Assembly (NCBI GenBank): GCA_015061725.1
Contig: SUVX01000007.1
Location: 1 to 64,000 of the forward strand
DNA length: 64,000 nt
Origin: Lentisphaerota bacterium
Lineage (GTDB): Bacteria; Verrucomicrobiota; Lentisphaeria; Victivallales; Victivallaceae
Reading direction: 5' to 3'
The first letter of the stretch is position 1, and each line of letters opens with the position of its first letter. Both the position numbers and the translations under genes were made by a program. Under the pieces are notes generated by a model, which did no database searches, was not told the origin of the DNA, and saw only the letters and a program-made list of their open reading frames with translations. Shown one piece after another: positions 1-64,000 of the stretch.

Positions 1-13
1 AATTGTTATTTTT

Positions 14-130
14 TTCCGGTGTCCATAGCGGAGCTGTCACACACGTTCCCTTCCCGAACACGGTAGTTAAGGGCTCCAGCGGCGATGGTACTGTAAATTT
101 GACTATGGGAGAGTAGCACGGCGCCGGAAA
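14..130 (+). rRNA. rrf: 5S ribosomal RNA
   Basis: Typical bacterial 5S sequence ttccggtgtccatagcgg...cccgaacacgg...gggagagtagcacggcgccggaa; ends pair; followed by terminator hairpin. Confidence 0.93.
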
Positions 131-138
131 TTTTTCTT

Positions 139-178
139 ACGGATCAATCATTCGCACTGATTGATCCGTTTTTTTTCG
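139..178 (+). terminator. Intrinsic terminator of the rRNA operon
   Basis: ACGGATCAATCA (139-150) / TGATTGATCCGT (158-169) perfect 12-bp stem followed by T-tract. Confidence 0.85.
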
Positions 179-201
179 CTTTTTTTCAGTAGAAAAAAAG
201 C
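178..201. repeat. T7/A7 tetraloop hairpin (hairpin A family)
   Basis: GCTTTTTTTC-AGTA-GAAAAAAAGC, perfect 10-bp stem; same architecture at 1736-1761, 58956-58981, 62518-62541. Confidence 0.8.
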
Positions 202-204
202 AGT

Positions 205-1600
205 GAGTTGTATTGATGGCAACGGCGGTATGCTGTCTGCGGCGGCGTGACGCTTGCATGAGATTTGTCTGACCTGTCTGACTTGTCTGAGCAAAAGGGT
301 GCGCCCGTCTTCGCCCTGACGGGCTACACCGTGGCAAGCCAAGGGATACCCCGAGGGTTTGCGGTGCCGCTGTGGGGGGCTCAGAGTGCAGATTTACCGT
401 TTGGGTGGTTATTGCTCATCGGCGCCCCAACAGCAACTCTCATAATTCTCATAATTCTCATAACTCTCATAAGCGCCGCCCGCAGGGTATAGCAAACCTC
501 AGCGGTTATTCAGAATTTGTGCGCAGATTTACCGCAGGGGTAATGCAACGGGCAGATTTACCGCAGGGGTATGCAAGGCAACTTGATGACTGCGGTGGTG
601 TGCGTGTTGCGGGGGCGTGACGCTTGCATGAGATTTATGGGAACTGTGAGATTTATGAGAGGGGTATGGGTGCGTCACAGTATACCCCGAGGGTTTGCGG
701 TGCCGCAGTGGGGTTTGGCTCAGAGTGCAGATTTACCGCAGGGGAGTGCTTTGCTTGATGGCAACGGTGGTGTGCGTGTCGCGGCGGCGTGACGCTTGCA
801 TGAGATTTATGGGAACTGTGAGATTTATGAGAGGGGTATGGGTGCGTCACGGTATACCCCAAGGGTTTGCGGTGCCGCAGTGTGGAATGGCTCGGGCGAA
901 GATTTACCGTTAGGGTGGTTGTTGCTCATCGGCGCCCCAACAGCAACTCTCATAATTCTCATAATTCTCATAATTCTCATAACTCTCATAAGCGCCGCCC
1001 GCAGGGTATAGCAAACCTCAGCGGTTATTCAGAATTTGTGCGCAGATTTACCGCAAGGGTATGCAACAGGCAGATTTACCGCAGGGTATGCAAGGCAGCT
1101 TGATGGCTGCGGCGGTGTGCGTGTTGCGGCGGCGTGACGCTTGCATGAGATTTATGGGAACTGTGAGATTTATGAGAGGGGTATGGGTGCGTCACGGTAT
1201 ACCCCGTGGGTTTGCTTGCCGCAGTGGGGAATGACTCGGGCGAAGATTTACCGTTTGGGTGGTTATTGCTCATCGGCGCCCCAACAGCAACTCTCATAAT
1301 TCTCATAATTCTCATAACTCTCATAAGCGCCGCCCGCAGGGTATAGCAAACCTCAGCGGTTATTCAGAATTTGTGCGCAGATTTACCGCAGGGTATGCAA
1401 CTGGCAGATTTACTGCAGGGGTATGCAAGGCAGCTTGATGGCTGCGGCGGTATGCGTGTCGCGGCGGCGTGGCGCTTGCATAAGACTTATAAGACTTATA
1501 AGACTTATAAAATGATGATGGGGGCGCCTCGGTATACCCCGTGGGTTTGCATGCCGCAGTCTGGTTTGGCTCGGGGCAAGACTTACCGCTGGGTAAAACT
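205..1600. repeat. Degenerate long tandem repeat region (units ~170-510 bp) with embedded 9-bp-period arrays
   Basis: Landmark ggcgtgacgcttgcatgagattt recurs near 243, 616, 786, 1132, 1468; ggcgccccaacagcaactctcataattctcata recurs near 421, 931, 1275; repeated gatttaccgcaggggtatgcaa and ggtataccccgagggtttgcggtgccgcagtgggg. Confidence 0.9.
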
Positions 1601-1732
1601 AACAAAAAAAATCCGGCGGCGAGACTCGAAGAGTCAGCCGCCGTACCCCCGGGCAAGTTTGTGAGGGATTTTTAAGGGACTCTTCCCTTAAACGGTCGGG
1701 CAACGCACCCGACCGCTACGCGCTTTTTTTGC

Positions 1733-2989
1733 CTAGCTTTTTTTTCTACCGAAAAAAAAGCGGTTTATACGTTTGTATTCCTGATCGATTTTTTTGAGTT
1801 GCTCAGGAATATTTATTTTCTGGGGACAGGCTTTGACGCATTTACCGCAGGCTACACAGGCGGAGGCTCTGGAATCCTCATCAATCGCACGGTAAGCGCG
1901 ATTGAAAGCGCCCTTGTTTCCGCTGAGTTTCATCTGATTGTAGAGGGCAAAAATCCGGGGAATCGCAACATCCACGGGACAGGGCATGCAGTAGCGGCAA
2001 TCGGTGCAGGGAACAGCAAGTCCTTTGCGGTAAGCAACCAGAGCGGCATCAAGAACTTTGCGGTCATTGGCAGAAAGGGGCACAAAATCTTTAAAAGTGC
2101 TGATGTTATCTTCAAGATGTTCCATACAGGTCATGCCGGAAAGCGTAATCAATACATTGGGCAGGGAGCCCACATAACGGAATGCCCAGGAAGCGGCTGA
2201 TTTGCCGGGAGCGGCATTGTTCAGAATACGGGTCGCAGCAGGATTCAAATTTGCCAGAGCGCCGCCGCGCAGAGGTTCCATTACAATAACCGGAATACCC
2301 TTTTTTGTCAGAATTTCATATTGTTCTTTGGATTGATAAAGAGTCCAGTCAAGATAGTTGAGCTGGATCTGGGCGAAATCCCAGGGATATGCGGAGGCAA
2401 TTTCTTCAAGGACGGCAGGGGTGTCATGGAAAGAAAATCCCAGCTTGCGGATTTTTCCTTCAGCTTTTTTCTTTGCCAGAAACTCGTAGACCTTGAGACG
2501 TTTGGCTTTCTTCCAACCGGAGGCGTTCAGGGCGTGGAGCATGTAAAAATCAAAATATCCGGTTTTGCATTTTTTCAACTGTTCATTAAAAATGCGTTCA
2601 AGGTCGGCGGCAGTTTTCAGATGTCCGACGGGCATTTTACTGGTGAGAAAATAGGATTCACGCGGATATTTTGACAACAGATCACCGGCACAAGTTTCGC
2701 TGCGGCCGCCCAGATAAAAATAGGCAGTATCAAAATAATTGATACCGGCTTTCATGGCGCGGTCAAACATGGCGGCAGTTTTTTCGTAATCAATTTCTGA
2801 ACTGTTTTTTTTGCGGGGCAGACGCATCATTCCGAATCCCAGCATGGGCAGGGAAAGAGAGGAATCTTTGTAGTTTTTGCGCCGGACTTCTCCGGTGGAA
2901 TCCGATTTTTTTCCGGCGGCGGCAAGGCGGCTGACGGGAGCTAAAGCGGCGGCGGTTAAGAGACCTTTGAGAAAATCACGTCTTTTCAA
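1733..2989 (-). CDS. Aldo/keto reductase with C-terminal 4Fe-4S ferredoxin domain, Tat-like signal (MKRRDFLKG)
   Basis: AKR motifs (MLGFGMMRLP, GINYFDTAYFYLGG) and CxxCxxCxxxCP clusters. Confidence 0.9.
   Translation of the reverse strand: MKRRDFLKGLLTAAALAPVSRLAAAGKKSDSTGEVRRKNYKDSSLSLPMLGFGMMRLPRKKNSSEIDYEKTAAMFDRAMKAGINYFDTAYFYLGGRSETCAGDLLSKYPRESYFLTSKMPVGHLKTAADLERIFNEQLKKCKTGYFDFYMLHALNASGWKKAKRLKVYEFLAKKKAEGKIRKLGFSFHDTPAVLEEIASAYPWDFAQIQLNYLDWTLYQSKEQYEILTKKGIPVIVMEPLRGGALANLNPAATRILNNAAPGKSAASWAFRYVGSLPNVLITLSGMTCMEHLEDNISTFKDFVPLSANDRKVLDAALVAYRKGLAVPCTDCRYCMPCPVDVAIPRIFALYNQMKLSGNKGAFNRAYRAIDEDSRASACVACGKCVKACPQKINIPEQLKKIDQEYKRINRFFFGRKKS
1736..1761. terminator. T8/A8 tetraloop hairpin immediately inside the 3' end of the aldo/keto reductase gene
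   Basis: GCTTTTTTTTC-TACC-GAAAAAAAAGC perfect 11-bp stem; overlaps codons for the C-terminal FFFGRKKS next to the stop codon. Confidence 0.7.
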
Positions 2990-4317
2990 TTTTCTTCTCC
3001 TTCTGTTGTATCAGATAAAACTTTTTGGTACTCAATCGGGGAAACGGTCATGGCTTTTTGTGCAGCCGGACAAACTTGCTGACAGGCACCGCAGCCGATA
3101 CAAAGATGTTTCTTGATCGGACGGGGCGTGGTATTTTTACGGAGTGTAATGGCTCCGGTTGGACAAACTTTGCCGCAACGCCCGCACTTTTCGCCGTCCT
3201 GAAAGGCGATGCAGTTGCGCGGATCAAATTTCGCCTCTGCAATTTTCATACGGCGTTTTACCGGCAGGGCAAGCGGCGTAATGGCACCGGTGGGACAGAC
3301 ATTTCCGCAACGGTTGCAGTTGTAAAGACAGGAGCCCTGCTCCAAGTCAAGTTCAACCGCCCCCATGCCGTATGGAGAGGGTACAATTATGTCTGTCGGA
3401 CAGTTGACGACACAGAGCATACATGCCGTACATTTATTGGCAAATACAGCAGGATTTCCGGCTCCGGGAGGCAGAATTTTCAATTTACGTCCGACTTTGA
3501 GCAGACCTGATTTTGCAAAAATGAATCCTGCTGTCAGTCCGGCGATAAAGGAACCGGCGGAAATCAGAAAACGGCGACGCTCGGAAGATTGGATTTTTTC
3601 AGGCTTCCCGGGAGAAAATGAAATACATTCTTTCGGACACGCACTCATACATGCCATACAGCGGATACAGCGGGCGTTGTCAATCGTGTTTTCTTTGATA
3701 TCAATACATCCGGCGGGACAGACTGTAACGCATTTTCCGCAATGGACGCAATCTGCGGAAATTTTTAAACGGAATATACCGAAACGGGAAAATACGCCGA
3801 GTATTGTTCCGACAGGGCAAAGTGCCGTACAGAAAATCCGTTGTTTCCAAACGGCAAGCACGATAATCAGAAACAAAACAATTGCACCGCTCAGAGTAAA
3901 CGACGCCAATACTCTGCCGGCATTGGAATAGGGGGCGAGCAGAAAAAAGCCCAGATTGGACCCTCCGGCGAAAAGTCCGGCAATGATCCCGGCGATGAGA
4001 TAACGCAGAAGAAATAAATTTTTTCTGACTTTACCTTTGCGTCGGGAAAGCAGAATAAAAACATCCTGTATGATCCCGAACGGGCAGCAGAAAGAGCAGT
4101 AAAATCTCCCGAAAGTGACTGTTATGCCAAGTAGGAGCGCCAGCATGATTGCCGCACTTGCCGAGAGACCGGCAAGGCGCATGACGAGGGATTCCGCCTG
4201 GAATTTGAATAAAAAAGACAAACTCAATGCCAGTCCCCAAAAGACAAGCAGAGAAAGTGCAAAAAATAATCCGGCAGCGATGACCCTTATTATGACTGCA
4301 TATTTTTTCAACTTCAC
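2986..4317 (-). CDS. Polyferredoxin-type 4Fe-4S membrane protein (NapH/YccM-like)
   Basis: Multiple N-terminal TM segments, FYCSFCCPFG motif, numerous CxxCxxCxxxCP clusters; overlaps the aldo/keto reductase start. Confidence 0.85.
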   Translation of the reverse strand: MKLKKYAVIIRVIAAGLFFALSLLVFWGLALSLSFLFKFQAESLVMRLAGLSASAAIMLALLLGITVTFGRFYCSFCCPFGIIQDVFILLSRRKGKVRKNLFLLRYLIAGIIAGLFAGGSNLGFFLLAPYSNAGRVLASFTLSGAIVLFLIIVLAVWKQRIFCTALCPVGTILGVFSRFGIFRLKISADCVHCGKCVTVCPAGCIDIKENTIDNARCIRCMACMSACPKECISFSPGKPEKIQSSERRRFLISAGSFIAGLTAGFIFAKSGLLKVGRKLKILPPGAGNPAVFANKCTACMLCVVNCPTDIIVPSPYGMGAVELDLEQGSCLYNCNRCGNVCPTGAITPLALPVKRRMKIAEAKFDPRNCIAFQDGEKCGRCGKVCPTGAITLRKNTTPRPIKKHLCIGCGACQQVCPAAQKAMTVSPIEYQKVLSDTTEGEEN

Positions 4318-4328
4318 AGAAAAACCTT

Positions 4329-5996
4329 TCAGTAAATGCCTGTATTGTTATCTGTTATAACGTTTTTTACCTGCTTGAATATTGTACAACCTGAAGATTT
4401 TTTTGCAAAAGAATACACTTTTTGCGGCGGCGGATCAAAGGGATAGGCATTGTTGTACTCAAAAGAATTACCGTCTATGCAAACTTCTTCAGCAGAAAAA
4501 ACTGCAATTTGCGGACGTTTCTGAGAGATGAAAACATTGTTTCTTACAATGATTTCCCCATGATAATAAAAATTTCTGCGGCAACGGCTTATGTCCGGGT
4601 AAACAGATACCGTTTCTCGCGTGGAGCTGAAACGCTGGTAACAGCAGTTGTCAAAGCAGTTGTTTTCAATGATCGCGTACCTGACCGGACCGGTTTCGTA
4701 CCATGCCGTACAGTCTCCGGCAATGAAAACGGCGGCTCCGGTGGTGTGAAAAGTGCAATTGCGGACAATCAGACTTTCCAAACCTGAGGCAAGAACGCCC
4801 CTGCCTCTTAACGTGGAGAAAGTGCAATTTTCCACTTCAAGAACAGCTTGTCCCGGTGCCAGAACCCTGACGCAGTCGCCCGGAGTCCATTGACGGGGGA
4901 GAGGTTCTGCCAATTCAATGAGAGTTTGATTTTCGTCAAGCTGTTTGACATGTGCTACCGCAACTTCTGCATAAGCAAATCCGGTTGCCGATTTGACGAA
5001 CTCCAGAGTATCTCCGGGACGCGCTCCTGGAAAACCCGCTTGCTGGAAGTGCCCTGTCCCCAACAGAACATGCCGTTTATCCTTCCCCGCTGAGGTCGGA
5101 CGGTAAATGCCGTGGACATTCAGAGAATCATCAAGCGTCCCCGCACATTCGCAGTTGCTGACACGCAGATTTCCCCGGCATTCAACCATGTGCATTGCGT
5201 CATCCGAAGCTGAAACGCTCCGTCCGCGCGGAATGACTTTTACTTGATCAAAAGTAACATCCGAGCAGAATTGGGCAAGCAGTCCCATGCCGGCGGCGTG
5301 GTGAATGACCACATCCCTGACAGTAATTTTTGAACAATCCGAAAGGACGATTCCGGGACAGAGGCGTTCTTCATGTTTGATCAGAACGTTTCCGGCAGGA
5401 AGTTCACAGGGAATACTTACGAGTCCGTCTTTGAATTGAAGATCTTTATTTTTGACGACGGTCACATTTGCATCCCAGGGCATTTCACCCTTCCGGGGGA
5501 GATACGGGCGGATGTGCAGTTCTCCGGAAAGATTGTCAAATTTGTCGCCGCAGAAATGGATTTTTCCATCTGAAAAACTGTGTTTACCCTGAATTTTCAA
5601 GTAACTGACACCATTTCCGGAATCTGTTATGCAACCGTCTGAAACAAAGGAATCTTCAAAATCAATGGTAAATCCTTCAAGTTGCAGATTGTTACAGTTT
5701 TCCGCAACGACCGGAGAGATCCTGCCATGAAAAAAGAGTTCCGTGTTTTTTCCCCGGATGGTCATATTTTTCAAGCCGTCCAGATGAAGCGCAACAGTTT
5801 TGATGCCCTTGTCGTTGTTGGAAAAATACAAAAACTTTTCCGTGCAGTCTTCCGGAAAAAATTCATATTTCCCGGGATGAAAACAAATTTCATCCGCCCC
5901 GTATTCAATCGCCTGTTTCAACGCCTTCTGCCAGTTTAAGACAGCGTTTTCCCCGGGCGCAGGAAGTTCTACATAAATACACACGTTCAACCTCAT
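4329..5996 (-). CDS. Right-handed beta-helix glycosidase, GH110-like (alpha-1,3-galactosidase family)
   Basis: ELFFHGRISPVV...GFTIDFE, HHAAGMGLLAQFC, DDSLNVHGIY, GDCTAWYETGPVR, YYHGEIIVRNNVF segments resemble GH110 enzymes. Confidence 0.75.
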   Translation of the reverse strand: MRLNVCIYVELPAPGENAVLNWQKALKQAIEYGADEICFHPGKYEFFPEDCTEKFLYFSNNDKGIKTVALHLDGLKNMTIRGKNTELFFHGRISPVVAENCNNLQLEGFTIDFEDSFVSDGCITDSGNGVSYLKIQGKHSFSDGKIHFCGDKFDNLSGELHIRPYLPRKGEMPWDANVTVVKNKDLQFKDGLVSIPCELPAGNVLIKHEERLCPGIVLSDCSKITVRDVVIHHAAGMGLLAQFCSDVTFDQVKVIPRGRSVSASDDAMHMVECRGNLRVSNCECAGTLDDSLNVHGIYRPTSAGKDKRHVLLGTGHFQQAGFPGARPGDTLEFVKSATGFAYAEVAVAHVKQLDENQTLIELAEPLPRQWTPGDCVRVLAPGQAVLEVENCTFSTLRGRGVLASGLESLIVRNCTFHTTGAAVFIAGDCTAWYETGPVRYAIIENNCFDNCCYQRFSSTRETVSVYPDISRCRRNFYYHGEIIVRNNVFISQKRPQIAVFSAEEVCIDGNSFEYNNAYPFDPPPQKVYSFAKKSSGCTIFKQVKNVITDNNTGIY

Positions 5997-6184
5997 TCAA
6001 TTTTTATCCTGATTTAAAAAAGAATATACATGAAGCGGCAGTGTTTTTCAAGTGGAAAACTTTTGTGATTACCGTTTGGAACAGGCAAATCGTTTTTTTT
6101 GAAATGATTTAACTTGAAAACGGCGCAGTTGGCAGTATAGTAAAATAGTGTATTTTTTGTATAAAGTGAAAGAATGAAGGCAAA

Positions 6185-6751
6185 ATGAACAAAAAATTTT
6201 TTATGTCAGGTATTCTGGTCTTCCTGACCGCATTGACAGGTTGTATCGGTTCAAGCAGTGAAACGCGCTTTTTTACTCTCGGCGGCAATGGAATTCTGCA
6301 GGATTTGCCCTGCCGGGTGACGGTTTCACGGATTCGTAATCTTTCGGGGGCTGACAGGAGATTTCTTTACCGCTGTCAGAATAACCGTATGCAGAATGAT
6401 GAGTTCAGCCGCTGGCTTCTTGATCCTGAACTTCTGTTGGAACGTTTGCTGCGCAGCAAGCTGAACGGAACCGGGCATGAAGAAGTCCGTGTCCGTTGCG
6501 TGATAACAGCTTTTGAAATTGATACCACCCGGAATACTGCCGTGCTTGCCGGGGATTTTACGCTGTATTGCGGCGAAAATATCCTGACGTTCCGCGCGCT
6601 GGAGGAACGGAAATTTTCTGCTGAATCCGGAGATTTTTCCGTCGCGGCGGCAGAGGCTATGAACAAGTGTGCCTCTGCGCTGGCCGGAACGCTCCGGGAA
6701 AAAGTCCTGCTGTTGTATAAACAATCGCAGGCGGGAAAAACAAAGCTGTAA
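6185..6751 (+). CDS. ABC-type transport auxiliary lipoprotein (PqiC-like)
   Basis: Lipobox LTGCIG, RFFTLGG, LLLERLLRS pattern. Confidence 0.6.
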   Translation: MNKKFFMSGILVFLTALTGCIGSSSETRFFTLGGNGILQDLPCRVTVSRIRNLSGADRRFLYRCQNNRMQNDEFSRWLLDPELLLERLLRSKLNGTGHEEVRVRCVITAFEIDTTRNTAVLAGDFTLYCGENILTFRALEERKFSAESGDFSVAAAEAMNKCASALAGTLREKVLLLYKQSQAGKTKL

Positions 6752-6771
6752 ATTATCGGAGAGTTTGGGTT

Positions 6772-7206
6772 ATGAAAAAAAGTCTGTTTCTGTTGTGCTT
6801 TTTGCTGTTGTGCTCCGGATGTACAACTTCAGTCTGCCGGCATTACAAAGTTGCACCTGAAAGCCTGAGCAGTTCCGGACGAATTGCCGTTGCCGGAATC
6901 CGCGGGCAGAATACCGGATGTTATCTCTTTAACTTTATTCCCGTCTGGAGTGGAAAACCGCACCGTCCCAATGAAAAAAAGTGGTCCATGTGGCGCGATT
7001 ATGTCCGCAAGCGGGATATCCGGAAAATGTTTGCTGTCCGTGCCAGGCAGCTTGGTGCTGATGATATTGAGGATTTTTCCGTCACAGAGGAAAGCAGCGG
7101 CTTATGGTCTCTCGGGATCATTTGGACCAGAACGATTTCCGGACAATGCGTTGCTGTAAAAAATCCTTCAGAAAAGAAAAAAAACGGTAATATACCGACG
7201 GAATAA
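6772..7206 (+). CDS. Small hypothetical lipoprotein
   Basis: Signal peptide with lipobox LLCSGC. Confidence 0.6.
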   Translation: MKKSLFLLCFLLLCSGCTTSVCRHYKVAPESLSSSGRIAVAGIRGQNTGCYLFNFIPVWSGKPHRPNEKKWSMWRDYVRKRDIRKMFAVRARQLGADDIEDFSVTEESSGLWSLGIIWTRTISGQCVAVKNPSEKKKNGNIPTE

Positions 7207-7353
7207 GATAAAAATTTCACTCTTTTATAATATTGTTCAGATAATCCGCTTGCAAAAAAAGCTTCTGTGTGCTATTTTGTAGGCGGACATTTGTCTAATT
7301 GTAAAAAAGGATCATTGTGTCTACATACATAAAACATAAAGTGAGGATAGAAA

Positions 7354-8115
7354 ATGAGTCGTAAAATTATTGTTGCCGGAAACTGGAAAATGAACAAGAA
7401 TGCCGCCGAAGGCCGCGCCCTGGTTGAGGCTCTTAAAAACGGTATTGCCGGTTTGGAAGCTGCTGAAATCGTCGTTTGCCCTCCGTTCACTACAATCGGC
7501 AGCGTTGTTGAAGCCGCTGAAGGCAGCCCGATCGGCGTGGGTGCTCAGAATATCCACTGGGAAGCCAACGGCGCTTTCACCGGTGAAATTTCCGCCGATA
7601 TGCTGAAAACTTCCGGTGTTCAGTATGTCATTATCGGACACAGCGAACGCAGACAGTACTTCGGTGAAACTGATGAGACCGTCAATAAGCGTCTGGTCGC
7701 TGCCCTGGCAGCCGGATTCACCCCCATCGTCTGCGTCGGTGAACTCCTTGAAGAACGTGAAGGCGGTAAGACTGAGGCTGTCCTTGCTCAGCAGATCCGT
7801 GTCGGTTTTGCCGGAATCAGCGCTGAAGACGCTGCGAAAATCGTTGTCGCTTACGAACCCGTCTGGGCTATCGGAACCGGAAAAACTGCCACCCCCGATA
7901 TGGCTCAGCAGGCTCATGCATTCATCCGCGGTGAACTGCGCGCTCTCTTCGGTAATGTTGCCGATGATATGCGTATTCAGTACGGCGGCAGCATGAAAGC
8001 CTCCAATGCCCGCGAGCTGGTCGCTCAGCCCGATATTGACGGTGGTTTGATCGGTGGTGCTGCTCTCAAGGCTGATGATTTTATCGCTTTGATCCGTGAA
8101 GCTCTGGCTCTCTGA
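7354..8115 (+). CDS. tpiA: Triosephosphate isomerase
   Basis: GNWKMNK, YVIIGHSERR, AYEPVWAIGTGKTA, GGSMKASNA. Confidence 0.98.
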   Translation: MSRKIIVAGNWKMNKNAAEGRALVEALKNGIAGLEAAEIVVCPPFTTIGSVVEAAEGSPIGVGAQNIHWEANGAFTGEISADMLKTSGVQYVIIGHSERRQYFGETDETVNKRLVAALAAGFTPIVCVGELLEEREGGKTEAVLAQQIRVGFAGISAEDAAKIVVAYEPVWAIGTGKTATPDMAQQAHAFIRGELRALFGNVADDMRIQYGGSMKASNARELVAQPDIDGGLIGGAALKADDFIALIREALAL

Positions 8116-8145
8116 AAAAACATTCCTGCAACAGGAGAATAAAAA

Positions 8146-8556
8146 ATGTCCGTGTTGATCGTTTTTCTTTATGCCCTGGTCGTTGTTGTTTCTCTGCTGC
8201 TGATCGGGCTGATTCTGATTCAACCGTCCAAGTCCGGAGGAATGGGTGCGGCTTTCGGTGGAATCGGTGAGTCCATGTTCGGCGGAAAAGCCGGCAGTCA
8301 TCTGACCAAGGCAACTGTTTGGCTGACTGCGATTTTTATGGTGCTTGCACTTGTTCTTGCCATCCTGATCGGTCACGGTGCCCGCATGGAAAGCGGAAAC
8401 GCAGGTGTTGAAAAGGAACTTGCCGCCGCCGCCAAGGCTGAGAAAAAAGCAGCTCCTGCTGCGAAATCCGCCGCCAAGGCTGAGAAAAAAGCAGCTCCTG
8501 CTGCGAAACCCGCCGCCAAGGCTGAGAAAAAAGCAGCTCCTGCTGCGAAAAAGTAA
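8146..8556 (+). CDS. secG: Preprotein translocase subunit SecG with Ala/Lys-rich C-terminal extension
   Basis: Two TM helices, LILIQPSKSGGMGAAFGG motif; downstream of tpiA. Confidence 0.92.
   Translation: MSVLIVFLYALVVVVSLLLIGLILIQPSKSGGMGAAFGGIGESMFGGKAGSHLTKATVWLTAIFMVLALVLAILIGHGARMESGNAGVEKELAAAAKAEKKAAPAAKSAAKAEKKAAPAAKPAAKAEKKAAPAAKK
8428..8553 (+). repeat. 3 x 42-bp tandem repeat in the secG 3' end (AAKAEKKAAPAAKS/P/K)
   Basis: Units at 8428-8469, 8470-8511, 8512-8553 nearly identical. Confidence 0.95.
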
Positions 8557-8577
8557 TTTGAACAGAGGGAAGGTTGT

Positions 8578-9336
8578 ATGAACAGATTTATCCGGCTGCT
8601 GATTTTGATGTTGGTGTTTGCCTGCTCAGGTGTTTGGGCATCAAAGGCCAATGTTGTTCAGTTCGGTGCCATCCGTGTACAGCTTTCCCTTGAAGCGGCT
8701 CCGTCGGTTTCAAGAACCGGCGGAACGCTGGGAGCTTACGGTTCCGGCGGCGTTTCATTTGTCAACAAACGCTGGCTGGTCGTTCATGTAAGTTTTGTTC
8801 CCGGTGTGGTTTCGATGCGGAAAATGGCTAAAAATGCCGGAAACCAGAGAGGGATCCAAGGTTTGAACGGACGCTGGATAGATGATGTCAATATGCGCGT
8901 CCGTGTCGCTTTTCCGAGTTCCAATGCCCGGAAAAGCAATGTTGTGTACAGTATATTGGAGGGACAGACGACTTTTTGGACACTCCGGCTTGACGGCAGA
9001 CGGCATACGGCAGTGATGTTTGTTCCGCCGCAACTGCTTGACAGATATGCTTCCACCACTTCAGGCGGACGCAAAGAAATCGCGTTGACAACGGCTGATT
9101 ACAGGGTTCTTGTTGAGTTTTCTGACAGCCGGGGTAATTTCCTGGGACGCGCAACCGAACGCAGCGGTAATAAACACCAGGAAAATATTGCATTTTTTGA
9201 ATCCCTTGTCAACAGTCCCGCTACGATGGTTGTCAAGGGTGCGGTTCTGCCCAGGAACAAATCACCCTGGGCATGGCATATGCCTTCTACTTTTGACTAC
9301 ATTAAAGATACCGGAAACGATACCGGAAAAAATTGA
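8578..9336 (+). CDS. Secreted protein, Amuc_1102-like pilus-system protein
   Basis: Signal peptide; first gene of a block matching the Akkermansia Amuc_1102-1098 order. Confidence 0.55.
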   Translation: MNRFIRLLILMLVFACSGVWASKANVVQFGAIRVQLSLEAAPSVSRTGGTLGAYGSGGVSFVNKRWLVVHVSFVPGVVSMRKMAKNAGNQRGIQGLNGRWIDDVNMRVRVAFPSSNARKSNVVYSILEGQTTFWTLRLDGRRHTAVMFVPPQLLDRYASTTSGGRKEIALTTADYRVLVEFSDSRGNFLGRATERSGNKHQENIAFFESLVNSPATMVVKGAVLPRNKSPWAWHMPSTFDYIKDTGNDTGKN

Positions 9337-9363
9337 TAATTTCAGTGCAGGGAAAACGGAAAT

Positions 9364-11145
9364 ATGGCAAAAGATAACCGATTGCTGACGATTGATGTTG
9401 GCACAGACAGCGTGAAAATGGCGGAATTCAGTTTCGCCCTTGACGGTGCGATTACACTTGATAAATTTGCATTTCAGAAATTTGATTTTCAGTCTGAGTC
9501 GCTGGAGACTCCCGGGTTTGCCGAGATTTATCATGATATGTTGGCAACTTACGGATTTACGGCAAAACAGGTGCGCCTTTCCCTGCCCGCACAGACGTCG
9601 TTCATCCGTTTAAGCAAACTCCCGACTGTTATCGGCTCCCAGAAGGCGATCGGCAAAATCGTTGAATTTGAAGCCCGTCAGAGTGTTCCGTACTCCATGG
9701 ATGAAGTTGAATGGAACTACCAGCTGATGCGCCATGAGTGGGAAGAAGAACGTCTTGAAACTCAGGAAGACGGCAGTCAGCTTGAAATCAAAGAGACTCA
9801 CGAGGAATTTGAAGCTCTCTTTGTTGCCGTCAAAACCGAAAATGTGACTGAATTTACAGATGTCATTGCCGATTCCGGCAAGGATATTCTTTCTGTTAAT
9901 ATTGCCCCCGTTCCGCTTTTCAATGCTGCCAAAGCCACTCAAATCAAGGATGATGAGTGTGCGCTGCTGCTTAATATCGGCAACAAGAGTTCCTGTCTGA
10001 TTATCGGAGATCACAACCGTATCTTCATTCGCAGCATTCCTATTGCCGGACATACGATTACGCTTCAGATTGCCAAAGAGTTCGGAATTTCTGTTGAAGA
10101 GGCCGAAGGTCTTAAAAAACGTTACGGATTTGTCGCTCTCGGCGGTGCTTATGAAGAACCTGAATCTGAACTTGCTTCAACGATTTCAAAAATTGCCCGT
10201 AACGTCATGACCCGTCTGCACGGTGAAATCAGCCGTTCCATCAACGTCTGGCGCAGTCAGCACGGCGGACATGCGCCGGAACGCGTGCTGCTTTCAGGCG
10301 GTGCTTCAAGTATGATGTATCTGCCTGATTTCTTCCAGGAAAAACTGCGTGTTCCGGTGGAATACCTCAATACATTCGGTGCAATCAATATCGGTCCTGA
10401 AGTTGACCGTAACGCTTTGCAGGCTGTCGCTCCGATGTTCCAGGAACTGATCGGAATGAGTATCCGGAATGTTATCCGCTGTCCGCTTGAAATCGTTCTG
10501 CTTCCCCGTTCCATCCGCAAACAGAAAGAGTTGAACCGCCGGAAACCGTATTTCTATGCGGCGGCAGGCACTTTGCTGTTGTGTCTTTCGATTTTTGCCT
10601 CCGGAATGAACATGATGCTGAACTTCAACCAGAAGCGCGTGGACCGTGTTAAGCAGGAGGTCAGCAAGACAGAAGCAAAATATCAGGAAATCAGCGGTCT
10701 TGTGGGACAGCTCAACGGTATAAAAGGTTCGTTTGAAGAAACTGTTCAGTTGTTCAAAGAACGCAACGCCTGGGGTGAAGTTATTGCGGAACTTCAGAGT
10801 CTTATGCCCGATACGATGTGGCTTTTGAGTTTTGAGGGTGTGGGTGATCCTGTTGAAAATACCGAAAACAATGATCCCAATGCTCCGAAAACAGCAGAAG
10901 TTCAGAAGACTGAACGTCAGCGTTTTGAAGAAACAGTTGCTGTCCAGGAAATCAAACGTCTGCGGATAAAAGGCTGTACTCTTGTTTTCAATGATCAGAC
11001 ACTGCAGGAAAAGGAATTGATGGATAAAATCGCCAATTCCAAACATTTTGCTTCTGCTGAGATCGTTGAACGTTTGAAACCCAATGATCTTAATCTTACG
11101 GGGTTTGACATGTATCTCACACTGAAAACACCGATCAAAAAATAA
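9364..11145 (+). CDS. PilM-like pilus assembly protein (Amuc_1101 type) fused to a PilN-like region
   Basis: LLTIDVGTDSVKMAEF, actin-like fold motifs, VLLSGGASSMMYLPDF; C-terminal TM and coiled coil. Confidence 0.85.
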   Translation: MAKDNRLLTIDVGTDSVKMAEFSFALDGAITLDKFAFQKFDFQSESLETPGFAEIYHDMLATYGFTAKQVRLSLPAQTSFIRLSKLPTVIGSQKAIGKIVEFEARQSVPYSMDEVEWNYQLMRHEWEEERLETQEDGSQLEIKETHEEFEALFVAVKTENVTEFTDVIADSGKDILSVNIAPVPLFNAAKATQIKDDECALLLNIGNKSSCLIIGDHNRIFIRSIPIAGHTITLQIAKEFGISVEEAEGLKKRYGFVALGGAYEEPESELASTISKIARNVMTRLHGEISRSINVWRSQHGGHAPERVLLSGGASSMMYLPDFFQEKLRVPVEYLNTFGAINIGPEVDRNALQAVAPMFQELIGMSIRNVIRCPLEIVLLPRSIRKQKELNRRKPYFYAAAGTLLLCLSIFASGMNMMLNFNQKRVDRVKQEVSKTEAKYQEISGLVGQLNGIKGSFEETVQLFKERNAWGEVIAELQSLMPDTMWLLSFEGVGDPVENTENNDPNAPKTAEVQKTERQRFEETVAVQEIKRLRIKGCTLVFNDQTLQEKELMDKIANSKHFASAEIVERLKPNDLNLTGFDMYLTLKTPIKK

Positions 11146-11160
11146 CGGAGTTGACGAAAA

Positions 11161-12492
11161 GTGAATCGTTTTGTAAAACAGAATTTGTTGCTGATTACAG
11201 TGATGAGTATCGCATCTGTAGTCATCCTGGCATTGCTGATTTACTCAGCAATAGTTTATTTTCAGATGAGTCAGTGTATTTCTGAGACGGACAGTTTGCG
11301 GCAGAAGATTGCAACACTTATCCGGCATACGCCTGCGCCTGTTGATGAAAACAAGCCGCTGATCAGTCAGGATATTGCGCTTTATACCAAACTTAACGGC
11401 GAACTTTCAAAGACGATCGGCCGTCCCTATCAACCGGCAGCGGATCGTTTCATTGAGATTCTGATGAATGTCAAGAAAGGTGAAAGCATTGAAGAAGCTC
11501 GCAAAAAATTTATTGAAGAATATAATAACACTGTCGGCAAAGATGAGAATCCCGCACGTCAGGGAATGGCACTTGATGAATTGCGCCGCAAATACCGGAA
11601 TACCTGGGATAAGGCTTTGCAGGAGTTTGTGAAACTTGTGACTCCGTTGACTCAGGAGCCGGATTTGGAACATGATGGAGAAGCATTTGCTTTCTATACG
11701 ATCGGAATCCCCCGTAAAATGCAGAACGATCCGGAAAAACTTTTGACTTATTCCCGCAAGTATCAGGAAAAAATCCACCAGCTTCTGGGGCAGAAAATGC
11801 GTCCTGAAGCGGATGCTCTCGGATTTACATTTATTGAAAACCCGAGTACAACCTACAAGTCTGAAGAAGGGGGCGTTGCTGCTCCTTTCCGTAAAGAGGA
11901 TATTCCGCTTATTTTCCGTCATTGGGATATCATCGGCGATATCTGCAAAAAGATCAGTGTTGTGGATATCAAGTCTCTCAACTTTTTCCATATTCGCGGT
12001 ATCAATAAAGAAAACGGAGCCTACGACGCGACGTTTGTCGGACGCGGTAATTACATGATTACCCATTATTCTTTTGAAGTAACGGCATCTCTTGACAATT
12101 TGCGCAAACTTGCAAACGGTTTCGGCTACGATCCGGCGACCCGGCGTTTCTATATTGTCAGAAGTGTTTTTGTGTACGCTTCTGACATTGAGGCTGCCTC
12201 TGCAAAGCAGTTGTTGAATCCGGTTGCTGTCCAGCAGGAGACCGAGAAGAAGGATGCCGCACCTCAGGTTCGCCGGGGCAGACGCCGTGGTTCTGTTGTG
12301 GAGGAAGTTGCCACAGAAACTCAAGATAGAGAAAAAGAACTTCGTGCCAAATGGCAGGAAGAATTCGAAAAACGTGAAAAGAGTCTGCCGTTTTATCAGC
12401 GAAGCGGCTATGGGGATGTCAAGTTGGGCGGCGCGAGTGAGTACCGGGCTGTTTTTGACATTGAGTATATTGAACTTGCCGGTATGAACTGA
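11161..12492 (+). CDS. Amuc_1100-like pilus-system protein
   Basis: GTG start; N-terminal TM followed by long helical periplasmic region; synteny position. Confidence 0.6.
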   Translation: MNRFVKQNLLLITVMSIASVVILALLIYSAIVYFQMSQCISETDSLRQKIATLIRHTPAPVDENKPLISQDIALYTKLNGELSKTIGRPYQPAADRFIEILMNVKKGESIEEARKKFIEEYNNTVGKDENPARQGMALDELRRKYRNTWDKALQEFVKLVTPLTQEPDLEHDGEAFAFYTIGIPRKMQNDPEKLLTYSRKYQEKIHQLLGQKMRPEADALGFTFIENPSTTYKSEEGGVAAPFRKEDIPLIFRHWDIIGDICKKISVVDIKSLNFFHIRGINKENGAYDATFVGRGNYMITHYSFEVTASLDNLRKLANGFGYDPATRRFYIVRSVFVYASDIEAASAKQLLNPVAVQQETEKKDAAPQVRRGRRRGSVVEEVATETQDREKELRAKWQEEFEKREKSLPFYQRSGYGDVKLGGASEYRAVFDIEYIELAGMN

Positions 12493-12507
12493 TTTTTTTC
12501 TGGAGGA

Positions 12508-13893
12508 ATGACCGTGGATTTCATCAATAAACATTACGAAAAACTGATTCTGCTGGGAATGCTTCTGTTCTTCATCTTTGCGATGGTGAACGTTTGGAGT
12601 ATTGCTTCTCAGACCAAAGATGTCAAAGATTCTGACCTCCGTATTCCGACCCGGCAGGCGGACTACAAACCTCAGGATTCCAAAGATAAAAATCTTCAGC
12701 CTGACAACATCCGGAAAGATGGAACTTTTGTCTGGGCAAAGGCCGGATCCCGGAATAAACAATCTGCCGGTCTTTTTTACAGTGATTTGACCGAATTTCC
12801 GGGACTTGCCGTCTGTTTTGTCGGCAAAGATGATGAGGGCAAAGAAAGCGGCTGCGGAGCTCTGGTTCCCCGTGTGTATTTCAATGATAAACCCTGTCCC
12901 GGCTGCGGACGTATTTTAAAGGTTCCTCCCAAACGTCCGAAAATCCGCCGGAATGTCATTACAGCAGATGACTCAGACGGTGATGGAATGCCCAACTCCT
13001 ATGAAGAAACAAACAAGCTTGACAAAAACAATCCTTACGATGCACTTTATGATGCCGATGGTGATGGATTTGCCAATATTTTTGAAATGGAGAAAAACAC
13101 CAATCCGACGATTGCCCGCAATCATCCGCCGCTGTGGTACCGTTTGCGTCTGGTTGCAGTCCGCCGTGTTGTGCTGCCGGTGAGTTTCCGCGCACTCAAT
13201 ACCAACCGTCAGGAAAACCACAAACGCTGGGATCTTCAGATCAACTATAAGATTTTCAGTCGCGGCAGAGTGACAGAAAGAACGGATCTCAAGCGCGTTA
13301 ATGAAACGATTCAAATTGAAAAACGCCGTTACCGCATCAAAAGAGTGGAGCGCATTATCAGCGACTCTTCAGGCAGCGGCAAAAAGAAAGAGGAACTTGT
13401 TGCAGGCGGTGTGGAAAAGGCTGCTGAAGACAAGGCACAGGATCTTTCCAAGATTTACCTTGAAGAAGAGCTGACTGCTGCTCAGAAGAAAAACGGTGAA
13501 GCACCGGATAAACTTGAAATGCAGATCGGCAAGCCGGTGTATTCTTCAGATCGCCGTCCGATTTTTGAAGATGTCGGTATGCCTGAAGGCAAACGTACGG
13601 AGATGGTTGTCCGTATCGGCGAGCGTTTCCGCATGGGAAATTCCCGTATCGGATATTCTGATTACATCTTGCGTTCTTTTGATGAAAAGAAGATGGTTGC
13701 CAATCTGGAACGTGCCAGAGTTTCCGGCAAGCAGGATCCCGCAAAAGATGAACTGGGCAAGGTTATGCTCGTCACCCGTGAAAGTGAAATTCCTGAAGAC
13801 AGCCGGGTGATTGATATTATCGGTGGAACGGGAGGAATGGCGCCGACTGACAATAATATGGTCAGACAGACGGTCCCGGGACGCAGAAGATAA
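12508..13893 (+). CDS. Amuc_1099-like pilus-system protein with thrombospondin type 3-like Ca-binding repeats
   Basis: N-terminal TM, CGALV...CPGCGR, DDSDGDGMPNSYEE and DADGDGFANIFEM; GTG 12514 may be the true start (GGAGG spacing). Confidence 0.65.
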   Translation: MTVDFINKHYEKLILLGMLLFFIFAMVNVWSIASQTKDVKDSDLRIPTRQADYKPQDSKDKNLQPDNIRKDGTFVWAKAGSRNKQSAGLFYSDLTEFPGLAVCFVGKDDEGKESGCGALVPRVYFNDKPCPGCGRILKVPPKRPKIRRNVITADDSDGDGMPNSYEETNKLDKNNPYDALYDADGDGFANIFEMEKNTNPTIARNHPPLWYRLRLVAVRRVVLPVSFRALNTNRQENHKRWDLQINYKIFSRGRVTERTDLKRVNETIQIEKRRYRIKRVERIISDSSGSGKKKEELVAGGVEKAAEDKAQDLSKIYLEEELTAAQKKNGEAPDKLEMQIGKPVYSSDRRPIFEDVGMPEGKRTEMVVRIGERFRMGNSRIGYSDYILRSFDEKKMVANLERARVSGKQDPAKDELGKVMLVTRESEIPEDSRVIDIIGGTGGMAPTDNNMVRQTVPGRRR

Positions 13894-14014
13894 AGGATTT
13901 TTCAAATATATCACGGTTTTTTTCACCGTATGACTTGATATATTCTAAAAGTGTATGTAAATTAAAAAGGTATAATTAAGTATATATTGAACAAGGGGGA
14001 AGGTGGTGTTTCCT

Positions 14015-16579
14015 ATGCGGATTAAGAAATTTCCGGGTTGTATTGCCGGTATCTTGCCGTTGTTGCTGGTTGTTCAGGCTGCTGAAGCCGGCGATCAGAA
14101 GGAGTCTGTACGTCATATAAAAGCAGTACGTCCTTACAGGGAACCTGTGCAGGTCGTCCGGCACAGGGAAAGAATACAGAAAATCTATGCGGCACAGGAT
14201 GCCAAGTTGGCAAAGGCGGATACTCTTTGCGGTCAGAACAAATTCAAAGAGGCTGTTGCGCTCTGTGAAGATGTGCTGGCTGAATTGGAATTGGAGCTGG
14301 CATCCGTCAGGAATCATGTGGCTTCTTCGCGCGTTGATATGGTGAAAAAGAAAATTGCCGACATCAAAGATCAGTGGAGCCGTGATCTTCTCCGCAAGGC
14401 CCGTCTGGCGGCGGCTGATAAAAAGTATGATGACTGCGTTGCGCTTGCAACTCAGGCGGCGTCACTCAGTCCGCTGCAGAGGGAAGAAGCCAATAATCTG
14501 ATAACTTACGGACGCGGCATGAAATCTGTTCATCAGAAAGAGCAGGATACCGCACTGAGAAAAACCGTTCCCGATCTGAAAAAACAGCAGAGCGAATTCA
14601 AACGTCTGCTCGGGGAAGCCAAAACTTATTTCCGCAACGGCAAACTGGATCTGGCAAGGGATTGCGTTGAAAAGGCCTTTGTTATCAATCCTTATGACCG
14701 TGAGGCGATCATGGTTGCAGGAAACATTTACCGTAAACTTTTCCTCGATGCCTCTTATCGCCGCAGAAGCGATGTTGCCGGTGTGATTGCTTATACGGCC
14801 TGGCAGTGGACTGAGCCGACCTTTAATCTGGTTTTGCCCGACAATATCCCCGGTGCCGAAAAGAGAAGTATCGGTGCTTCCAGTGAGAAACTCAAAAATA
14901 TCCGTTTTGCCGGATTCCACTTTGACGATGCCGACCTTGCCGCTGTGCTGACCTATATTCAGGACCGCAGCAAAGAGGGCGACCCCGAAAAAGATGAACG
15001 TTACAAGGGTGTGACTGTCGGTCACATGCTGACTCCCGATCTGGTTGAAAAGACTCGCGTTACCCTGTCTCTGGATAACGTCTCTCTTGCCTCTGTTCTG
15101 GAGTGTTTGAGTCTGGTGACCGGTTTGAAGTATGAAGTCAGTACCCGTAACGGTCTGACCAGTGTCAACTTTGCTCCCCAGGCGAATGAGATGATTACCC
15201 ATTCCTGGGATGCGCCGCGTAACTTCACGGTGGCTGTGACCGGCAAAACTCCGCCGTCAGCGCTTGAAAGTATGAAAGCTGCCGGTGTGGAAGGCACTGA
15301 AGGTGGTGGCGGCGAAGGCGGAGCCGGAGAGGGCGACACCGGGGGACTTCTGGTTGTTCCCGTCGGTGAAGACTCAAGCAATGACAGTGATGAAACGACT
15401 TTGCTCAAGGGCGGAGCCGTCCGTCAGAACATTGAAATTTCTCCTGAAGAATTGCGCAATTACTTCTCTGAACGCGGCGTGGAGTTCCCCTCCGGAAGTT
15501 CCATCTATTACAGTCCGCGTACCAAGAAGATTGTCGCGACCAACACCCGTGATGCCATCTATAAACTGGACGAACGCATTGACCAGATCGCCGCAGCGGC
15601 AAAACCGCTGGTGATGGTTGAAATCAAGGCAATTGAAATTTCAGAAACCGATTATCAGGATCTGGGATTTGATTGGACGATCAGTTCTTTGAGTTCCGGC
15701 AATATGGATACTGTCACCGGAAATTTGCAAAGCGGTTCACACGGCTGGCAGTTCGGTCAGGGCGTGAACACGCTGCCCGGTGCTGCAATGGCTCTGCTGC
15801 GCGGCGGTACGGGTAAAACGGACGCCAAGACTCCTATCGTGAACAACTGGAATATTTTCCCTGCGCTTTTCGGTTCTCACAATCCGCTGGGTTCCGACAT
15901 TCCGTTGAATATCAGTTTGACGATCAATGCTCTTTCACGCAGTGAACGTACTGAAACGCTTTCTGCGCCCAAAGTCGTTACACAGGACAGACAACGTGCC
16001 ACCGTCAAAATGCAGACGACTTATTACTTCCCCGAAGACTGGGATGAAATGGAAGTTGATGTTATTTCTGCCGATGATGCCGAGCCTGTCTATCAGATTA
16101 CGCCGCCGCTTCCGGACTTCCCTGAAGACGGTGAATCTCTGGGTATCGTTTTTTCAGTGATTCCGACCATCCGTAAAAACCATGACATCAGCCTTGATCT
16201 TGACCTTGCGATGACCAGTTATCTCGGTCCTGACAACTATGAAGTCACCTTTACCGGAATAACTGCCAAAGGTACGACGACTTACACCTACACCGTCTGG
16301 AAACCGATTATCAGTCAGCGTTCCATGAAAACTCAGGTTGATATCAGTGACGGTGAAACGCTGGTTCTCGGCGGAATGGTTCAGAATCAGGCGATTGTCC
16401 GTGTTGACAAGATTCCGATTCTCGGAGATTTGCCGCTGATCGGCAGATTCTTCCAGAGTCAGGCTGAAAACATGGAACGCACCAATCTGCTTATGTTTGT
16501 GACCGCGCGTCTGATTGACGATCACGGCATGCCGATAAAACGCAATCGTGTCAACGCATTGCCGGAATACAACCGCTAA
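14015..16579 (+). CDS. Type II/IV secretin (Amuc_1098-like)
   Basis: Secretin domain LSAPKVVTQDRQRATVK...VDKIPILGDLPLIGRFFQ; TPR-like N-terminus. Confidence 0.88.
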   Translation: MRIKKFPGCIAGILPLLLVVQAAEAGDQKESVRHIKAVRPYREPVQVVRHRERIQKIYAAQDAKLAKADTLCGQNKFKEAVALCEDVLAELELELASVRNHVASSRVDMVKKKIADIKDQWSRDLLRKARLAAADKKYDDCVALATQAASLSPLQREEANNLITYGRGMKSVHQKEQDTALRKTVPDLKKQQSEFKRLLGEAKTYFRNGKLDLARDCVEKAFVINPYDREAIMVAGNIYRKLFLDASYRRRSDVAGVIAYTAWQWTEPTFNLVLPDNIPGAEKRSIGASSEKLKNIRFAGFHFDDADLAAVLTYIQDRSKEGDPEKDERYKGVTVGHMLTPDLVEKTRVTLSLDNVSLASVLECLSLVTGLKYEVSTRNGLTSVNFAPQANEMITHSWDAPRNFTVAVTGKTPPSALESMKAAGVEGTEGGGGEGGAGEGDTGGLLVVPVGEDSSNDSDETTLLKGGAVRQNIEISPEELRNYFSERGVEFPSGSSIYYSPRTKKIVATNTRDAIYKLDERIDQIAAAAKPLVMVEIKAIEISETDYQDLGFDWTISSLSSGNMDTVTGNLQSGSHGWQFGQGVNTLPGAAMALLRGGTGKTDAKTPIVNNWNIFPALFGSHNPLGSDIPLNISLTINALSRSERTETLSAPKVVTQDRQRATVKMQTTYYFPEDWDEMEVDVISADDAEPVYQITPPLPDFPEDGESLGIVFSVIPTIRKNHDISLDLDLAMTSYLGPDNYEVTFTGITAKGTTTYTYTVWKPIISQRSMKTQVDISDGETLVLGGMVQNQAIVRVDKIPILGDLPLIGRFFQSQAENMERTNLLMFVTARLIDDHGMPIKRNRVNALPEYNR

Positions 16580-16588
16580 GTAACGACT

Positions 16589-19069
16589 ATGGAGTTTTTG
16601 AATATGAATCAAAAATCAAAATGGAGTTTTGGAGTGCTGCTGATTGCTGTTGCTGTATCAGGAGCAGATACAACCGGCAAAAATGCCGCCGCACTGGAAC
16701 AGCGGCTTATTGTCAATCGTGTTGACCACGGCAGACAGGAAGTTGAACGCAAGGGCGACGAACTTGTGCGCAATGCCAATATGAAACTTGCTGCCGGAGA
16801 ATACATGGCTGCCTGCAGTCTGTATCGTGTGGCTAAATTGGAGTTCAAAAAGTTCAACTCCCCCTATTTCAGCAGAAAAATGGAGTTCTGTGACCGTCAG
16901 ATTTCCCGTTGTTACTATCTTCAGGCAGAGGATGCCATCCGTGATGCCGACAGAAGTTATCAGCGCGGAGATTTTGAAACGGCAATCAAACTTTGCAAAG
17001 AGGCATTGAAATATTGTCCGGAACAGGCAGATCGTCTTGAAGCTCTGATTGCTCAGTATGAAAAGAGAAAAAATCATGCTGCCGAGCGTGACAGTGTCAG
17101 TGCGGAACGTCTTGTTCCCAATAAGAAAAATCAGGAATATCAGATTGAAGTGTTGCTGGAACAGGGACGTAAACTGGTTGCCGCCAATGAACTTGGTGCC
17201 GCCATCCGCAAATACCAGGAAATTATGTTGATCGACCCCTACAATGCCGCAGCTGTCAAGAGCCTTGAAGGCGTTTATACCCGTATCGGAAAGATCGGTG
17301 ATGCCCGTTACAATGCGACGCACCGCCGTATGCTTTCTGAAACAGAGTGGAAATTTGCCACGCCTGTGTTCCCGGAATCCGATGGAAAAGGAAACTCCGT
17401 CAACTTTTTGTCCGGCAGTACAAAAACTAAGCAGCCCGCCGGAAGTTCAGCATTGGCTCAGAAACTTAATTCCATTGTCATCAAAGAATTTTCTTTTGAC
17501 GACATTCCGATTTCCGTCGTGGTCAACCACCTGCGTGAATTGACCAAACAGCATGATCCGGCACACCTGGGTGTCAACTTTGTTTATCTGCCCAAAAACG
17601 TTGTCCGTCTGGATGCCAAACCCATTGAGGGAGCTACTCAGACTGCCGGCGGAGAAGAGGGTGGAGTTCCTGCTCCTGCTCCCGCACCTGCTGCTGCGCC
17701 CGCTGCTGCACCTGCTGCGGCTGCCGCTGTTGAAGGTGGAGAAGCCGGTGCCGAAGGTGCCGGTGCTGATGCCAATCAGCCGCCGCCGGAAAAAACGGTC
17801 AGTTTCAGTCTTAAAGATGCGACTGCCATGGAGGTTCTCCGCAAATTCAAAACGCAGTACGGTATCAAATACAAAATCACTGATAATTATGTTATTATCG
17901 CTCCTGAACATGTTTCTCTGGGCGATATGGAAAACCGCGTGTTCAATGTGGAAATCACGGATTTTGATTCCAATGAAGATCTTAAAAACCGTCTGGTTGC
18001 CGCCGGTATCTCTTACGGTCCCGGAACCAGTCTGATCTATGACCGCAACATCGGTTGTGTCTATGCAACCAATACGGCGGATAATCTTGAAAAAACAGAA
18101 AAGTTCCTTGAAGAGGAATACAACCGTGCTGAACCGATGATTCAGGTCATGCTCAAGATTATTGAGTTGAGCCAGAAAGATATTAACGAGCTTGCTTTCA
18201 ACTGGCAGTATTCCGTCAACTCCAACAGACCGACTGTCAATCCGGACGGTACGCTCCGTACTCAGACTGTTATTCAGCAGAACAGCAACGAATTGTTGCG
18301 TTACTATCGCGCCGATGATGCCAATCCGGAAATTGCCGGAGCAGTTCCGGATTCAACGTTGAATTATGTCTGGCAGGATTCCAGCGGAACCAAACTGGTT
18401 GCCAGTATGTTTGCGTTGAACTGGGCAGACAGCGGTGATGTGCTGTACTCTCCCAGAGTGACCGTCCGCAACAATCAGTTGGGTACGGTTTATATGGGTA
18501 CTGTGCGTTACTTCCCTGATGAGTGGGAAATGACAGATTCAACGACATCCAACACCACTACAACCGAATCTTCTCCACAGCCGACTTTCAGTGATGATCC
18601 GGAATATCTGGGTTTGAAGATTTCTGTTCAGCCGCAGATTCTTGACGAAAGCCGTGTTATTCAGGTCAGAGTCAACTTCCCGATCAAGACATTCGTCAAC
18701 TGGATGGTGTTTGATGCCCGTCAGAAAAGTTCCAGTACCGAAGGCGGAAGTTCCAGCGAAGATGGTGAGTACTTCAAGATGCCGATTTTCAACGACCGTT
18801 CTGTGGATACCGTTGTTCAGGTTTATGACGGAGATACGGTGCTTGTCGGCGGCGTGGCAACTGACTTGACCAAGAGCTATCATGACAAGATTCCGATTCT
18901 CGGTGATATCCCGTTCATCGGCCGTTTCTTCCAGTCCAGATATTCTCAGGCAGAAAAGGGCAATATGCTTATCTTCCTCAGCTGCAAGATTGTCAATCCG
19001 GATGGAAGCGCAAAATATCCCGAAGGCAAACGCCCCAACGGTGTTGTCAATTTCGGACAGAACCTTTAA
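16589..19069 (+). CDS. Second secretin (paralogue of the preceding gene)
   Basis: VLVGGVATDLTKSYHDKIPILGDIPFIGRFFQS; same TPR-like N-terminal layout; ATG 16604 also possible. Confidence 0.88.
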   Translation: MEFLNMNQKSKWSFGVLLIAVAVSGADTTGKNAAALEQRLIVNRVDHGRQEVERKGDELVRNANMKLAAGEYMAACSLYRVAKLEFKKFNSPYFSRKMEFCDRQISRCYYLQAEDAIRDADRSYQRGDFETAIKLCKEALKYCPEQADRLEALIAQYEKRKNHAAERDSVSAERLVPNKKNQEYQIEVLLEQGRKLVAANELGAAIRKYQEIMLIDPYNAAAVKSLEGVYTRIGKIGDARYNATHRRMLSETEWKFATPVFPESDGKGNSVNFLSGSTKTKQPAGSSALAQKLNSIVIKEFSFDDIPISVVVNHLRELTKQHDPAHLGVNFVYLPKNVVRLDAKPIEGATQTAGGEEGGVPAPAPAPAAAPAAAPAAAAAVEGGEAGAEGAGADANQPPPEKTVSFSLKDATAMEVLRKFKTQYGIKYKITDNYVIIAPEHVSLGDMENRVFNVEITDFDSNEDLKNRLVAAGISYGPGTSLIYDRNIGCVYATNTADNLEKTEKFLEEEYNRAEPMIQVMLKIIELSQKDINELAFNWQYSVNSNRPTVNPDGTLRTQTVIQQNSNELLRYYRADDANPEIAGAVPDSTLNYVWQDSSGTKLVASMFALNWADSGDVLYSPRVTVRNNQLGTVYMGTVRYFPDEWEMTDSTTSNTTTTESSPQPTFSDDPEYLGLKISVQPQILDESRVIQVRVNFPIKTFVNWMVFDARQKSSSTEGGSSSEDGEYFKMPIFNDRSVDTVVQVYDGDTVLVGGVATDLTKSYHDKIPILGDIPFIGRFFQSRYSQAEKGNMLIFLSCKIVNPDGSAKYPEGKRPNGVVNFGQNL

Positions 19070-19092
19070 TTTTCAAGTATGCAATTTTTAAC

Positions 19093-19117
19093 ACGGCACC
19101 GGCAACGGTGCCGTTTC
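19093..19117 (+). terminator. Hairpin after secretin operon
   Basis: ACGGCACCG-GCAA-CGGTGCCGT perfect 9-bp stem followed by a short T run. Confidence 0.5.
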
Positions 19118-19140
19118 AACATTCAGGAGGATAAAGAATA

Positions 19141-19632
19141 ATGATTACTCTCAAAACCACTTTCGGCGATATTTCCATTGAGCTTTTTGAAAAAGAAGCA
19201 CCGATCACGACCAAAAACTTTCTTGAGTATGTGCGTTCAGGTTTTTACAAGGATACTTTGTTTCACCGTGTTATTCCGGGATTTATGATTCAGGGCGGCG
19301 GCATGGATTGCGATTTCAACCATAAAGAAACCAATGCACCGATCAAGAATGAAGCGACCAATCAGATTTCCAATACGCGCGGAACGATTGCCATGGCGCG
19401 TACCGGTGTCGTGGATTCTGCCACCAGTCAGTTTTTTATCAATCTTGTCGATAATGACTTTTTGAATTTCCGTGCGCCGGTGCCGCAGTATTTCGGCTAT
19501 TGTGTTTTCGGTAAAGTCGTTTCCGGCATGGATGTCGTTGATAAGATTGCCGGAGTTAAAACCGGTGTCCGCGGCATGCACCGTGATGTTCCCGTGGATA
19601 ACGTTGTGATTCTGGATGCTGTTGAGGAGTAA
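19141..19632 (+). CDS. Peptidylprolyl isomerase, cyclophilin type
   Basis: [43 protein letters not shown]. Confidence 0.95.
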
Positions 19633-19640
19633 AAGAAAAA

Positions 19641-21101
19641 ATGAAACTGTTTTTTCTCGGTCTGGTCATTCTGCTCGGTGGTTACTTTTTTTACGGAAAG
19701 CTGGTTGAGCGTATCCTCGGTCCGGATGACCGGGAAACGCCGGCAAAAAGACTGCATGACGGCGTGGATTTTGTGGTTCTTCCGCATTGGAAAAACATGC
19801 TGATTCAGTTGTTGAATATTGCCGGTGTGGGTCCTGTGATCGGCGTTATTCTCGGCATTAAATTCGGTGTCATTGCATTTGTTATTATTCCGATTGGAAA
19901 CATTATCGGCGGGGCGGTCCATGACTTTCTTTCAGGCATGATGTCCCTGCGGAGTGACGGTGCCAATCTGCCCCGATTGATCAAAGAAAATATCGGACAG
20001 AAATTTTATTTTGTCTTTTCCTGTTTCATGATTTTTCTTCTTCTGCTGGTTGTGGCTGTATTCATCAATATTCCGGCTCAGCTGGTTGACGGTATGATTC
20101 CCGGACGTCCTGTATTCTGGATCGCGGTCGTCGGTATCTTTGTGTACTATATTGCTGCGACGCTGTTTCCTGTTGACAAAATCATCGGTTCATTGTATCC
20201 GCTTTTCGGCGGACTGCTTATTCTGGGAACGCTTGCAATTTTTGTCGCGATGTTCTTCAAACTTCAGAGTGCGCCTGAATTGCTTGATGAATCCGCTGCT
20301 TTCGCTGAAAAGATGTTCACAGCAAAGAAGGGACAGCCTTTGATTCCCATGTTGTTTGTGACGATTGCCTGCGGTATCATGTCCGGATTTCATGCGACGC
20401 AGAGTCCGATCATTGCCCGCACCATGGCGAGCGAAAGACAGGCACGCGCCTCTTTTTACGGCATGATGGTTCTTGAAGGCGCGATCGGAATGATCTGGGC
20501 GGGCGCGGCTCTGATGATCTACAACCTTTTCCCCGCGCTGATGGCAAAAGCGCCGGGGGCTGTCCTCAGCGATATCACCGGACACTTTCTCGGTAAATAT
20601 GCCGGAATGATCACTGTTTTGAGTGTGATTATCCTTGCCGTCACCAGCGGCGATACCGCTATGCGGAGTCTGCGTTTAAGTCTTGCAGAGATCCTCAATA
20701 TTCCCCAGGGTAAATTTTACAGCCGCATCATGCTGTGTGTGCCGCTGATCGTGATTGTGTCTCTTCTGCTGTGGTGGTCCAACAAGAGTGCGGCAACCTT
20801 CAACCAGTTGTGGAATTACTTTGCCTGGGGCAATCAGGTGCTTGCCGCCAGCACGCTTGCCGCTGCCACGGTCTGGCTGGGTGTCCGTAAAAAGAACTGC
20901 TGGATCGCCTGGATCCCCGGCGCATTCATGACTTTTGTTGTTACGACATACATTCTCTGGATCTCTCCCGCCCACGGCGGTCCGCTGGGATTCGGACTTG
21001 ATCTGAACCACGCTTATCTCTTTGCCGGATTTATTGTCTTACTGATAACTTTTGGACTCTTTGAAAAAATCAGGCGCAAGAGCGAGGAGAATACGCTTTG
21101 A
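19641..21101 (+). CDS. Carbon starvation CstA family protein
   Basis: GPVIGVILG, GGAVHDFLSGMMSLR, GFHATQSPIIARTM, multiple TM. Confidence 0.9.
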   Translation: MKLFFLGLVILLGGYFFYGKLVERILGPDDRETPAKRLHDGVDFVVLPHWKNMLIQLLNIAGVGPVIGVILGIKFGVIAFVIIPIGNIIGGAVHDFLSGMMSLRSDGANLPRLIKENIGQKFYFVFSCFMIFLLLLVVAVFINIPAQLVDGMIPGRPVFWIAVVGIFVYYIAATLFPVDKIIGSLYPLFGGLLILGTLAIFVAMFFKLQSAPELLDESAAFAEKMFTAKKGQPLIPMLFVTIACGIMSGFHATQSPIIARTMASERQARASFYGMMVLEGAIGMIWAGAALMIYNLFPALMAKAPGAVLSDITGHFLGKYAGMITVLSVIILAVTSGDTAMRSLRLSLAEILNIPQGKFYSRIMLCVPLIVIVSLLLWWSNKSAATFNQLWNYFAWGNQVLAASTLAAATVWLGVRKKNCWIAWIPGAFMTFVVTTYILWISPAHGGPLGFGLDLNHAYLFAGFIVLLITFGLFEKIRRKSEENTL

Positions 21102-22207
21102 AAATTGCTCTGGGAATATTCAAATACTTCCCTTTCGGCGGACTTCAGATTGATATGCGTAATATTGCTTTGGAGTTCGCCCGCCGCGGAGAAGATGTAA
21201 CTGTTTTTACAGGGGAATGGAATTCCTCTGAGTCTTTTCCGGGGGTGAATGTTGAAATTTTAAAACTTTCAAGTTTAAGCAATCACCGCAAGGCTCTGGA
21301 GTTTGCCCGGGCCTTTCACCGTGCGGCGCAAAATTTTGATATCAAAGTTGCCTTCAACCGTTTCGGCGGCTGTGATTTTTATTTTGCGGCAGATGATTGT
21401 TATACCGCTGCGCTCAACCGCCGCAAGGGAGCGTTTCTGCTCCGTCATTTCGGACGGTACAAAGTTTTTTCTGAATTGGAAAAATCCATATTTTCGCCGC
21501 ACTCCCGGACGGTTGCATTTTACATCTGCCAAAAGCAGTTTGAGGAGTTCCGTTCCGTTTACGGAACGCCTGTGGAACGGTTGATTTATCTGGGACCGGG
21601 TGTCGGAGAACAGTATGTGCCTGCGGATGATGTTTTGCGCCGGAAGTACCGTTCTGCTCTCGGCGTGAAAGAAAATGAAACGCTTGCTCTTTTTGTTGCC
21701 GCCAACTGGAAACTCAAAGGCGGTGACCGTGTTATGGAAACTTTTGCCTCTCTGCCTGAGGAAATAAAAAAACAGACACAACTTCACTTTGTCGGCAATG
21801 ATGCTGGCGGCGAAGCTCAAAAAACGGCACAGAAGTTGAATATCCTTTCCTACTGCCGTTTTCACGGACCGCAGAAAGATACTTCCTCATTCGTTCAGGC
21901 GGCGGATGTATTGGTTCATCCTGCCCGCAAAGAGGCGACCGGCGGCGTGATTGCCGAAGCGCTTGCCTGCGGAGTGCCTGTGCTTGTGACCGGACTTTGC
22001 GGATACGCTTCTTTAGTCCGTGATTCCGGCGCCGGAATTGTTCTTGAAGGCGATTTTTCTTCTGAAAAACTTTTGAATGCCTGGCAGGCGTGGTTCAATG
22101 CCAGAGAACATTTTGCAGGAGTTGCTCAAAAAGCGGCTCAAACGCTGCCTCTCAAGGGACGTGCTTCTGCCGCTGTTGATATTATTCTCAATTCCCGCAA
22201 TTTTTGA
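21098..22207 (+). CDS. Glycosyltransferase family 4 (RfaG/WaaG-like)
   Basis: GGLQIDMRNIALEFARRG, VHPARKEATGGVIAEALACGVPVL; overlaps cstA stop. Confidence 0.88.
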   Translation: MKIALGIFKYFPFGGLQIDMRNIALEFARRGEDVTVFTGEWNSSESFPGVNVEILKLSSLSNHRKALEFARAFHRAAQNFDIKVAFNRFGGCDFYFAADDCYTAALNRRKGAFLLRHFGRYKVFSELEKSIFSPHSRTVAFYICQKQFEEFRSVYGTPVERLIYLGPGVGEQYVPADDVLRRKYRSALGVKENETLALFVAANWKLKGGDRVMETFASLPEEIKKQTQLHFVGNDAGGEAQKTAQKLNILSYCRFHGPQKDTSSFVQAADVLVHPARKEATGGVIAEALACGVPVLVTGLCGYASLVRDSGAGIVLEGDFSSEKLLNAWQAWFNAREHFAGVAQKAAQTLPLKGRASAAVDIILNSRNF

Positions 22208-22325
22208 AAAGCATATTCAGCAGCCGGGAAACTGAAATCGACCGTAAAAAAGAAGCTGTTTCAATAATTTTAAAACAGTTGACGGAATATTTTATCTGTT
22301 TTTTCTTCCACCTCCTGCGAAGGTC

Positions 22326-22354
22326 TTGACAAGTTTTCTTCCGTTGCCTATATT
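22326..22354 (+). promoter_or_regulatory. Sigma70-type promoter for GntR operon
   Basis: TTGACA (22326-22331) - 17 bp - TATATT (22349-22354). Confidence 0.75.
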
Positions 22355-22396
22355 TATCCACAGAGTGAATAAAACTCCGTTGTGAGGGCAGTGAGA

Positions 22397-23482
22397 ATGA
22401 TTTACGGCAGAAAAACCAAAGCAGCTGAATTGGCAACCCGTCTGGGCAGGGAATTGCGGGAAAAACGTCTTCCGCAGGGAACGCCTGTAATGAGTGCAAG
22501 AGAATTGGCTTTGCGCTTCAACATATCTGTTGTGACTGCCAATAAAATTCTTGATTTGCTCGAAATGCAGGATGTTGTGTATCGTGTCCCGCAAAGAGGA
22601 ACATTTATCAAAAATGATCCGCCCGTGATACCTGAAATCGTTTATGCCGGATTTGTTCCCGGTCCAGCCTCTGCCGATCCACTGAAAGATAATGCCGCTG
22701 AATTGCTGTTCGGGCATTTTCATAAACTCAATATTGAACCGCAGATTCTGACCTATCACACATTGTGCAATCCGTTCAGAGCAGAAAAGATTTTAGAAAA
22801 GAGCAATGCACTTCTGATAGATGCCTGTTTTATTGATTCCCGGACAATTAAAACCTTGTGGAATTACAGAGGCCGGATCGTTGTTACCGGTAATTTGTAT
22901 ATTGTTGATGAACTCCCCTGCAGTCAGGTCATTCCTGATTGTTCTCAAGCCTTGAGCGAGTTCAACAATTTTTCTCCGTTTGGAAATTATAAAAAAATTC
23001 TTATTCTGGAAGCAAGTCACAGAAACTCTACTGCCAGTGCTGAAAGTGTCTTCAAAATTCTGAAATGTCTGGATGTGCCGGAAGAAAATGTTGAAATCCA
23101 ACAACTGGCTGTTGCCAACAGTGCCGCCGCCTGCTGGAGCGCATTCAGGTATTTTTCTGAACGCAGGGATTTGGACGAAGATACGTTGATTGTGAGTTTA
23201 AGTGATTATTTTTCGCAGGGGATCAAAGAGGCTTACCGCCATATTTCTTCTGTTCCTGATATCCTCAGTTTTGACAATCTTGAGCAGTTTGGTGAATCAT
23301 CTTTCGGCACTCCCGGATTCTGCTCCATTGACCGGCAGCACGGACTTATGAACCAGATCGCCCTTACTCTGCTTTGCAAACAACTGGAGGAAAAAACAGA
23401 TTGTCTGCAGGTAATCAAAGTTCCTGCCAAACTTATTATGCGTAAAAGCGTTAAAAAATTAAAAGTGCAACCGGAAAAATAA
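22397..23482 (+). CDS. GntR family transcriptional regulator
   Basis: Winged-helix ELATRLGRELREKRLPQGTPVMSARELALRFNISVVTANKILDLLEMQDVVYRVPQRGTFI. Confidence 0.85.
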   Translation: MIYGRKTKAAELATRLGRELREKRLPQGTPVMSARELALRFNISVVTANKILDLLEMQDVVYRVPQRGTFIKNDPPVIPEIVYAGFVPGPASADPLKDNAAELLFGHFHKLNIEPQILTYHTLCNPFRAEKILEKSNALLIDACFIDSRTIKTLWNYRGRIVVTGNLYIVDELPCSQVIPDCSQALSEFNNFSPFGNYKKILILEASHRNSTASAESVFKILKCLDVPEENVEIQQLAVANSAAACWSAFRYFSERRDLDEDTLIVSLSDYFSQGIKEAYRHISSVPDILSFDNLEQFGESSFGTPGFCSIDRQHGLMNQIALTLLCKQLEEKTDCLQVIKVPAKLIMRKSVKKLKVQPEK

Positions 23483-23496
23483 AACAGGAGGTATAA

Positions 23497-24474
23497 ATGG
23501 GATCAGATTATCTATTGAATGGCTGTTGCAGCATGTTGTTCGCAGAGGGATGTGTAAACGGACGGGGAAATACGGACATTTCCGTTTGGCAGAAAACGGC
23601 TCCGTTTGTCCCTGCAACAAATTCCGGTGTGTCTGTTTTCACTATTGCGGGACTGCGCCGTAAAAAGCCGCAGGATACGGCTTGTTTCGTCCAACAACAA
23701 AATACCCCGCTTTTTTTGAAAGCAAAGGGGAACGCGAGGAGAAAAGACAATCCCTTTACTCTCATAGAACTACTCGTTGTGATTGCCATTATCGCGATTC
23801 TGGCGGCAATGCTGATGCCTGCCTTGCAGCAGGCGCGCGAGAGGGTAAAAGCAACGGCGTGTCTCAACAACCTTAAACAGATCATATCCATGCGTCTGCT
23901 TTACAGCAATGATTTCAAGGGCTGGATATGTATTACGGACTACGGCAAGAGTCATGGCTGGAGCATGTATGACAGATTAAAACTTCTGCCGTCCAAAAAG
24001 GTTTTGCGCTGTACCTGGGATGGTCAACCTGTAACTGATAACACTGTCAATTACAGCGGGTATGGTATAAAGTGCCTTAATGGCGGAACTGCCGGAAACT
24101 GGTTTAATAAGTCTTATCCTGATTCTGCTGCCATTTTCTTTACCACCAGTTCTCCTGACGGCAAGTGGATTTCATTGAAGCGGGCCGTCCGACCGGGTAA
24201 ATATTTTCAGGACGGAGATTCTTCCAATTCAACGGGAACTTCGCAGGCTTCTGCCGCCAATATCACCAACTCAACCGGTTCAAGATGGAGATTTGTCCAT
24301 AACAACCGCATGAATGTCAACTTTCTGGATGGCAGAGCCGCCGGTATTGATATCGGCGGTTTTGAAGAGTCCGTCAAATGGGAGTGGCGCAATACGACCA
24401 GTACCATTACCGCTTATTACCGTGATTTTCTCAATGTTGAAAAATCATTTTCATTCTCAAAACAAAGTTACTGA
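23497..24474 (+). CDS. Prepilin-type N-terminal cleavage/methylation protein with H-X9-DG motif and ~84-aa leader
   Basis: [41 protein letters not shown]; good Shine-Dalgarno caggagg upstream of ATG 23497. Confidence 0.9.
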
Positions 24475-24504
24475 AAAATTTATAATAAAGGGATAAAATT
24501 TCCG

Positions 24505-27459
24505 ATGAAAAATTGTTTTGTATTGATCTGCCTGCTCTCTGCCGTATTTTTGTCAGCGGCGGAATTGAGTCTGCCTGCCCGGTTTACTGAATTTCATGCC
24601 GATCCCGGCGTGAAAGACCGTTACAGGACCGAAGCGGAGGTCAAACTGGAGGGAAAGTTTCTGGTTTTTACCGTCAAGTGTTTTCAACCCCGCAAAACAG
24701 TCAAGGCTGTTGCCAAACTGCATGACCGCGATGTTTATATGGATGACTGTGTCGAAATTTATATTGATACTGCGGGCAAAGGCAGAAATTATCAGCAGTA
24801 TATCATCAACAGTCTCGGCACATTGCAGGACTTGTGTTTCCGCCGGAAAAACTGGGATTCCGCAGGAAAGGCCGCCGGAAAAATTTTTGATGATCACTGG
24901 ATCGCCGTTTTGAAAGTGCCGCTGAGTGAACTTGCCGCGGATAATCCGGTTTCCGGAAAAGATGTTTGTGTCAATATCAATATCTGCCGCAGCGTTCAGG
25001 GTAAATATGGTGAATCTCTGCTGGCTGACGGCAGTTACGGTGCAACGCCCGGAAAATTCATCCCCATCCGTCTGAACGGCGTTTCTCCCGGATTGATGCG
25101 CCGGGAATATTTATCCATGCTCAAAAGCAAAAAAGTTGAAACTTCCAAAATAGAGAAACTTTCCGGTGCAAAGTTTTATGCAGCGGCAGAGGAGGCACTG
25201 GAAAAACAACTCCGCAAAGATCATAAATTCCTGCCCGACGGGGTCGCTTATTATTTTGCCACGGCAACCAATGTTCTGCCCAATCCTGAATTTAAATACA
25301 TGAACCGCCGGGGCGAACCTGCAAACTGGCTGAAAAAGGGCGAGGGAAAGGCGCAGTTGGTCAATGGTGTTCTGGAATTGAGTTCCGGCGGAAAAATGGA
25401 ACTGTGGCAGGCGAACAATCCTCTGATGGATAACAAACGCGTTTATGCATTGCGTGCCAGAATACGTCCAGTGTCGGGAAAGAGTTATTTCAAACTCAAC
25501 TTCACCGGCGTTGACCGGTCCATCAAAAGACTCGGTGCAGAAAAGAGCGTTAAAGAACTTACGACTCCCATCCTGAAAAATAACGGGATATGGCAGAATT
25601 TTGAATATCAGTTTGAATTGCCGGTTTCTGCGTTCAGGGTCGAGGCCGGTATCATTGTTGAAAACGGCAGTGTGCAGATCCGAAATGTTGAACTGGATAT
25701 GCTGGGCAAAGATTATGCGGAAATCATCATCAATCAACTGGGATATCATCCGAAAGGCTACAAAGATGCCATCGTTTGGAGCCGTCAAAAAGGATTGAAA
25801 CCACAATTTGAGATCCTGCAGAACAATAAAGTTGTTTATCGCGGCAAGGCTGTCAGAAAAGGTACTTTTTACAACCGGGAAGCATGGATCGCTGATTTTT
25901 CGGATTTCAGACGTGAGGGAACATATACTCTCCGCAGTAACGGTATGACGACACGCCCCTTTAAAATCAGCCGGAATATCTACATGGACGGTATGCGTTT
26001 TCTGCTCAACGGCTATTACTGTCAACGGCAGGGATTTGTCCAGAAAGGCTGGAAAAAGAAAGCCGATTATGCCGATGATGCCTACATCGTTTCAAGTAAA
26101 TACCGTCACAGCAGCAAAATTTATCTGCCTGACGGCAGAATCGATCCCAAATACATTCTCGGACATAAAGATCTTTCCGGCGGCTGGCGCGATGCCGGAG
26201 ACTGTTCCAAGCAGGGGTCCGACGGCGAGAGTATTTATATGCTCGGACGTATCCTGTACCGTCTGAATCCGCAATGGAATCTCCGCAAAGGAAAAATGGC
26301 CGATCTGCCGGATGAACTCTGGTGGGGCTGCAGCCGCTGGGTTGAAAAGTGTTTTATGCCCGACGGAACATTTCTTGATCCGACTGTCAACCAGACTCCC
26401 CGGAGTCCGTGGATCGGTATTGCGCCTGATGAAGTAACTGATGGTATCCCCGGAACTGCTGATGACCGGGTGGTTTTCGGAGAAGAAACCAAAGACGGAA
26501 AATTTACCGGTGATCTCGGTAATCAATGGCGTCATGAACACCCCATCGCTCTGGTCGGTATGGGCATGAAAAAGATCAATCCGGCAATCAGTGCCTCCTG
26601 TCTCCGGGTGATGGAAAAGTATTATCCGAACCATGTTCACCGCTACTTTAATGTCTGGAAACTTGACCGCAAAAAAATCTGGACCCGTCAGGAAATGACC
26701 CGCAGCGGTGCAAAACTTGCCTATACCGCCATTTACCTGCATCAACTGACCGGAAAAAAAGCCTATAAGGAAATGGCAGATAAAGTTATGGAAAAAATCA
26801 TCCATAATGCACTTGCCATGAACTATAAAACCTATGATAAAACTTCCTCATTCCATGCCACAGTCCACTATTTTAATGTGATGCTTGAATATGCAGAGTT
26901 TTATCCTGATTCTCATTTTTCCGGCAGACTGAAAAAGGCGATCGATACTTATGTCAGCAGGATGATACTGCCCGGATATGACCTTGAAGCACTGTTCCCC
27001 GCGTTCACCAGCTACCGACTCAACAAACATTACGGCAGGACTCTGCCGGAAAATGCAAAAGGCATTTTTTACTACAACAGTCTCTGCACGTTGACTCTGC
27101 TTCGGGCAGGGGAGATCCTCGGCAATCAGAAGTATGTTACTTTGGCTGAAAAGGTCATTCAGTTCTGGACCGGACGCAATCCGCAGAACATGTGTGAAAT
27201 TTCCGGAATGGGGTGGCGCTTCAGTGCGCTTCAGACCGGTTTGAGCAACTGTCCGGGGCATGAAGACGGCATTATTCCCGGTATTATGGCAAATGGATTC
27301 CGCATTCACTCCTTCATGCCGATGAGCGCCAAACCGTCAGCCGTCAAACCCGGCGGTATTGTCAACAACGCTTTCGGCGCAGAGGCGTGGATCGTGCCTA
27401 ATGGTATGCTGATGGGACTGATGGCCGATGTGGAACTTATCCTCCGGAGAACAAAATGA
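24505..27459 (+). CDS. Glycoside hydrolase family 9-like protein with N-terminal CBM9/DOMON-like and cellulase-Ig-like domains
   Basis: DDCVEIYIDTAGKG, IINQLGYHPKGYKDAIV, GGWRDAGDCSKQGSDG, GRNPQN. Confidence 0.82.
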   Translation: MKNCFVLICLLSAVFLSAAELSLPARFTEFHADPGVKDRYRTEAEVKLEGKFLVFTVKCFQPRKTVKAVAKLHDRDVYMDDCVEIYIDTAGKGRNYQQYIINSLGTLQDLCFRRKNWDSAGKAAGKIFDDHWIAVLKVPLSELAADNPVSGKDVCVNINICRSVQGKYGESLLADGSYGATPGKFIPIRLNGVSPGLMRREYLSMLKSKKVETSKIEKLSGAKFYAAAEEALEKQLRKDHKFLPDGVAYYFATATNVLPNPEFKYMNRRGEPANWLKKGEGKAQLVNGVLELSSGGKMELWQANNPLMDNKRVYALRARIRPVSGKSYFKLNFTGVDRSIKRLGAEKSVKELTTPILKNNGIWQNFEYQFELPVSAFRVEAGIIVENGSVQIRNVELDMLGKDYAEIIINQLGYHPKGYKDAIVWSRQKGLKPQFEILQNNKVVYRGKAVRKGTFYNREAWIADFSDFRREGTYTLRSNGMTTRPFKISRNIYMDGMRFLLNGYYCQRQGFVQKGWKKKADYADDAYIVSSKYRHSSKIYLPDGRIDPKYILGHKDLSGGWRDAGDCSKQGSDGESIYMLGRILYRLNPQWNLRKGKMADLPDELWWGCSRWVEKCFMPDGTFLDPTVNQTPRSPWIGIAPDEVTDGIPGTADDRVVFGEETKDGKFTGDLGNQWRHEHPIALVGMGMKKINPAISASCLRVMEKYYPNHVHRYFNVWKLDRKKIWTRQEMTRSGAKLAYTAIYLHQLTGKKAYKEMADKVMEKIIHNALAMNYKTYDKTSSFHATVHYFNVMLEYAEFYPDSHFSGRLKKAIDTYVSRMILPGYDLEALFPAFTSYRLNKHYGRTLPENAKGIFYYNSLCTLTLLRAGEILGNQKYVTLAEKVIQFWTGRNPQNMCEISGMGWRFSALQTGLSNCPGHEDGIIPGIMANGFRIHSFMPMSAKPSAVKPGGIVNNAFGAEAWIVPNGMLMGLMADVELILRRTK

Positions 27460-28037
27460 TACTTAAAAAGTTTTTATTTCTGACCGGAGGAGTGATTCTG
27501 CCGCTTTTTGCCGCAGAGCCTGTCAATCTTTTCCCTCCGGGGAACTTTGAGGCAACCCCTGCTGTTCTCCGCAAAAATATCCGGAGTACCGGCGACGGAT
27601 GGGGCGTTTTTAAAGAAATGCCCGGACGGAATCACTGTGCTGAAATCCGGATCAAAAAAATCAGCAAACAGAAAGACGGTACTTCCGGAGTTGCTGCTGC
27701 CATGCGGATCACTGTTGCAGGATTGATCCCCCGTCAGGTATACCGCATCCGCTTTGATATTTCCGGAACGGCACCAAGTATGCTTTTTCTCATCCATGAA
27801 AAAGGCGGTCCGGATTTGAAATATGAGACTGTCAATAAACGGAAAAAGGGCGGTATCTCTCATGCCGTTCCTGTGGATTGGGGCGAATATATTATGGAGT
27901 TTTCTCCCCTGAAAAGCGGAATTTGCACGTTTGAATTTTCTCTCTGGCACAATACCAGATACGGAAAAATGTTTTATTCTCCGGGGGATTATGTGCTGAT
28001 TGATAATATCGCCATCAGCCCGGTCAACAAAAAATAA
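27456..28037 (+). CDS. Secreted hypothetical protein, probable carbohydrate-binding fold
   Basis: Signal peptide; NLFPPGNFEATPAV...GYVLIDNIAIS pattern; overlaps preceding stop (ATGA). Confidence 0.6.
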   Translation: MILKKFLFLTGGVILPLFAAEPVNLFPPGNFEATPAVLRKNIRSTGDGWGVFKEMPGRNHCAEIRIKKISKQKDGTSGVAAAMRITVAGLIPRQVYRIRFDISGTAPSMLFLIHEKGGPDLKYETVNKRKKGGISHAVPVDWGEYIMEFSPLKSGICTFEFSLWHNTRYGKMFYSPGDYVLIDNIAISPVNKK

Positions 28038-28049
28038 GGAGTTTCTGTT

Positions 28050-28865
28050 ATGCGTTGGAATGAAATGACAGCTCAGGAAATTGTGGAAGCCCGCGATATC
28101 TGCGGCGGTGTCTGCATTGTTCCGATGGGGTGCATTGAACGTCACGGCAGTCATCTGCCTGTCGGCATCGATTATATGAAGGCATGGCATTTTGCAGACC
28201 GGGCGGCTGAATTGGAACCGGTCATGGTTTTTCCCGGCTGGTATCTGGGCAGTCTGAGTGACTGTACCTTCGCACCGGGAACGATCGCTTTTCCGCTGGA
28301 TCTCTGCGTTGAAGCTCTTGAACAGCTCTGTGCAGAAATTTCCCGCAACGGTTATAAAAAAATTCTGCTGCTCAATTCTCACGGTGGAAATGTTGCCATG
28401 ATCAACTACTTTTTGCAGAAGTTTTGTGAGAAGGACCGTGATTATATGGTCTATTTCCCGGAAAGTTTTTATATCGGCAAAAACGGTTCGGCTGCGATGA
28501 AAAAACTGGCGGAAGAAACCGATTCAAACAATGGACACGGCGGCGGCTACGAAACGGCAGTTTCACTGCATTTGTTCCCGCACTGTGTCAAAATGGACGC
28601 AATTCTTCCCCGCGAAGTAAGTATTTCCGGAAAACGCTGCGAAAAAATGCTTGAAGCCGGACTCAAAGTTCCAGCCTGGTGGTTCGCGGCTCACCCGCAT
28701 CATTACGCCGGTTATGGTAAAGATGCCACGGCTGAATATGGAAAAGAGATCTGCGATGCTTTTGCTCAGGATATTGCCGGATACGTCCGGGCGATCAAAG
28801 CGGATGATACCACGCTTGAGATTTACCGGGAATTCCGTGAAAAAACCCGTCATCCTGAATTGTAA
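28050..28865 (+). CDS. Creatininase family protein (copy 1)
   Basis: MGCIERHGSHLPVGID, NSHGGN, NGHGGGYETA. Confidence 0.92.
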   Translation: MRWNEMTAQEIVEARDICGGVCIVPMGCIERHGSHLPVGIDYMKAWHFADRAAELEPVMVFPGWYLGSLSDCTFAPGTIAFPLDLCVEALEQLCAEISRNGYKKILLLNSHGGNVAMINYFLQKFCEKDRDYMVYFPESFYIGKNGSAAMKKLAEETDSNNGHGGGYETAVSLHLFPHCVKMDAILPREVSISGKRCEKMLEAGLKVPAWWFAAHPHHYAGYGKDATAEYGKEICDAFAQDIAGYVRAIKADDTTLEIYREFREKTRHPEL

Positions 28866-28889
28866 TAAAAAAAACAGAGAGAGTATATT

Positions 28890-29705
28890 ATGCGATGGAA
28901 TGAAATGACAGCTCAGGAAATTGTGGAAGCCCGCGATATCTGCGGCGGTGTCTGCGTTGTTCCTATGGGGTGTATTGAACGTCACGGCAGCCATCTGCCG
29001 ACTGGTATGGATGTTATGCAGTCTTGGCACTTTGCGGATATGGCGGCACAGTTGGAACCGTTTATGGTTTTTCCCGGCTGGTATCTCGGAAGCCTGAGCG
29101 ACTGTACCTTTGCGCCGGGAACGATCGCTTTTCCGCTGGATCTTTGCGTTGAAGCTCTTGAACAGCTTTGTGCAGAAATTTCCCGCAACGGTTATAAAAA
29201 GATTCTGCTCATCAATTCCCATGGCGGAAATGGTCCGTTGATCGATTTTTTCATGCAGAGATTCTGTGAAAAGGACCGCGACTACATGGTCTACACCCAG
29301 GCCGGATTTTATATCGGAAAAAAATATGCCGCAGCAAGAAAAAAATTAGTGGAAGAAGCAAATTGCACCAATGGCCATGCCGGAGGACCGGAAACGGCGA
29401 TCGCCTCTTACCTTTTTCCGGAATGTATGAATAAAAGCATGATGTTGCCTCCTGAAACCGGCATCGCCGAAGAGCGTTGTCTGAGTATGCAGGAGGCGGG
29501 ATTGCGGGTCCCTGCCGGCTGGTTCGCCGCCCATCCCCACCACAGCGGCGGCTGGGGCGGAGAGGCGGATGCAGAACACGGAAGAGCCATCTGTGAGGGT
29601 GCAGCAGAAGATATTGCCGGATATGTCCGTGCAATCAAGGAGGATGACACATCTCTTGAGATCTTCCGGGAATTCCGTGAAAAAACCCGTCACCCGGAGT
29701 TGTGA
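28890..29705 (+). CDS. Creatininase family protein (copy 2)
   Basis: MGCIERHGSHLPTGMD, NSHGGN, NGHAGGPETA; near-identical N-terminal DNA to copy 1. Confidence 0.92.
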   Translation: MRWNEMTAQEIVEARDICGGVCVVPMGCIERHGSHLPTGMDVMQSWHFADMAAQLEPFMVFPGWYLGSLSDCTFAPGTIAFPLDLCVEALEQLCAEISRNGYKKILLINSHGGNGPLIDFFMQRFCEKDRDYMVYTQAGFYIGKKYAAARKKLVEEANCTNGHAGGPETAIASYLFPECMNKSMMLPPETGIAEERCLSMQEAGLRVPAGWFAAHPHHSGGWGGEADAEHGRAICEGAAEDIAGYVRAIKEDDTSLEIFREFREKTRHPEL

Positions 29706-29706
29706 T

Positions 29707-31098
29707 ATGACTGAGATACGCTGTCTTCATCTGGATATGAAATCTCTGTTCCCAACGGCAGAATATCTGCTCAAAACCGTGGAACAACTGGCGGAATTGG
29801 GATATACTCATTTGCTGTTTGAATTCGAGGATCTTTTTCCATTTGAGGCATTTCCGGAATTTGTCCGTCCTTATGCCTATTCAAAAGATGATTTCCGCAG
29901 GATTGATTTGAAGTGCAGAGAATTGGGATTAAAGATCATTCCTCTTCTTCAGAGTGCCGGACATCTGGATTATTTTCTCAAAGAAAAACCTTACCGGCAT
30001 TTGCAGGAAAACCACAATTCCTACCAGTGGTGTCTTTCGGATCCGGAATCTTTTGAGGTCTGGAAAACGATGGCAGGAGAAATTCTTGCTGTGTTTCCTG
30101 AGTGCGAATATTTCCATATCGGCGCAGACGAAGTCCATCTCAAGGACCCCTGTCCGCGCTGCAAGGGAAAAGATGCTTTTCAAATTTACGCCGGAAGAAT
30201 CCGTGAGTGTGTCCGGTTCATGGTTGAACACGGCAAAAAGGTTCTGATGTGGGATGACATGTTCCGCAATCATGATCTTGCTGTTGTCGGAGATCTCCTT
30301 GAATTTGCCACGCCTTGTGTCTGGCAATACAGGAAAATTGATGAAGCTGTTATCAAACGCTACGCTGACCGTCGCATCGCTTATTGGGGAGCATCAAGGA
30401 TTCAGACAAATGATGAAATATTCCGCGGTATGGGCAGGCAGTTTCTTATGCAGAAAAATGTGGACGACTGGGCGGATATCGAAGCAAAATATCCTTCTTG
30501 CGGACATATCGGTACTGTCTGGGGCAGGATACAAAGTCTTTATCCTATCAATACCACGCTTCCGCAGGCAATGTATATGGCGGCATATCAGACTCATACG
30601 CTGAAGTACGGAAAAATTACTGACCGCTGCAAGTTCAACAGAGAGTTTGCCGAATCTTTTTTCGGATTGCCGGAAATGGATATGGATACGCTCGTCCGGT
30701 GGTTCGGAATTGAACCGGAACCCGTCAGGGAGGAACTTGAAAAATTTTTAGGCAAGGCGCAGAAAAATAACGATATCCTTGAAATCTGGTACATGTTCAA
30801 TGAAATAGATGCTCTCTATGCCTATGTTGACTACTGTTTTGGACACAACAACGCTGCCAAACCCAAATTTTCCAGAGGTTTTGTCAATCAGGCTCAGATC
30901 AATAACTGGCTGGACGGCGTGCGTATAACCCGTGAACGGTCAGAAAAACTGATTGCGGAATTGAGAAAAGTTCTTCCGAAATATTTTCCCCGGGAGTCGC
31001 TGGAGGAGTTTATTGAAGAGCGTTTTTCATCCATGTTTGAACAAAATGAAGCCTGGGGAACTTTTCTTGCCGGAGTCAACTCCCGTCCGCACATTTGA
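29707..31098 (+). CDS. Glycoside hydrolase family 20-like (beta-N-acetylhexosaminidase-type) protein
   Basis: ECEYFHIGADEVH motif; LGLKIIPLLQSAGHLDYFL; ATG 29707 right after creatininase stop is preferred over listed upstream start. Confidence 0.8.
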   Translation: MTEIRCLHLDMKSLFPTAEYLLKTVEQLAELGYTHLLFEFEDLFPFEAFPEFVRPYAYSKDDFRRIDLKCRELGLKIIPLLQSAGHLDYFLKEKPYRHLQENHNSYQWCLSDPESFEVWKTMAGEILAVFPECEYFHIGADEVHLKDPCPRCKGKDAFQIYAGRIRECVRFMVEHGKKVLMWDDMFRNHDLAVVGDLLEFATPCVWQYRKIDEAVIKRYADRRIAYWGASRIQTNDEIFRGMGRQFLMQKNVDDWADIEAKYPSCGHIGTVWGRIQSLYPINTTLPQAMYMAAYQTHTLKYGKITDRCKFNREFAESFFGLPEMDMDTLVRWFGIEPEPVREELEKFLGKAQKNNDILEIWYMFNEIDALYAYVDYCFGHNNAAKPKFSRGFVNQAQINNWLDGVRITRERSEKLIAELRKVLPKYFPRESLEEFIEERFSSMFEQNEAWGTFLAGVNSRPHI

Positions 31099-31114
31099 TG
31101 CGGAAGGCAGGCAG

Positions 31115-32251
31115 CTATTTTGCAAGATCTTCAGCAAAATTTTTCAGGATCTCCGGAATGGTGATCTGCTGGGGACAGACCTTTTGACAGTTTCCGCAGT
31201 TGATACAGGCAGAGGGACGCTTGTCTTCAGGGAGTTTTCCAATTACCATCTTTGCAATCCAACTGCCGCCGGAAACTTTGTGATCGTTGTATTGCGCCAG
31301 CAATCCCGGAATATCCAGCTGTGCGGGACACTTGTCCACGCAATAACGGCAGGCGGTGCAGGGAACGCCGAGAGTTCCCGTCAGTTTGTCGGCAACGGCA
31401 ACAACTTTGGCGCGTTCTTCATCAGAAAGAGGTTCCCCCTCTGAGAAAATACGGATGTTTTCCTCCAGCTGCTGCAAATTTCCCATACCCGAAAGTACCA
31501 CTTTCACCTGCGGTATGCTCTGAAGAAAACGGAAGGCTTTTTCAAGATAACTTGTTCCCGGACGGATACCGTCCAGTTCCTTTTTCATCTCTTCCGGCGG
31601 ATCGACCAGTTTGCCGCCGCGCAGAGGCTCCATCACCCAGACGGGAATGCCGTATTCGGCAAGGACGGCAACTTTGCGTTCAGCATCCTGCAAATGCCAG
31701 TCAAGGTAATTCAACTGAACCTGCCCGAACTCCATCAAGTCCCCGTAACGCTCCAGAAAACGCCGGAGCGTTTCAACCGAACAGTGACACGAAAAGCCCA
31801 GGTGACGGATCAACCCTTTTTTCTTCTGTTCGGCAAAGTAGGAAACAATGTGGTATTTTTCTTCATCCAGATAATACTCTATCGTGTTTTCGTTGACATT
31901 GTGCAGCAGATAAAAATCAAAGTATCCGCAGCTGCAGCGTTTCATCTGGGTTTCGAAAATATGCGGTACATCGGTCAACGCTTCGGGAACCATCGCCGGA
32001 TATTTGGTCGCAAGCAGATATTTTTCACGGGGATAGCGGGTGAGGTATTTCCCCGCGGCGATTTCGGAGTTCCCACCGTGATAAATCCATGCCGTATCAA
32101 AATAATTGATGCCGTTTGCAAGGGCAAAATCAATCATCTTTTCAAACCGGACTTCATCAATTTCAAGGCTTTTTTCATCCGTGCAGGGCAGACGCATCAT
32201 TCCCAGTCCGAGAGTGGAAACTTTTTCTCCGCAAAAATCAATGTAACGCAT
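31115..32251 (-). CDS. Aldo/keto reductase with 4Fe-4S domain
   Basis: TLGLGMMRLP, GINYFDTAWIYHGG, CTACRYCVDKCPAQ, CINCGNCQKVCPQ. Confidence 0.92.
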   Translation of the reverse strand: MRYIDFCGEKVSTLGLGMMRLPCTDEKSLEIDEVRFEKMIDFALANGINYFDTAWIYHGGNSEIAAGKYLTRYPREKYLLATKYPAMVPEALTDVPHIFETQMKRCSCGYFDFYLLHNVNENTIEYYLDEEKYHIVSYFAEQKKKGLIRHLGFSCHCSVETLRRFLERYGDLMEFGQVQLNYLDWHLQDAERKVAVLAEYGIPVWVMEPLRGGKLVDPPEEMKKELDGIRPGTSYLEKAFRFLQSIPQVKVVLSGMGNLQQLEENIRIFSEGEPLSDEERAKVVAVADKLTGTLGVPCTACRYCVDKCPAQLDIPGLLAQYNDHKVSGGSWIAKMVIGKLPEDKRPSACINCGNCQKVCPQQITIPEILKNFAEDLAK

Positions 32252-32265
32252 ATATCCCCCCCGTT

Positions 32266-32760
32266 TTATTTTGTCTGACGGATCAGTTTTTTATCAAGCG
32301 GCGCCACATCGCTGCGCTCACAGCCCAGGGCAACAAGATAACAGAAAAGCTGAAATACGCCCCAGCAGGCGATGATCAGAATAAAGTGAAATGCCACTTT
32401 AAGCACTTCAAGACGGCAGACTCTTGCAATATAAAATCTCATGATTGCCCATGCCGCAGCAAGAGTCGTCAGCGCGCAGACAGCCAGTGTCGGACCTTCT
32501 CCGGCAAAGGTGAAATCCTGATGAAGTCCGAAAATCCAGCGGATCAAACCGAAAATTTCCAGAGGTATCCACCCCATCAGGAGCAGAAACCACATGACAA
32601 AGCCCTGGGGATTGGCTTTTGACAAATCGTAATCGGCGTTAACTGTTGCCATTGCCGTAAAGATAATGATCGCTCCCAGAAGCAAAGTTGCGATATCCAG
32701 CTTGCGGCAGTATTGCTTCTGTTTTCTTTCGCGGGAAGAAGATTTGACAGGACGTTTCAT
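32266..32760 (-). CDS. Small integral membrane protein, unknown
   Basis: Start at MKRPVKSSSRERKQ; several TM segments. Confidence 0.65.
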   Translation of the reverse strand: MKRPVKSSSRERKQKQYCRKLDIATLLLGAIIIFTAMATVNADYDLSKANPQGFVMWFLLLMGWIPLEIFGLIRWIFGLHQDFTFAGEGPTLAVCALTTLAAAWAIMRFYIARVCRLEVLKVAFHFILIIACWGVFQLFCYLVALGCERSDVAPLDKKLIRQTK

Positions 32761-32765
32761 GACTT

Positions 32766-33704
32766 TTATCTCCTTGAAGAACCGATTCTGCGGACAAGCA
32801 GATAAGTGATATAGCCCAGAATCACCAACGCCAGAGTCAGCGCACTGTAAGCGTGAGGCCACCAGATACCGCTGGTCATCATGGTAAATTCGGACATACC
32901 GCCCAGACTGGTAATCACCATCAACGGCAGAAAAACCACGTTGATAATGGCAAGGTATTTCATGAAAATCGCCTGGTTGTTGCTGACGACTGAAATACGC
33001 GCGTTGGACATGCCTTCAAGAATTCCGGCATAGATGCTTGCCAGTTTATCGCACTGCTGGTTTTCAACGGTGATATCTTCAAGAAAGTCGATTTCCTCCT
33101 CATTGAAACCGATCCTTCCGGCATCGTTCCGCAGACGGCGCAGCAGAAGCAGATTGGAGTTCGTTGCTGAACCGTAATAGGTCAAACTTTTCATCAGAGA
33201 ATACATATTGACCAGTGATTTGTTGGTGACGGCAAATTCAATCTTGCTTTCAATTTCATCAGAGAGGTTGCGGATGATACGCAAATCCTGAAGAAAATGA
33301 TGTGTTGCGTGATGCAGAAGCCGCAGCAGCACACCCTGAATGGAATTTCCGCGCAGGGGCATTTTTCCGTGTTCAAAGAGGGGCATTGCTCCCGTCTGGA
33401 GAACGATCAGTCTGTCCTTGAACAGAAAGGCGCCGATACTGGAAACCTTGAACGCCATCTGTCCCTGAATTTGAACATTACCGGGACGTTTCATAATCAC
33501 GGCAATATGGTTGACTTCATATTCCACACGGCTTATTTCATCTTCGTCGAGAGCCGACATCAGTGTATGACTGTCGATACCGCACTCGTTGATGAGGTAA
33601 TCTTTTTCTTCTTCAGTGGGTTCAGAGTAAATCTGGATAAGCCCTGTTTCCTCTTCGGAGCAGGGGCGGACACGGCCATCCGCAAGCTTATAACATTTCA
33701 ACAT
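32766..33704 (-). CDS. corA: CorA-family divalent cation transporter
   Basis: Two C-terminal TM helices; GGMSEFTMMTS in place of canonical GMN region; ATG 33704 preceded by GGAGG. Confidence 0.8.
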   Translation of the reverse strand: MLKCYKLADGRVRPCSEEETGLIQIYSEPTEEEKDYLINECGIDSHTLMSALDEDEISRVEYEVNHIAVIMKRPGNVQIQGQMAFKVSSIGAFLFKDRLIVLQTGAMPLFEHGKMPLRGNSIQGVLLRLLHHATHHFLQDLRIIRNLSDEIESKIEFAVTNKSLVNMYSLMKSLTYYGSATNSNLLLLRRLRNDAGRIGFNEEEIDFLEDITVENQQCDKLASIYAGILEGMSNARISVVSNNQAIFMKYLAIINVVFLPLMVITSLGGMSEFTMMTSGIWWPHAYSALTLALVILGYITYLLVRRIGSSRR

Positions 33705-33740
33705 GAAAAAATCCTCCCATAAAACGGCACCAATCCGCAA

Positions 33741-33834
33741 CGAAGCCGGGGAGGAGGGCAGGAGTTGCCCAAAGCAGAAAAATATTTATTTTATCCCGCA
33801 GGAGTAAAAACAATATTTTCCGCCCCCGGCTTCG
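33741..33834 (-). promoter_or_regulatory. Structured 5' leader candidate upstream of corA
   Basis: 11-bp inverted repeat CGAAGCCGGGG (33741-33751) / CCCCGGCTTCG (33824-33834). Confidence 0.4.
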
Positions 33835-34141
33835 CACCATCGGGGAACAGCGTCATCTGTATTTGCAGTCATATTATTTTCACCGCCTGTGTTATTAAAA
33901 AAACAAAATAAATACGCCTGAAAAGCTCAGGCATCCAACTTTGACAATATACCCCGTCTCAAAAGATTTTTCAAGGCTGAAACAATATTTTATCTCTTCT
34001 TTATTCTTTAAATTGCCATTTGATAATCATTTCTCTTTTGCAAGCTGCGCTCCTGCAGTGTTTTTTTGACAAAAAACTTGTAAAAAAATAAAAAATCTCT
34101 TGAAAAAACTCCGGTTGAATGCTATGTTATCTAACACACAA

Positions 34142-34226
34142 GCCGGAGTGGCGGAATGGCAGACGCGCTAGACTCAAAATCTGGTACTCTCTGAGTGTGT
34201 GGGTTCAAGTCCCACCTCCGGTACCA
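34142..34226 (+). tRNA. tRNA-Leu (CAA)
   Basis: GCCGGAG...CTCCGGTACCA acceptor with CCA; loop CTCAAAA; long variable arm; GGTTCAAGTCC. Confidence 0.95.
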
Positions 34227-34238
34227 TTCACGGAAATC

Positions 34239-34267
34239 ACGCACCCCTCAACAGGGTGCGTTTTTTT
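34239..34267 (+). terminator. Intrinsic terminator after tRNA-Leu
   Basis: ACGCACCCctcaacaGGGTGCGTTTTTTT. Confidence 0.85.
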
Positions 34268-34470
34268 ATGGTGGGATAATCAATCTGAAATATGTGCAAA
34301 ATACCGGACACTACCTTTATCTTTGCTTTTGAACCGGACGGCTGTTTTGTATTTTTCCGGAAATCATGCTGTGAAAAATGCTTTTTTCTTGAAAAAAAAT
34401 GCTTTTTGTGCTACAATATGTGACTGGTATATTTTCCTCATGGTACTTTAGTTTACAGGCTGAAATCATA

Positions 34471-35199
34471 ATGAAAAAAAAGCAAAATCTGTTCAACGCA
34501 CTGGAAGGTGTTTCAAAAAAGTCCGCCCATTTGGATTTTTATGATATCCTGATGGTCATCGTCATAGTTATCAGTCTTTTTCCTCTGATGTTCAAAGAAA
34601 AATATCTGTGGCTGAATATCCTTGATGTGGCTGCTTCAGCCATTTTTACGGCAGATTATCTCCTGAGATGGTATACCGCCGATTTGAAATTGAAAAAAGG
34701 AAGAAAGTCTTTTATTTTATATCCTGTTACCCCCATGGCAATTATCGATCTGCTTGCCATTCTGCCCGTGATCATCTGGTTTATTCCCGGACTTACTTAT
34801 TTGCATTTCATCCGATTTTTTAAAGTTTTCCGTACATTCAAACTGCTGCGTTATTCCCAAAGCTGTCTGATGATCCGCAATACGATCTATAAGCAGCGGC
34901 ATGCGCTTTTTTCTGCATATATGTTTGCCGTATTCTATATTTTTATTTCAGCCTTACTGGTCTTTAATGTCGAACCGCAGACATTCAAAACTTTTTATGA
35001 TGCCCTCTATTGGGCAGTCGTGAGTTTGACAACCGTGGGATACGGGGATATTTATCCGGTCAGCGCTGTCGGCAGATTGGTGACGGTTATCTCGGCTTTT
35101 GTCGGAATTGCCATCGTCGCATTGCCGTCGGGTATCATCACTGCCGGATATATGGCTGAACTTGAAAAGTCTTCAAAAACTGATCCGGAAGAAAAATAA
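34471..35199 (+). CDS. Voltage-gated-type potassium channel (6TM, TVGYGD filter)
   Basis: YWAVVSLTTVGYGDIYPVSAVGR; upstream TM helices. Confidence 0.9.
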   Translation: MKKKQNLFNALEGVSKKSAHLDFYDILMVIVIVISLFPLMFKEKYLWLNILDVAASAIFTADYLLRWYTADLKLKKGRKSFILYPVTPMAIIDLLAILPVIIWFIPGLTYLHFIRFFKVFRTFKLLRYSQSCLMIRNTIYKQRHALFSAYMFAVFYIFISALLVFNVEPQTFKTFYDALYWAVVSLTTVGYGDIYPVSAVGRLVTVISAFVGIAIVALPSGIITAGYMAELEKSSKTDPEEK

Positions 35200-35236
35200 T
35201 TTTCCAAAAAAGTAACAAATTAAACCACAGCGATTT

Positions 35237-37114
35237 ATGATTATGAACGAAAAACAGTGTTTTTTTACGGATACTTTAAAAATTCCGTTGATTGTCGGCA
35301 TAACAGGACATATTGACATCCTCACCCCCGAATCAGAAATAAAAACGCAACTCAACATCTTCTGGGAAAAACTGCAGTCTCTTACAGGTCCGGATACCCC
35401 CATTATCCTGTTGACTTCAATTGCCGCAGGCGCCGACCATCTGACTGTAAAATATCTTCCTCAAAACGTCAAATACTGCGTTGTTCTGCCGTTTGACGAA
35501 GCGGAATACCGCAAAGATTTTTCCGGACAGGATCTTGCAAGCTTTGAAGATGATCTCAAAGGCGCTTTCAAAGTCATCTCCTGTCAGGCAGAAGCCGGAA
35601 ATTATGCGCCGGCAGCGGATTATATCCGCAGATACGCCGATGTGCTTCTGTCCATGTGGGACGGATATGCAAATCTGGACACTCAAACCGGCAAAGCTGA
35701 ATCAGGCGGCACATATTACCAGATCAGGGCGGCTTTCGGCATGGACGATCTGCTGTTGAGTCATCAGGAAAAGAAACACCTGATTGTCAATCTCCCTGTT
35801 GTCCGCAGCAGAAAGGGTCCGGAATATCATTTGCAGCACGGAGAAAAACTTATTCCCGGATATCCGGAAAACAATCTTCTCTCTGCCATCACGCGGAAAG
35901 AGGAAACAGAGGAACTTATCTTTACACCGTTTGCAGACTACAGCATTACTTCCGCCGGAGATTCTCCGGATTCTGAAGAAAATATCGAGTTCCCGCAAGT
36001 TCTTGAGTTTCTCAAAAAACATAACGCAAATCTGCCCGCAACGCCGTATCATGATCCGTATCTCCGCCCCGAAATGGAAAAATTCCCCGAAGCAATGAAT
36101 ATCGTTCAGGATGATTTTTCAAGATACGAATACTTTGATGCAAAATCTCAAAAACATCAGATTCCGCATAAGAAACAGTTTTTTTTGATTGCTCTGTTTT
36201 CAATCTTCATCGGAATTCTGGGACAGGCTTGGGGAGATTTGGATTTCAGCGAAGAGGTCATCCACTGTATTATCTTTTTATATCTGCTGGGTTGTGCCGC
36301 AATTTTTCTTTACGGACGGAAAATCGCCCGTGAGAACCATTATTTGCATTATCTCAATCCGCGCATCATTGCAGAATTTCTCCGCCTGAAAATATTCTGG
36401 AAACTGTCAGGCATCCGGGAGTCCTTTACGGACTATCTGCTGGAAGAAAGCGCAAGTTATCTGTTTGCACTGCCGTTCAGCAACTGGATGATTGCAGAAA
36501 GACCCCTGCCTGAGGAAACTTCAAAATGGCTCGACGACGGAAAAGGTCTGCCGGCGGTCAGCAATTGCTGGCTGAAAGATCAGAAAAATTATTACAACAG
36601 TTATCTGCTGCCGGATTCCAATCACTTTTTATTGAGTCAGCCCGGGGAAAAATGCAAAAATCTCCCGTTCCTTTCTCCTCAATGGCTCAAACAATATTTC
36701 AAGAAATATGAACGCCTTGCGGGGTATTCAAAACTCGGTAAAAACTTCTTCACCTGGAGCGCTTTTATTCTCTCCGGAGTGTTGATTTGCATATTTATTG
36801 CTGCAAAAATTTTCAAATTTGACCACACAGAAGTATTGTGGCTTTCCTTTTACCGGGAGTTTCTGGTCGGAATATGCCCCTTTACAGTCGCAACTCTGGG
36901 CTGGCTGCTTGAAAAGAAAAATTGGGACTCCCTCGGATATCAATACCGCAATACCGTAAAACTGTTTGACAAGACAATCAAATTTGTCGAGAGCAATAAT
37001 CACACAGTGGAAGAAAAAAAGCAGATTATCAAAGAGCTGATGCTCTATGCCCATCAGGAAAATACCGAATGGAACAATATTAAAAAGAATGCCGAACCTG
37101 AACCGATGATGTAA
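35237..37114 (+). CDS. SLOG-like (LOG/LSDAT superfamily) N-terminal domain fused to C-terminal transmembrane (SLATT-like) region
   Basis: PLIVGITGHIDI...LLTSIAAGADHLTVKYLP...ADVLLSMWDGY; two hydrophobic hairpins (FFLIALFSIFIGILG / FTWSAFILSGVLICIFIAAK). Confidence 0.65.
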   Translation: MIMNEKQCFFTDTLKIPLIVGITGHIDILTPESEIKTQLNIFWEKLQSLTGPDTPIILLTSIAAGADHLTVKYLPQNVKYCVVLPFDEAEYRKDFSGQDLASFEDDLKGAFKVISCQAEAGNYAPAADYIRRYADVLLSMWDGYANLDTQTGKAESGGTYYQIRAAFGMDDLLLSHQEKKHLIVNLPVVRSRKGPEYHLQHGEKLIPGYPENNLLSAITRKEETEELIFTPFADYSITSAGDSPDSEENIEFPQVLEFLKKHNANLPATPYHDPYLRPEMEKFPEAMNIVQDDFSRYEYFDAKSQKHQIPHKKQFFLIALFSIFIGILGQAWGDLDFSEEVIHCIIFLYLLGCAAIFLYGRKIARENHYLHYLNPRIIAEFLRLKIFWKLSGIRESFTDYLLEESASYLFALPFSNWMIAERPLPEETSKWLDDGKGLPAVSNCWLKDQKNYYNSYLLPDSNHFLLSQPGEKCKNLPFLSPQWLKQYFKKYERLAGYSKLGKNFFTWSAFILSGVLICIFIAAKIFKFDHTEVLWLSFYREFLVGICPFTVATLGWLLEKKNWDSLGYQYRNTVKLFDKTIKFVESNNHTVEEKKQIIKELMLYAHQENTEWNNIKKNAEPEPMM

Positions 37115-37162
37115 TCCGGTTCTGTCACAACATTCTTACGCAAAAAATTCAAAGGAGATTCT

Positions 37163-37759
37163 ATGGCAAAGCCGCTTCAATTCCGCCTGGACGGCTCAAT
37201 ATTTGAAGGTGTTCCGGTCAAACTGGAAAGAGAAAAACTTTACGGTTATGCGGATACCATTGCAACCACACAGGACGGCAACCCCTGTATTCTGGCAAAT
37301 CTGGATGCCGGCGGCACGCTGGTCATTCCGCCCGGAGCGATAAAAAACGGTACCGTTGATGAAAACGGCATGTGGTTTGAAAAAGCGGAACTTACCGCCG
37401 TGGATATCTCCGGCAAACCCGCTGAACTGCGTGCTTCATCGTTTGACGCACCTGTGGATTTGACAGAAACAGTCAGTGAAGAAACATTTTTTGATAATGT
37501 CTGGAACTCCGTCTACCAGATCATCAATCCGGAACTGGCGGAAAAACTGGGTGATAAAATATATAAATTTCCCTTCAACTATCGTGCCGGAACCGGTAAT
37601 GATGACGGTTATCTGCTCTCAGCAAACGGTCTGGTTTATCTTTTTTCAGGAGATGCCATCAGCTTTCAATACCTGGGACTGGGTGAAGAAGGCGTACTGG
37701 ATGGTGAGATTCCGGATGAAGAAATGGATGATGATGAACTTGATTTCGATTTGATGTAA
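37163..37759 (+). CDS. Unknown protein with acidic C-terminus (DEEMDDDELDFDLM)
   Basis: Intact ORF with SD (aaaggaga), between SLOG and ligase genes. Confidence 0.7.
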   Translation: MAKPLQFRLDGSIFEGVPVKLEREKLYGYADTIATTQDGNPCILANLDAGGTLVIPPGAIKNGTVDENGMWFEKAELTAVDISGKPAELRASSFDAPVDLTETVSEETFFDNVWNSVYQIINPELAEKLGDKIYKFPFNYRAGTGNDDGYLLSANGLVYLFSGDAISFQYLGLGEEGVLDGEIPDEEMDDDELDFDLM

Positions 37760-37771
37760 GGAAAATCTGAT

Positions 37772-38470
37772 ATGCGGGCAATACATATTTCAAATGAAAA
37801 AAAGCGCGATGCACAAGTGGGTTTTGAAGCTCAGAGTGCGGATGTGAAATTGTTTTTCCTTACACCTGAGGGCGGCAGAACGTTCAATGAACGCTATGTG
37901 AAATTCACGATGGATACTTCTGCTGAAGTGCTGGAAGAAAAATACGGCGATCTGACGGATGATATCATCGCCGGAGACCCGGAAATCGATTTTGAAAAGG
38001 TCGGAAAAAAACTCTCTGAATTGAAGAAAGTTTATCTTACTTCAAACGGTCAGGTTGCCTACGGTGTCAATTTGACTGAACACATTTATCTGCCGGACGG
38101 TACAGAAAAAGGTACCCGTCCCGTCACCCGGACCCAAGCCAATATCTCGCTGGATGCCCTGCCGGTGTGCTGGACGGGAAAAATGATTTCCAAGTCATCT
38201 GCGCTGCGGAAATTCGTATTCAGCAGAAGTTATCAGCTGCGGCATGTCAACGGACTGACGTTTGACTTCCTTTACGATATGGCAAAAACGCTCGCTGAAA
38301 AAAAAGCTCTGATGCTTATCGGTGGCGGTGAAAAAGGAACAGAGCCTCTGGTCATGTTCAACGGCGGCGTCGCTTACCGCGCTTTTCTCGAAGGACGGAT
38401 CGACGGAAACAAATATATGCTCATTATGCATTTGACCAACCTTGAACTTAAGGAGCTGCCCAATGCCTGA
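37772..38470 (+). CDS. Unknown protein
   Basis: Intact ORF; 12-bp gap upstream, 8-bp overlap with ligase gene. Confidence 0.7.
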   Translation: MRAIHISNEKKRDAQVGFEAQSADVKLFFLTPEGGRTFNERYVKFTMDTSAEVLEEKYGDLTDDIIAGDPEIDFEKVGKKLSELKKVYLTSNGQVAYGVNLTEHIYLPDGTEKGTRPVTRTQANISLDALPVCWTGKMISKSSALRKFVFSRSYQLRHVNGLTFDFLYDMAKTLAEKKALMLIGGGEKGTEPLVMFNGGVAYRAFLEGRIDGNKYMLIMHLTNLELKELPNA

Positions 38471-39824
38471 CAATCCTATCAACTACGCGCAAATTGCAAT
38501 TGATTATAAGCATAAGACTTCTTTTATTTTAACTTGCAAAGAACAGATTTCTTCAAGGATCAGCGGCAGAAATATCGCCGTCACGAGAAAAATCGACGGC
38601 ACTATGCAAATTGTCTTTTTCCATGACGGCAAGGTATGCATGGCAAACACCGGCGGAAAAGTCCTGGAAAATCTGCCCTGTCTGGATGATTTTGCGGAGC
38701 AGCTCAAAAAAGCGGGTATCCGATCGGCAACGGTTGCGGCTGAACTTTATGTTCCCTCTGCCGGAGTCCGTCCCCGCTGTTACGATACTTTGCAGGCACT
38801 TAAAGACAAGACGCCCGACAGCGCAAAAAAACTCTGCCTTGCGCCGTTTGATCTATTGGAGCTGGAAGGAGAATCTTTCAAAAACTGTCATTATGAAGAA
38901 AAACACGCAAAACTTGCAGAACTTTTCGACAGTGATTTTGTCCGTCCGGTAGAAATGCAATCGGTCTCTTCTGTTTCAGAAGTTGAACAGATTTTCTCGG
39001 AATGGGTCATCGAAGGCGGTGCTGAAGGATTGGTCGTTCACTCCGAAATGCCGTTTTCGTGGAAGGTCAAACCGCGCCACACGATTGACGCCGTTGTCGT
39101 CGGATACACCGTCAACGGCAATGAAATCAGAAATCTGCTGTTCGCCGTGTGCCGCGGGGACGGCAGTTTTCAGGTGTTCGGGGTTGCCTCCAACGGATTG
39201 ACTGCCGGGGAACGTATTTCTCTGCCGGTCGAACTGGAAAAACAGGTCGTTCCCTCTGAATATATCCGTACGGATTCCAGCGGCATTGCGTTCAGAATGG
39301 TCCGTCCGCAAAGGGTTTATGAATTGAGTGTCGGAGAATTCATTTCAGAAAACCACCTGGGCAAAATCAGGTGGAATCCCCTGCTGGAACTTACTTCAGA
39401 CGGTTGGAAATGCAAAGCCCAGACACCCGGCGTATCGGCAATTGCCATGAGTATCGTCCGTTTCCGTGAGGATAAAGTACCGGAATTTTCTTTTATTCCC
39501 GTCAATCAGTTGTCGGACCTCTGTCCGTTTGCAGAAAAACAGCAGAATCTTTCCGGCGATCCCAGCACAATTCTGGCGCGGCGGGTTTTTAAAAAGGTAT
39601 CCGGTGCCAAGACGATGGTCCAGAAATTCATCATCTGGAAAACCAACAAGGAACATACCGGCAACTTTCCCGCTTACATATTCCACCACACCGATTACAG
39701 TGCCACCCGGAAAGAGGCACTCAAACGCGATTTGCGTACATCCTCAAGCGAAGAGCAGATACGCAGAATCATGGATGATTTTATCGCCGGAAATATCAAA
39801 AAAGGCTGGGAAGAAGTTTTGTAA
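38463..39824 (+). CDS. ATP-dependent DNA ligase-like protein
   Basis: Motif I RKIDG, VAAELYV (motif III), GGAEGLVV (motif IV), WKVKPRHTIDAVVVGY (motif V), OB-like tail with VRFREDK. Confidence 0.72.
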   Translation: MPDNPINYAQIAIDYKHKTSFILTCKEQISSRISGRNIAVTRKIDGTMQIVFFHDGKVCMANTGGKVLENLPCLDDFAEQLKKAGIRSATVAAELYVPSAGVRPRCYDTLQALKDKTPDSAKKLCLAPFDLLELEGESFKNCHYEEKHAKLAELFDSDFVRPVEMQSVSSVSEVEQIFSEWVIEGGAEGLVVHSEMPFSWKVKPRHTIDAVVVGYTVNGNEIRNLLFAVCRGDGSFQVFGVASNGLTAGERISLPVELEKQVVPSEYIRTDSSGIAFRMVRPQRVYELSVGEFISENHLGKIRWNPLLELTSDGWKCKAQTPGVSAIAMSIVRFREDKVPEFSFIPVNQLSDLCPFAEKQQNLSGDPSTILARRVFKKVSGAKTMVQKFIIWKTNKEHTGNFPAYIFHHTDYSATRKEALKRDLRTSSSEEQIRRIMDDFIAGNIKKGWEEVL

Positions 39825-39902
39825 ATCAAATACAAACAGTTATTCTGTATTTATTGGTAATGTCTGCCGCTTAGTTCAAATATTTAATTTTCAATCAGCC
39901 GT

Positions 39903-39930
39903 GGAAAAACAAATTCCATTTTGTTTTTCC
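39903..39930. terminator. Hairpin between convergent genes
   Basis: GGAAAAACAAA (39903-39913) / TTTGTTTTTCC (39920-39930). Confidence 0.45.
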
Positions 39931-40281
39931 GGAACCGGATGTACCACCCTGTCCACACTCGTTTTTTTCATTTTTTTATACTACTTTTGACACTATCGTT
40001 TGATTAAGTGTGTGGTAACAATAATCAATCACAGAAACAGGCTCTTTTCAAGCCCTCTTTCTGAAAATGTGCGCAATTTCCCGGACGTTATCTTTCCTTG
40101 TCTGTAATCGTCTGTAAAAGTCCGTAAACTTTGCGGCATAACCTTGACGCGGATTTATGAAGCATTTTGCGGTGCATGAAGCGAAAGCCTTGACAGGCTT
40201 CAACCGGTTTGCCCCCCCGAAGATTGCTTGCGAGGCGCCGCCGCAGGTTGTGTTTTTTACAAAAAATGAGACAATAACTAT

Positions 40282-41625
40282 TTATTCATGACGGTTCATT
40301 CTCTCAAGAAAAACCGTCATGAATTTTTTATCATCCACCATGCAGGGGGCAATTTTAAACAATTCTTCAAGGGGGAGCTGACTCCAATCAAGAGAAGAAA
40401 TCACCGTATGCAGTGCAAAGGGGGAAAATCCGTTTTCTTTCAGAATCAGATACAGCTGCGGAATATCAACACCTGTTAGACGGCTGATGTGTCTTGCCAT
40501 GACGCCGGGGGAGAGAAATGAAAGTATCCTGCTGATTTGTTTAAAAGTACCGTGTTGGATCGCAAGACGCAGAAATTTCACCAGATAACACTCCAGACGG
40601 ACTGTCCGTGTGCCGGATTCAAGGTCCCGGCGGTGCCAATCGAGTTGTTCTTCATGATTTGTAAATGTTTCATCTTTTCCGATACGGCAGAGGACATCCC
40701 ACGCTTCTTCAAACCAGTTATCAAAACACTCTGGCGCATATTCTGCAAACGACAGCCAGACGTCTCCGGCGTGGGAATAATGATACATGACTGGAGCAAT
40801 TTCCTGCAATTGGCTGTTGTTTTTATATCCGGAGAAAAACGTATTTGACGGATTACCGATTTCTGTAAGCAGCTGCATGACAGCTTTTCCGGATTTCAGA
40901 TTTTCTTTTTTCAGCAATTCAAAGAGTTTCAGCAATTCCGGAGTCGGCGTTATGTCACGCAGTGCAGGTGCTTCAGGCAATACACAACCCGGGGCAGGCT
41001 CCTGAAAAATCATTTCCTGTTCAAAGCGGACAAATGCTTCAGCAACATTGAGATTTTTGTATATATTTGAATCCTCAGAACAGGCGGAAGAGTTTCCCCG
41101 ATGGAAACGTTTGCGGAGAATTGAGAGTTTTTCAGGTTCATCACATGCGGCGATTCTGTTCAGGATATCCTGCTTCAGATAGTATCCGTCAAGCAGAAGA
41201 ATGACTTGAACAAGCTGTTCTTCTGTCAGAAATTTTGACGCCTGAGCAAGAGCGATCCTGCCGGCAAAATCTTTCTGTTCTTCGCTTAAACGGGATATGC
41301 ACCCACTGCAGTTGCGCTGCATTTTTGCAATGATTTCAGACACATTCCAAGAGCGTTCCCGGCTTACGGCAAGCAGAAAACAGCCCGAAAGAAAATAAAT
41401 TTCCGGTGAGGGGAGCGTATCAAGTGCATCAAGAGCCTGTGACAGTGAACACTTGGCATTGAACACAGTTTTCAACTGCAATCGGCGCATATTCTTTTGT
41501 TCAAGATATTGTCCGGCTTTCAGAAAGATTCCCGGCAGGAGCGATTTATCCGGTGTGCGGTTGTAATTTTCAATGTCTTCCAGCAATTCCCGGCGGCTGA
41601 TCAAATTTTTTATGGTTTCACTCAT
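40282..41625 (-). CDS. Helical-repeat protein, paralogue of the C-terminal module of the adjacent TIR-STAND protein
   Basis: HTVISSLDWSQLPLEELFKIAPCMVDDKKFMTVFLERM matches the C-terminal HTVYRILAVQAWRSLPFADLCAISPCMLNDNAFLNTWLNGM of the neighbour; start MSETIK overlaps neighbour stop (ATGAGTGA). Confidence 0.7.
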   Translation of the reverse strand: MSETIKNLISRRELLEDIENYNRTPDKSLLPGIFLKAGQYLEQKNMRRLQLKTVFNAKCSLSQALDALDTLPSPEIYFLSGCFLLAVSRERSWNVSEIIAKMQRNCSGCISRLSEEQKDFAGRIALAQASKFLTEEQLVQVILLLDGYYLKQDILNRIAACDEPEKLSILRKRFHRGNSSACSEDSNIYKNLNVAEAFVRFEQEMIFQEPAPGCVLPEAPALRDITPTPELLKLFELLKKENLKSGKAVMQLLTEIGNPSNTFFSGYKNNSQLQEIAPVMYHYSHAGDVWLSFAEYAPECFDNWFEEAWDVLCRIGKDETFTNHEEQLDWHRRDLESGTRTVRLECYLVKFLRLAIQHGTFKQISRILSFLSPGVMARHISRLTGVDIPQLYLILKENGFSPFALHTVISSLDWSQLPLEELFKIAPCMVDDKKFMTVFLERMNRHE

Positions 41626-44600
41626 ATATCTTACCACCTTTATTCTGTTCTTCGTCGGAAAAATCCAGTTCAGGACAATATTCAATAACAGTATGCACCA
41701 CTTGTGGCGGCATGGGACGCAAACTTTCTAACATGCCATTGAGCCAGGTGTTGAGGAAAGCGTTATCATTGAGCATACACGGAGAGATGGCACACAAGTC
41801 AGCAAACGGCAGAGACCGCCACGCCTGTACTGCCAGAATACGGTAAACGGTATGCCGGCCCCATTCAAGACGCAATAACGCGCCGCACAATTTTACCGGT
41901 TCTCTGAACGTCATCCGCCTGCTGCATTCAACAAGCATATTTGCGGAAAACACAGGAATACCCCCACGGGAAAATGAAAGCAGTTTTTCAACTTGTTCAC
42001 AAGTTCCTCTTGTTACGGTAAAATCAAGCAATCTGCCAAGCAGAAAATCCGTGTCGTCTCCGTTACCTGCAAGCGTGATATCCGGCAGACATCGGCTGTC
42101 ATTCAGCATGGCAAGAGATTCGCTGAACCAGTCATCCGGCAGATTACCGCATTGTTCAAGACGGCTGAGCAAAGTCTTCAAAGTGCCGTATTTGTATCCG
42201 GTTGCAAGTTCTCCTGCTTTTTCACAATACTGCTCCCATGAAATCAGCCAGCTGTAATCGCACAGAAACGCTTCGGCAAACAGTTTCACGCCGGAATATT
42301 TCTGACACGCCTCTGATTTCATCTCCATGAGAACCGCGGCGGCTCTGCGGGCATTTTCCTGTTCACGGAACTGATACAGCATACGCGGTATTTCAGAAGA
42401 AAATCTGCCGCCCGATTCTCTGCCGAGCCGGATGACTTCAATGAGCGATTCCGGTACCTGCCACAAATAACCGGGATCTTCCTTTTTCATGGAACAGTGA
42501 TACGCAAGCAGTTTTTCAACGCCATCAAACAACATGGAGCCTTTGTCTTTATCCGTCATGGACGCATTTTCAAAGAGTGCTTTTATCTCAGGAATCTTCT
42601 CACGGATAATCAGACAGTAAACTCTGTTGTGCGTATATGCGCCAAGGTGACGGATACACTTGTTGAGAAAATCCTCATCCGTACTGTCAAACAGCAGCAT
42701 ATTTTCAAACGGTCCCCTTCCGGAAACGGCAGGTTTGAAGAACTCCAGTTCTGCAATGCTCTTTGTATCCAACCGGGAAACGTATCTTTGAATCAGCTCT
42801 TTTGTGTACGGGCGCAGCTTTTCGCGCAGTTCGCCGGAGTTTTTTCCGAGAATACAGAGGATTTCGCCGATTTGTTCTGTTAACTCCTCTTTTTTCAGTC
42901 CGTCAGCGCGCTGTTCAAACAAAGAGAACAGTCTGTCGATGTAAGTTAACTGAATTTCGGGAGAAACGCCCGTCCGCAAAACTTTTTCAGCGATGGATTC
43001 AAGATCGGTCTCTCCGAAAATCCGGCTCAGGATTTCATCCGTCTGATGAGAACTTTTCAAACTCAGGAACCACGGGGAACATCTGTTTTCAGACAGAAGT
43101 TCCTGCCGTTTTCCGACGGCAAGTTTCCGCAGAAAAAGCGGTGATTCCCCGGCATCGCACAGCTGCCTGAATATGCGGACAAGGTTCGGTGCTTCCAGCG
43201 ACTTCAAGCACCAGTTTTCGTAATTTTTTCCTTCAGAAATCCCGCCGGGAAAAACAAGTCTTGAAATTTCCGCTGCAAGAGCATACTGTTTCTCTTTCAT
43301 CAGGTCTGTCAGGAGACTTTCCGCCTCAGGCATTGTCAATTTCCGGAAAATCTGCGGCGAAGTTCTGATGATTTTGCCGACATTTTCCCACATACCTGCT
43401 TCAGACATAACAGACAGCCGTTTGAAGACTGATACACCGTTCCGGATGATTGAACGGGAACTTTCCGCAGGAAGAAAAAAGTGTCTTTCAAAGAGAGAAA
43501 GAGCTTTTTCATATTCTCCGTATTTACACAACTCCGCCGCAAAAGCTGCAGGCGTTTTTTCACAACTTTTTGAATGAGCAAGCAAAAAGTTCACAGCCTT
43601 GTCGCGTGCGCCGGATTGATGGAGCAAGCCGGTTGTTCTGAAGATGAAAAAGGGATCATGATCCTCTGACGGATCATCTGTTAAGTCACAAATTTCATCA
43701 AGACAATTTTGCGCTGAAAATCCTTCACTGCTGCATATATCATGGACAAGCAGACTGTTTATGAAATCAGAATACGCTTCATCTTCAAGATCCCGGTCAT
43801 CACCCGTATCAGGCGGAGCAAACTCCAATCCCGTGTAATGATGCAGGTTTTCAAAATGCAGCATTGCCCCCATCGTATTGGCAGAAGTGCTTCGTGCAGA
43901 CATCGCATCAAGAATGAGTTCTCTTGCCTGCTCTTCTTCAATGATTTCCAATACACGCTCCAGGACATCGACTGACAGAAAGGGCAGAGCTTCACTCAAC
44001 GGACCATATCCGAGAAAGAGACAATCATGGACTGAAAGAACGGAGTCATAATTTTTTCTGTTGTGATGGTCAATGAAATCAATATATGAAACGGCAGCAA
44101 TATCGTATGGAATCACACGGGAATTTCTGAATCCGTAATAATACTCCTGCCCATACAACTCCGGCAGATCAGACGGAGAAAAAGCCCAATCCCCCTCATC
44201 TGAAATTGAAGCTGCAACGGCAGAAAGCTTTCCACGGCACTTCTGTTCCATCGTTGCAATCAATGGTTCAACATCTTTTCCCTGTTTTGCGGCATGAGCC
44301 AGAAGACGGCAGCCGATCAAATAACAGACTTTTGCATCATCCACACAGTTCATGACTTTCAGGGCATACTTCAAGTCATAGCCGTGCTCCGGCAGTTCCA
44401 TAAGAGCTCCCTTTTGTTTTTCCAGCAGAGAGCGGTATGTTATCATCAGACGGCATATTTCCGGCAGCTTCTCAATAAGCGGAGAAACGCTTGTTTTACC
44501 GAAAAAAGCGATTGCTTGAGCGCAGTCTTCAAGACTTGAAACGTAATCGCCCAGATATTTTTTCTGTTTTTCAAAGAATTCGGGAGATTCTCCGCCGAGA

Positions 44601-47482
44601 ATTTTCCACAATCTTGCGGAATCATTCAAGGCAATCAAATGACTGACCGCATAGCGCAGTGCGTATGCCAGATTGGAATCATTCCCGTCTGCGGCATATA
44701 TTTTACCGAGAGAAAACTCCGCAAGCATTTTATGTCCGTTGAAACCGTCTATGCGGTACAAAGAATTTTCCGGCAGAGCCAGGAGCCACTCCCAGATGAA
44801 TTTGTGGATAAAACGGAAAATACGCCGTCCGTTGTCATCAAAGATTTCTGCCAGCGCACCGAGAGTTGCCAGAGAATCTGCAACTTCAGCACAGGATAAT
44901 ACAAGTCCGTTGGCGGCGGCAGACGCTTGCAGAAGTTCGACGGTGATATCTCCGCAGCAGGCAGAGCCGATTTCAAGCAGCGGACGTAATTTTTCACGGA
45001 AAAACGCCAGTTGTTCCCCCCGGTACTGCCGGTTGAAATACCGGGCGAAAATACTTTCTATACCGGAAGGCAGTTCTTGAATATCCTGAGCTGTCAGTCC
45101 CCGGGTTACGATATCACGGCAGACGATACGCAGATACAGAAACATATTTTGACTTTTATCAATCAGCTGATCAAGAACTTTTCCGGTAAATCCTGTTTGA
45201 GAGAGCGCAGCGGCAACGGCTTTAACACCGGAAGTTTCAACATGCGGAACCAGCGTTTTCAATTCATAACAGAGGTATTCCAGCATATCCGTCCGCTGAC
45301 CGCCTGAGATATTTTCAGAATCAAACCGTTCAAGATGATACGGTTCAAGCAGCTTTAAAATATTGCAGTCCGGGCGGGTCGTAACGACAACTTTCAGCCA
45401 GGATGGCAGCTGATCCAGATTTCTGACAAGAGTGCTGACAAAAGGATTGCTGCCGTTCCTGTCATTTGCTTCATCCAGAGCATCAAGGATGATCCAGCGG
45501 TTTTCCTGAGAGGAGACATTTTCAAGAGGAAGAGTCAGCAGTTTTTCAAAAAGTTCATTTTCTTCAAGCGCATCAAGATCGTTTATGCTGTGCAGAACAT
45601 CCAGCAATGCGGTCCGGTATGTTTCCAGGCGCATTGCCAGCTGAAAAGCCAGACTGCGGATGATTCGTCCTGCCGTAAAAAGGGAGGGCATGTTCCATTC
45701 GATAAACTGTGCGGCAACAACTTTCTGCGGCTGAAGCGCACGCAGATTCGCCGCAAAAATGCTTTTTCCGAACCCGGGACCTGCGACAAGTCCGAACAGC
45801 TGAGAGGGACTGTTGTCCCAGCGGTCAATGATTTCAAGCAGCCATTCTCTGCCCAGAAAAGGAGAATTGAGAAGTTCTCCCAGACGGGCTTCAAAAGAAA
45901 ACGGTTCAAGCAGATGATTGAGTTCCTCCATTTCTTTGCAGAAAGTCCGATGTCTGTCATCATCGATCCACTCAATAAGACTGTTTACGGCATGAGTAAA
46001 TGCTGTGTTATCTGCTACGGACGGCCAATTGCGCAAATCCACACATTTCAAATAACTGAGCTGATCCGGCACGCGCGCATCTTCAAGCTGAACCGGCAGA
46101 CTCGGCATCAAATGTTCAGGTGCGCCGACGGCAATGCGGATTTCGGTCTGACAAAATTCAGATTTGACGGAGTGTTCAGAGAGAAATGCGAGAAACAGCC
46201 GGCTGTGCCGGATTCCGTCATAAATTTTTCTGCGCCAGTCAGAACCTGCGGGAATACCGTATTTATCGATCCATACTTTGTGTCCGCGTCTGACAAGTTC
46301 TTCGCGGATTGCGACGACCTTATCCGTATGGATATCGTGTCCGTAGCTTATGAAAACCGGCAGACGTTCTGCTGATTCTTCAGATGAAATGGCATTTTTT
46401 TCATCATCTGCGACACTTCCGGACACAACAGGAGCATCCGTAAAACGGAAACTTCCGCCGGGCGCAGAATGTTCCGGCAGCGTATAAAATTCTGCCGTTC
46501 TGCCGATGAGTTCTCTGATCCCGGAATCAGGACGGGCTGTTATAATAATATTCAGCCAATCCGGCAGCTGATTGGCATCCTCTATCAATATTTCGGCAAG
46601 CGGATTTCTGTGATGGTGATCGTTCAGATTTTCAATTCCATCCAGCAGCAGATAATAGTGCTGATTGGGATTTTCACGCCGCAAGGGTGTCAGAATAAGA
46701 ACATTGAAAAGAGAACTTGCATCCAGAGAATCAAGGTTTTTCCTGATTTCTCCGGCAAGAGTCTGTCTGAATTGGGCAAGATTGGCGGCAAGCTGCGCCG
46801 CCAGATTTTTGATGATTTGTTCAGGCGTGGCACAGTCATTTATGAAATGTGCGGCAATTACTTTGTTTCCCTGTTCAAGAAGCAGCTGAGCCGACACATG
46901 ACTTTTGCCGCTTGCCGCACCGCCTTCTATGATGAAGATTTTGGAAGAATTACGGTTGTCCCAATTTTTGATCCGTTCAAGAATATCATTCATTTCGCCG
47001 GGACGGGGGATATTCTGCAACATTTCAAGCCGTCCGGCAAAGGACAGGGGGGAGAGCCGGAGATTGATATTTTTCTGTTCCTCCTGAAAAATATCTGCGT
47101 TCAGCCAATTGAGCAGACCGGACTTGAGTTTTTCAAAATTACTTCCATCTTTTTCAAGCAGAAAGGCCTGATTGCTGCTGATACAATCAGGAATAATATT
47201 GCAATCTGTTACCACAGGAAAAATTGAAAGAAGATGTGCCGGAGTACTTTTTAATTGCGGCAGCAAATCTTCCGGAAAACCGTCAGAAACAAACAACAGA
47301 ACACGGCTGAACTGCGCCAGTTTTTTCCGGATGTTCCAAACATCATTCAGTTCGTTTTTATCCGGAATAACACATTGAAAATCATGCTGTTCCAGAAACG
47401 TTCCGATTTCAGATACAAGTCCGGCATGCTCCCCGCTGCTTATGATGAGAAGTTCTGATGAAAATTCTGCAATTTTATCCAT
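41618..47482 (-). CDS. Giant (1954 aa) TIR-domain protein with two STAND/NACHT-type NTPase modules and C-terminal helical repeats
   Basis: P-loop 1 EGGAASGKS, Walker B YYLLLDGIE, ITARPD; TIR PVFISYGHD...HKVWIDKYGIPAGSDW...FLSEHSVKSEFCQTEI; P-loop 2 VAGPGFGKS, Walker B RWIILDALDE, VTTRPD. Confidence 0.88.
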   Translation of the reverse strand: MDKIAEFSSELLIISSGEHAGLVSEIGTFLEQHDFQCVIPDKNELNDVWNIRKKLAQFSRVLLFVSDGFPEDLLPQLKSTPAHLLSIFPVVTDCNIIPDCISSNQAFLLEKDGSNFEKLKSGLLNWLNADIFQEEQKNINLRLSPLSFAGRLEMLQNIPRPGEMNDILERIKNWDNRNSSKIFIIEGGAASGKSHVSAQLLLEQGNKVIAAHFINDCATPEQIIKNLAAQLAANLAQFRQTLAGEIRKNLDSLDASSLFNVLILTPLRRENPNQHYYLLLDGIENLNDHHHRNPLAEILIEDANQLPDWLNIIITARPDSGIRELIGRTAEFYTLPEHSAPGGSFRFTDAPVVSGSVADDEKNAISSEESAERLPVFISYGHDIHTDKVVAIREELVRRGHKVWIDKYGIPAGSDWRRKIYDGIRHSRLFLAFLSEHSVKSEFCQTEIRIAVGAPEHLMPSLPVQLEDARVPDQLSYLKCVDLRNWPSVADNTAFTHAVNSLIEWIDDDRHRTFCKEMEELNHLLEPFSFEARLGELLNSPFLGREWLLEIIDRWDNSPSQLFGLVAGPGFGKSIFAANLRALQPQKVVAAQFIEWNMPSLFTAGRIIRSLAFQLAMRLETYRTALLDVLHSINDLDALEENELFEKLLTLPLENVSSQENRWIILDALDEANDRNGSNPFVSTLVRNLDQLPSWLKVVVTTRPDCNILKLLEPYHLERFDSENISGGQRTDMLEYLCYELKTLVPHVETSGVKAVAAALSQTGFTGKVLDQLIDKSQNMFLYLRIVCRDIVTRGLTAQDIQELPSGIESIFARYFNRQYRGEQLAFFREKLRPLLEIGSACCGDITVELLQASAAANGLVLSCAEVADSLATLGALAEIFDDNGRRIFRFIHKFIWEWLLALPENSLYRIDGFNGHKMLAEFSLGKIYAADGNDSNLAYALRYAVSHLIALNDSARLWKILGGESPEFFEKQKKYLGDYVSSLEDCAQAIAFFGKTSVSPLIEKLPEICRLMITYRSLLEKQKGALMELPEHGYDLKYALKVMNCVDDAKVCYLIGCRLLAHAAKQGKDVEPLIATMEQKCRGKLSAVAASISDEGDWAFSPSDLPELYGQEYYYGFRNSRVIPYDIAAVSYIDFIDHHNRKNYDSVLSVHDCLFLGYGPLSEALPFLSVDVLERVLEIIEEEQARELILDAMSARSTSANTMGAMLHFENLHHYTGLEFAPPDTGDDRDLEDEAYSDFINSLLVHDICSSEGFSAQNCLDEICDLTDDPSEDHDPFFIFRTTGLLHQSGARDKAVNFLLAHSKSCEKTPAAFAAELCKYGEYEKALSLFERHFFLPAESSRSIIRNGVSVFKRLSVMSEAGMWENVGKIIRTSPQIFRKLTMPEAESLLTDLMKEKQYALAAEISRLVFPGGISEGKNYENWCLKSLEAPNLVRIFRQLCDAGESPLFLRKLAVGKRQELLSENRCSPWFLSLKSSHQTDEILSRIFGETDLESIAEKVLRTGVSPEIQLTYIDRLFSLFEQRADGLKKEELTEQIGEILCILGKNSGELREKLRPYTKELIQRYVSRLDTKSIAELEFFKPAVSGRGPFENMLLFDSTDEDFLNKCIRHLGAYTHNRVYCLIIREKIPEIKALFENASMTDKDKGSMLFDGVEKLLAYHCSMKKEDPGYLWQVPESLIEVIRLGRESGGRFSSEIPRMLYQFREQENARRAAAVLMEMKSEACQKYSGVKLFAEAFLCDYSWLISWEQYCEKAGELATGYKYGTLKTLLSRLEQCGNLPDDWFSESLAMLNDSRCLPDITLAGNGDDTDFLLGRLLDFTVTRGTCEQVEKLLSFSRGGIPVFSANMLVECSRRMTFREPVKLCGALLRLEWGRHTVYRILAVQAWRSLPFADLCAISPCMLNDNAFLNTWLNGMLESLRPMPPQVVHTVIEYCPELDFSDEEQNKGGKIYE

Positions 47483-47677
47483 TAAGTTACCTGTTTATAT
47501 TTCATGGGTAATATAACACAGGGATAAAAAAAAGCAACTCAATAAAACTGCAAAAATGCGGTTTTATGTCAAACACATTGCAAATAAAGGGAAGACGGTA
47601 TCAGAAATATCCATCTTCCCTGAAAGTTCTGTTTAGAAAAATGCGCTGTTCCCTCCCGACAAGGGTAGATGGTTCTT

Positions 47678-47727
47678 GGGGAAGGGGAAAACTTCTTTTC
47701 ACGAGAAAAGAAGTTTTCCCCTTCCCC
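47678..47727. repeat. 23-bp perfect hairpin with ACGA loop (GGGG/T-tract hairpin family)
   Basis: GGGGAAGGGGAAAACTTCTTTTC-ACGA-GAAAAGAAGTTTTCCCCTTCCCC. Confidence 0.85.
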
Positions 47728-47838
47728 AAACCCCAACCCTTTTCAAGAAAAGCGAGGTATTTTATAAAGTAAGAACAGTACCCTATGGGTAATTATCTAC
47801 CCGTGTAAGGAACAGAGCCTGGAAAAAATACAGAAAAA

Positions 47839-50800
47839 TTATCTGGTTTCAAGAACCGCTATGCTGTCAAGATAATACTTTTTGATGAACTTGCCTGAGG
47901 GATCAAGTTCGGTCTTGATTCTGAACGCAAGATCAGCTTTTCTGCAGTTGAAACTCTTGAATAATTCATTCAGAGATCTTTGGAACTCGCAGCTGATGTG
48001 CGTGTGCGCATAACCGTTGTTGGAAATACCGGCGTTTGAAAGAATATACCAGTGATAATTATTGTCCGCAAAAAAGGCTTTTCCGGCAATGCTGCGGGAA
48101 TAAGTCTTTTGATTGGCACGGTCAAAGTATGCCACGCGGATTCCGCGCGCAACAGGGTCATTGACTTCACGCACCAGAGCCACTCCTGCGATGGCAGCTT
48201 TATCCGCCGTCTTTTTCACCTTGTACTGAGCCGGAATATCATTGGCGTCATAGACGGTGATGATCTTCCTGCCGGACAATTCCTTTTTAACAATGTCTGA
48301 AATCCCCAGAACGGCAACTGCATCAAGATAAATCTTTTTGATGAATTTTCCGGAGGGATCAAGTTCCGCTTTGAGTCTGAAAATCACCTCACCCCTGCCG
48401 TCGGGCAGAAGTCCGGCAACCGTATCAAGACGCTGCTGGAATTCGGTGGAAGTGTGGACATGTGCATAACCGTTTTTGCTGATGGAAACCACCCCCGCAC
48501 TGTACCAGTGGTATTTGCCGTCAAACTTGAAGTTTTTGGCGGTGAAGTATCTCAACCAGGACTTCTTACTTGAAATATCATAGTACCCGATACGGATTCC
48601 GCGCGCGACGGGGTCATTCACTTCACGCACAAGAGCTGCGCCCGAAATGGAATCACGGTCGATGACTTTTTTCACTTTGTACTGCGGACGCAGTTCCGTG
48701 AAACGGGCAGCAACTTTTTTCCCCTCAAAACCCTCAATGGCTCCGAAGTTCTGAGCTTTGGGTTCAAGCAGAAGCACGCCATCCATCCAGAGCTTGGCGA
48801 TTTTGGTTTTGTCGGCAGGATCAAGTTCAGCTTTAAGTTTGATGTAAATATCCGCGCGGTTGTCGGGCGTGGTATTATAAACTTCATGCAGACGGCGCTG
48901 CATTTCCCAACTGTAATGGGCAAAGACGTAGCAGCTGGGAGAAAGGAGAACATCTCCGATCCTGTACCAGTGATACTTGCCGTCAAAATTAAACTCATCC
49001 CTGCTCAGAGTCCGGCGGACAACTTTTTTGCCGACAGAATCATTGTATCCGAAAAAAACGCCCTTTGAAAGTGGATATTTGTCGGCAAGATACAGAGCAG
49101 TTCCGGTCGCGGAATCGGCATCTTTACCGATTTTTGCCCGATACTGGGCGGGGAAGGAATTGCCCTTGAAATGGGCAATGACTTTTCTGCCCGGGAACTC
49201 CTTGACAGGAAGGGTATCATAAACCGGTCCCTGAGCAGAAATCTTGACCTGACGGAGTTCATCCTGCAAACGTTTCCCTGAAAGGTATTCCGGCGCAATA
49301 AGGGTGAAATCCTCAACCAGACGTTTGGCAACAACGGTTTTTCCCGGCGCAAGATTGGCGGGAATCTGCGGCAGCATCAGGCGGATACGGTCAAAATTGA
49401 CCCGTTCGCGTTTGATTTTTTTGATCAGTGCCTTATCATTGCCCGCCTTTTTCAGTGCGGCATTGAAAAGTTTTTCAGCAGAAGTAAAGTATTGGGCATT
49501 GAGATTTTTTCTCTGCGTCATGGGAACGGTAATTTTGCCGTTCAAAGACTTGTTTTCTGTGAGAATCAGGGCGCGGAGAGCCTTCATTTCAGCAGAGGCT
49601 TTTCCGTAATAAGCGGTCATGAAGCGGTCAATTTCTTTAGCAGCATCAAGAGAGGGGGTGTTCCAGAATCTGTGGACAAGATACATCCGCAGGGGGTGGA
49701 AACTGGTGTGAAGGGGGTCTTCGATCTCGCCGAACATGACTTCAACCTGTCCGTTATAATATTTGAGGTTGCTGCAAATGGCGTCGGCGTTATCGGTCAG
49801 AAACCCGCGTTTCTGCCAGGTGATGAAGTAATCCCAGATAGAGAGTTTTCCGAAAGAGGCCCACTTTTTGAACTCCGTGAGTGCTTTTTTATTCACGGCG
49901 TGATGAAGCGGCAGAAGAGATTCCCGTTTGGTACGACTGAAACTGCTGAAGTCTTCCCACTCCATACCCATCTGAGCGATACCGGGAATGACATTCTTTT
50001 CAATTTTTGTTCCGGGAACAGGCGGGTTCTGAGCAAAGAGATACGCCGAAAATTTAAGTTTTACATGCGGATATTTCTTTGCGACAGAGCGGGCGAGGTA
50101 ATTTACAAAATCAATGACAAGTCCGGTATAATTTCCCAGTTTCTTTGCGGCGGCTTTGCAGTTGGCGCACACGCAGGGGTAGTTGTTGTCATTGGCAGAA
50201 ATGGCATAGCAGACAGGCGGAGCGTCTTTGTGTTCCGCCATATCCTGCTGAATGAATTTTTCCAGCTGGGCGGCAAAGAGTTTGCGCACCTCCGGATGCG
50301 TGAAACAAATCTGTCCGGGACCGGAAGGACTGGTTGCGCGTTCACGTTTGCCGTTTTTGGGAGAGAGCGCAAAATATTCATCAGGCGCATTCTTCCACTC
50401 GCGGGTGTAGTAATAAAAGGTATGATTGGCGCGCGGTCTGCCGAAGTAGGGCGTCAATCCATGCGCTTTCATGTGCGGATGAAGTTTTTCATTCAAAAAG
50501 AAGTTTTGTCTTGAGCGCATACTCCACAGATGACGTCCCTTGTTATCGCGGGGAAAATAGGAGTAAAGCGCACGCCATTCAAAGGCGGGTTTGCCCGTAA
50601 TTTTGCAGTTTTTTGTCCAGACAGGTTCTTTATCGGGACCTTTGGTGGTGTATTGATCGAGGAACATCACATTGGCAAAACGCTCCAGAAACTCATAAGA
50701 AGCGTAGACAACGCCCCGTCTGCCGCCGTTGAGGATAAGAGTATTGGCGTCAACAGCTTGAATCAGCCATTCTTCAGTATCAAACTTGCGGACGGCATTA

Positions 50801-51033
50801 TTCTTTTCGGCAAAAGCGGTATTTCCGACATAGATAACTTTGCCTGAAGTTTTTGTTCCCTCTTTGACAAGAGAAATCTGCGAAACTTTTTTAAGCAGAA
50901 CCTGCAATTCCTGTGCCGCTGTTTTTTCAGTAACAGAAGCGTTGTTCGGCAGAACGACAGTAATTTTACCTGCGAAAGCAAAAACGGCACCGCACAACAA
51001 CGTAAAAATCAAAAATTTTTTCATTTTCAACAA
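47839..51033 (-). CDS. DUF4838-type secreted protein with three tandem C-terminal ~145-aa modules
   Basis: Signal peptide; TAAQELQVLLKK...NGGRRGVVYASYEFLER; three FDGKYHWY/NNYHWY modules. Confidence 0.85.
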   Translation of the reverse strand: MLKMKKFLIFTLLCGAVFAFAGKITVVLPNNASVTEKTAAQELQVLLKKVSQISLVKEGTKTSGKVIYVGNTAFAEKNNAVRKFDTEEWLIQAVDANTLILNGGRRGVVYASYEFLERFANVMFLDQYTTKGPDKEPVWTKNCKITGKPAFEWRALYSYFPRDNKGRHLWSMRSRQNFFLNEKLHPHMKAHGLTPYFGRPRANHTFYYYTREWKNAPDEYFALSPKNGKRERATSPSGPGQICFTHPEVRKLFAAQLEKFIQQDMAEHKDAPPVCYAISANDNNYPCVCANCKAAAKKLGNYTGLVIDFVNYLARSVAKKYPHVKLKFSAYLFAQNPPVPGTKIEKNVIPGIAQMGMEWEDFSSFSRTKRESLLPLHHAVNKKALTEFKKWASFGKLSIWDYFITWQKRGFLTDNADAICSNLKYYNGQVEVMFGEIEDPLHTSFHPLRMYLVHRFWNTPSLDAAKEIDRFMTAYYGKASAEMKALRALILTENKSLNGKITVPMTQRKNLNAQYFTSAEKLFNAALKKAGNDKALIKKIKRERVNFDRIRLMLPQIPANLAPGKTVVAKRLVEDFTLIAPEYLSGKRLQDELRQVKISAQGPVYDTLPVKEFPGRKVIAHFKGNSFPAQYRAKIGKDADSATGTALYLADKYPLSKGVFFGYNDSVGKKVVRRTLSRDEFNFDGKYHWYRIGDVLLSPSCYVFAHYSWEMQRRLHEVYNTTPDNRADIYIKLKAELDPADKTKIAKLWMDGVLLLEPKAQNFGAIEGFEGKKVAARFTELRPQYKVKKVIDRDSISGAALVREVNDPVARGIRIGYYDISSKKSWLRYFTAKNFKFDGKYHWYSAGVVSISKNGYAHVHTSTEFQQRLDTVAGLLPDGRGEVIFRLKAELDPSGKFIKKIYLDAVAVLGISDIVKKELSGRKIITVYDANDIPAQYKVKKTADKAAIAGVALVREVNDPVARGIRVAYFDRANQKTYSRSIAGKAFFADNNYHWYILSNAGISNNGYAHTHISCEFQRSLNELFKSFNCRKADLAFRIKTELDPSGKFIKKYYLDSIAVLETR

Positions 51034-51042
51034 AAAGTCCTT

Positions 51043-51795
51043 TTATTTATCCATACGGATAAGGAAATTGTAACGGGGATTTTCCATGTTGGATTTAAGA
51101 TAGTAAAAATCCGCTTTGGTCACATGTCCGTCCAGCATACTCAACGTGGAAAAACCGTTATGCTTCAAACCGACTTCTCTGAAACATATTCCCGGAGCCT
51201 CAAGCAAACTGCTGCCCTGACCGAGATAATAATAATCTTTACTGTAGGTGTGATCCATGTAAAGATCGGCAAAAGCCATTTTTGTACTGGGCTTGGGAAC
51301 AGAAGAGTATTTCCTGAAAGGATAATACGGACTGTTGTAAAGTCCGGCGGCAGGCGTATAAATCATATTGAATTTAGGATTGCTGGCCTTGAGGATCTTG
51401 GGTTCTGCCGGGCAGAGCAGCTCTTTATAGATGATATTGGTGTTCCACTTCTCGCCGTGAACATAAACATAAAGTGTTCTCGCCCATCCCGTTGGTCCGA
51501 CTGACCATGAGGGGATACCATACTCGAGACTGGTGGGCAGCAGATATCCCTTATTGTCGCTGGTGTAGAATGCGTGATAATTCATAAGTGTCTTAACATT
51601 ATTCTGACAGGAGGCTGCTTTTGCCGCATCACGCGCCTTCTGCAATGCCGGCAGCAGCATCGCCGCAAGAATTGCAATGATGGCAATGACAACGAGCAGT
51701 TCTATAAGGGTGAAACGTAAACGTTTCACCCGCCTGCAGGCGGGGCCGGCAAATGCCGTCAAAACATTCTGACAAAACTCTTTTTCCATTTTCAA
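51043..51795 (-). CDS. Prepilin-type N-terminal domain protein with H-X9-DG motif
   Basis: [50 protein letters not shown]. Confidence 0.92.
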
Positions 51796-51852
51796 AACCT
51801 TTCTTTTTCAGGGTGTTTTATGTTAAATTAAATCTGAATTCAAAACAATATT

Positions 51853-51905
51853 TCATTAAGCGTTTAAACAATATGTAATATAACGCCGCAGCTTTTTTTT
51901 GTCAA
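51853..51905 (-). promoter_or_regulatory. Promoter plus LacI-type operator candidate for prepilin-DUF4838 unit 1
   Basis: Minus strand TTGACA (51905-51900) - 17 bp - TATATT (51882-51877), then TTAAACGCTTAA-type partial palindrome. Confidence 0.75.
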
Positions 51906-51957
51906 ATTATTTGCAAAATATTCATCTGAGGAAAAACACGGCGCCAAAAAAAGTATT

Positions 51958-52364
51958 GAAACAAAAAGACATCTTATGGACCGGGTGGACCATATGGACA
52001 ATATGGACGACAAACTTTTAAGTTTGAGATGGCAGATAAGCACCTGTTCAGCCTGAATCACCAACAAAAAAATACCCCGCTTTTTTTGAAAAGAGGAGGG
52101 GGGCCGGGGGGAGGGGAAAAACTTTTTTTCACGGGAAAAAAAGTTTTTCCCCTCCCCCGGCTCCCAAATCTTATTAAAAATCGTTGCGGACCTTGACGGG
52201 TTTGCCGGTGTGGGCGGCTTCGATGGCGGCAACGCAGGCGGCGACAGTTCTTGCGCCTTCGTCGGCGTCGGCATGATTTTCAGCGCCGCGCAGGATGACA
52301 TCTGCCATCAGTCCGACCTGGTGGACGACGTTGTGACTGTTCACGCCGACGGGAATCGTGATAA
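51958..52364. repeat. Duplicated segment (copy 1) matching 56624-57033
   Basis: Near-identical 9-mer array, NTPLF unit, 24-bp hairpin and oxidoreductase 3' end. Confidence 0.9.
52106..52158. terminator. 24-bp perfect hairpin with tetraloop ACGG
   Basis: GGGGGAGGGGAAAAACTTTTTTTC-ACGG-GAAAAAAAGTTTTTCCCCTCCCCC (one extra G in the left G run). Confidence 0.8.
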
Positions 52365-52430
52365 CGCAATGCCGTGTTTGCCAGATTATAACTGCGTTAA
52401 TCTGTCCCGCTGAACCTTCGGCAGCGGCTC
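52165..52430 (-). pseudogene. Gfo/Idh/MocA oxidoreductase remnant with internal deletion
   Basis: 52165-52364 matches 56843-57033 (C-terminus); 52359-52425 matches 57711-57770 (N-terminal part); joined at TGATAA. Confidence 0.9.
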
Positions 52431-54689
52431 AAGCAGCAGAACACCATCCAGCCAGAGTTTGTCAACTTTTTGGGGATTTTTCTTATCCATTTCGGTTTTG
52501 AGTTTGACGTAAATATCCACCCGGTTGTCAGCAGTCATGCCGTAAACCTCGTTCAGCGGGCGTTGGAGCTGCCAGGTTTTGTGGGCAAAGACATAGCAGC
52601 TGGGGGCGAGGGTGACTTCGCCGATCCTGTACCAGTGATATTTGCCGTCAAATTTGAACTGTTTGTGACCGATAGTCCGGATAACAGACTTTTTGGCAAT
52701 GGAGTTGAGATATCCGAAACGGACACCTTCAGTCTTCAGACCGTTGACGGGGTGATAAATGGCAGTACCGGTTGCGGAATCAGCATCCGCCGCCGAAATC
52801 GCCTTATATTGCGGTGAGAAACTGTTGCCTCTGAAGTGGGCGACGACCTTTCTGCCCGGAAACTCTTTGACCGGTTCAGTGGTGAAAACAGGACCCGATG
52901 CCGCCCGTTCGATTTCGGCGGTTTCGCGTTTTCTTCCTTCACCGGAAAGGTACAGATTTGCCAGTTCATTGAAGACGGCAAGCATGCGCTTGCGCACAAC
53001 CTGATCGCCGGGGGCAAGGCTTGCGGGGATCTGCGGCAGCATCGTACGGACACGGTCAAAGTTGAACCGTTCGCGTTTGATACGCAGAGTAAGAACCTTA
53101 TCGCCTTTTGCTTTGGCAAGAGCCGCATTGAAAAGTTTTTCAGCCTCGGTAAAATAGCGGACATTCAATCCCTTGCGGACATTGACCGGCACGGTCATTT
53201 TGCCGTTGAGCGTTTTGTTTTCAGCGAGAATCAGCGCGCGGACAGCTTTCATTTCTTTGACGGCTTTGCCGTAATAGACATTCATAAAGCGTTCGATTTC
53301 CGCATCAGCGTTGCGGGCGGGATCGCTCCACAGTCTGTGGATGAGATACATGCGCAGAGGATGGAAACTTGTCTGCAGCGGATATTCGATCTCACCGCAA
53401 ATAATGTCAGCCGTGCCTTTGTTGATTTTCAGGTTTTCTCTGACAGCTTCGCAGTTGTCGGTCAGCAATCCCCGCTCTCTCCATGTGATCCAATAATCCC
53501 AGGTGGAAATTTTTCCGAAAGACGCCCACTGTTTGAACTCTTTGAAAGCCCTGGCATTGACGGGGTGGTTCAGAGGCAACAGACTTTCGCGTTTGGTACG
53601 GGTGAAACTGCTGAAATCCTCCCACTCCATACCCATTTGAGCGATGCCGGGAACCACATTCTTTTCAATTTTTGTTCCGGGAACCGGGGGGGGCTGGGCA
53701 AAGAAATAAGCGGACATTTTCAAAATGACATGAGGATATTTTTTTGCCACACTGCGACCGATGTGATTGACGAAGTCGATGACAAGTCCGGTATAATTAC
53801 CCAGTTTTTTGACTGCGGCTTTGCAGTTTTCGCATACACAGGGATTATTGTTATCATTGTGAGAGATTGCGTAGCACACCGGGGGCGGCACATCTTTGTA
53901 ATCCGCCATATCCATCCGGATGAACTTTTCCAGCTGCTGAACAAAAAGTTCACGCACTTTGGGATGGGTGAAACAAACCTGTCCGGGGCCGTAAGGACTG
54001 ACTGCGCGTTCGCGTTTGCCGGTGCGGGCAGAGAGGGAAAAGTATTCATCCGGCGCATTTTTCCACTCTTTCGTGTAGGAGTAAAAAGTGTGGCTGGCAC
54101 GGGGTTTACCGAAAAACGGCGTCAAACCGTGTGCCTTCATCAGCGGAGAAAATTTCTCGTTGATGAAGAAGTTCTGCCGTGAACGCATGTTCCAGAGATG
54201 ACGCCCCTGAAGATCCGGAGGAAAATAGGAGTAGAGCGCTCTCCAGCTGAAAGGCATTTTGCCTGAAACGGCATAATTTTTGCTCCACTCCGGTTCCTTT
54301 TCAGGACCATGCGTGGTGTACTGGTCGAGGAACATCAGATTTCCCAGGCGTTCCAGAAGTTCGTAGGCAGCGTAGATCACGCCGCGTCTGCCGCCGTTGA
54401 GAATGATGCTGTTTCCGTCAATTGCCCGGATCAGCCATTCATCACCGTCAAAATTTTTGACGGCGCCGTGTTTTTTTGCAACAGCGGTGCTGCCGACATA
54501 AATCACTTTACCGGAAGTTTTTACGCCCTCTTTTGCAATGGTGACTTTTGATGTCTTTTTCAAAAGGGTTTGCAATTCCTTTGCCGCTGTGTTTTCCGTT
54601 ACAGTTGATTTGACGGGCAGAATGACGGTTATGTTCCCGGCACTCAAAGCCAGACAGAAAAACAGTAAAAGAACATAGATTTTTTTCAT
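52386..54689 (-). CDS. DUF4838-type secreted protein, single C-terminal module, tail derived from oxidoreductase remnant
   Basis: Paralogue of 47839-51033; ends LLLEPLPKVQRDRLTQL whereas the oxidoreductase has PLPKVQRDRLTQY. Confidence 0.88.
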   Translation of the reverse strand: MKKIYVLLLFFCLALSAGNITVILPVKSTVTENTAAKELQTLLKKTSKVTIAKEGVKTSGKVIYVGSTAVAKKHGAVKNFDGDEWLIRAIDGNSIILNGGRRGVIYAAYELLERLGNLMFLDQYTTHGPEKEPEWSKNYAVSGKMPFSWRALYSYFPPDLQGRHLWNMRSRQNFFINEKFSPLMKAHGLTPFFGKPRASHTFYSYTKEWKNAPDEYFSLSARTGKRERAVSPYGPGQVCFTHPKVRELFVQQLEKFIRMDMADYKDVPPPVCYAISHNDNNNPCVCENCKAAVKKLGNYTGLVIDFVNHIGRSVAKKYPHVILKMSAYFFAQPPPVPGTKIEKNVVPGIAQMGMEWEDFSSFTRTKRESLLPLNHPVNARAFKEFKQWASFGKISTWDYWITWRERGLLTDNCEAVRENLKINKGTADIICGEIEYPLQTSFHPLRMYLIHRLWSDPARNADAEIERFMNVYYGKAVKEMKAVRALILAENKTLNGKMTVPVNVRKGLNVRYFTEAEKLFNAALAKAKGDKVLTLRIKRERFNFDRVRTMLPQIPASLAPGDQVVRKRMLAVFNELANLYLSGEGRKRETAEIERAASGPVFTTEPVKEFPGRKVVAHFRGNSFSPQYKAISAADADSATGTAIYHPVNGLKTEGVRFGYLNSIAKKSVIRTIGHKQFKFDGKYHWYRIGEVTLAPSCYVFAHKTWQLQRPLNEVYGMTADNRVDIYVKLKTEMDKKNPQKVDKLWLDGVLLLEPLPKVQRDRLTQL

Positions 54690-54701
54690 TTTCCCGTCTC
54701 C

Positions 54702-55478
54702 TTATTTATCAAAACGGACAAGAAAATTATAGCGGGGTGTTTCCATATTTCCTTTGAGATAATGATAATCCGCTTTGGTCACATGTCCGTCCAGCATCCC
54801 CAGAGTCGTAAAGCCATTGTGCTTCAAACCGAACTCTTTGTAACACACACCCGGTGCCGCAATCAGACTGCTGCCGCCCTGTCCGATGAAATAGTAGTCC
54901 TTGCTGCTCGGATGATCCATATAAAGATCCCCCCAGGCAACTTTGGTGCTGGGTTTGGGAACGGAAATAAGTTTTTTATAGGGATAATAAGCACTGTATT
55001 TGGGATCATAGCCGCAGTTGGGATTATAAATCAGATTGTATTTTGGATTGCTGGTCGTGAGGATCTTGGGTTCTGCCGGGCAGAGTAGCTCTTTATAGAT
55101 GATATTGGTATTCCACTTGGAGCCGTGGACGTAATAGTAAAGTGTTCTTGCCCAGCTGGTGTGCGGCTGACTTCCTCCAGTCACATCCCATCCCACCAGA
55201 CAGGGGAGCATCCATCCCTTATTACCATCAGTGTAAAGCATGTGGTAATTCAGCAGCGTTTTGAAATTACTCTGACAGTTGGCTGCCTTGGCAGTGTCTC
55301 TTGCCTTCTGCAGCGCAGGCATCAGCATCGCTGCAAGAATGGCAATGATCGCGATCACGACCAGCAGCTCAATGAGGGTGAAGCACGCCTTCGGCGCATG
55401 AAGCGAACCGCCCTGCGGAAGTATTTTTCCCCGATGCAGAACAGATGTCGATTGAGTTGTTTTGAGAGTGGATTCCAT
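54702..55478 (-). CDS. Prepilin-type N-terminal domain protein with H-X9-DG motif
   Basis: [50 protein letters not shown]. Confidence 0.92.
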
Positions 55479-55490
55479 TTTTTGTTCTCC

Positions 55491-56465
55491 TTATATGTTG
55501 TTGAATCGGAATTCAAAATGATGTTCTTCCATTTCCAGTACCTTATGAAAAGTATCCGGTTTTCTGTTCTCAAGCAGCCAGGGACAGAAAATTTCTGCGA
55601 TGTGTTCCGCTTTTGCAGAGAGCTGACGGACAAAAACAGCATCAAAGTTTTCAGGTACTCTGCTCTGATCTTCAAAAGCTTCGGCGATGACAAAATTTTT
55701 ACAGACAAATCCGCAGGAAGTCAACTGCCGATAAATACTCATGCCCATGATGACAAAAAGCGAATCATCTGCGACACACCGGACTGTTTCTTCCGGAACC
55801 TCCGGAGCATTCCAGATAAAGTGATCCGGATAAGGAATTTTACGAAAAACGACATGTTTTTTATCCGTAAATGCGGGTGCCACAGAAAAACAATGATGCA
55901 GATTCCGTGATGCTGCAAGTGCCTGATATTTGCGACATGAGATCGTGTCACGGTAATAGAGGCAATAAGCATCCTGAACCGGCGGATTCCCCAGGATCAG
56001 ATAGGGAAGACCGGAGTCTTTAAGCAGATTGCAGATATCTTCTGCCTCCTCATTGATGATACAGGTAATGACCCCTCCGAGCAAACCAGAAAACATCAGG
56101 CTTTTCATCCGTTCAAATTGGCTTTTGGAATCCGTGAAGGGGACAAAAATCGTTTCATAACCGCACTGATTGAGACACTCTGTCGCTGCTGACAGCATAC
56201 GCACATTGGTATTATCGAGCAAACCGCTCCACTGCGGATGCTGCCGCAGAAACACCCCCACCAGCGGCACTTTTTTTTCACGCATGGAACGCGCCAGAGC
56301 ATTGGGGGTATAATTCAATTTGCGGGCGGCGTCAAGAATTTTGTTTCTTGTTGTCTCCGAACATGATATGCGTTCCGTTCTGCCGTTGAGCACAGCAGAG
56401 ACAACTGCCGTACTCACCTGACAGTGATCCGCAATATTCCGTAATGTGCAGCGCTGAGGGTGCAT
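55491..56465 (-). CDS. LacI family transcriptional regulator
   Basis: TLRNIADHCQVSTAVVSAVLNGRTERISCSETTRNKILDAARKLNYTPNALARSMR. Confidence 0.93.
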   Translation of the reverse strand: MHPQRCTLRNIADHCQVSTAVVSAVLNGRTERISCSETTRNKILDAARKLNYTPNALARSMREKKVPLVGVFLRQHPQWSGLLDNTNVRMLSAATECLNQCGYETIFVPFTDSKSQFERMKSLMFSGLLGGVITCIINEEAEDICNLLKDSGLPYLILGNPPVQDAYCLYYRDTISCRKYQALAASRNLHHCFSVAPAFTDKKHVVFRKIPYPDHFIWNAPEVPEETVRCVADDSLFVIMGMSIYRQLTSCGFVCKNFVIAEAFEDQSRVPENFDAVFVRQLSAKAEHIAEIFCPWLLENRKPDTFHKVLEMEEHHFEFRFNNI

Positions 56466-56479
56466 AAAGCTTTCCTGAG

Positions 56480-56499
56480 TTAATTAAACGTTTAATTAA
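56480..56499. promoter_or_regulatory. LacI-type operator, perfect 20-bp palindrome
   Basis: TTAATTAAACGTTTAATTAA directly upstream of the lacI-type gene. Confidence 0.8.
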
Positions 56500-56504
56500 C
56501 TATT

Positions 56505-56533
56505 AATATAACGCCGCTATTTCTTTTTGTCAA
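56505..56533 (-). promoter_or_regulatory. Promoter of the LacI-type regulator
   Basis: Minus strand TTGACA (56533-56528) - 17 bp - TATATT (56510-56505). Confidence 0.75.
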
Positions 56534-56623
56534 GTGATTTAACGGGCTGGTGTTTCAGAAAACAGCCTGAATCACCAACAACAAAATACCCTGCTTTTTT
56601 GAAAAGAGGGCGTATCAGGACTT

Positions 56624-57033
56624 TTTTTGAAACAAAAGGCTTCTTATGGACCGGATGGACCGGGGGGACCAAATGGACAATGAACTTTTAAGTTTGAGAG
56701 GACTGATAAGCACCTGTTCAGTTTGAATCACTGACAAAAAAATACCCCGCTTTTTTTGAAAAGAGGAGGGGGTCCGGGGGAGGGGAAAAACTTTTTTTCC
56801 CGTGAAAAAAAGTTTTTCCCCTCCCCCGGCTCCCAAATCTTATTAAAAATCGTTGCGGACCTTGACGGGTTTGCCGGTGTGGGCGGCTTCGATGGCGGCA
56901 ACGCAGGCGGCGACAGTTCTTGCGCCTTCGTCGGCGTCGGCATGGTTTTCAGCGCCGCGCAGGATGACATCTGCCATCAGTCCGACCTGGTGGACGACGT
57001 TGTGACTGTTCACGCCGACGGGAATGGTGATAA
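56624..57033. repeat. Duplicated segment (copy 2) matching 51958-52364
   Basis: See copy 1; includes the 3' end of the intact oxidoreductase. Confidence 0.9.
56776..56827. terminator. 24-bp perfect hairpin with CCGT tetraloop, 3' of oxidoreductase
   Basis: GGGGGAGGGGAAAAACTTTTTTTC-CCGT-GAAAAAAAGTTTTTCCCCTCCCCC. Confidence 0.85.
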
Positions 57034-57898
57034 AGTCCGTGGCATCTGCTTTTGTGTCATAAAACGGCACGCTTGACAGCTGCATGGTTGAACTCAAATT
57101 ATCGCAGATGATCGTCCCTTTTGTTCCGTAGAACACGCTGCGCATGGTATAGGGACGTGACAAGCCGATGGAACACATGACTTTGCCGATAACACCGTTA
57201 CGGAATTTGAAAAGACAGAAATAGGAATCAAAATCGATCGGCCAATCGGGAAGTCCTTTTTTCGTACCGTAGGCAAAGGCTTCATCGACCGGAGCGTTCA
57301 CGCTCCAGCGGACAAGATCCACCGCATGACAGCCGCCGCCCAGCAACGGATCACGCCGGGCATCCTTGCGCCAGTTTTTGGATTCACTCCGATCCATATA
57401 GCGGTAGTTGTGTGCGTATTCGCTTTCAACCATAAAAAGTTCTCCGATATCGCCGCGCATAATCATCTTTTTCGCAAGAACAAATGCCGGTGTATAACGT
57501 GTCGGATGTGCCACCATGAACTTCATACCCGTTTCACGGACGGTACGCACAATGGCAGCAGCTTCTTCCAGATCAAGCGTCATCGGCTTTTCACAGAGAA
57601 CGTGTTTGCCCGCTTTCATACAGGCAATCGCCTGCTCCGCATGAAAGAAGTCCGGAGAAACCACCGAGACAACATCGATATCCGGATTTTCCACCACTTC
57701 ACGGTAATCATGATAACGCAATGTCGTATTTGCCAGATCATACTGCGTCAACCTGTCCCGCTGAACCTTCGGGAGCGGATCAGGATGAGGATCACATACC
57801 GCAACCAAATCATAATCCGGATGATTGACGTATGCCTCAATATGCCGGAATCCCTCTCCCAGTCCGATGACTGCCGCCTGCAATTTGCCGTTTTTCAT
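56843..57898 (-). CDS. Gfo/Idh/MocA family oxidoreductase
   Basis: AAVIGLGEGFRHIEAY, DVVSVVSPDFFHAEQAIACMKAGKHVLCEKPMTL, GGGCHAVDLVRW. Confidence 0.93.
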   Translation of the reverse strand: MKNGKLQAAVIGLGEGFRHIEAYVNHPDYDLVAVCDPHPDPLPKVQRDRLTQYDLANTTLRYHDYREVVENPDIDVVSVVSPDFFHAEQAIACMKAGKHVLCEKPMTLDLEEAAAIVRTVRETGMKFMVAHPTRYTPAFVLAKKMIMRGDIGELFMVESEYAHNYRYMDRSESKNWRKDARRDPLLGGGCHAVDLVRWSVNAPVDEAFAYGTKKGLPDWPIDFDSYFCLFKFRNGVIGKVMCSIGLSRPYTMRSVFYGTKGTIICDNLSSTMQLSSVPFYDTKADATDFITIPVGVNSHNVVHQVGLMADVILRGAENHADADEGARTVAACVAAIEAAHTGKPVKVRNDF

Positions 57899-58165
57899 AT
57901 TCGCTTTCCTCTCATCCGCCGCTTCTGAAAGAAAGCTTCGCCCCCTCCGGACTTAACCGTTTTTCAGAAAAAACAGCGCTTTTTGTTTGAAATTATACCA
58001 TTTTAATATAGGTGCAAAAGTTTTTGTTTCAAACAAATAAGCAATGTTTTTGTTTGCCGCTTTGATAAATAATTTGACTTTTTTGATAAAATTTGTCCCG
58101 TTTCCTGTTGACTTGCATGGGAAATGTGGTATTTTACAGAAGTAAGATACATTCAGGAGGATACT

Positions 58166-58972
58166 TTGGATTCCGTTCATTATTTTGATGACTTGCTCAT
58201 CACCCACGCCGAAGACTGCACCTTTGACGGCAGTTATATCCATTCCCCGTGTCATTTCGCGCCGGATACATTTTCTCTTGAAATGATCTGTTCCGGCTCC
58301 GTTGATTTGAAACTTGATGACTCTCTCCTGCATCTGCAATCCCCCGCTGTCATCTGCACCGGTGACAGCAACCGGCTCTACCGGTTTTATTACAGCAATG
58401 ACTCAAAAAAATACCGCCATATCTGGATCGATTTTCACGGCGAACGCGGACGCAGAATCTACAACGCTTTTCTCAATGCCTTTCCCCACGGAAAAATGAC
58501 TCCACGCCCCGAACACGCCGAAGAAATACTAAAGATTTTTGAATCCGTTTACCGCAATTTCCACTCCCCAGAATTCGATCACGCCCGGACTGTCGTTCAG
58601 ATAGAACACCTGGTTTATCTCTGTCTTGCCGCTGAACGCAGTCCCGTTTCCCGCCAGCCGGATACTTTCAAACTCCGCCAGCTTGTCAAGCGCATCCTCG
58701 CCAACCCCTTTGAAGATTTTTCCCCCGCCCGCCTTGCCGCCGAACGCAGCATTTCTCAAGTCTATCTGCGGAAACTTTTTCTCGAACACACAGGAATCTC
58801 TCTCAACAAATTCATCTTCAAAGCACGCATGGAACTTGCCGCTGAACTCCTCTCCTCCCACCGGTACCGCATCGGCGAACTCGCCGAAATGTGTCACTTT
58901 TCCGACATCTCCGCTTTCTCCCGCGCCTTCAAACGCTTCCACCAAAAACCACCACGCTTTTTTTTCGGATGA
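58166..58972 (+). CDS. AraC family transcriptional regulator (TTG start preferred)
   Basis: C-terminal AraC HTH (FSPARLAAERSISQVYLRKLFLEHTGISLNKFI...IGELAEMCHFSDISAFSRAFKRFHQKPP); AGGAGG at 58155-58160. Confidence 0.88.
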   Translation: MDSVHYFDDLLITHAEDCTFDGSYIHSPCHFAPDTFSLEMICSGSVDLKLDDSLLHLQSPAVICTGDSNRLYRFYYSNDSKKYRHIWIDFHGERGRRIYNAFLNAFPHGKMTPRPEHAEEILKIFESVYRNFHSPEFDHARTVVQIEHLVYLCLAAERSPVSRQPDTFKLRQLVKRILANPFEDFSPARLAAERSISQVYLRKLFLEHTGISLNKFIFKARMELAAELLSSHRYRIGELAEMCHFSDISAFSRAFKRFHQKPPRFFFG

Positions 58973-58981
58973 AAAAAAAGC
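58956..58981. terminator. T8/A8 tetraloop hairpin overlapping AraC stop codon
   Basis: GCTTTTTTTTC-GGAT-GAAAAAAAAGC; TGA stop at 58970-58972. Confidence 0.75.
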
Positions 58982-59055
58982 TTAGCAAAAAAAAGCAGGT
59001 AGCGATTGCGACGTTGCTGCAATCGTTTAAGAGGCTCTGTCCCTTAAAAATCTCC

Positions 59056-59210
59056 GATTGTCCGGATTGACCCAATGGACGTCTTCAACGCAGAATTGTC
59101 CATTTGGTCCATAAGGTCCATAAGGTCCATAAAATGCTGATTTATACCCGAAATTTCAAGCGGGAAATCAATATGAGTTTCTGTAACAAACCGTCGATGA
59201 GGCAAAAAAA
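59056..59210 (-). repeat. Dispersed repeat with 9-bp GGACCNNAT array (inverted copy of 62718-62870)
   Basis: Shared ttgcctcatcgacggttt...actcatattgatttcccgcttgaaatttc.ggtataaatcag and ATGGACAATTCTGCGTTRAAGACGTCCATTNGGTCAATCCGG. Confidence 0.9.
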
Positions 59211-59286
59211 TGGTAGCCCGGGCAGGAATCGAACCTGCGACTAATTGCTTAGAAGGCAACTACTCTATCCACTGAGTTACCGGACC
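59211..59286 (-). tRNA. tRNA-Arg (TCT)
   Basis: Minus strand GGTCCGGTAACTCAGTGGATAGAGTAGTTGCCTTCTAAGCAATTAGTCGCAGGTTCGATTCCTGCCCGGGCTACCA; anticodon TCT. Confidence 0.93.
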
Positions 59287-59332
59287 ACACATATATGCAG
59301 TGTATATAATATGACAGATAAATGACGATTTG

Positions 59333-60598
59333 TCAAGGCAAAAGTTCAAAAATCTTTTTATTTGATGTACAATCTTTATCCGCTGCATCAAAATTTTGCA
59401 GAACTTCCGCCGTTTTTGTCTGGATTCCGCCGATGGTGTTTGTTTCACGGACACGGTCAAGAAGACAATTGCAGTCCTGTACAGTCACTTCTTCAGGCGG
59501 CAATGCAGGGAGATAATCCGCAGATGCATTCTTCTGTGCCGCCGTCCGCAAAATCAACCCACAGTCAAGCAGAACTTTGAGTTCTTCACTCAAACGCATA
59601 CCTGAAACCTGGGTTTGCTCCAAAAGTTCCGCAATACTGCTTGCACCGTCCCCCATCTTGAACTTGCGGTAAATCAATGCCGCAACAGTCAGCTGCAGAA
59701 TACGGCGGCTGCGGAGCGGTAGTGCTGCACCGGAAATGTCATCGAATAACCCCGAATCCAGATTCTGTCCCACAAAACCGATTTCAGCTCCGAAAAGCGC
59801 AATCTGCCACGACCACTGCATCCAGATCAGAAACAACGGCAGCGCAGCAAAACTGCCGTAAATGCGGTTGTAACGGTAAATTGAGCCTTGCAGATAAAAG
59901 AATCCGTCCTGCAATGCCTGAAACAAGAGCCCCGCAACAACGCCCGCAAACAATGCCGGAAGTATCCGTACCTTTGTGTTGGGAGAAGTTAAATAAATCA
60001 GGAAAAACAATCCGATAATCAGAACAATCGGCGTCAGATTGCCCGCAAGACTGAATAAATACGCCGGCGCACTGCCCAAAAAGGAAATTTTCTGACTCAG
60101 ATTATCGAACAATGCCCGCAGAAACACGCCCGCGCTGCTCAAAATGACCAGCATGACCGGAATCAACAGCATGATTGCCAGGTAATCACTGAATTTACGG
60201 ATCAGATTTTTGCGCGGCGGCAGTCCCCAGACGGCGTTGAACGCTTTTTCTATGTTGCCCGCCAGCCACATCACGGTCCAGAATAAGGCAATCACACCAA
60301 CGCCCGCAACCAGTCCGCCGCTTGATTGTTTCAAAGTCGTGTCGGCAAACTGATAGACGTATTTGAGCAGTTCCTCATGCTGGGAGAATCTTTCATTCAA
60401 TATCAGGCGCAGGCGCGTTTCAATATCAAACCCCTTGGCGATACCGAAAGTCAATGCCGCCAGCGGAACAATTGCAAACAATGTGTAATAAGTCAATGCC
60501 ACCGCACGTTGATTGTGCTGGTCCGCACCGTACCGCCGGGCACTCAGAAAAAGCACCCGCCCCGCATAGATGAATGGTTCCGCCAGTTTTTTCAGCAT
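59333..60598 (-). CDS. YihY/BrkB family inner membrane protein
   Basis: QRAVALTYYTLFAIVPLAALTFGIAKGF, GVIALFWTVMWLAGNIEKAFNAVWG. Confidence 0.9.
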   Translation of the reverse strand: MLKKLAEPFIYAGRVLFLSARRYGADQHNQRAVALTYYTLFAIVPLAALTFGIAKGFDIETRLRLILNERFSQHEELLKYVYQFADTTLKQSSGGLVAGVGVIALFWTVMWLAGNIEKAFNAVWGLPPRKNLIRKFSDYLAIMLLIPVMLVILSSAGVFLRALFDNLSQKISFLGSAPAYLFSLAGNLTPIVLIIGLFFLIYLTSPNTKVRILPALFAGVVAGLLFQALQDGFFYLQGSIYRYNRIYGSFAALPLFLIWMQWSWQIALFGAEIGFVGQNLDSGLFDDISGAALPLRSRRILQLTVAALIYRKFKMGDGASSIAELLEQTQVSGMRLSEELKVLLDCGLILRTAAQKNASADYLPALPPEEVTVQDCNCLLDRVRETNTIGGIQTKTAEVLQNFDAADKDCTSNKKIFELLP

Positions 60599-60610
60599 AG
60601 ATATTTCCCG

Positions 60611-62302
60611 TTATTTCTTTTTGTTCCAAGAGTCTTTCAAACTCACGGTACGGTTGAACACCATCTTACCCGCCTTTTCCGTATCAGGATCAACGGCAAA
60701 GTAACCGGTACGTTCAAACTGCACCACGCTGCCGACGGCAAGCGCTCCCAGTGCAGGTTCCAGATAACCCGTGACGGTTTTGACGGAATCGGGGTTGAGC
60801 TGCGTTAAGAAGTCAACCTTTTCACCGTTTTCCAGTCCGGGGAACTCCGCTGTAAACAGGCGGTCGTAGAGACGGATTTCCGCTTCAATCGCCGTATCAG
60901 CGTTGACCCAGTGAATCGTTCCCTTGACCTTGCGTCCGTCGGGAGAAGAACCGCCGCGGGTTTCAGGATCGTAACTGCAGAGAACTTTGGTCACGTTTCC
61001 GTCCGCATCGGTTTCATAGGATTCGCACTTGATATAATATCCGTAACGCAGGCGCACCTCTTTGCCCGGCGCCAGACGGAAGTAGCCCTTGGGAGGCTCA
61101 ATCATAAAGTCCGCTCTGTCAATATAAAGTTTTCTGCCGAAAGCAAGTTCTCTGCTGCCGGCTTCGGGATCTTCAGGATTATTGACGGCAATCAGCGGTT
61201 CGACCGGCGTTTCAGGATAGTTGATGATCTCCACCGGAATCGGGTCCAGAACCGCCAGAAAACGCGGTGCCGTGGCATTGAGTTCTTCTCTTATGCTGTT
61301 TTCCAGACGGACCATATCGGTCACACCGTCAAATTTGGTGATACCCACGCCCTTGATGAAGTTTCTGACTGCAGCGGCGGGAACACCTCTGCGGCGCAAT
61401 CCGCTGATGGTGGGCATACGCGGATCATCCCAGCCGTTGACGTGGTTTTCTTTGACCAGCTGCAGAAGTTTGCGTTTGCTCATGACGGTGTAGTTGAGAT
61501 TCAACCGTGAAAACTCGATCTGGCGCGGACGGTGCGGATAATCCAACGTTTCCAGCAGCCAGTCATAGAACGGACGGTGGATTTCAAACTCCAGCGTACA
61601 GAGTGAGTGCGTAATTCCCTCAAATGCATCTTCCAGCGGGTGTGCAAAGTCATACATGGGATAAATACACCACTTGTCCCCGTGACGGAAATGGTGTTCT
61701 CTGCGGATACGGTACAGCACGGGGTCACGCATGTTGATATTGGGACTTGCCATATCAATTTTTGCACGCAGAACCATCGCACCGTCTTCAAATTCCCCGT
61801 TTCTCATGCGTTGGAACAGGTCGAGGTTTTCCTCCACACTGCGGTCACGGTTGGGAGAGTTTTTGCCCGGCTCCGTCAGGTTGCCGCGGTACTGTTCCCA
61901 TTCTTCAAAAGAAAGATCGCAGACGTATGCCTTGCCGCGTTTGATCAGCTCTACGGCGCACTCATACATGCGTTCAAAGTAATCACTGGCAAAGTAAATG
62001 CGTTCCTCAGGATCAAATCCCAGCCATTTCACGTCCTCAATGATGGAGTTGACGTATTCATAGTTCTCTTTGGTCGGATTGGTGTCATCCATACGCAGAT
62101 TGCATTTGCCGTTGAATTCATCGGCAATACCGAAGTCCAGACACAGGGCTTTGGCGTGTCCGATATGCAGATAACCGTTGGGTTCCGGAGGAAAACGGGT
62201 CATCACATTTCCACCGTGTTTACCGGCTTTTACCTCTTCTGCTACAATCGCACGGATGAAATCCACCGGTGCTTCCGCTGCTTCATTTATCATATCTGAC
62301 AT
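60611..62302 (-). CDS. glnS: Glutaminyl-tRNA synthetase
   Basis: [30 protein letters not shown] (KMSKS-like), [10 protein letters not shown]. Confidence 0.97.
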
Positions 62303-62395
62303 GATTTTTTATATCCTTATATTAGAGAATGACAAAACTTTTAATACTTAATATAACTCTTCTTTTATTTTTTTTCCACTTTTATCAACATAGAT

Positions 62396-62424
62396 TTGAC
62401 AAATATTGTTTCAGCGTATATATT
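62396..62424 (+). promoter_or_regulatory. Promoter for tRNA-Thr
   Basis: TTGACA - 17 bp - TATATT. Confidence 0.75.
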
Positions 62425-62438
62425 ATTAGACATGTGAT

Positions 62439-62514
62439 GCCAATGTAGCTCAGTCGGTAGAGCAATTCACTCGTAATGAATAGGTCATCGGTTCGATTCC
62501 GATCATTGGCTCCA
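62439..62514 (+). tRNA. tRNA-Thr (CGT)
   Basis: GCCAATG...CATTGGCTCCA; anticodon CGT; GGTTCGATTCC. Confidence 0.95.
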
Positions 62515-62517
62515 TTT

Positions 62518-62541
62518 ACTTTTTTTTGCGAAAAAAAAAGT
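62518..62541. terminator. T8/A8 hairpin with GCGA tetraloop after tRNA-Thr
   Basis: ACTTTTTTTT-GCGA-AAAAAAAAGT. Confidence 0.7.
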
Positions 62542-62717
62542 AAAACAAAAAAAACGGCGTGTCGCAGCGGCTATGCCGCTTTGATCGACGCTTTTTTAAA
62601 AAAAGCTTTGCAAAAAATCCCCCGGCTTCGTTTTATCCCTTGTGAAATTCTTGAAAAATGGTCGCAAAGTAAAATTTTGCCGTTGTTTTTGTGTTTATAT
62701 CGCCGCTTTGAACGCCG

Positions 62718-62870
62718 TTTTTGCCTCATCGACGGTTTATGACAAAAACTCATATTGATTTCCCGCTTGAAATTTCCGGTATAAATCAGTATTTGATGGA
62801 CCTTGTGGACCGGATGGACAATTCTGCGTTAAAGACGTCCATTTGGTCAATCCGGTCCATCGGGTCCATT
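62718..62870 (+). repeat. Dispersed repeat with inverted 9-bp arrays (partner of 59056-59210)
   Basis: ATGGACCTTGTGGACCGGATGGACAATTCTGCGTTAAAGACGTCCATTTGGTCAATCCGGTCCATCGGGTCCATT. Confidence 0.9.
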
Positions 62871-62999
62871 TAAAACTGTTTTTGTGTATTTGACAAACAG
62901 GTGAAATTCCGGGCTTTTTCAATTCCGTCTTTCGTTTTTATCCGATTTCATGCCTGCAGAAAAAGATTGCAAAAAAGCAATTTTTTGTGGTAAATGATG

Positions 63000-63028
63000 T
63001 TGACAAACATTAAAAGTAAAATTATATT
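63000..63028 (+). promoter_or_regulatory. Promoter for sodium:solute symporter gene
   Basis: TTGACA - 17 bp - TATATT. Confidence 0.75.
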
Positions 63029-63073
63029 ACGGTAAGGGTCTTTTTATTCCAAAATTAAAAAAAGAGAGAAAGT

Positions 63074-64000
63074 ATGAGTATTTTAGACTGGATCATTGCC
63101 GTTGTGCCGATGGCATTTGTCGTCTGGCTGGGATTTTATTCCCGCCGTTACATCAAAGGTGTCTCCGACTATCTTGCCGCCGGACGTGTGGCTGGACGTT
63201 ACGTCTTGAGCGTAAGCGGTGTCGCCGAAGGTTTGGCTGTTATTACCCTGATCGGTTACACCGAGGCGTGTTACAAGACGGGATTTGCCATGAACTTCTG
63301 GAACAATATTCTGGCACCGTTGAGCATTTTTATCGGTCTGACAGGCTTTATTACTTACCGTTTCCGCGAAACCCGCGTGATGAGTATCGGACAGTTCCTC
63401 GAAATGCGCTATAACCGTCCGCTGCGTATTTACGCTTCTGCGCTGCGGTCCTTTGCTGAATTGCTCGCCAACTGCCTCTGTCCGGCTCTGGCAGCGCGTT
63501 TTATGATCTATTATACCGGATTGCCCCAGTCTTTCAAACTTTTCGGTATTGAGATCCAGACATTTCTTGTTCTGACTTTGATTATGATTTCTCTCTGCGT
63601 GCTGATCTGCTATCTGGGCGGTACGCTTTCTCTTATGGTTACGGATACCATTCAGGGATTCATCTGTTATCCGCTGCTGATCATCTTCACGATTTTCATT
63701 ATCTGTAAATTCTCCTGGAGCGAAGTCATCGTGACTACCATGAGTGACCGTGCTGCCGGACAGAGTTTCCTCAATCCTTACGATGTTTCCAAACTGCGTG
63801 ATTTCAATATGTTTGCTCTGGTTGTGACGGTTTACTCCACCATCATCAACCGCGGCAACTGGCTGGGAACCGGTTCCGGTGTTGCCGCCCGTTCTCCGCA
63901 CGAACAGAAAATGGCAGGTATTATGGGTACCTGGCGCGGCATGTTCTCAAGCGTCATGTATATTCTGTTGGTCATCATGGTTATCAGTATGCTCAACCAT
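63074..64000 (+). CDS. Sodium:solute symporter family protein (truncated by window end)
   Basis: Open frame from ATG 63074 (MSILDWIIAVVPMAFVVWLGFYSRRYIKGVSDYLAAGR...) to window end; SSS-type TM pattern. Confidence 0.9.
   Translation, partial: MSILDWIIAVVPMAFVVWLGFYSRRYIKGVSDYLAAGRVAGRYVLSVSGVAEGLAVITLIGYTEACYKTGFAMNFWNNILAPLSIFIGLTGFITYRFRETRVMSIGQFLEMRYNRPLRIYASALRSFAELLANCLCPALAARFMIYYTGLPQSFKLFGIEIQTFLVLTLIMISLCVLICYLGGTLSLMVTDTIQGFICYPLLIIFTIFIICKFSWSEVIVTTMSDRAAGQSFLNPYDVSKLRDFNMFALVVTVYSTIINRGNWLGTGSGVAARSPHEQKMAGIMGTWRGMFSSVMYILLVIMVISMLNH

What the first reader, a model, noticed from the sequence alone, without database searches (positions are those of the whole stretch)
34471..47482. 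Candidate TIR / SLOG / K+-channel / ligase conflict island
A plus-strand gene set (K+ channel, SLOG-like TM protein, two unknown proteins, ATP-dependent ligase-like protein; tight gaps and one overlap) converges on a minus-strand operon encoding a TIR-double-STAND protein and a coupled helical paralogue. Established: many TIR domains hydrolyse NAD+ to (c)ADPR-type products; SLOG domains bind such nucleotides in Thoeris ThsA; TRPM2 couples a SLOG (LSDAT) domain to an ion channel. Inference: this could be a TIR-to-SLOG signalling module with a membrane effector, a Thoeris-like logic with new parts (ligase, two unknown proteins, a regulatory STAND fused to the TIR). Co-localisation in one genome does not prove functional linkage.
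Basis: partly seen in the sequence, partly recalled or inferred. Interest (0 to 1): 0.85.

Follow-up and report, generated by a model that had tools for sequence, protein, structure and literature searches.

The report
Ku-like protein pair with DNA ligase
The two 'unknown' proteins and the ligase in this island form a widespread three-gene cassette that looks like a hidden bacterial version of the Ku-and-ligase machinery that rejoins broken DNA; it has no general link to the TIR immune gene next door, so the proposed TIR-to-SLOG signalling island is mostly a chance neighbourhood.

Summary
Neighbourhood analysis splits the island into separate units. (1) The two unknown genes plus the ligase are a conserved cassette, UA-UB-LIG. 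A UB search found relatives in about 35 other genomes from at least eight phyla. UA and LIG adjoin UB in most, and TIR-STAND and SLOG-SLATT genes in none. AlphaFold2 models of UA and UB each match Ku, the DNA-end-binding ring of non-homologous end joining: all 48 PDB hits with E<=0.001 for UB, and the whole top 50 for UA. LIG keeps all ATP-dependent DNA-ligase motifs. 28 of 30 carrier genomes lack canonical Ku. I read it as an NHEJ-like end-joining operon with a probable Ku heterodimer whose UA subunit ends in an invariant SSB-like acidic tail. Sequence profiles do not detect Ku, so the claim rests on predicted fold. (2) The SLOG-SLATT membrane protein is a separate module; its closest relative adjoins a DUF4062-STAND gene, which is TIR-like. 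(3) TIR-STAND is a tandem-duplicated TIR-NTPase receptor with an intact catalytic Glu position, plus a coupled helical paralogue. A TIR-to-SLOG link is possible but untested. TIR, SLOG and ligase as one module is not supported.

The parts
34389..34417 (+). sigma-70-like promoter with TG before the second hexamer, upstream of the five-gene run
   Evidence: consensus match only
34471..35199 (+). 6-TM-type voltage-gated K+ channel (S5-pore-S6, TVGYG)
   Evidence: Ion_trans 1.1e-25, Ion_trans_2 7e-16; filter motif
35237..37114 (+). SLOG-like domain plus two SLATT-like 2TM regions; membrane protein
   Evidence: SLATT_1 4.4e-4 below cut-off; relatives hit SLATT_3, SLATT_4 and SLATT_1; TM segments
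37163..37759 (+). UA: predicted Ku-fold protein with conserved acidic-hydrophobic C-terminal tail
   Evidence: AF2 pLDDT 80.1; top 50 PDB Foldseek hits all Ku, best 2.7e-4; alignment A2
37721..37756 (+). UA tail EMDDDELDFDLM, SSB-C-terminus-like
   Evidence: acidic patch plus invariant F in all 28 homologues
37772..38470 (+). UB: predicted Ku-fold protein, the most conserved member of the cassette
   Evidence: AF2 pLDDT 74.9; all 48 PDB hits with E<=0.001 are Ku, best 8.9e-7; the only two confident viral hits are phage Ku; alignment A1
38463..39824 (+). LIG: ATP-dependent DNA ligase (NTase + OB + about 100-aa conserved C-terminal domain); motif I KIDG at 38589-38600
   Evidence: DNA_ligase_A_M 2.5e-12; best NCBIfam TIGR02779 NHEJ ligase 6.8e-17; motif residues invariant in 21 homologues
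40282..41685 (-). helical paralogue of the TIR-STAND C-terminus, overlapping it by 68 nt
   Evidence: E 1.8e-8 to the TIR-STAND C-terminus; no other copy in 200 class genomes
41618..47482 (-). TIR-STAND receptor: degenerate TIR-STAND1, intact TIR-STAND2, helical repeats
   Evidence: TIR_2 and NPHP3_N x2; tandem duplication 33% identity, E 2e-36
46019..46357 (-). intact TIR domain (aa 376-488), putative catalytic Glu447 in SEFCQTE
   Evidence: TIR_2 3.5e-25; aligned with AbTIR and Cat1; position

Best explanation
The heart of the plus-strand run (UA-UB-LIG, 37163-39824) is an NHEJ-like DNA end-joining operon. UA and UB are two highly divergent Ku-fold proteins that most likely pair as a heterodimeric ring threading onto double-strand DNA ends. 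LIG is a dedicated ATP-dependent DNA ligase recruited to seal the ends, perhaps through UA's SSB-like acidic C-terminal tail and LIG's extra C-terminal domain. Shown: conserved cassette, ligase motifs, predicted Ku fold for both proteins, tail conservation, near-absence of canonical Ku in carriers. Inferred: heterodimer, DNA-end binding, ligase recruitment, repair (or defence) role. The K+ channel, the SLOG-SLATT protein and the TIR-STAND pair are separate accessory genes. In this genome the channel and SLOG-SLATT gene lie close enough upstream to be co-transcribed with the cassette.
For: UA and UB, modelled independently, both return Ku: UB best 8.9e-7 with all 48 PDB hits at E<=0.001 Ku; UA top 50 all Ku, best 2.7e-4. 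In a separate viral library the only hits with probability 1.0 are two phage Ku proteins, and the next hit has E 0.11. The third gene is a DNA ligase with invariant KxDG, E, EG, KxK and RxDK motifs whose best NCBIfam model is the NHEJ ligase domain. UA lies beside UB in 32 and LIG in 31 of 37 UB loci fetched, several of the rest being cut by contig ends. PF02735 Ku is absent from this genome and from 28 of 30 carrier genomes. DNA-transaction neighbours recur: AEP-TOTE primase, SF2 helicases, an NAD-ligase-like protein. The UA tail is conserved in all 28 homologues.
Against: Sequence gives no support: HHalign of UA or UB against canonical Ku is no better than column-shuffled Ku, and no family member hits Pfam Ku even at E 10. 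Models are middling (pLDDT 75-80) and TM-scores mostly 0.3-0.48 with rmsd 6-13 A. Only one sequence per family was modelled. LIG is below the cut-off of every NHEJ-ligase model, and by profile lies nearer archaeal and LIG1 enzymes than LigD. No polymerase gene adjoins it in this window. No binding or repair data exist.
Confidence: 0.72

Rival explanations
1. One reading: the TIR-STAND protein makes an NAD-derived nucleotide that the SLOG domain senses, opening SLATT or K+ channel pores; ligase and unknown proteins are parts of the same Thoeris-like system.
For: TIR Glu position intact; SLOG plus SLATT-like architecture; a 60% relative of the SLOG-SLATT gene is followed by a DUF4062-STAND gene, and DUF4062 is a TIR-like NADase (PMC13174449).
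Against: No TIR-STAND or SLOG-SLATT gene at the other UA-UB-LIG loci; no SLOG-SLATT gene in 8 of 8 carrier genomes; SLOG-SLATT relatives stand alone in L058 and L060; window TIR-STAND and SLOG-SLATT genes are convergent, not an operon; the helical paralogue is unique to this genome among 200.
Confidence: 0.12
2. UA-UB-LIG is a defence system rather than housekeeping repair: a Ku-like pair senses phage DNA ends and variable partners (helicases, nucleases, kinase-vWA-PP2C, MoxR-vWA) act on them.
For: Patchy distribution (6 of 200 class genomes, 5 of 395 Bacteroidales-order genomes); variable neighbours typical of conflict systems: kinase, vWA, PP2C and AAA in L030, with clustered counterparts in L023 and L025; Strawberry-notch-type helicase in L023; PD-(D/E)XK and DUF2779 in L014; MoxR-like ATPase plus DUF2201 in L010. 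TerY-P triads accompany restriction systems (PMC11090510).
Against: No PADLOC hit for UA, UB or LIG; no constant effector gene; the cassette alone has end-joining parts.
Confidence: 0.3
3. UA and UB are not Ku-related: they are small beta-barrel adaptors or single-strand-binding proteins that only resemble Ku in a low-confidence model, and the cassette is a replication or repair ligase of a lost mobile element.
For: No sequence similarity to Ku; TM-scores below 0.5; UA's SSB-like tail.
Against: Two independent models and two libraries return Ku specifically with a sharp gap to other folds; UB absent from phage, plasmid and viral collections.
Confidence: 0.2

Closest known systems
Bacterial NHEJ: Ku homodimer + LigD (Mycobacterium, Bacillus subtilis; Streptomyces kuA/ligC/polK)
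   Same: Ku fold predicted for UA and UB; dedicated ATP-dependent DNA ligase; gene adjacency; an AEP-type primase gene just downstream in some acidobacterial loci
   Different: Two dissimilar Ku-like proteins that no Ku profile detects; stand-alone ligase with an unassigned C-terminal domain; SSB-like tail on UA; found in lineages that mostly lack canonical Ku. Canonical bacterial Ku is described as a homodimer (PMC12784961)
Eukaryotic Ku70/Ku80 + DNA ligase IV
   Same: Two different Ku subunits plus an ATP-dependent ligase
   Different: UA and UB are core-size only (198 and 232 aa), without fused vWA or SAP domains; a separate vWA gene occurs near only a few loci
Thoeris (ThsB TIR + ThsA SIR2-SLOG)
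   Same: TIR and SLOG-type domains in one neighbourhood
   Different: No SIR2; SLOG fused to SLATT; TIR inside a STAND receptor; convergent, not operonic; only weak ThsB matches
Swarozyc / DUF4062 TIR-like NADases (PMC13174449)
   Same: The closest SLOG-SLATT relative (L057) sits beside a DUF4062-STAND-propeller-SEC-C protein
   Different: The window has a TIR_2 domain, not DUF4062
TIR-STAND / NLR-like bacterial receptors
   Same: TIR fused to NPHP3_N-type STAND NTPase and helical repeats
   Different: Tandem duplication with a degenerate first TIR; overlapping second gene duplicating the sensor repeats

Membership tests
Bacterial NHEJ (Ku + LigD) | Ku domain recognisable by PF02735 | tested here: not met
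   No hit in any of 57 UA or UB homologues at E<=10; HHalign no better than shuffles
Bacterial NHEJ (Ku + LigD) | Ku fold | tested here: met
   Foldseek of AF2 models: Ku only; moderate TM-scores
Bacterial NHEJ (Ku + LigD) | ATP-dependent DNA ligase with intact motifs | tested here: met
   Invariant KxDG, EG, KxK, RxDK; DNA ligase structures 1e-22
Bacterial NHEJ (Ku + LigD) | Polymerase/nuclease domains fused to the ligase | tested here: not met
   LIG has only NTase, OB and an unassigned C-terminal domain; separate AEP-TOTE gene next to L034
Bacterial NHEJ (Ku + LigD) | Binding of double-strand DNA ends and stimulation of ligation | not testable with these tools
   Needs biochemistry
Thoeris | ThsA-type SIR2-SLOG or TM-SLOG effector in one operon with a ThsB TIR | tested here: not met
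   No SIR2; TIR gene on the opposite strand; Thoeris models match only the TIR, weakly
SLOG-SLATT effector proteins | SLATT 2TM domain over model cut-off | tested here: inconclusive
   SLATT_1 4.4e-4; relatives SLATT_3 6e-4 and SLATT_4 0.0025; all below cut-off
SLOG-SLATT effector proteins | SLOG nucleotide-binding pocket | tested here: inconclusive
   No SLOG model hit; SLOG-type motifs read by eye only
TIR-STAND receptors | TIR + STAND with intact P-loop and TIR catalytic Glu | tested here: met
   TIR_2, NPHP3_N x2; GGAASGKS, GPGFGKS, E447
Swarozyc (DUF4062) | DUF4062 domain | tested here: not met
   Window TIR is TIR_2; DUF4062 only in L057

The most novel reading that the evidence does not exclude
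A DNA-end-sensing conflict system: a bacterial Ku heterodimer (UA-UB) and its ligase form a core to which variable modules are attached. In this genome these would be a SLOG-SLATT pore and a K+ channel in one transcription unit, elsewhere kinase-vWA-PP2C, MoxR-vWA, helicases or nucleases, so that exposed (for example phage) DNA ends trigger repair, capture or membrane collapse.
Probability: 0.13. Interest if true: 0.92.

Novelty: new variant of a known kind. Interest (0 to 1): 0.68.

Why it matters
Bacterial end joining is thought to rest on one recognisable Ku homodimer plus LigD, and most Bacteroidales, Lentisphaeria and similar gut lineages are taken to lack it. A cassette of two cryptic Ku-like proteins plus a ligase, spread over at least eight phyla, would mean Ku-based end handling is wider than Pfam shows, would give a small bacterial model for a Ku heterodimer, and bears on how Ku70/80 arose. 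The claim is directly testable with three small proteins. It also warns that tight gene spacing in one genome does not make a functional module.

Tried and rejected
(1) One TIR-SLOG-ligase module: rejected by neighbourhoods. (2) tRNA-Leu (34142-34226) as integration site: no copy of the tRNA 3' end elsewhere in the window; five congeners aligned by the neighbouring CorA-like gene have none of the island genes there, and no tRNA-Leu either, so no att site can be named. (3) Phage or plasmid origin of UB: none in 50,697 phage records, 72,556 plasmids or the viral contigs. (4) Sequence-level proof of Ku homology: failed. (5) LIG C-terminal domain (about aa 370-460): looked WGR-like to me but no Pfam hit, left unnamed. 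(6) K+ channel as a conserved partner: within about 3 kb in L013 and L014, but absent near the cassette elsewhere; left unexplained. (7) Literature: ten full-text searches found no description of this cassette; subscription papers on TerY-P and SLOG systems could not be read.
Full report
1. Observation. The window is part of a 79.4-kb contig of a 3.85-Mb, 97%-complete genome; close relatives of the cassette genes include a Lentisphaeria MAG. Refinements: the ligase start is better placed at ATG 38463, just after AAGGAG, giving an 8-nt overlap with UB; plus-strand gaps are 37, 48 and 12 nt; the TIR-STAND protein is a tandem duplication of a TIR-STAND unit whose first TIR is degenerate; the helical gene is a paralogue of its C-terminal repeats.

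2. Splitting the island. The most conserved 'unknown' protein (UB) was used as a probe. It was found in 32 loci of genome contigs, in 6 of 200 genomes of the same class and in 5 of 395 genomes of the order of one Bacteroidota carrier (one of those matches weak). Record titles name Lentisphaeria, Bacteroidota, Anaerolineales, Propionibacteriaceae, Peptococcaceae, Treponema, Acidobacteriota, deltaproteobacterial and myxococcal bins. In the 37 UB loci compared (a few are the same genome reached by two tools), UA was found in 32 and the ligase in 31, usually in the order UA-UB-LIG with gaps of a few tens of nt; several of the missing cases are cut by contig ends, while a few (L020, L025, L035, L039) seem truly to lack the ligase. 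No SLOG-SLATT and no TIR-STAND relative occurs in any of these loci, and eight carrier genomes searched whole had no SLOG-SLATT protein (that search held no positive-control genome). UB is absent from phages, plasmids and viral contigs.

3. What UA and UB are. Neither has a database hit. AlphaFold2 models from 28-29-sequence alignments have pLDDT 80.1 (UA) and 74.9 (UB). Foldseek against the PDB returned Ku and nothing else in the top 50 for both: UB best E 8.9e-7 to bacterial Ku, all 48 hits with E<=0.001 being Ku; UA best 2.7e-4 to B. subtilis Ku. In the viral library UB's only confident matches are Ku of Mycobacterium phage Dylan and a Ku homologue of an uncultured phage (probability 1.00); the next hit has E 0.11 and probability 0.06. 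Caveats: TM-scores are below 0.5, HHalign against 38-40 canonical Ku proteins is no better than column-shuffled controls, and Pfam Ku is not hit by any of the 57 members. The relationship is one of predicted fold, obtained independently for two neighbouring genes. The sizes, 198 and 232 aa, are in the range of the bacterial Ku chains matched (224-267 residues).

4. The ligase. LIG has the nucleotidyltransferase and OB domains of ATP-dependent DNA ligases. Motif I (K50-x-D52-G53), E101, E195-G196, K208-x-K210 and a motif-VI-like R342-x-D344-K345 (numbering from 38442) are invariant in 21 homologues. Its best NCBIfam model is TIGR02779, the NHEJ ligase domain (6.8e-17, below the equivalog cut-off); by profile the nearest structures are archaeal DNA ligases and LIG1. 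A conserved C-terminal domain of about 100 aa has no Pfam name. All 28 UA homologues end in an acidic patch followed by an invariant Phe and hydrophobic residues (consensus DD-I-DF-S-M-L). This resembles the SSB C-terminal tip, an established protein-recruiting tail (own knowledge); that it recruits LIG is inference.

5. Context elsewhere. An AEP-TOTE primase gene follows the ligase in L034, with clustered counterparts in L029 and L040; a SF2 helicase and a DUF932-like protein follow in L009 and L041; a Strawberry-notch-type helicase in L023 (counterpart in L025); kinase, vWA, PP2C and AAA genes in L030 (counterparts in L023, L025); a NAD-dependent-ligase-like protein in L036; PD-(D/E)XK and DUF2779 genes in L014; an AAA ATPase (MoxR-like by eye) and DUF2201 in L010. 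These suit DNA-end metabolism and also conflict systems. Kinase-vWA-PP2C (TerY-P) triads are known to accompany restriction systems (PMC11090510). Canonical Ku (PF02735) is absent from this genome and found in 1 of 200 class genomes and 2 of 30 carrier genomes, so the cassette is not a helper of ordinary Ku.

6. Mechanism, marked by status. Shown: conserved cassette, intact ligase motifs, Ku-like predicted fold of both proteins, conserved tail. Inferred: UA and UB pair as a ring on DNA ends; the ring holds LIG at the break; LIG seals. Unknown: whether the purpose is genome repair or defence.

7. The other genes. The SLOG-SLATT protein has relatives in 3 of 199 other class genomes. The closest (60% identity) is immediately followed by a DUF4062-STAND-propeller-SEC-C protein, and DUF4062 has been reported in a preprint as a TIR-like NADase in antiphage defence (PMC13174449). 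Two more divergent relatives stand alone. SLATT has been predicted to be a nucleotide-responsive pore (PMC7159879). So a TIR/STAND-to-SLOG-SLATT link in the window is possible but rests on one precedent. The TIR-STAND gene has partial relatives in 12 other class genomes, mostly TIR-only matches; its helical partner has none. The K+ channel is ordinary, though it lies within about 3 kb of the cassette in two Bacteroidota loci as well (L013, L014).

8. Novelty. Ku plus an ATP-dependent ligase is a known kind. A two-subunit, profile-invisible Ku-like pair with its own ligase and an SSB-like tail is a new variant. Ten full-text searches did not find it described, but most subscription literature could not be searched.

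Noticed in passing
L057:1127-3139 and 3225-8159: SLOG-SLATT-SLATT protein directly followed by a DUF4062-STAND-propeller-SEC-C protein: a possible two-gene TIR-like/SLOG-SLATT system worth its own study.
   Followed up: partly
window:37721-37756 and all UA homologues: Invariant acidic-hydrophobic C-terminus (DD[IL]DF.[ML]) like the SSB recruiting tail, on a Ku-fold protein.
   Followed up: yes
L013:12864-13580, L014:6559-7365, window:34471-35199: A K+ channel about 42% identical to the window's lies within about 3 kb of UA-UB-LIG in two Bacteroidota loci; probably more than expected by chance but not general.
   Followed up: partly
L023, L025, L030 downstream of the cassette: Kinase, vWA, PP2C and AAA genes (TerY-P-like) attached to the Ku-like/ligase cassette; pairing with vWA is curious because eukaryotic Ku70/80 carry a fused vWA domain.
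   Followed up: partly
L029, L034, L040 downstream of LIG: AEP-TOTE-type primase gene near the cassette (Pfam-tested in L034, clustered in the others), like a split LigD polymerase domain.
   Followed up: partly
L009:6384-8523 and L041:10526-12695: Conserved pair downstream of LIG: a DUF932-like protein overlapping a small SF2 helicase.
   Followed up: no
window:41618-47482: TIR-STAND tandem duplication with a decayed first TIR; the second gene (40282-41685) duplicates only the helical C-terminal repeats.
   Followed up: yes
window:47839-51033: Large minus-strand protein whose C-terminal part appears to repeat one module of roughly 150 aa three times.
   Followed up: no
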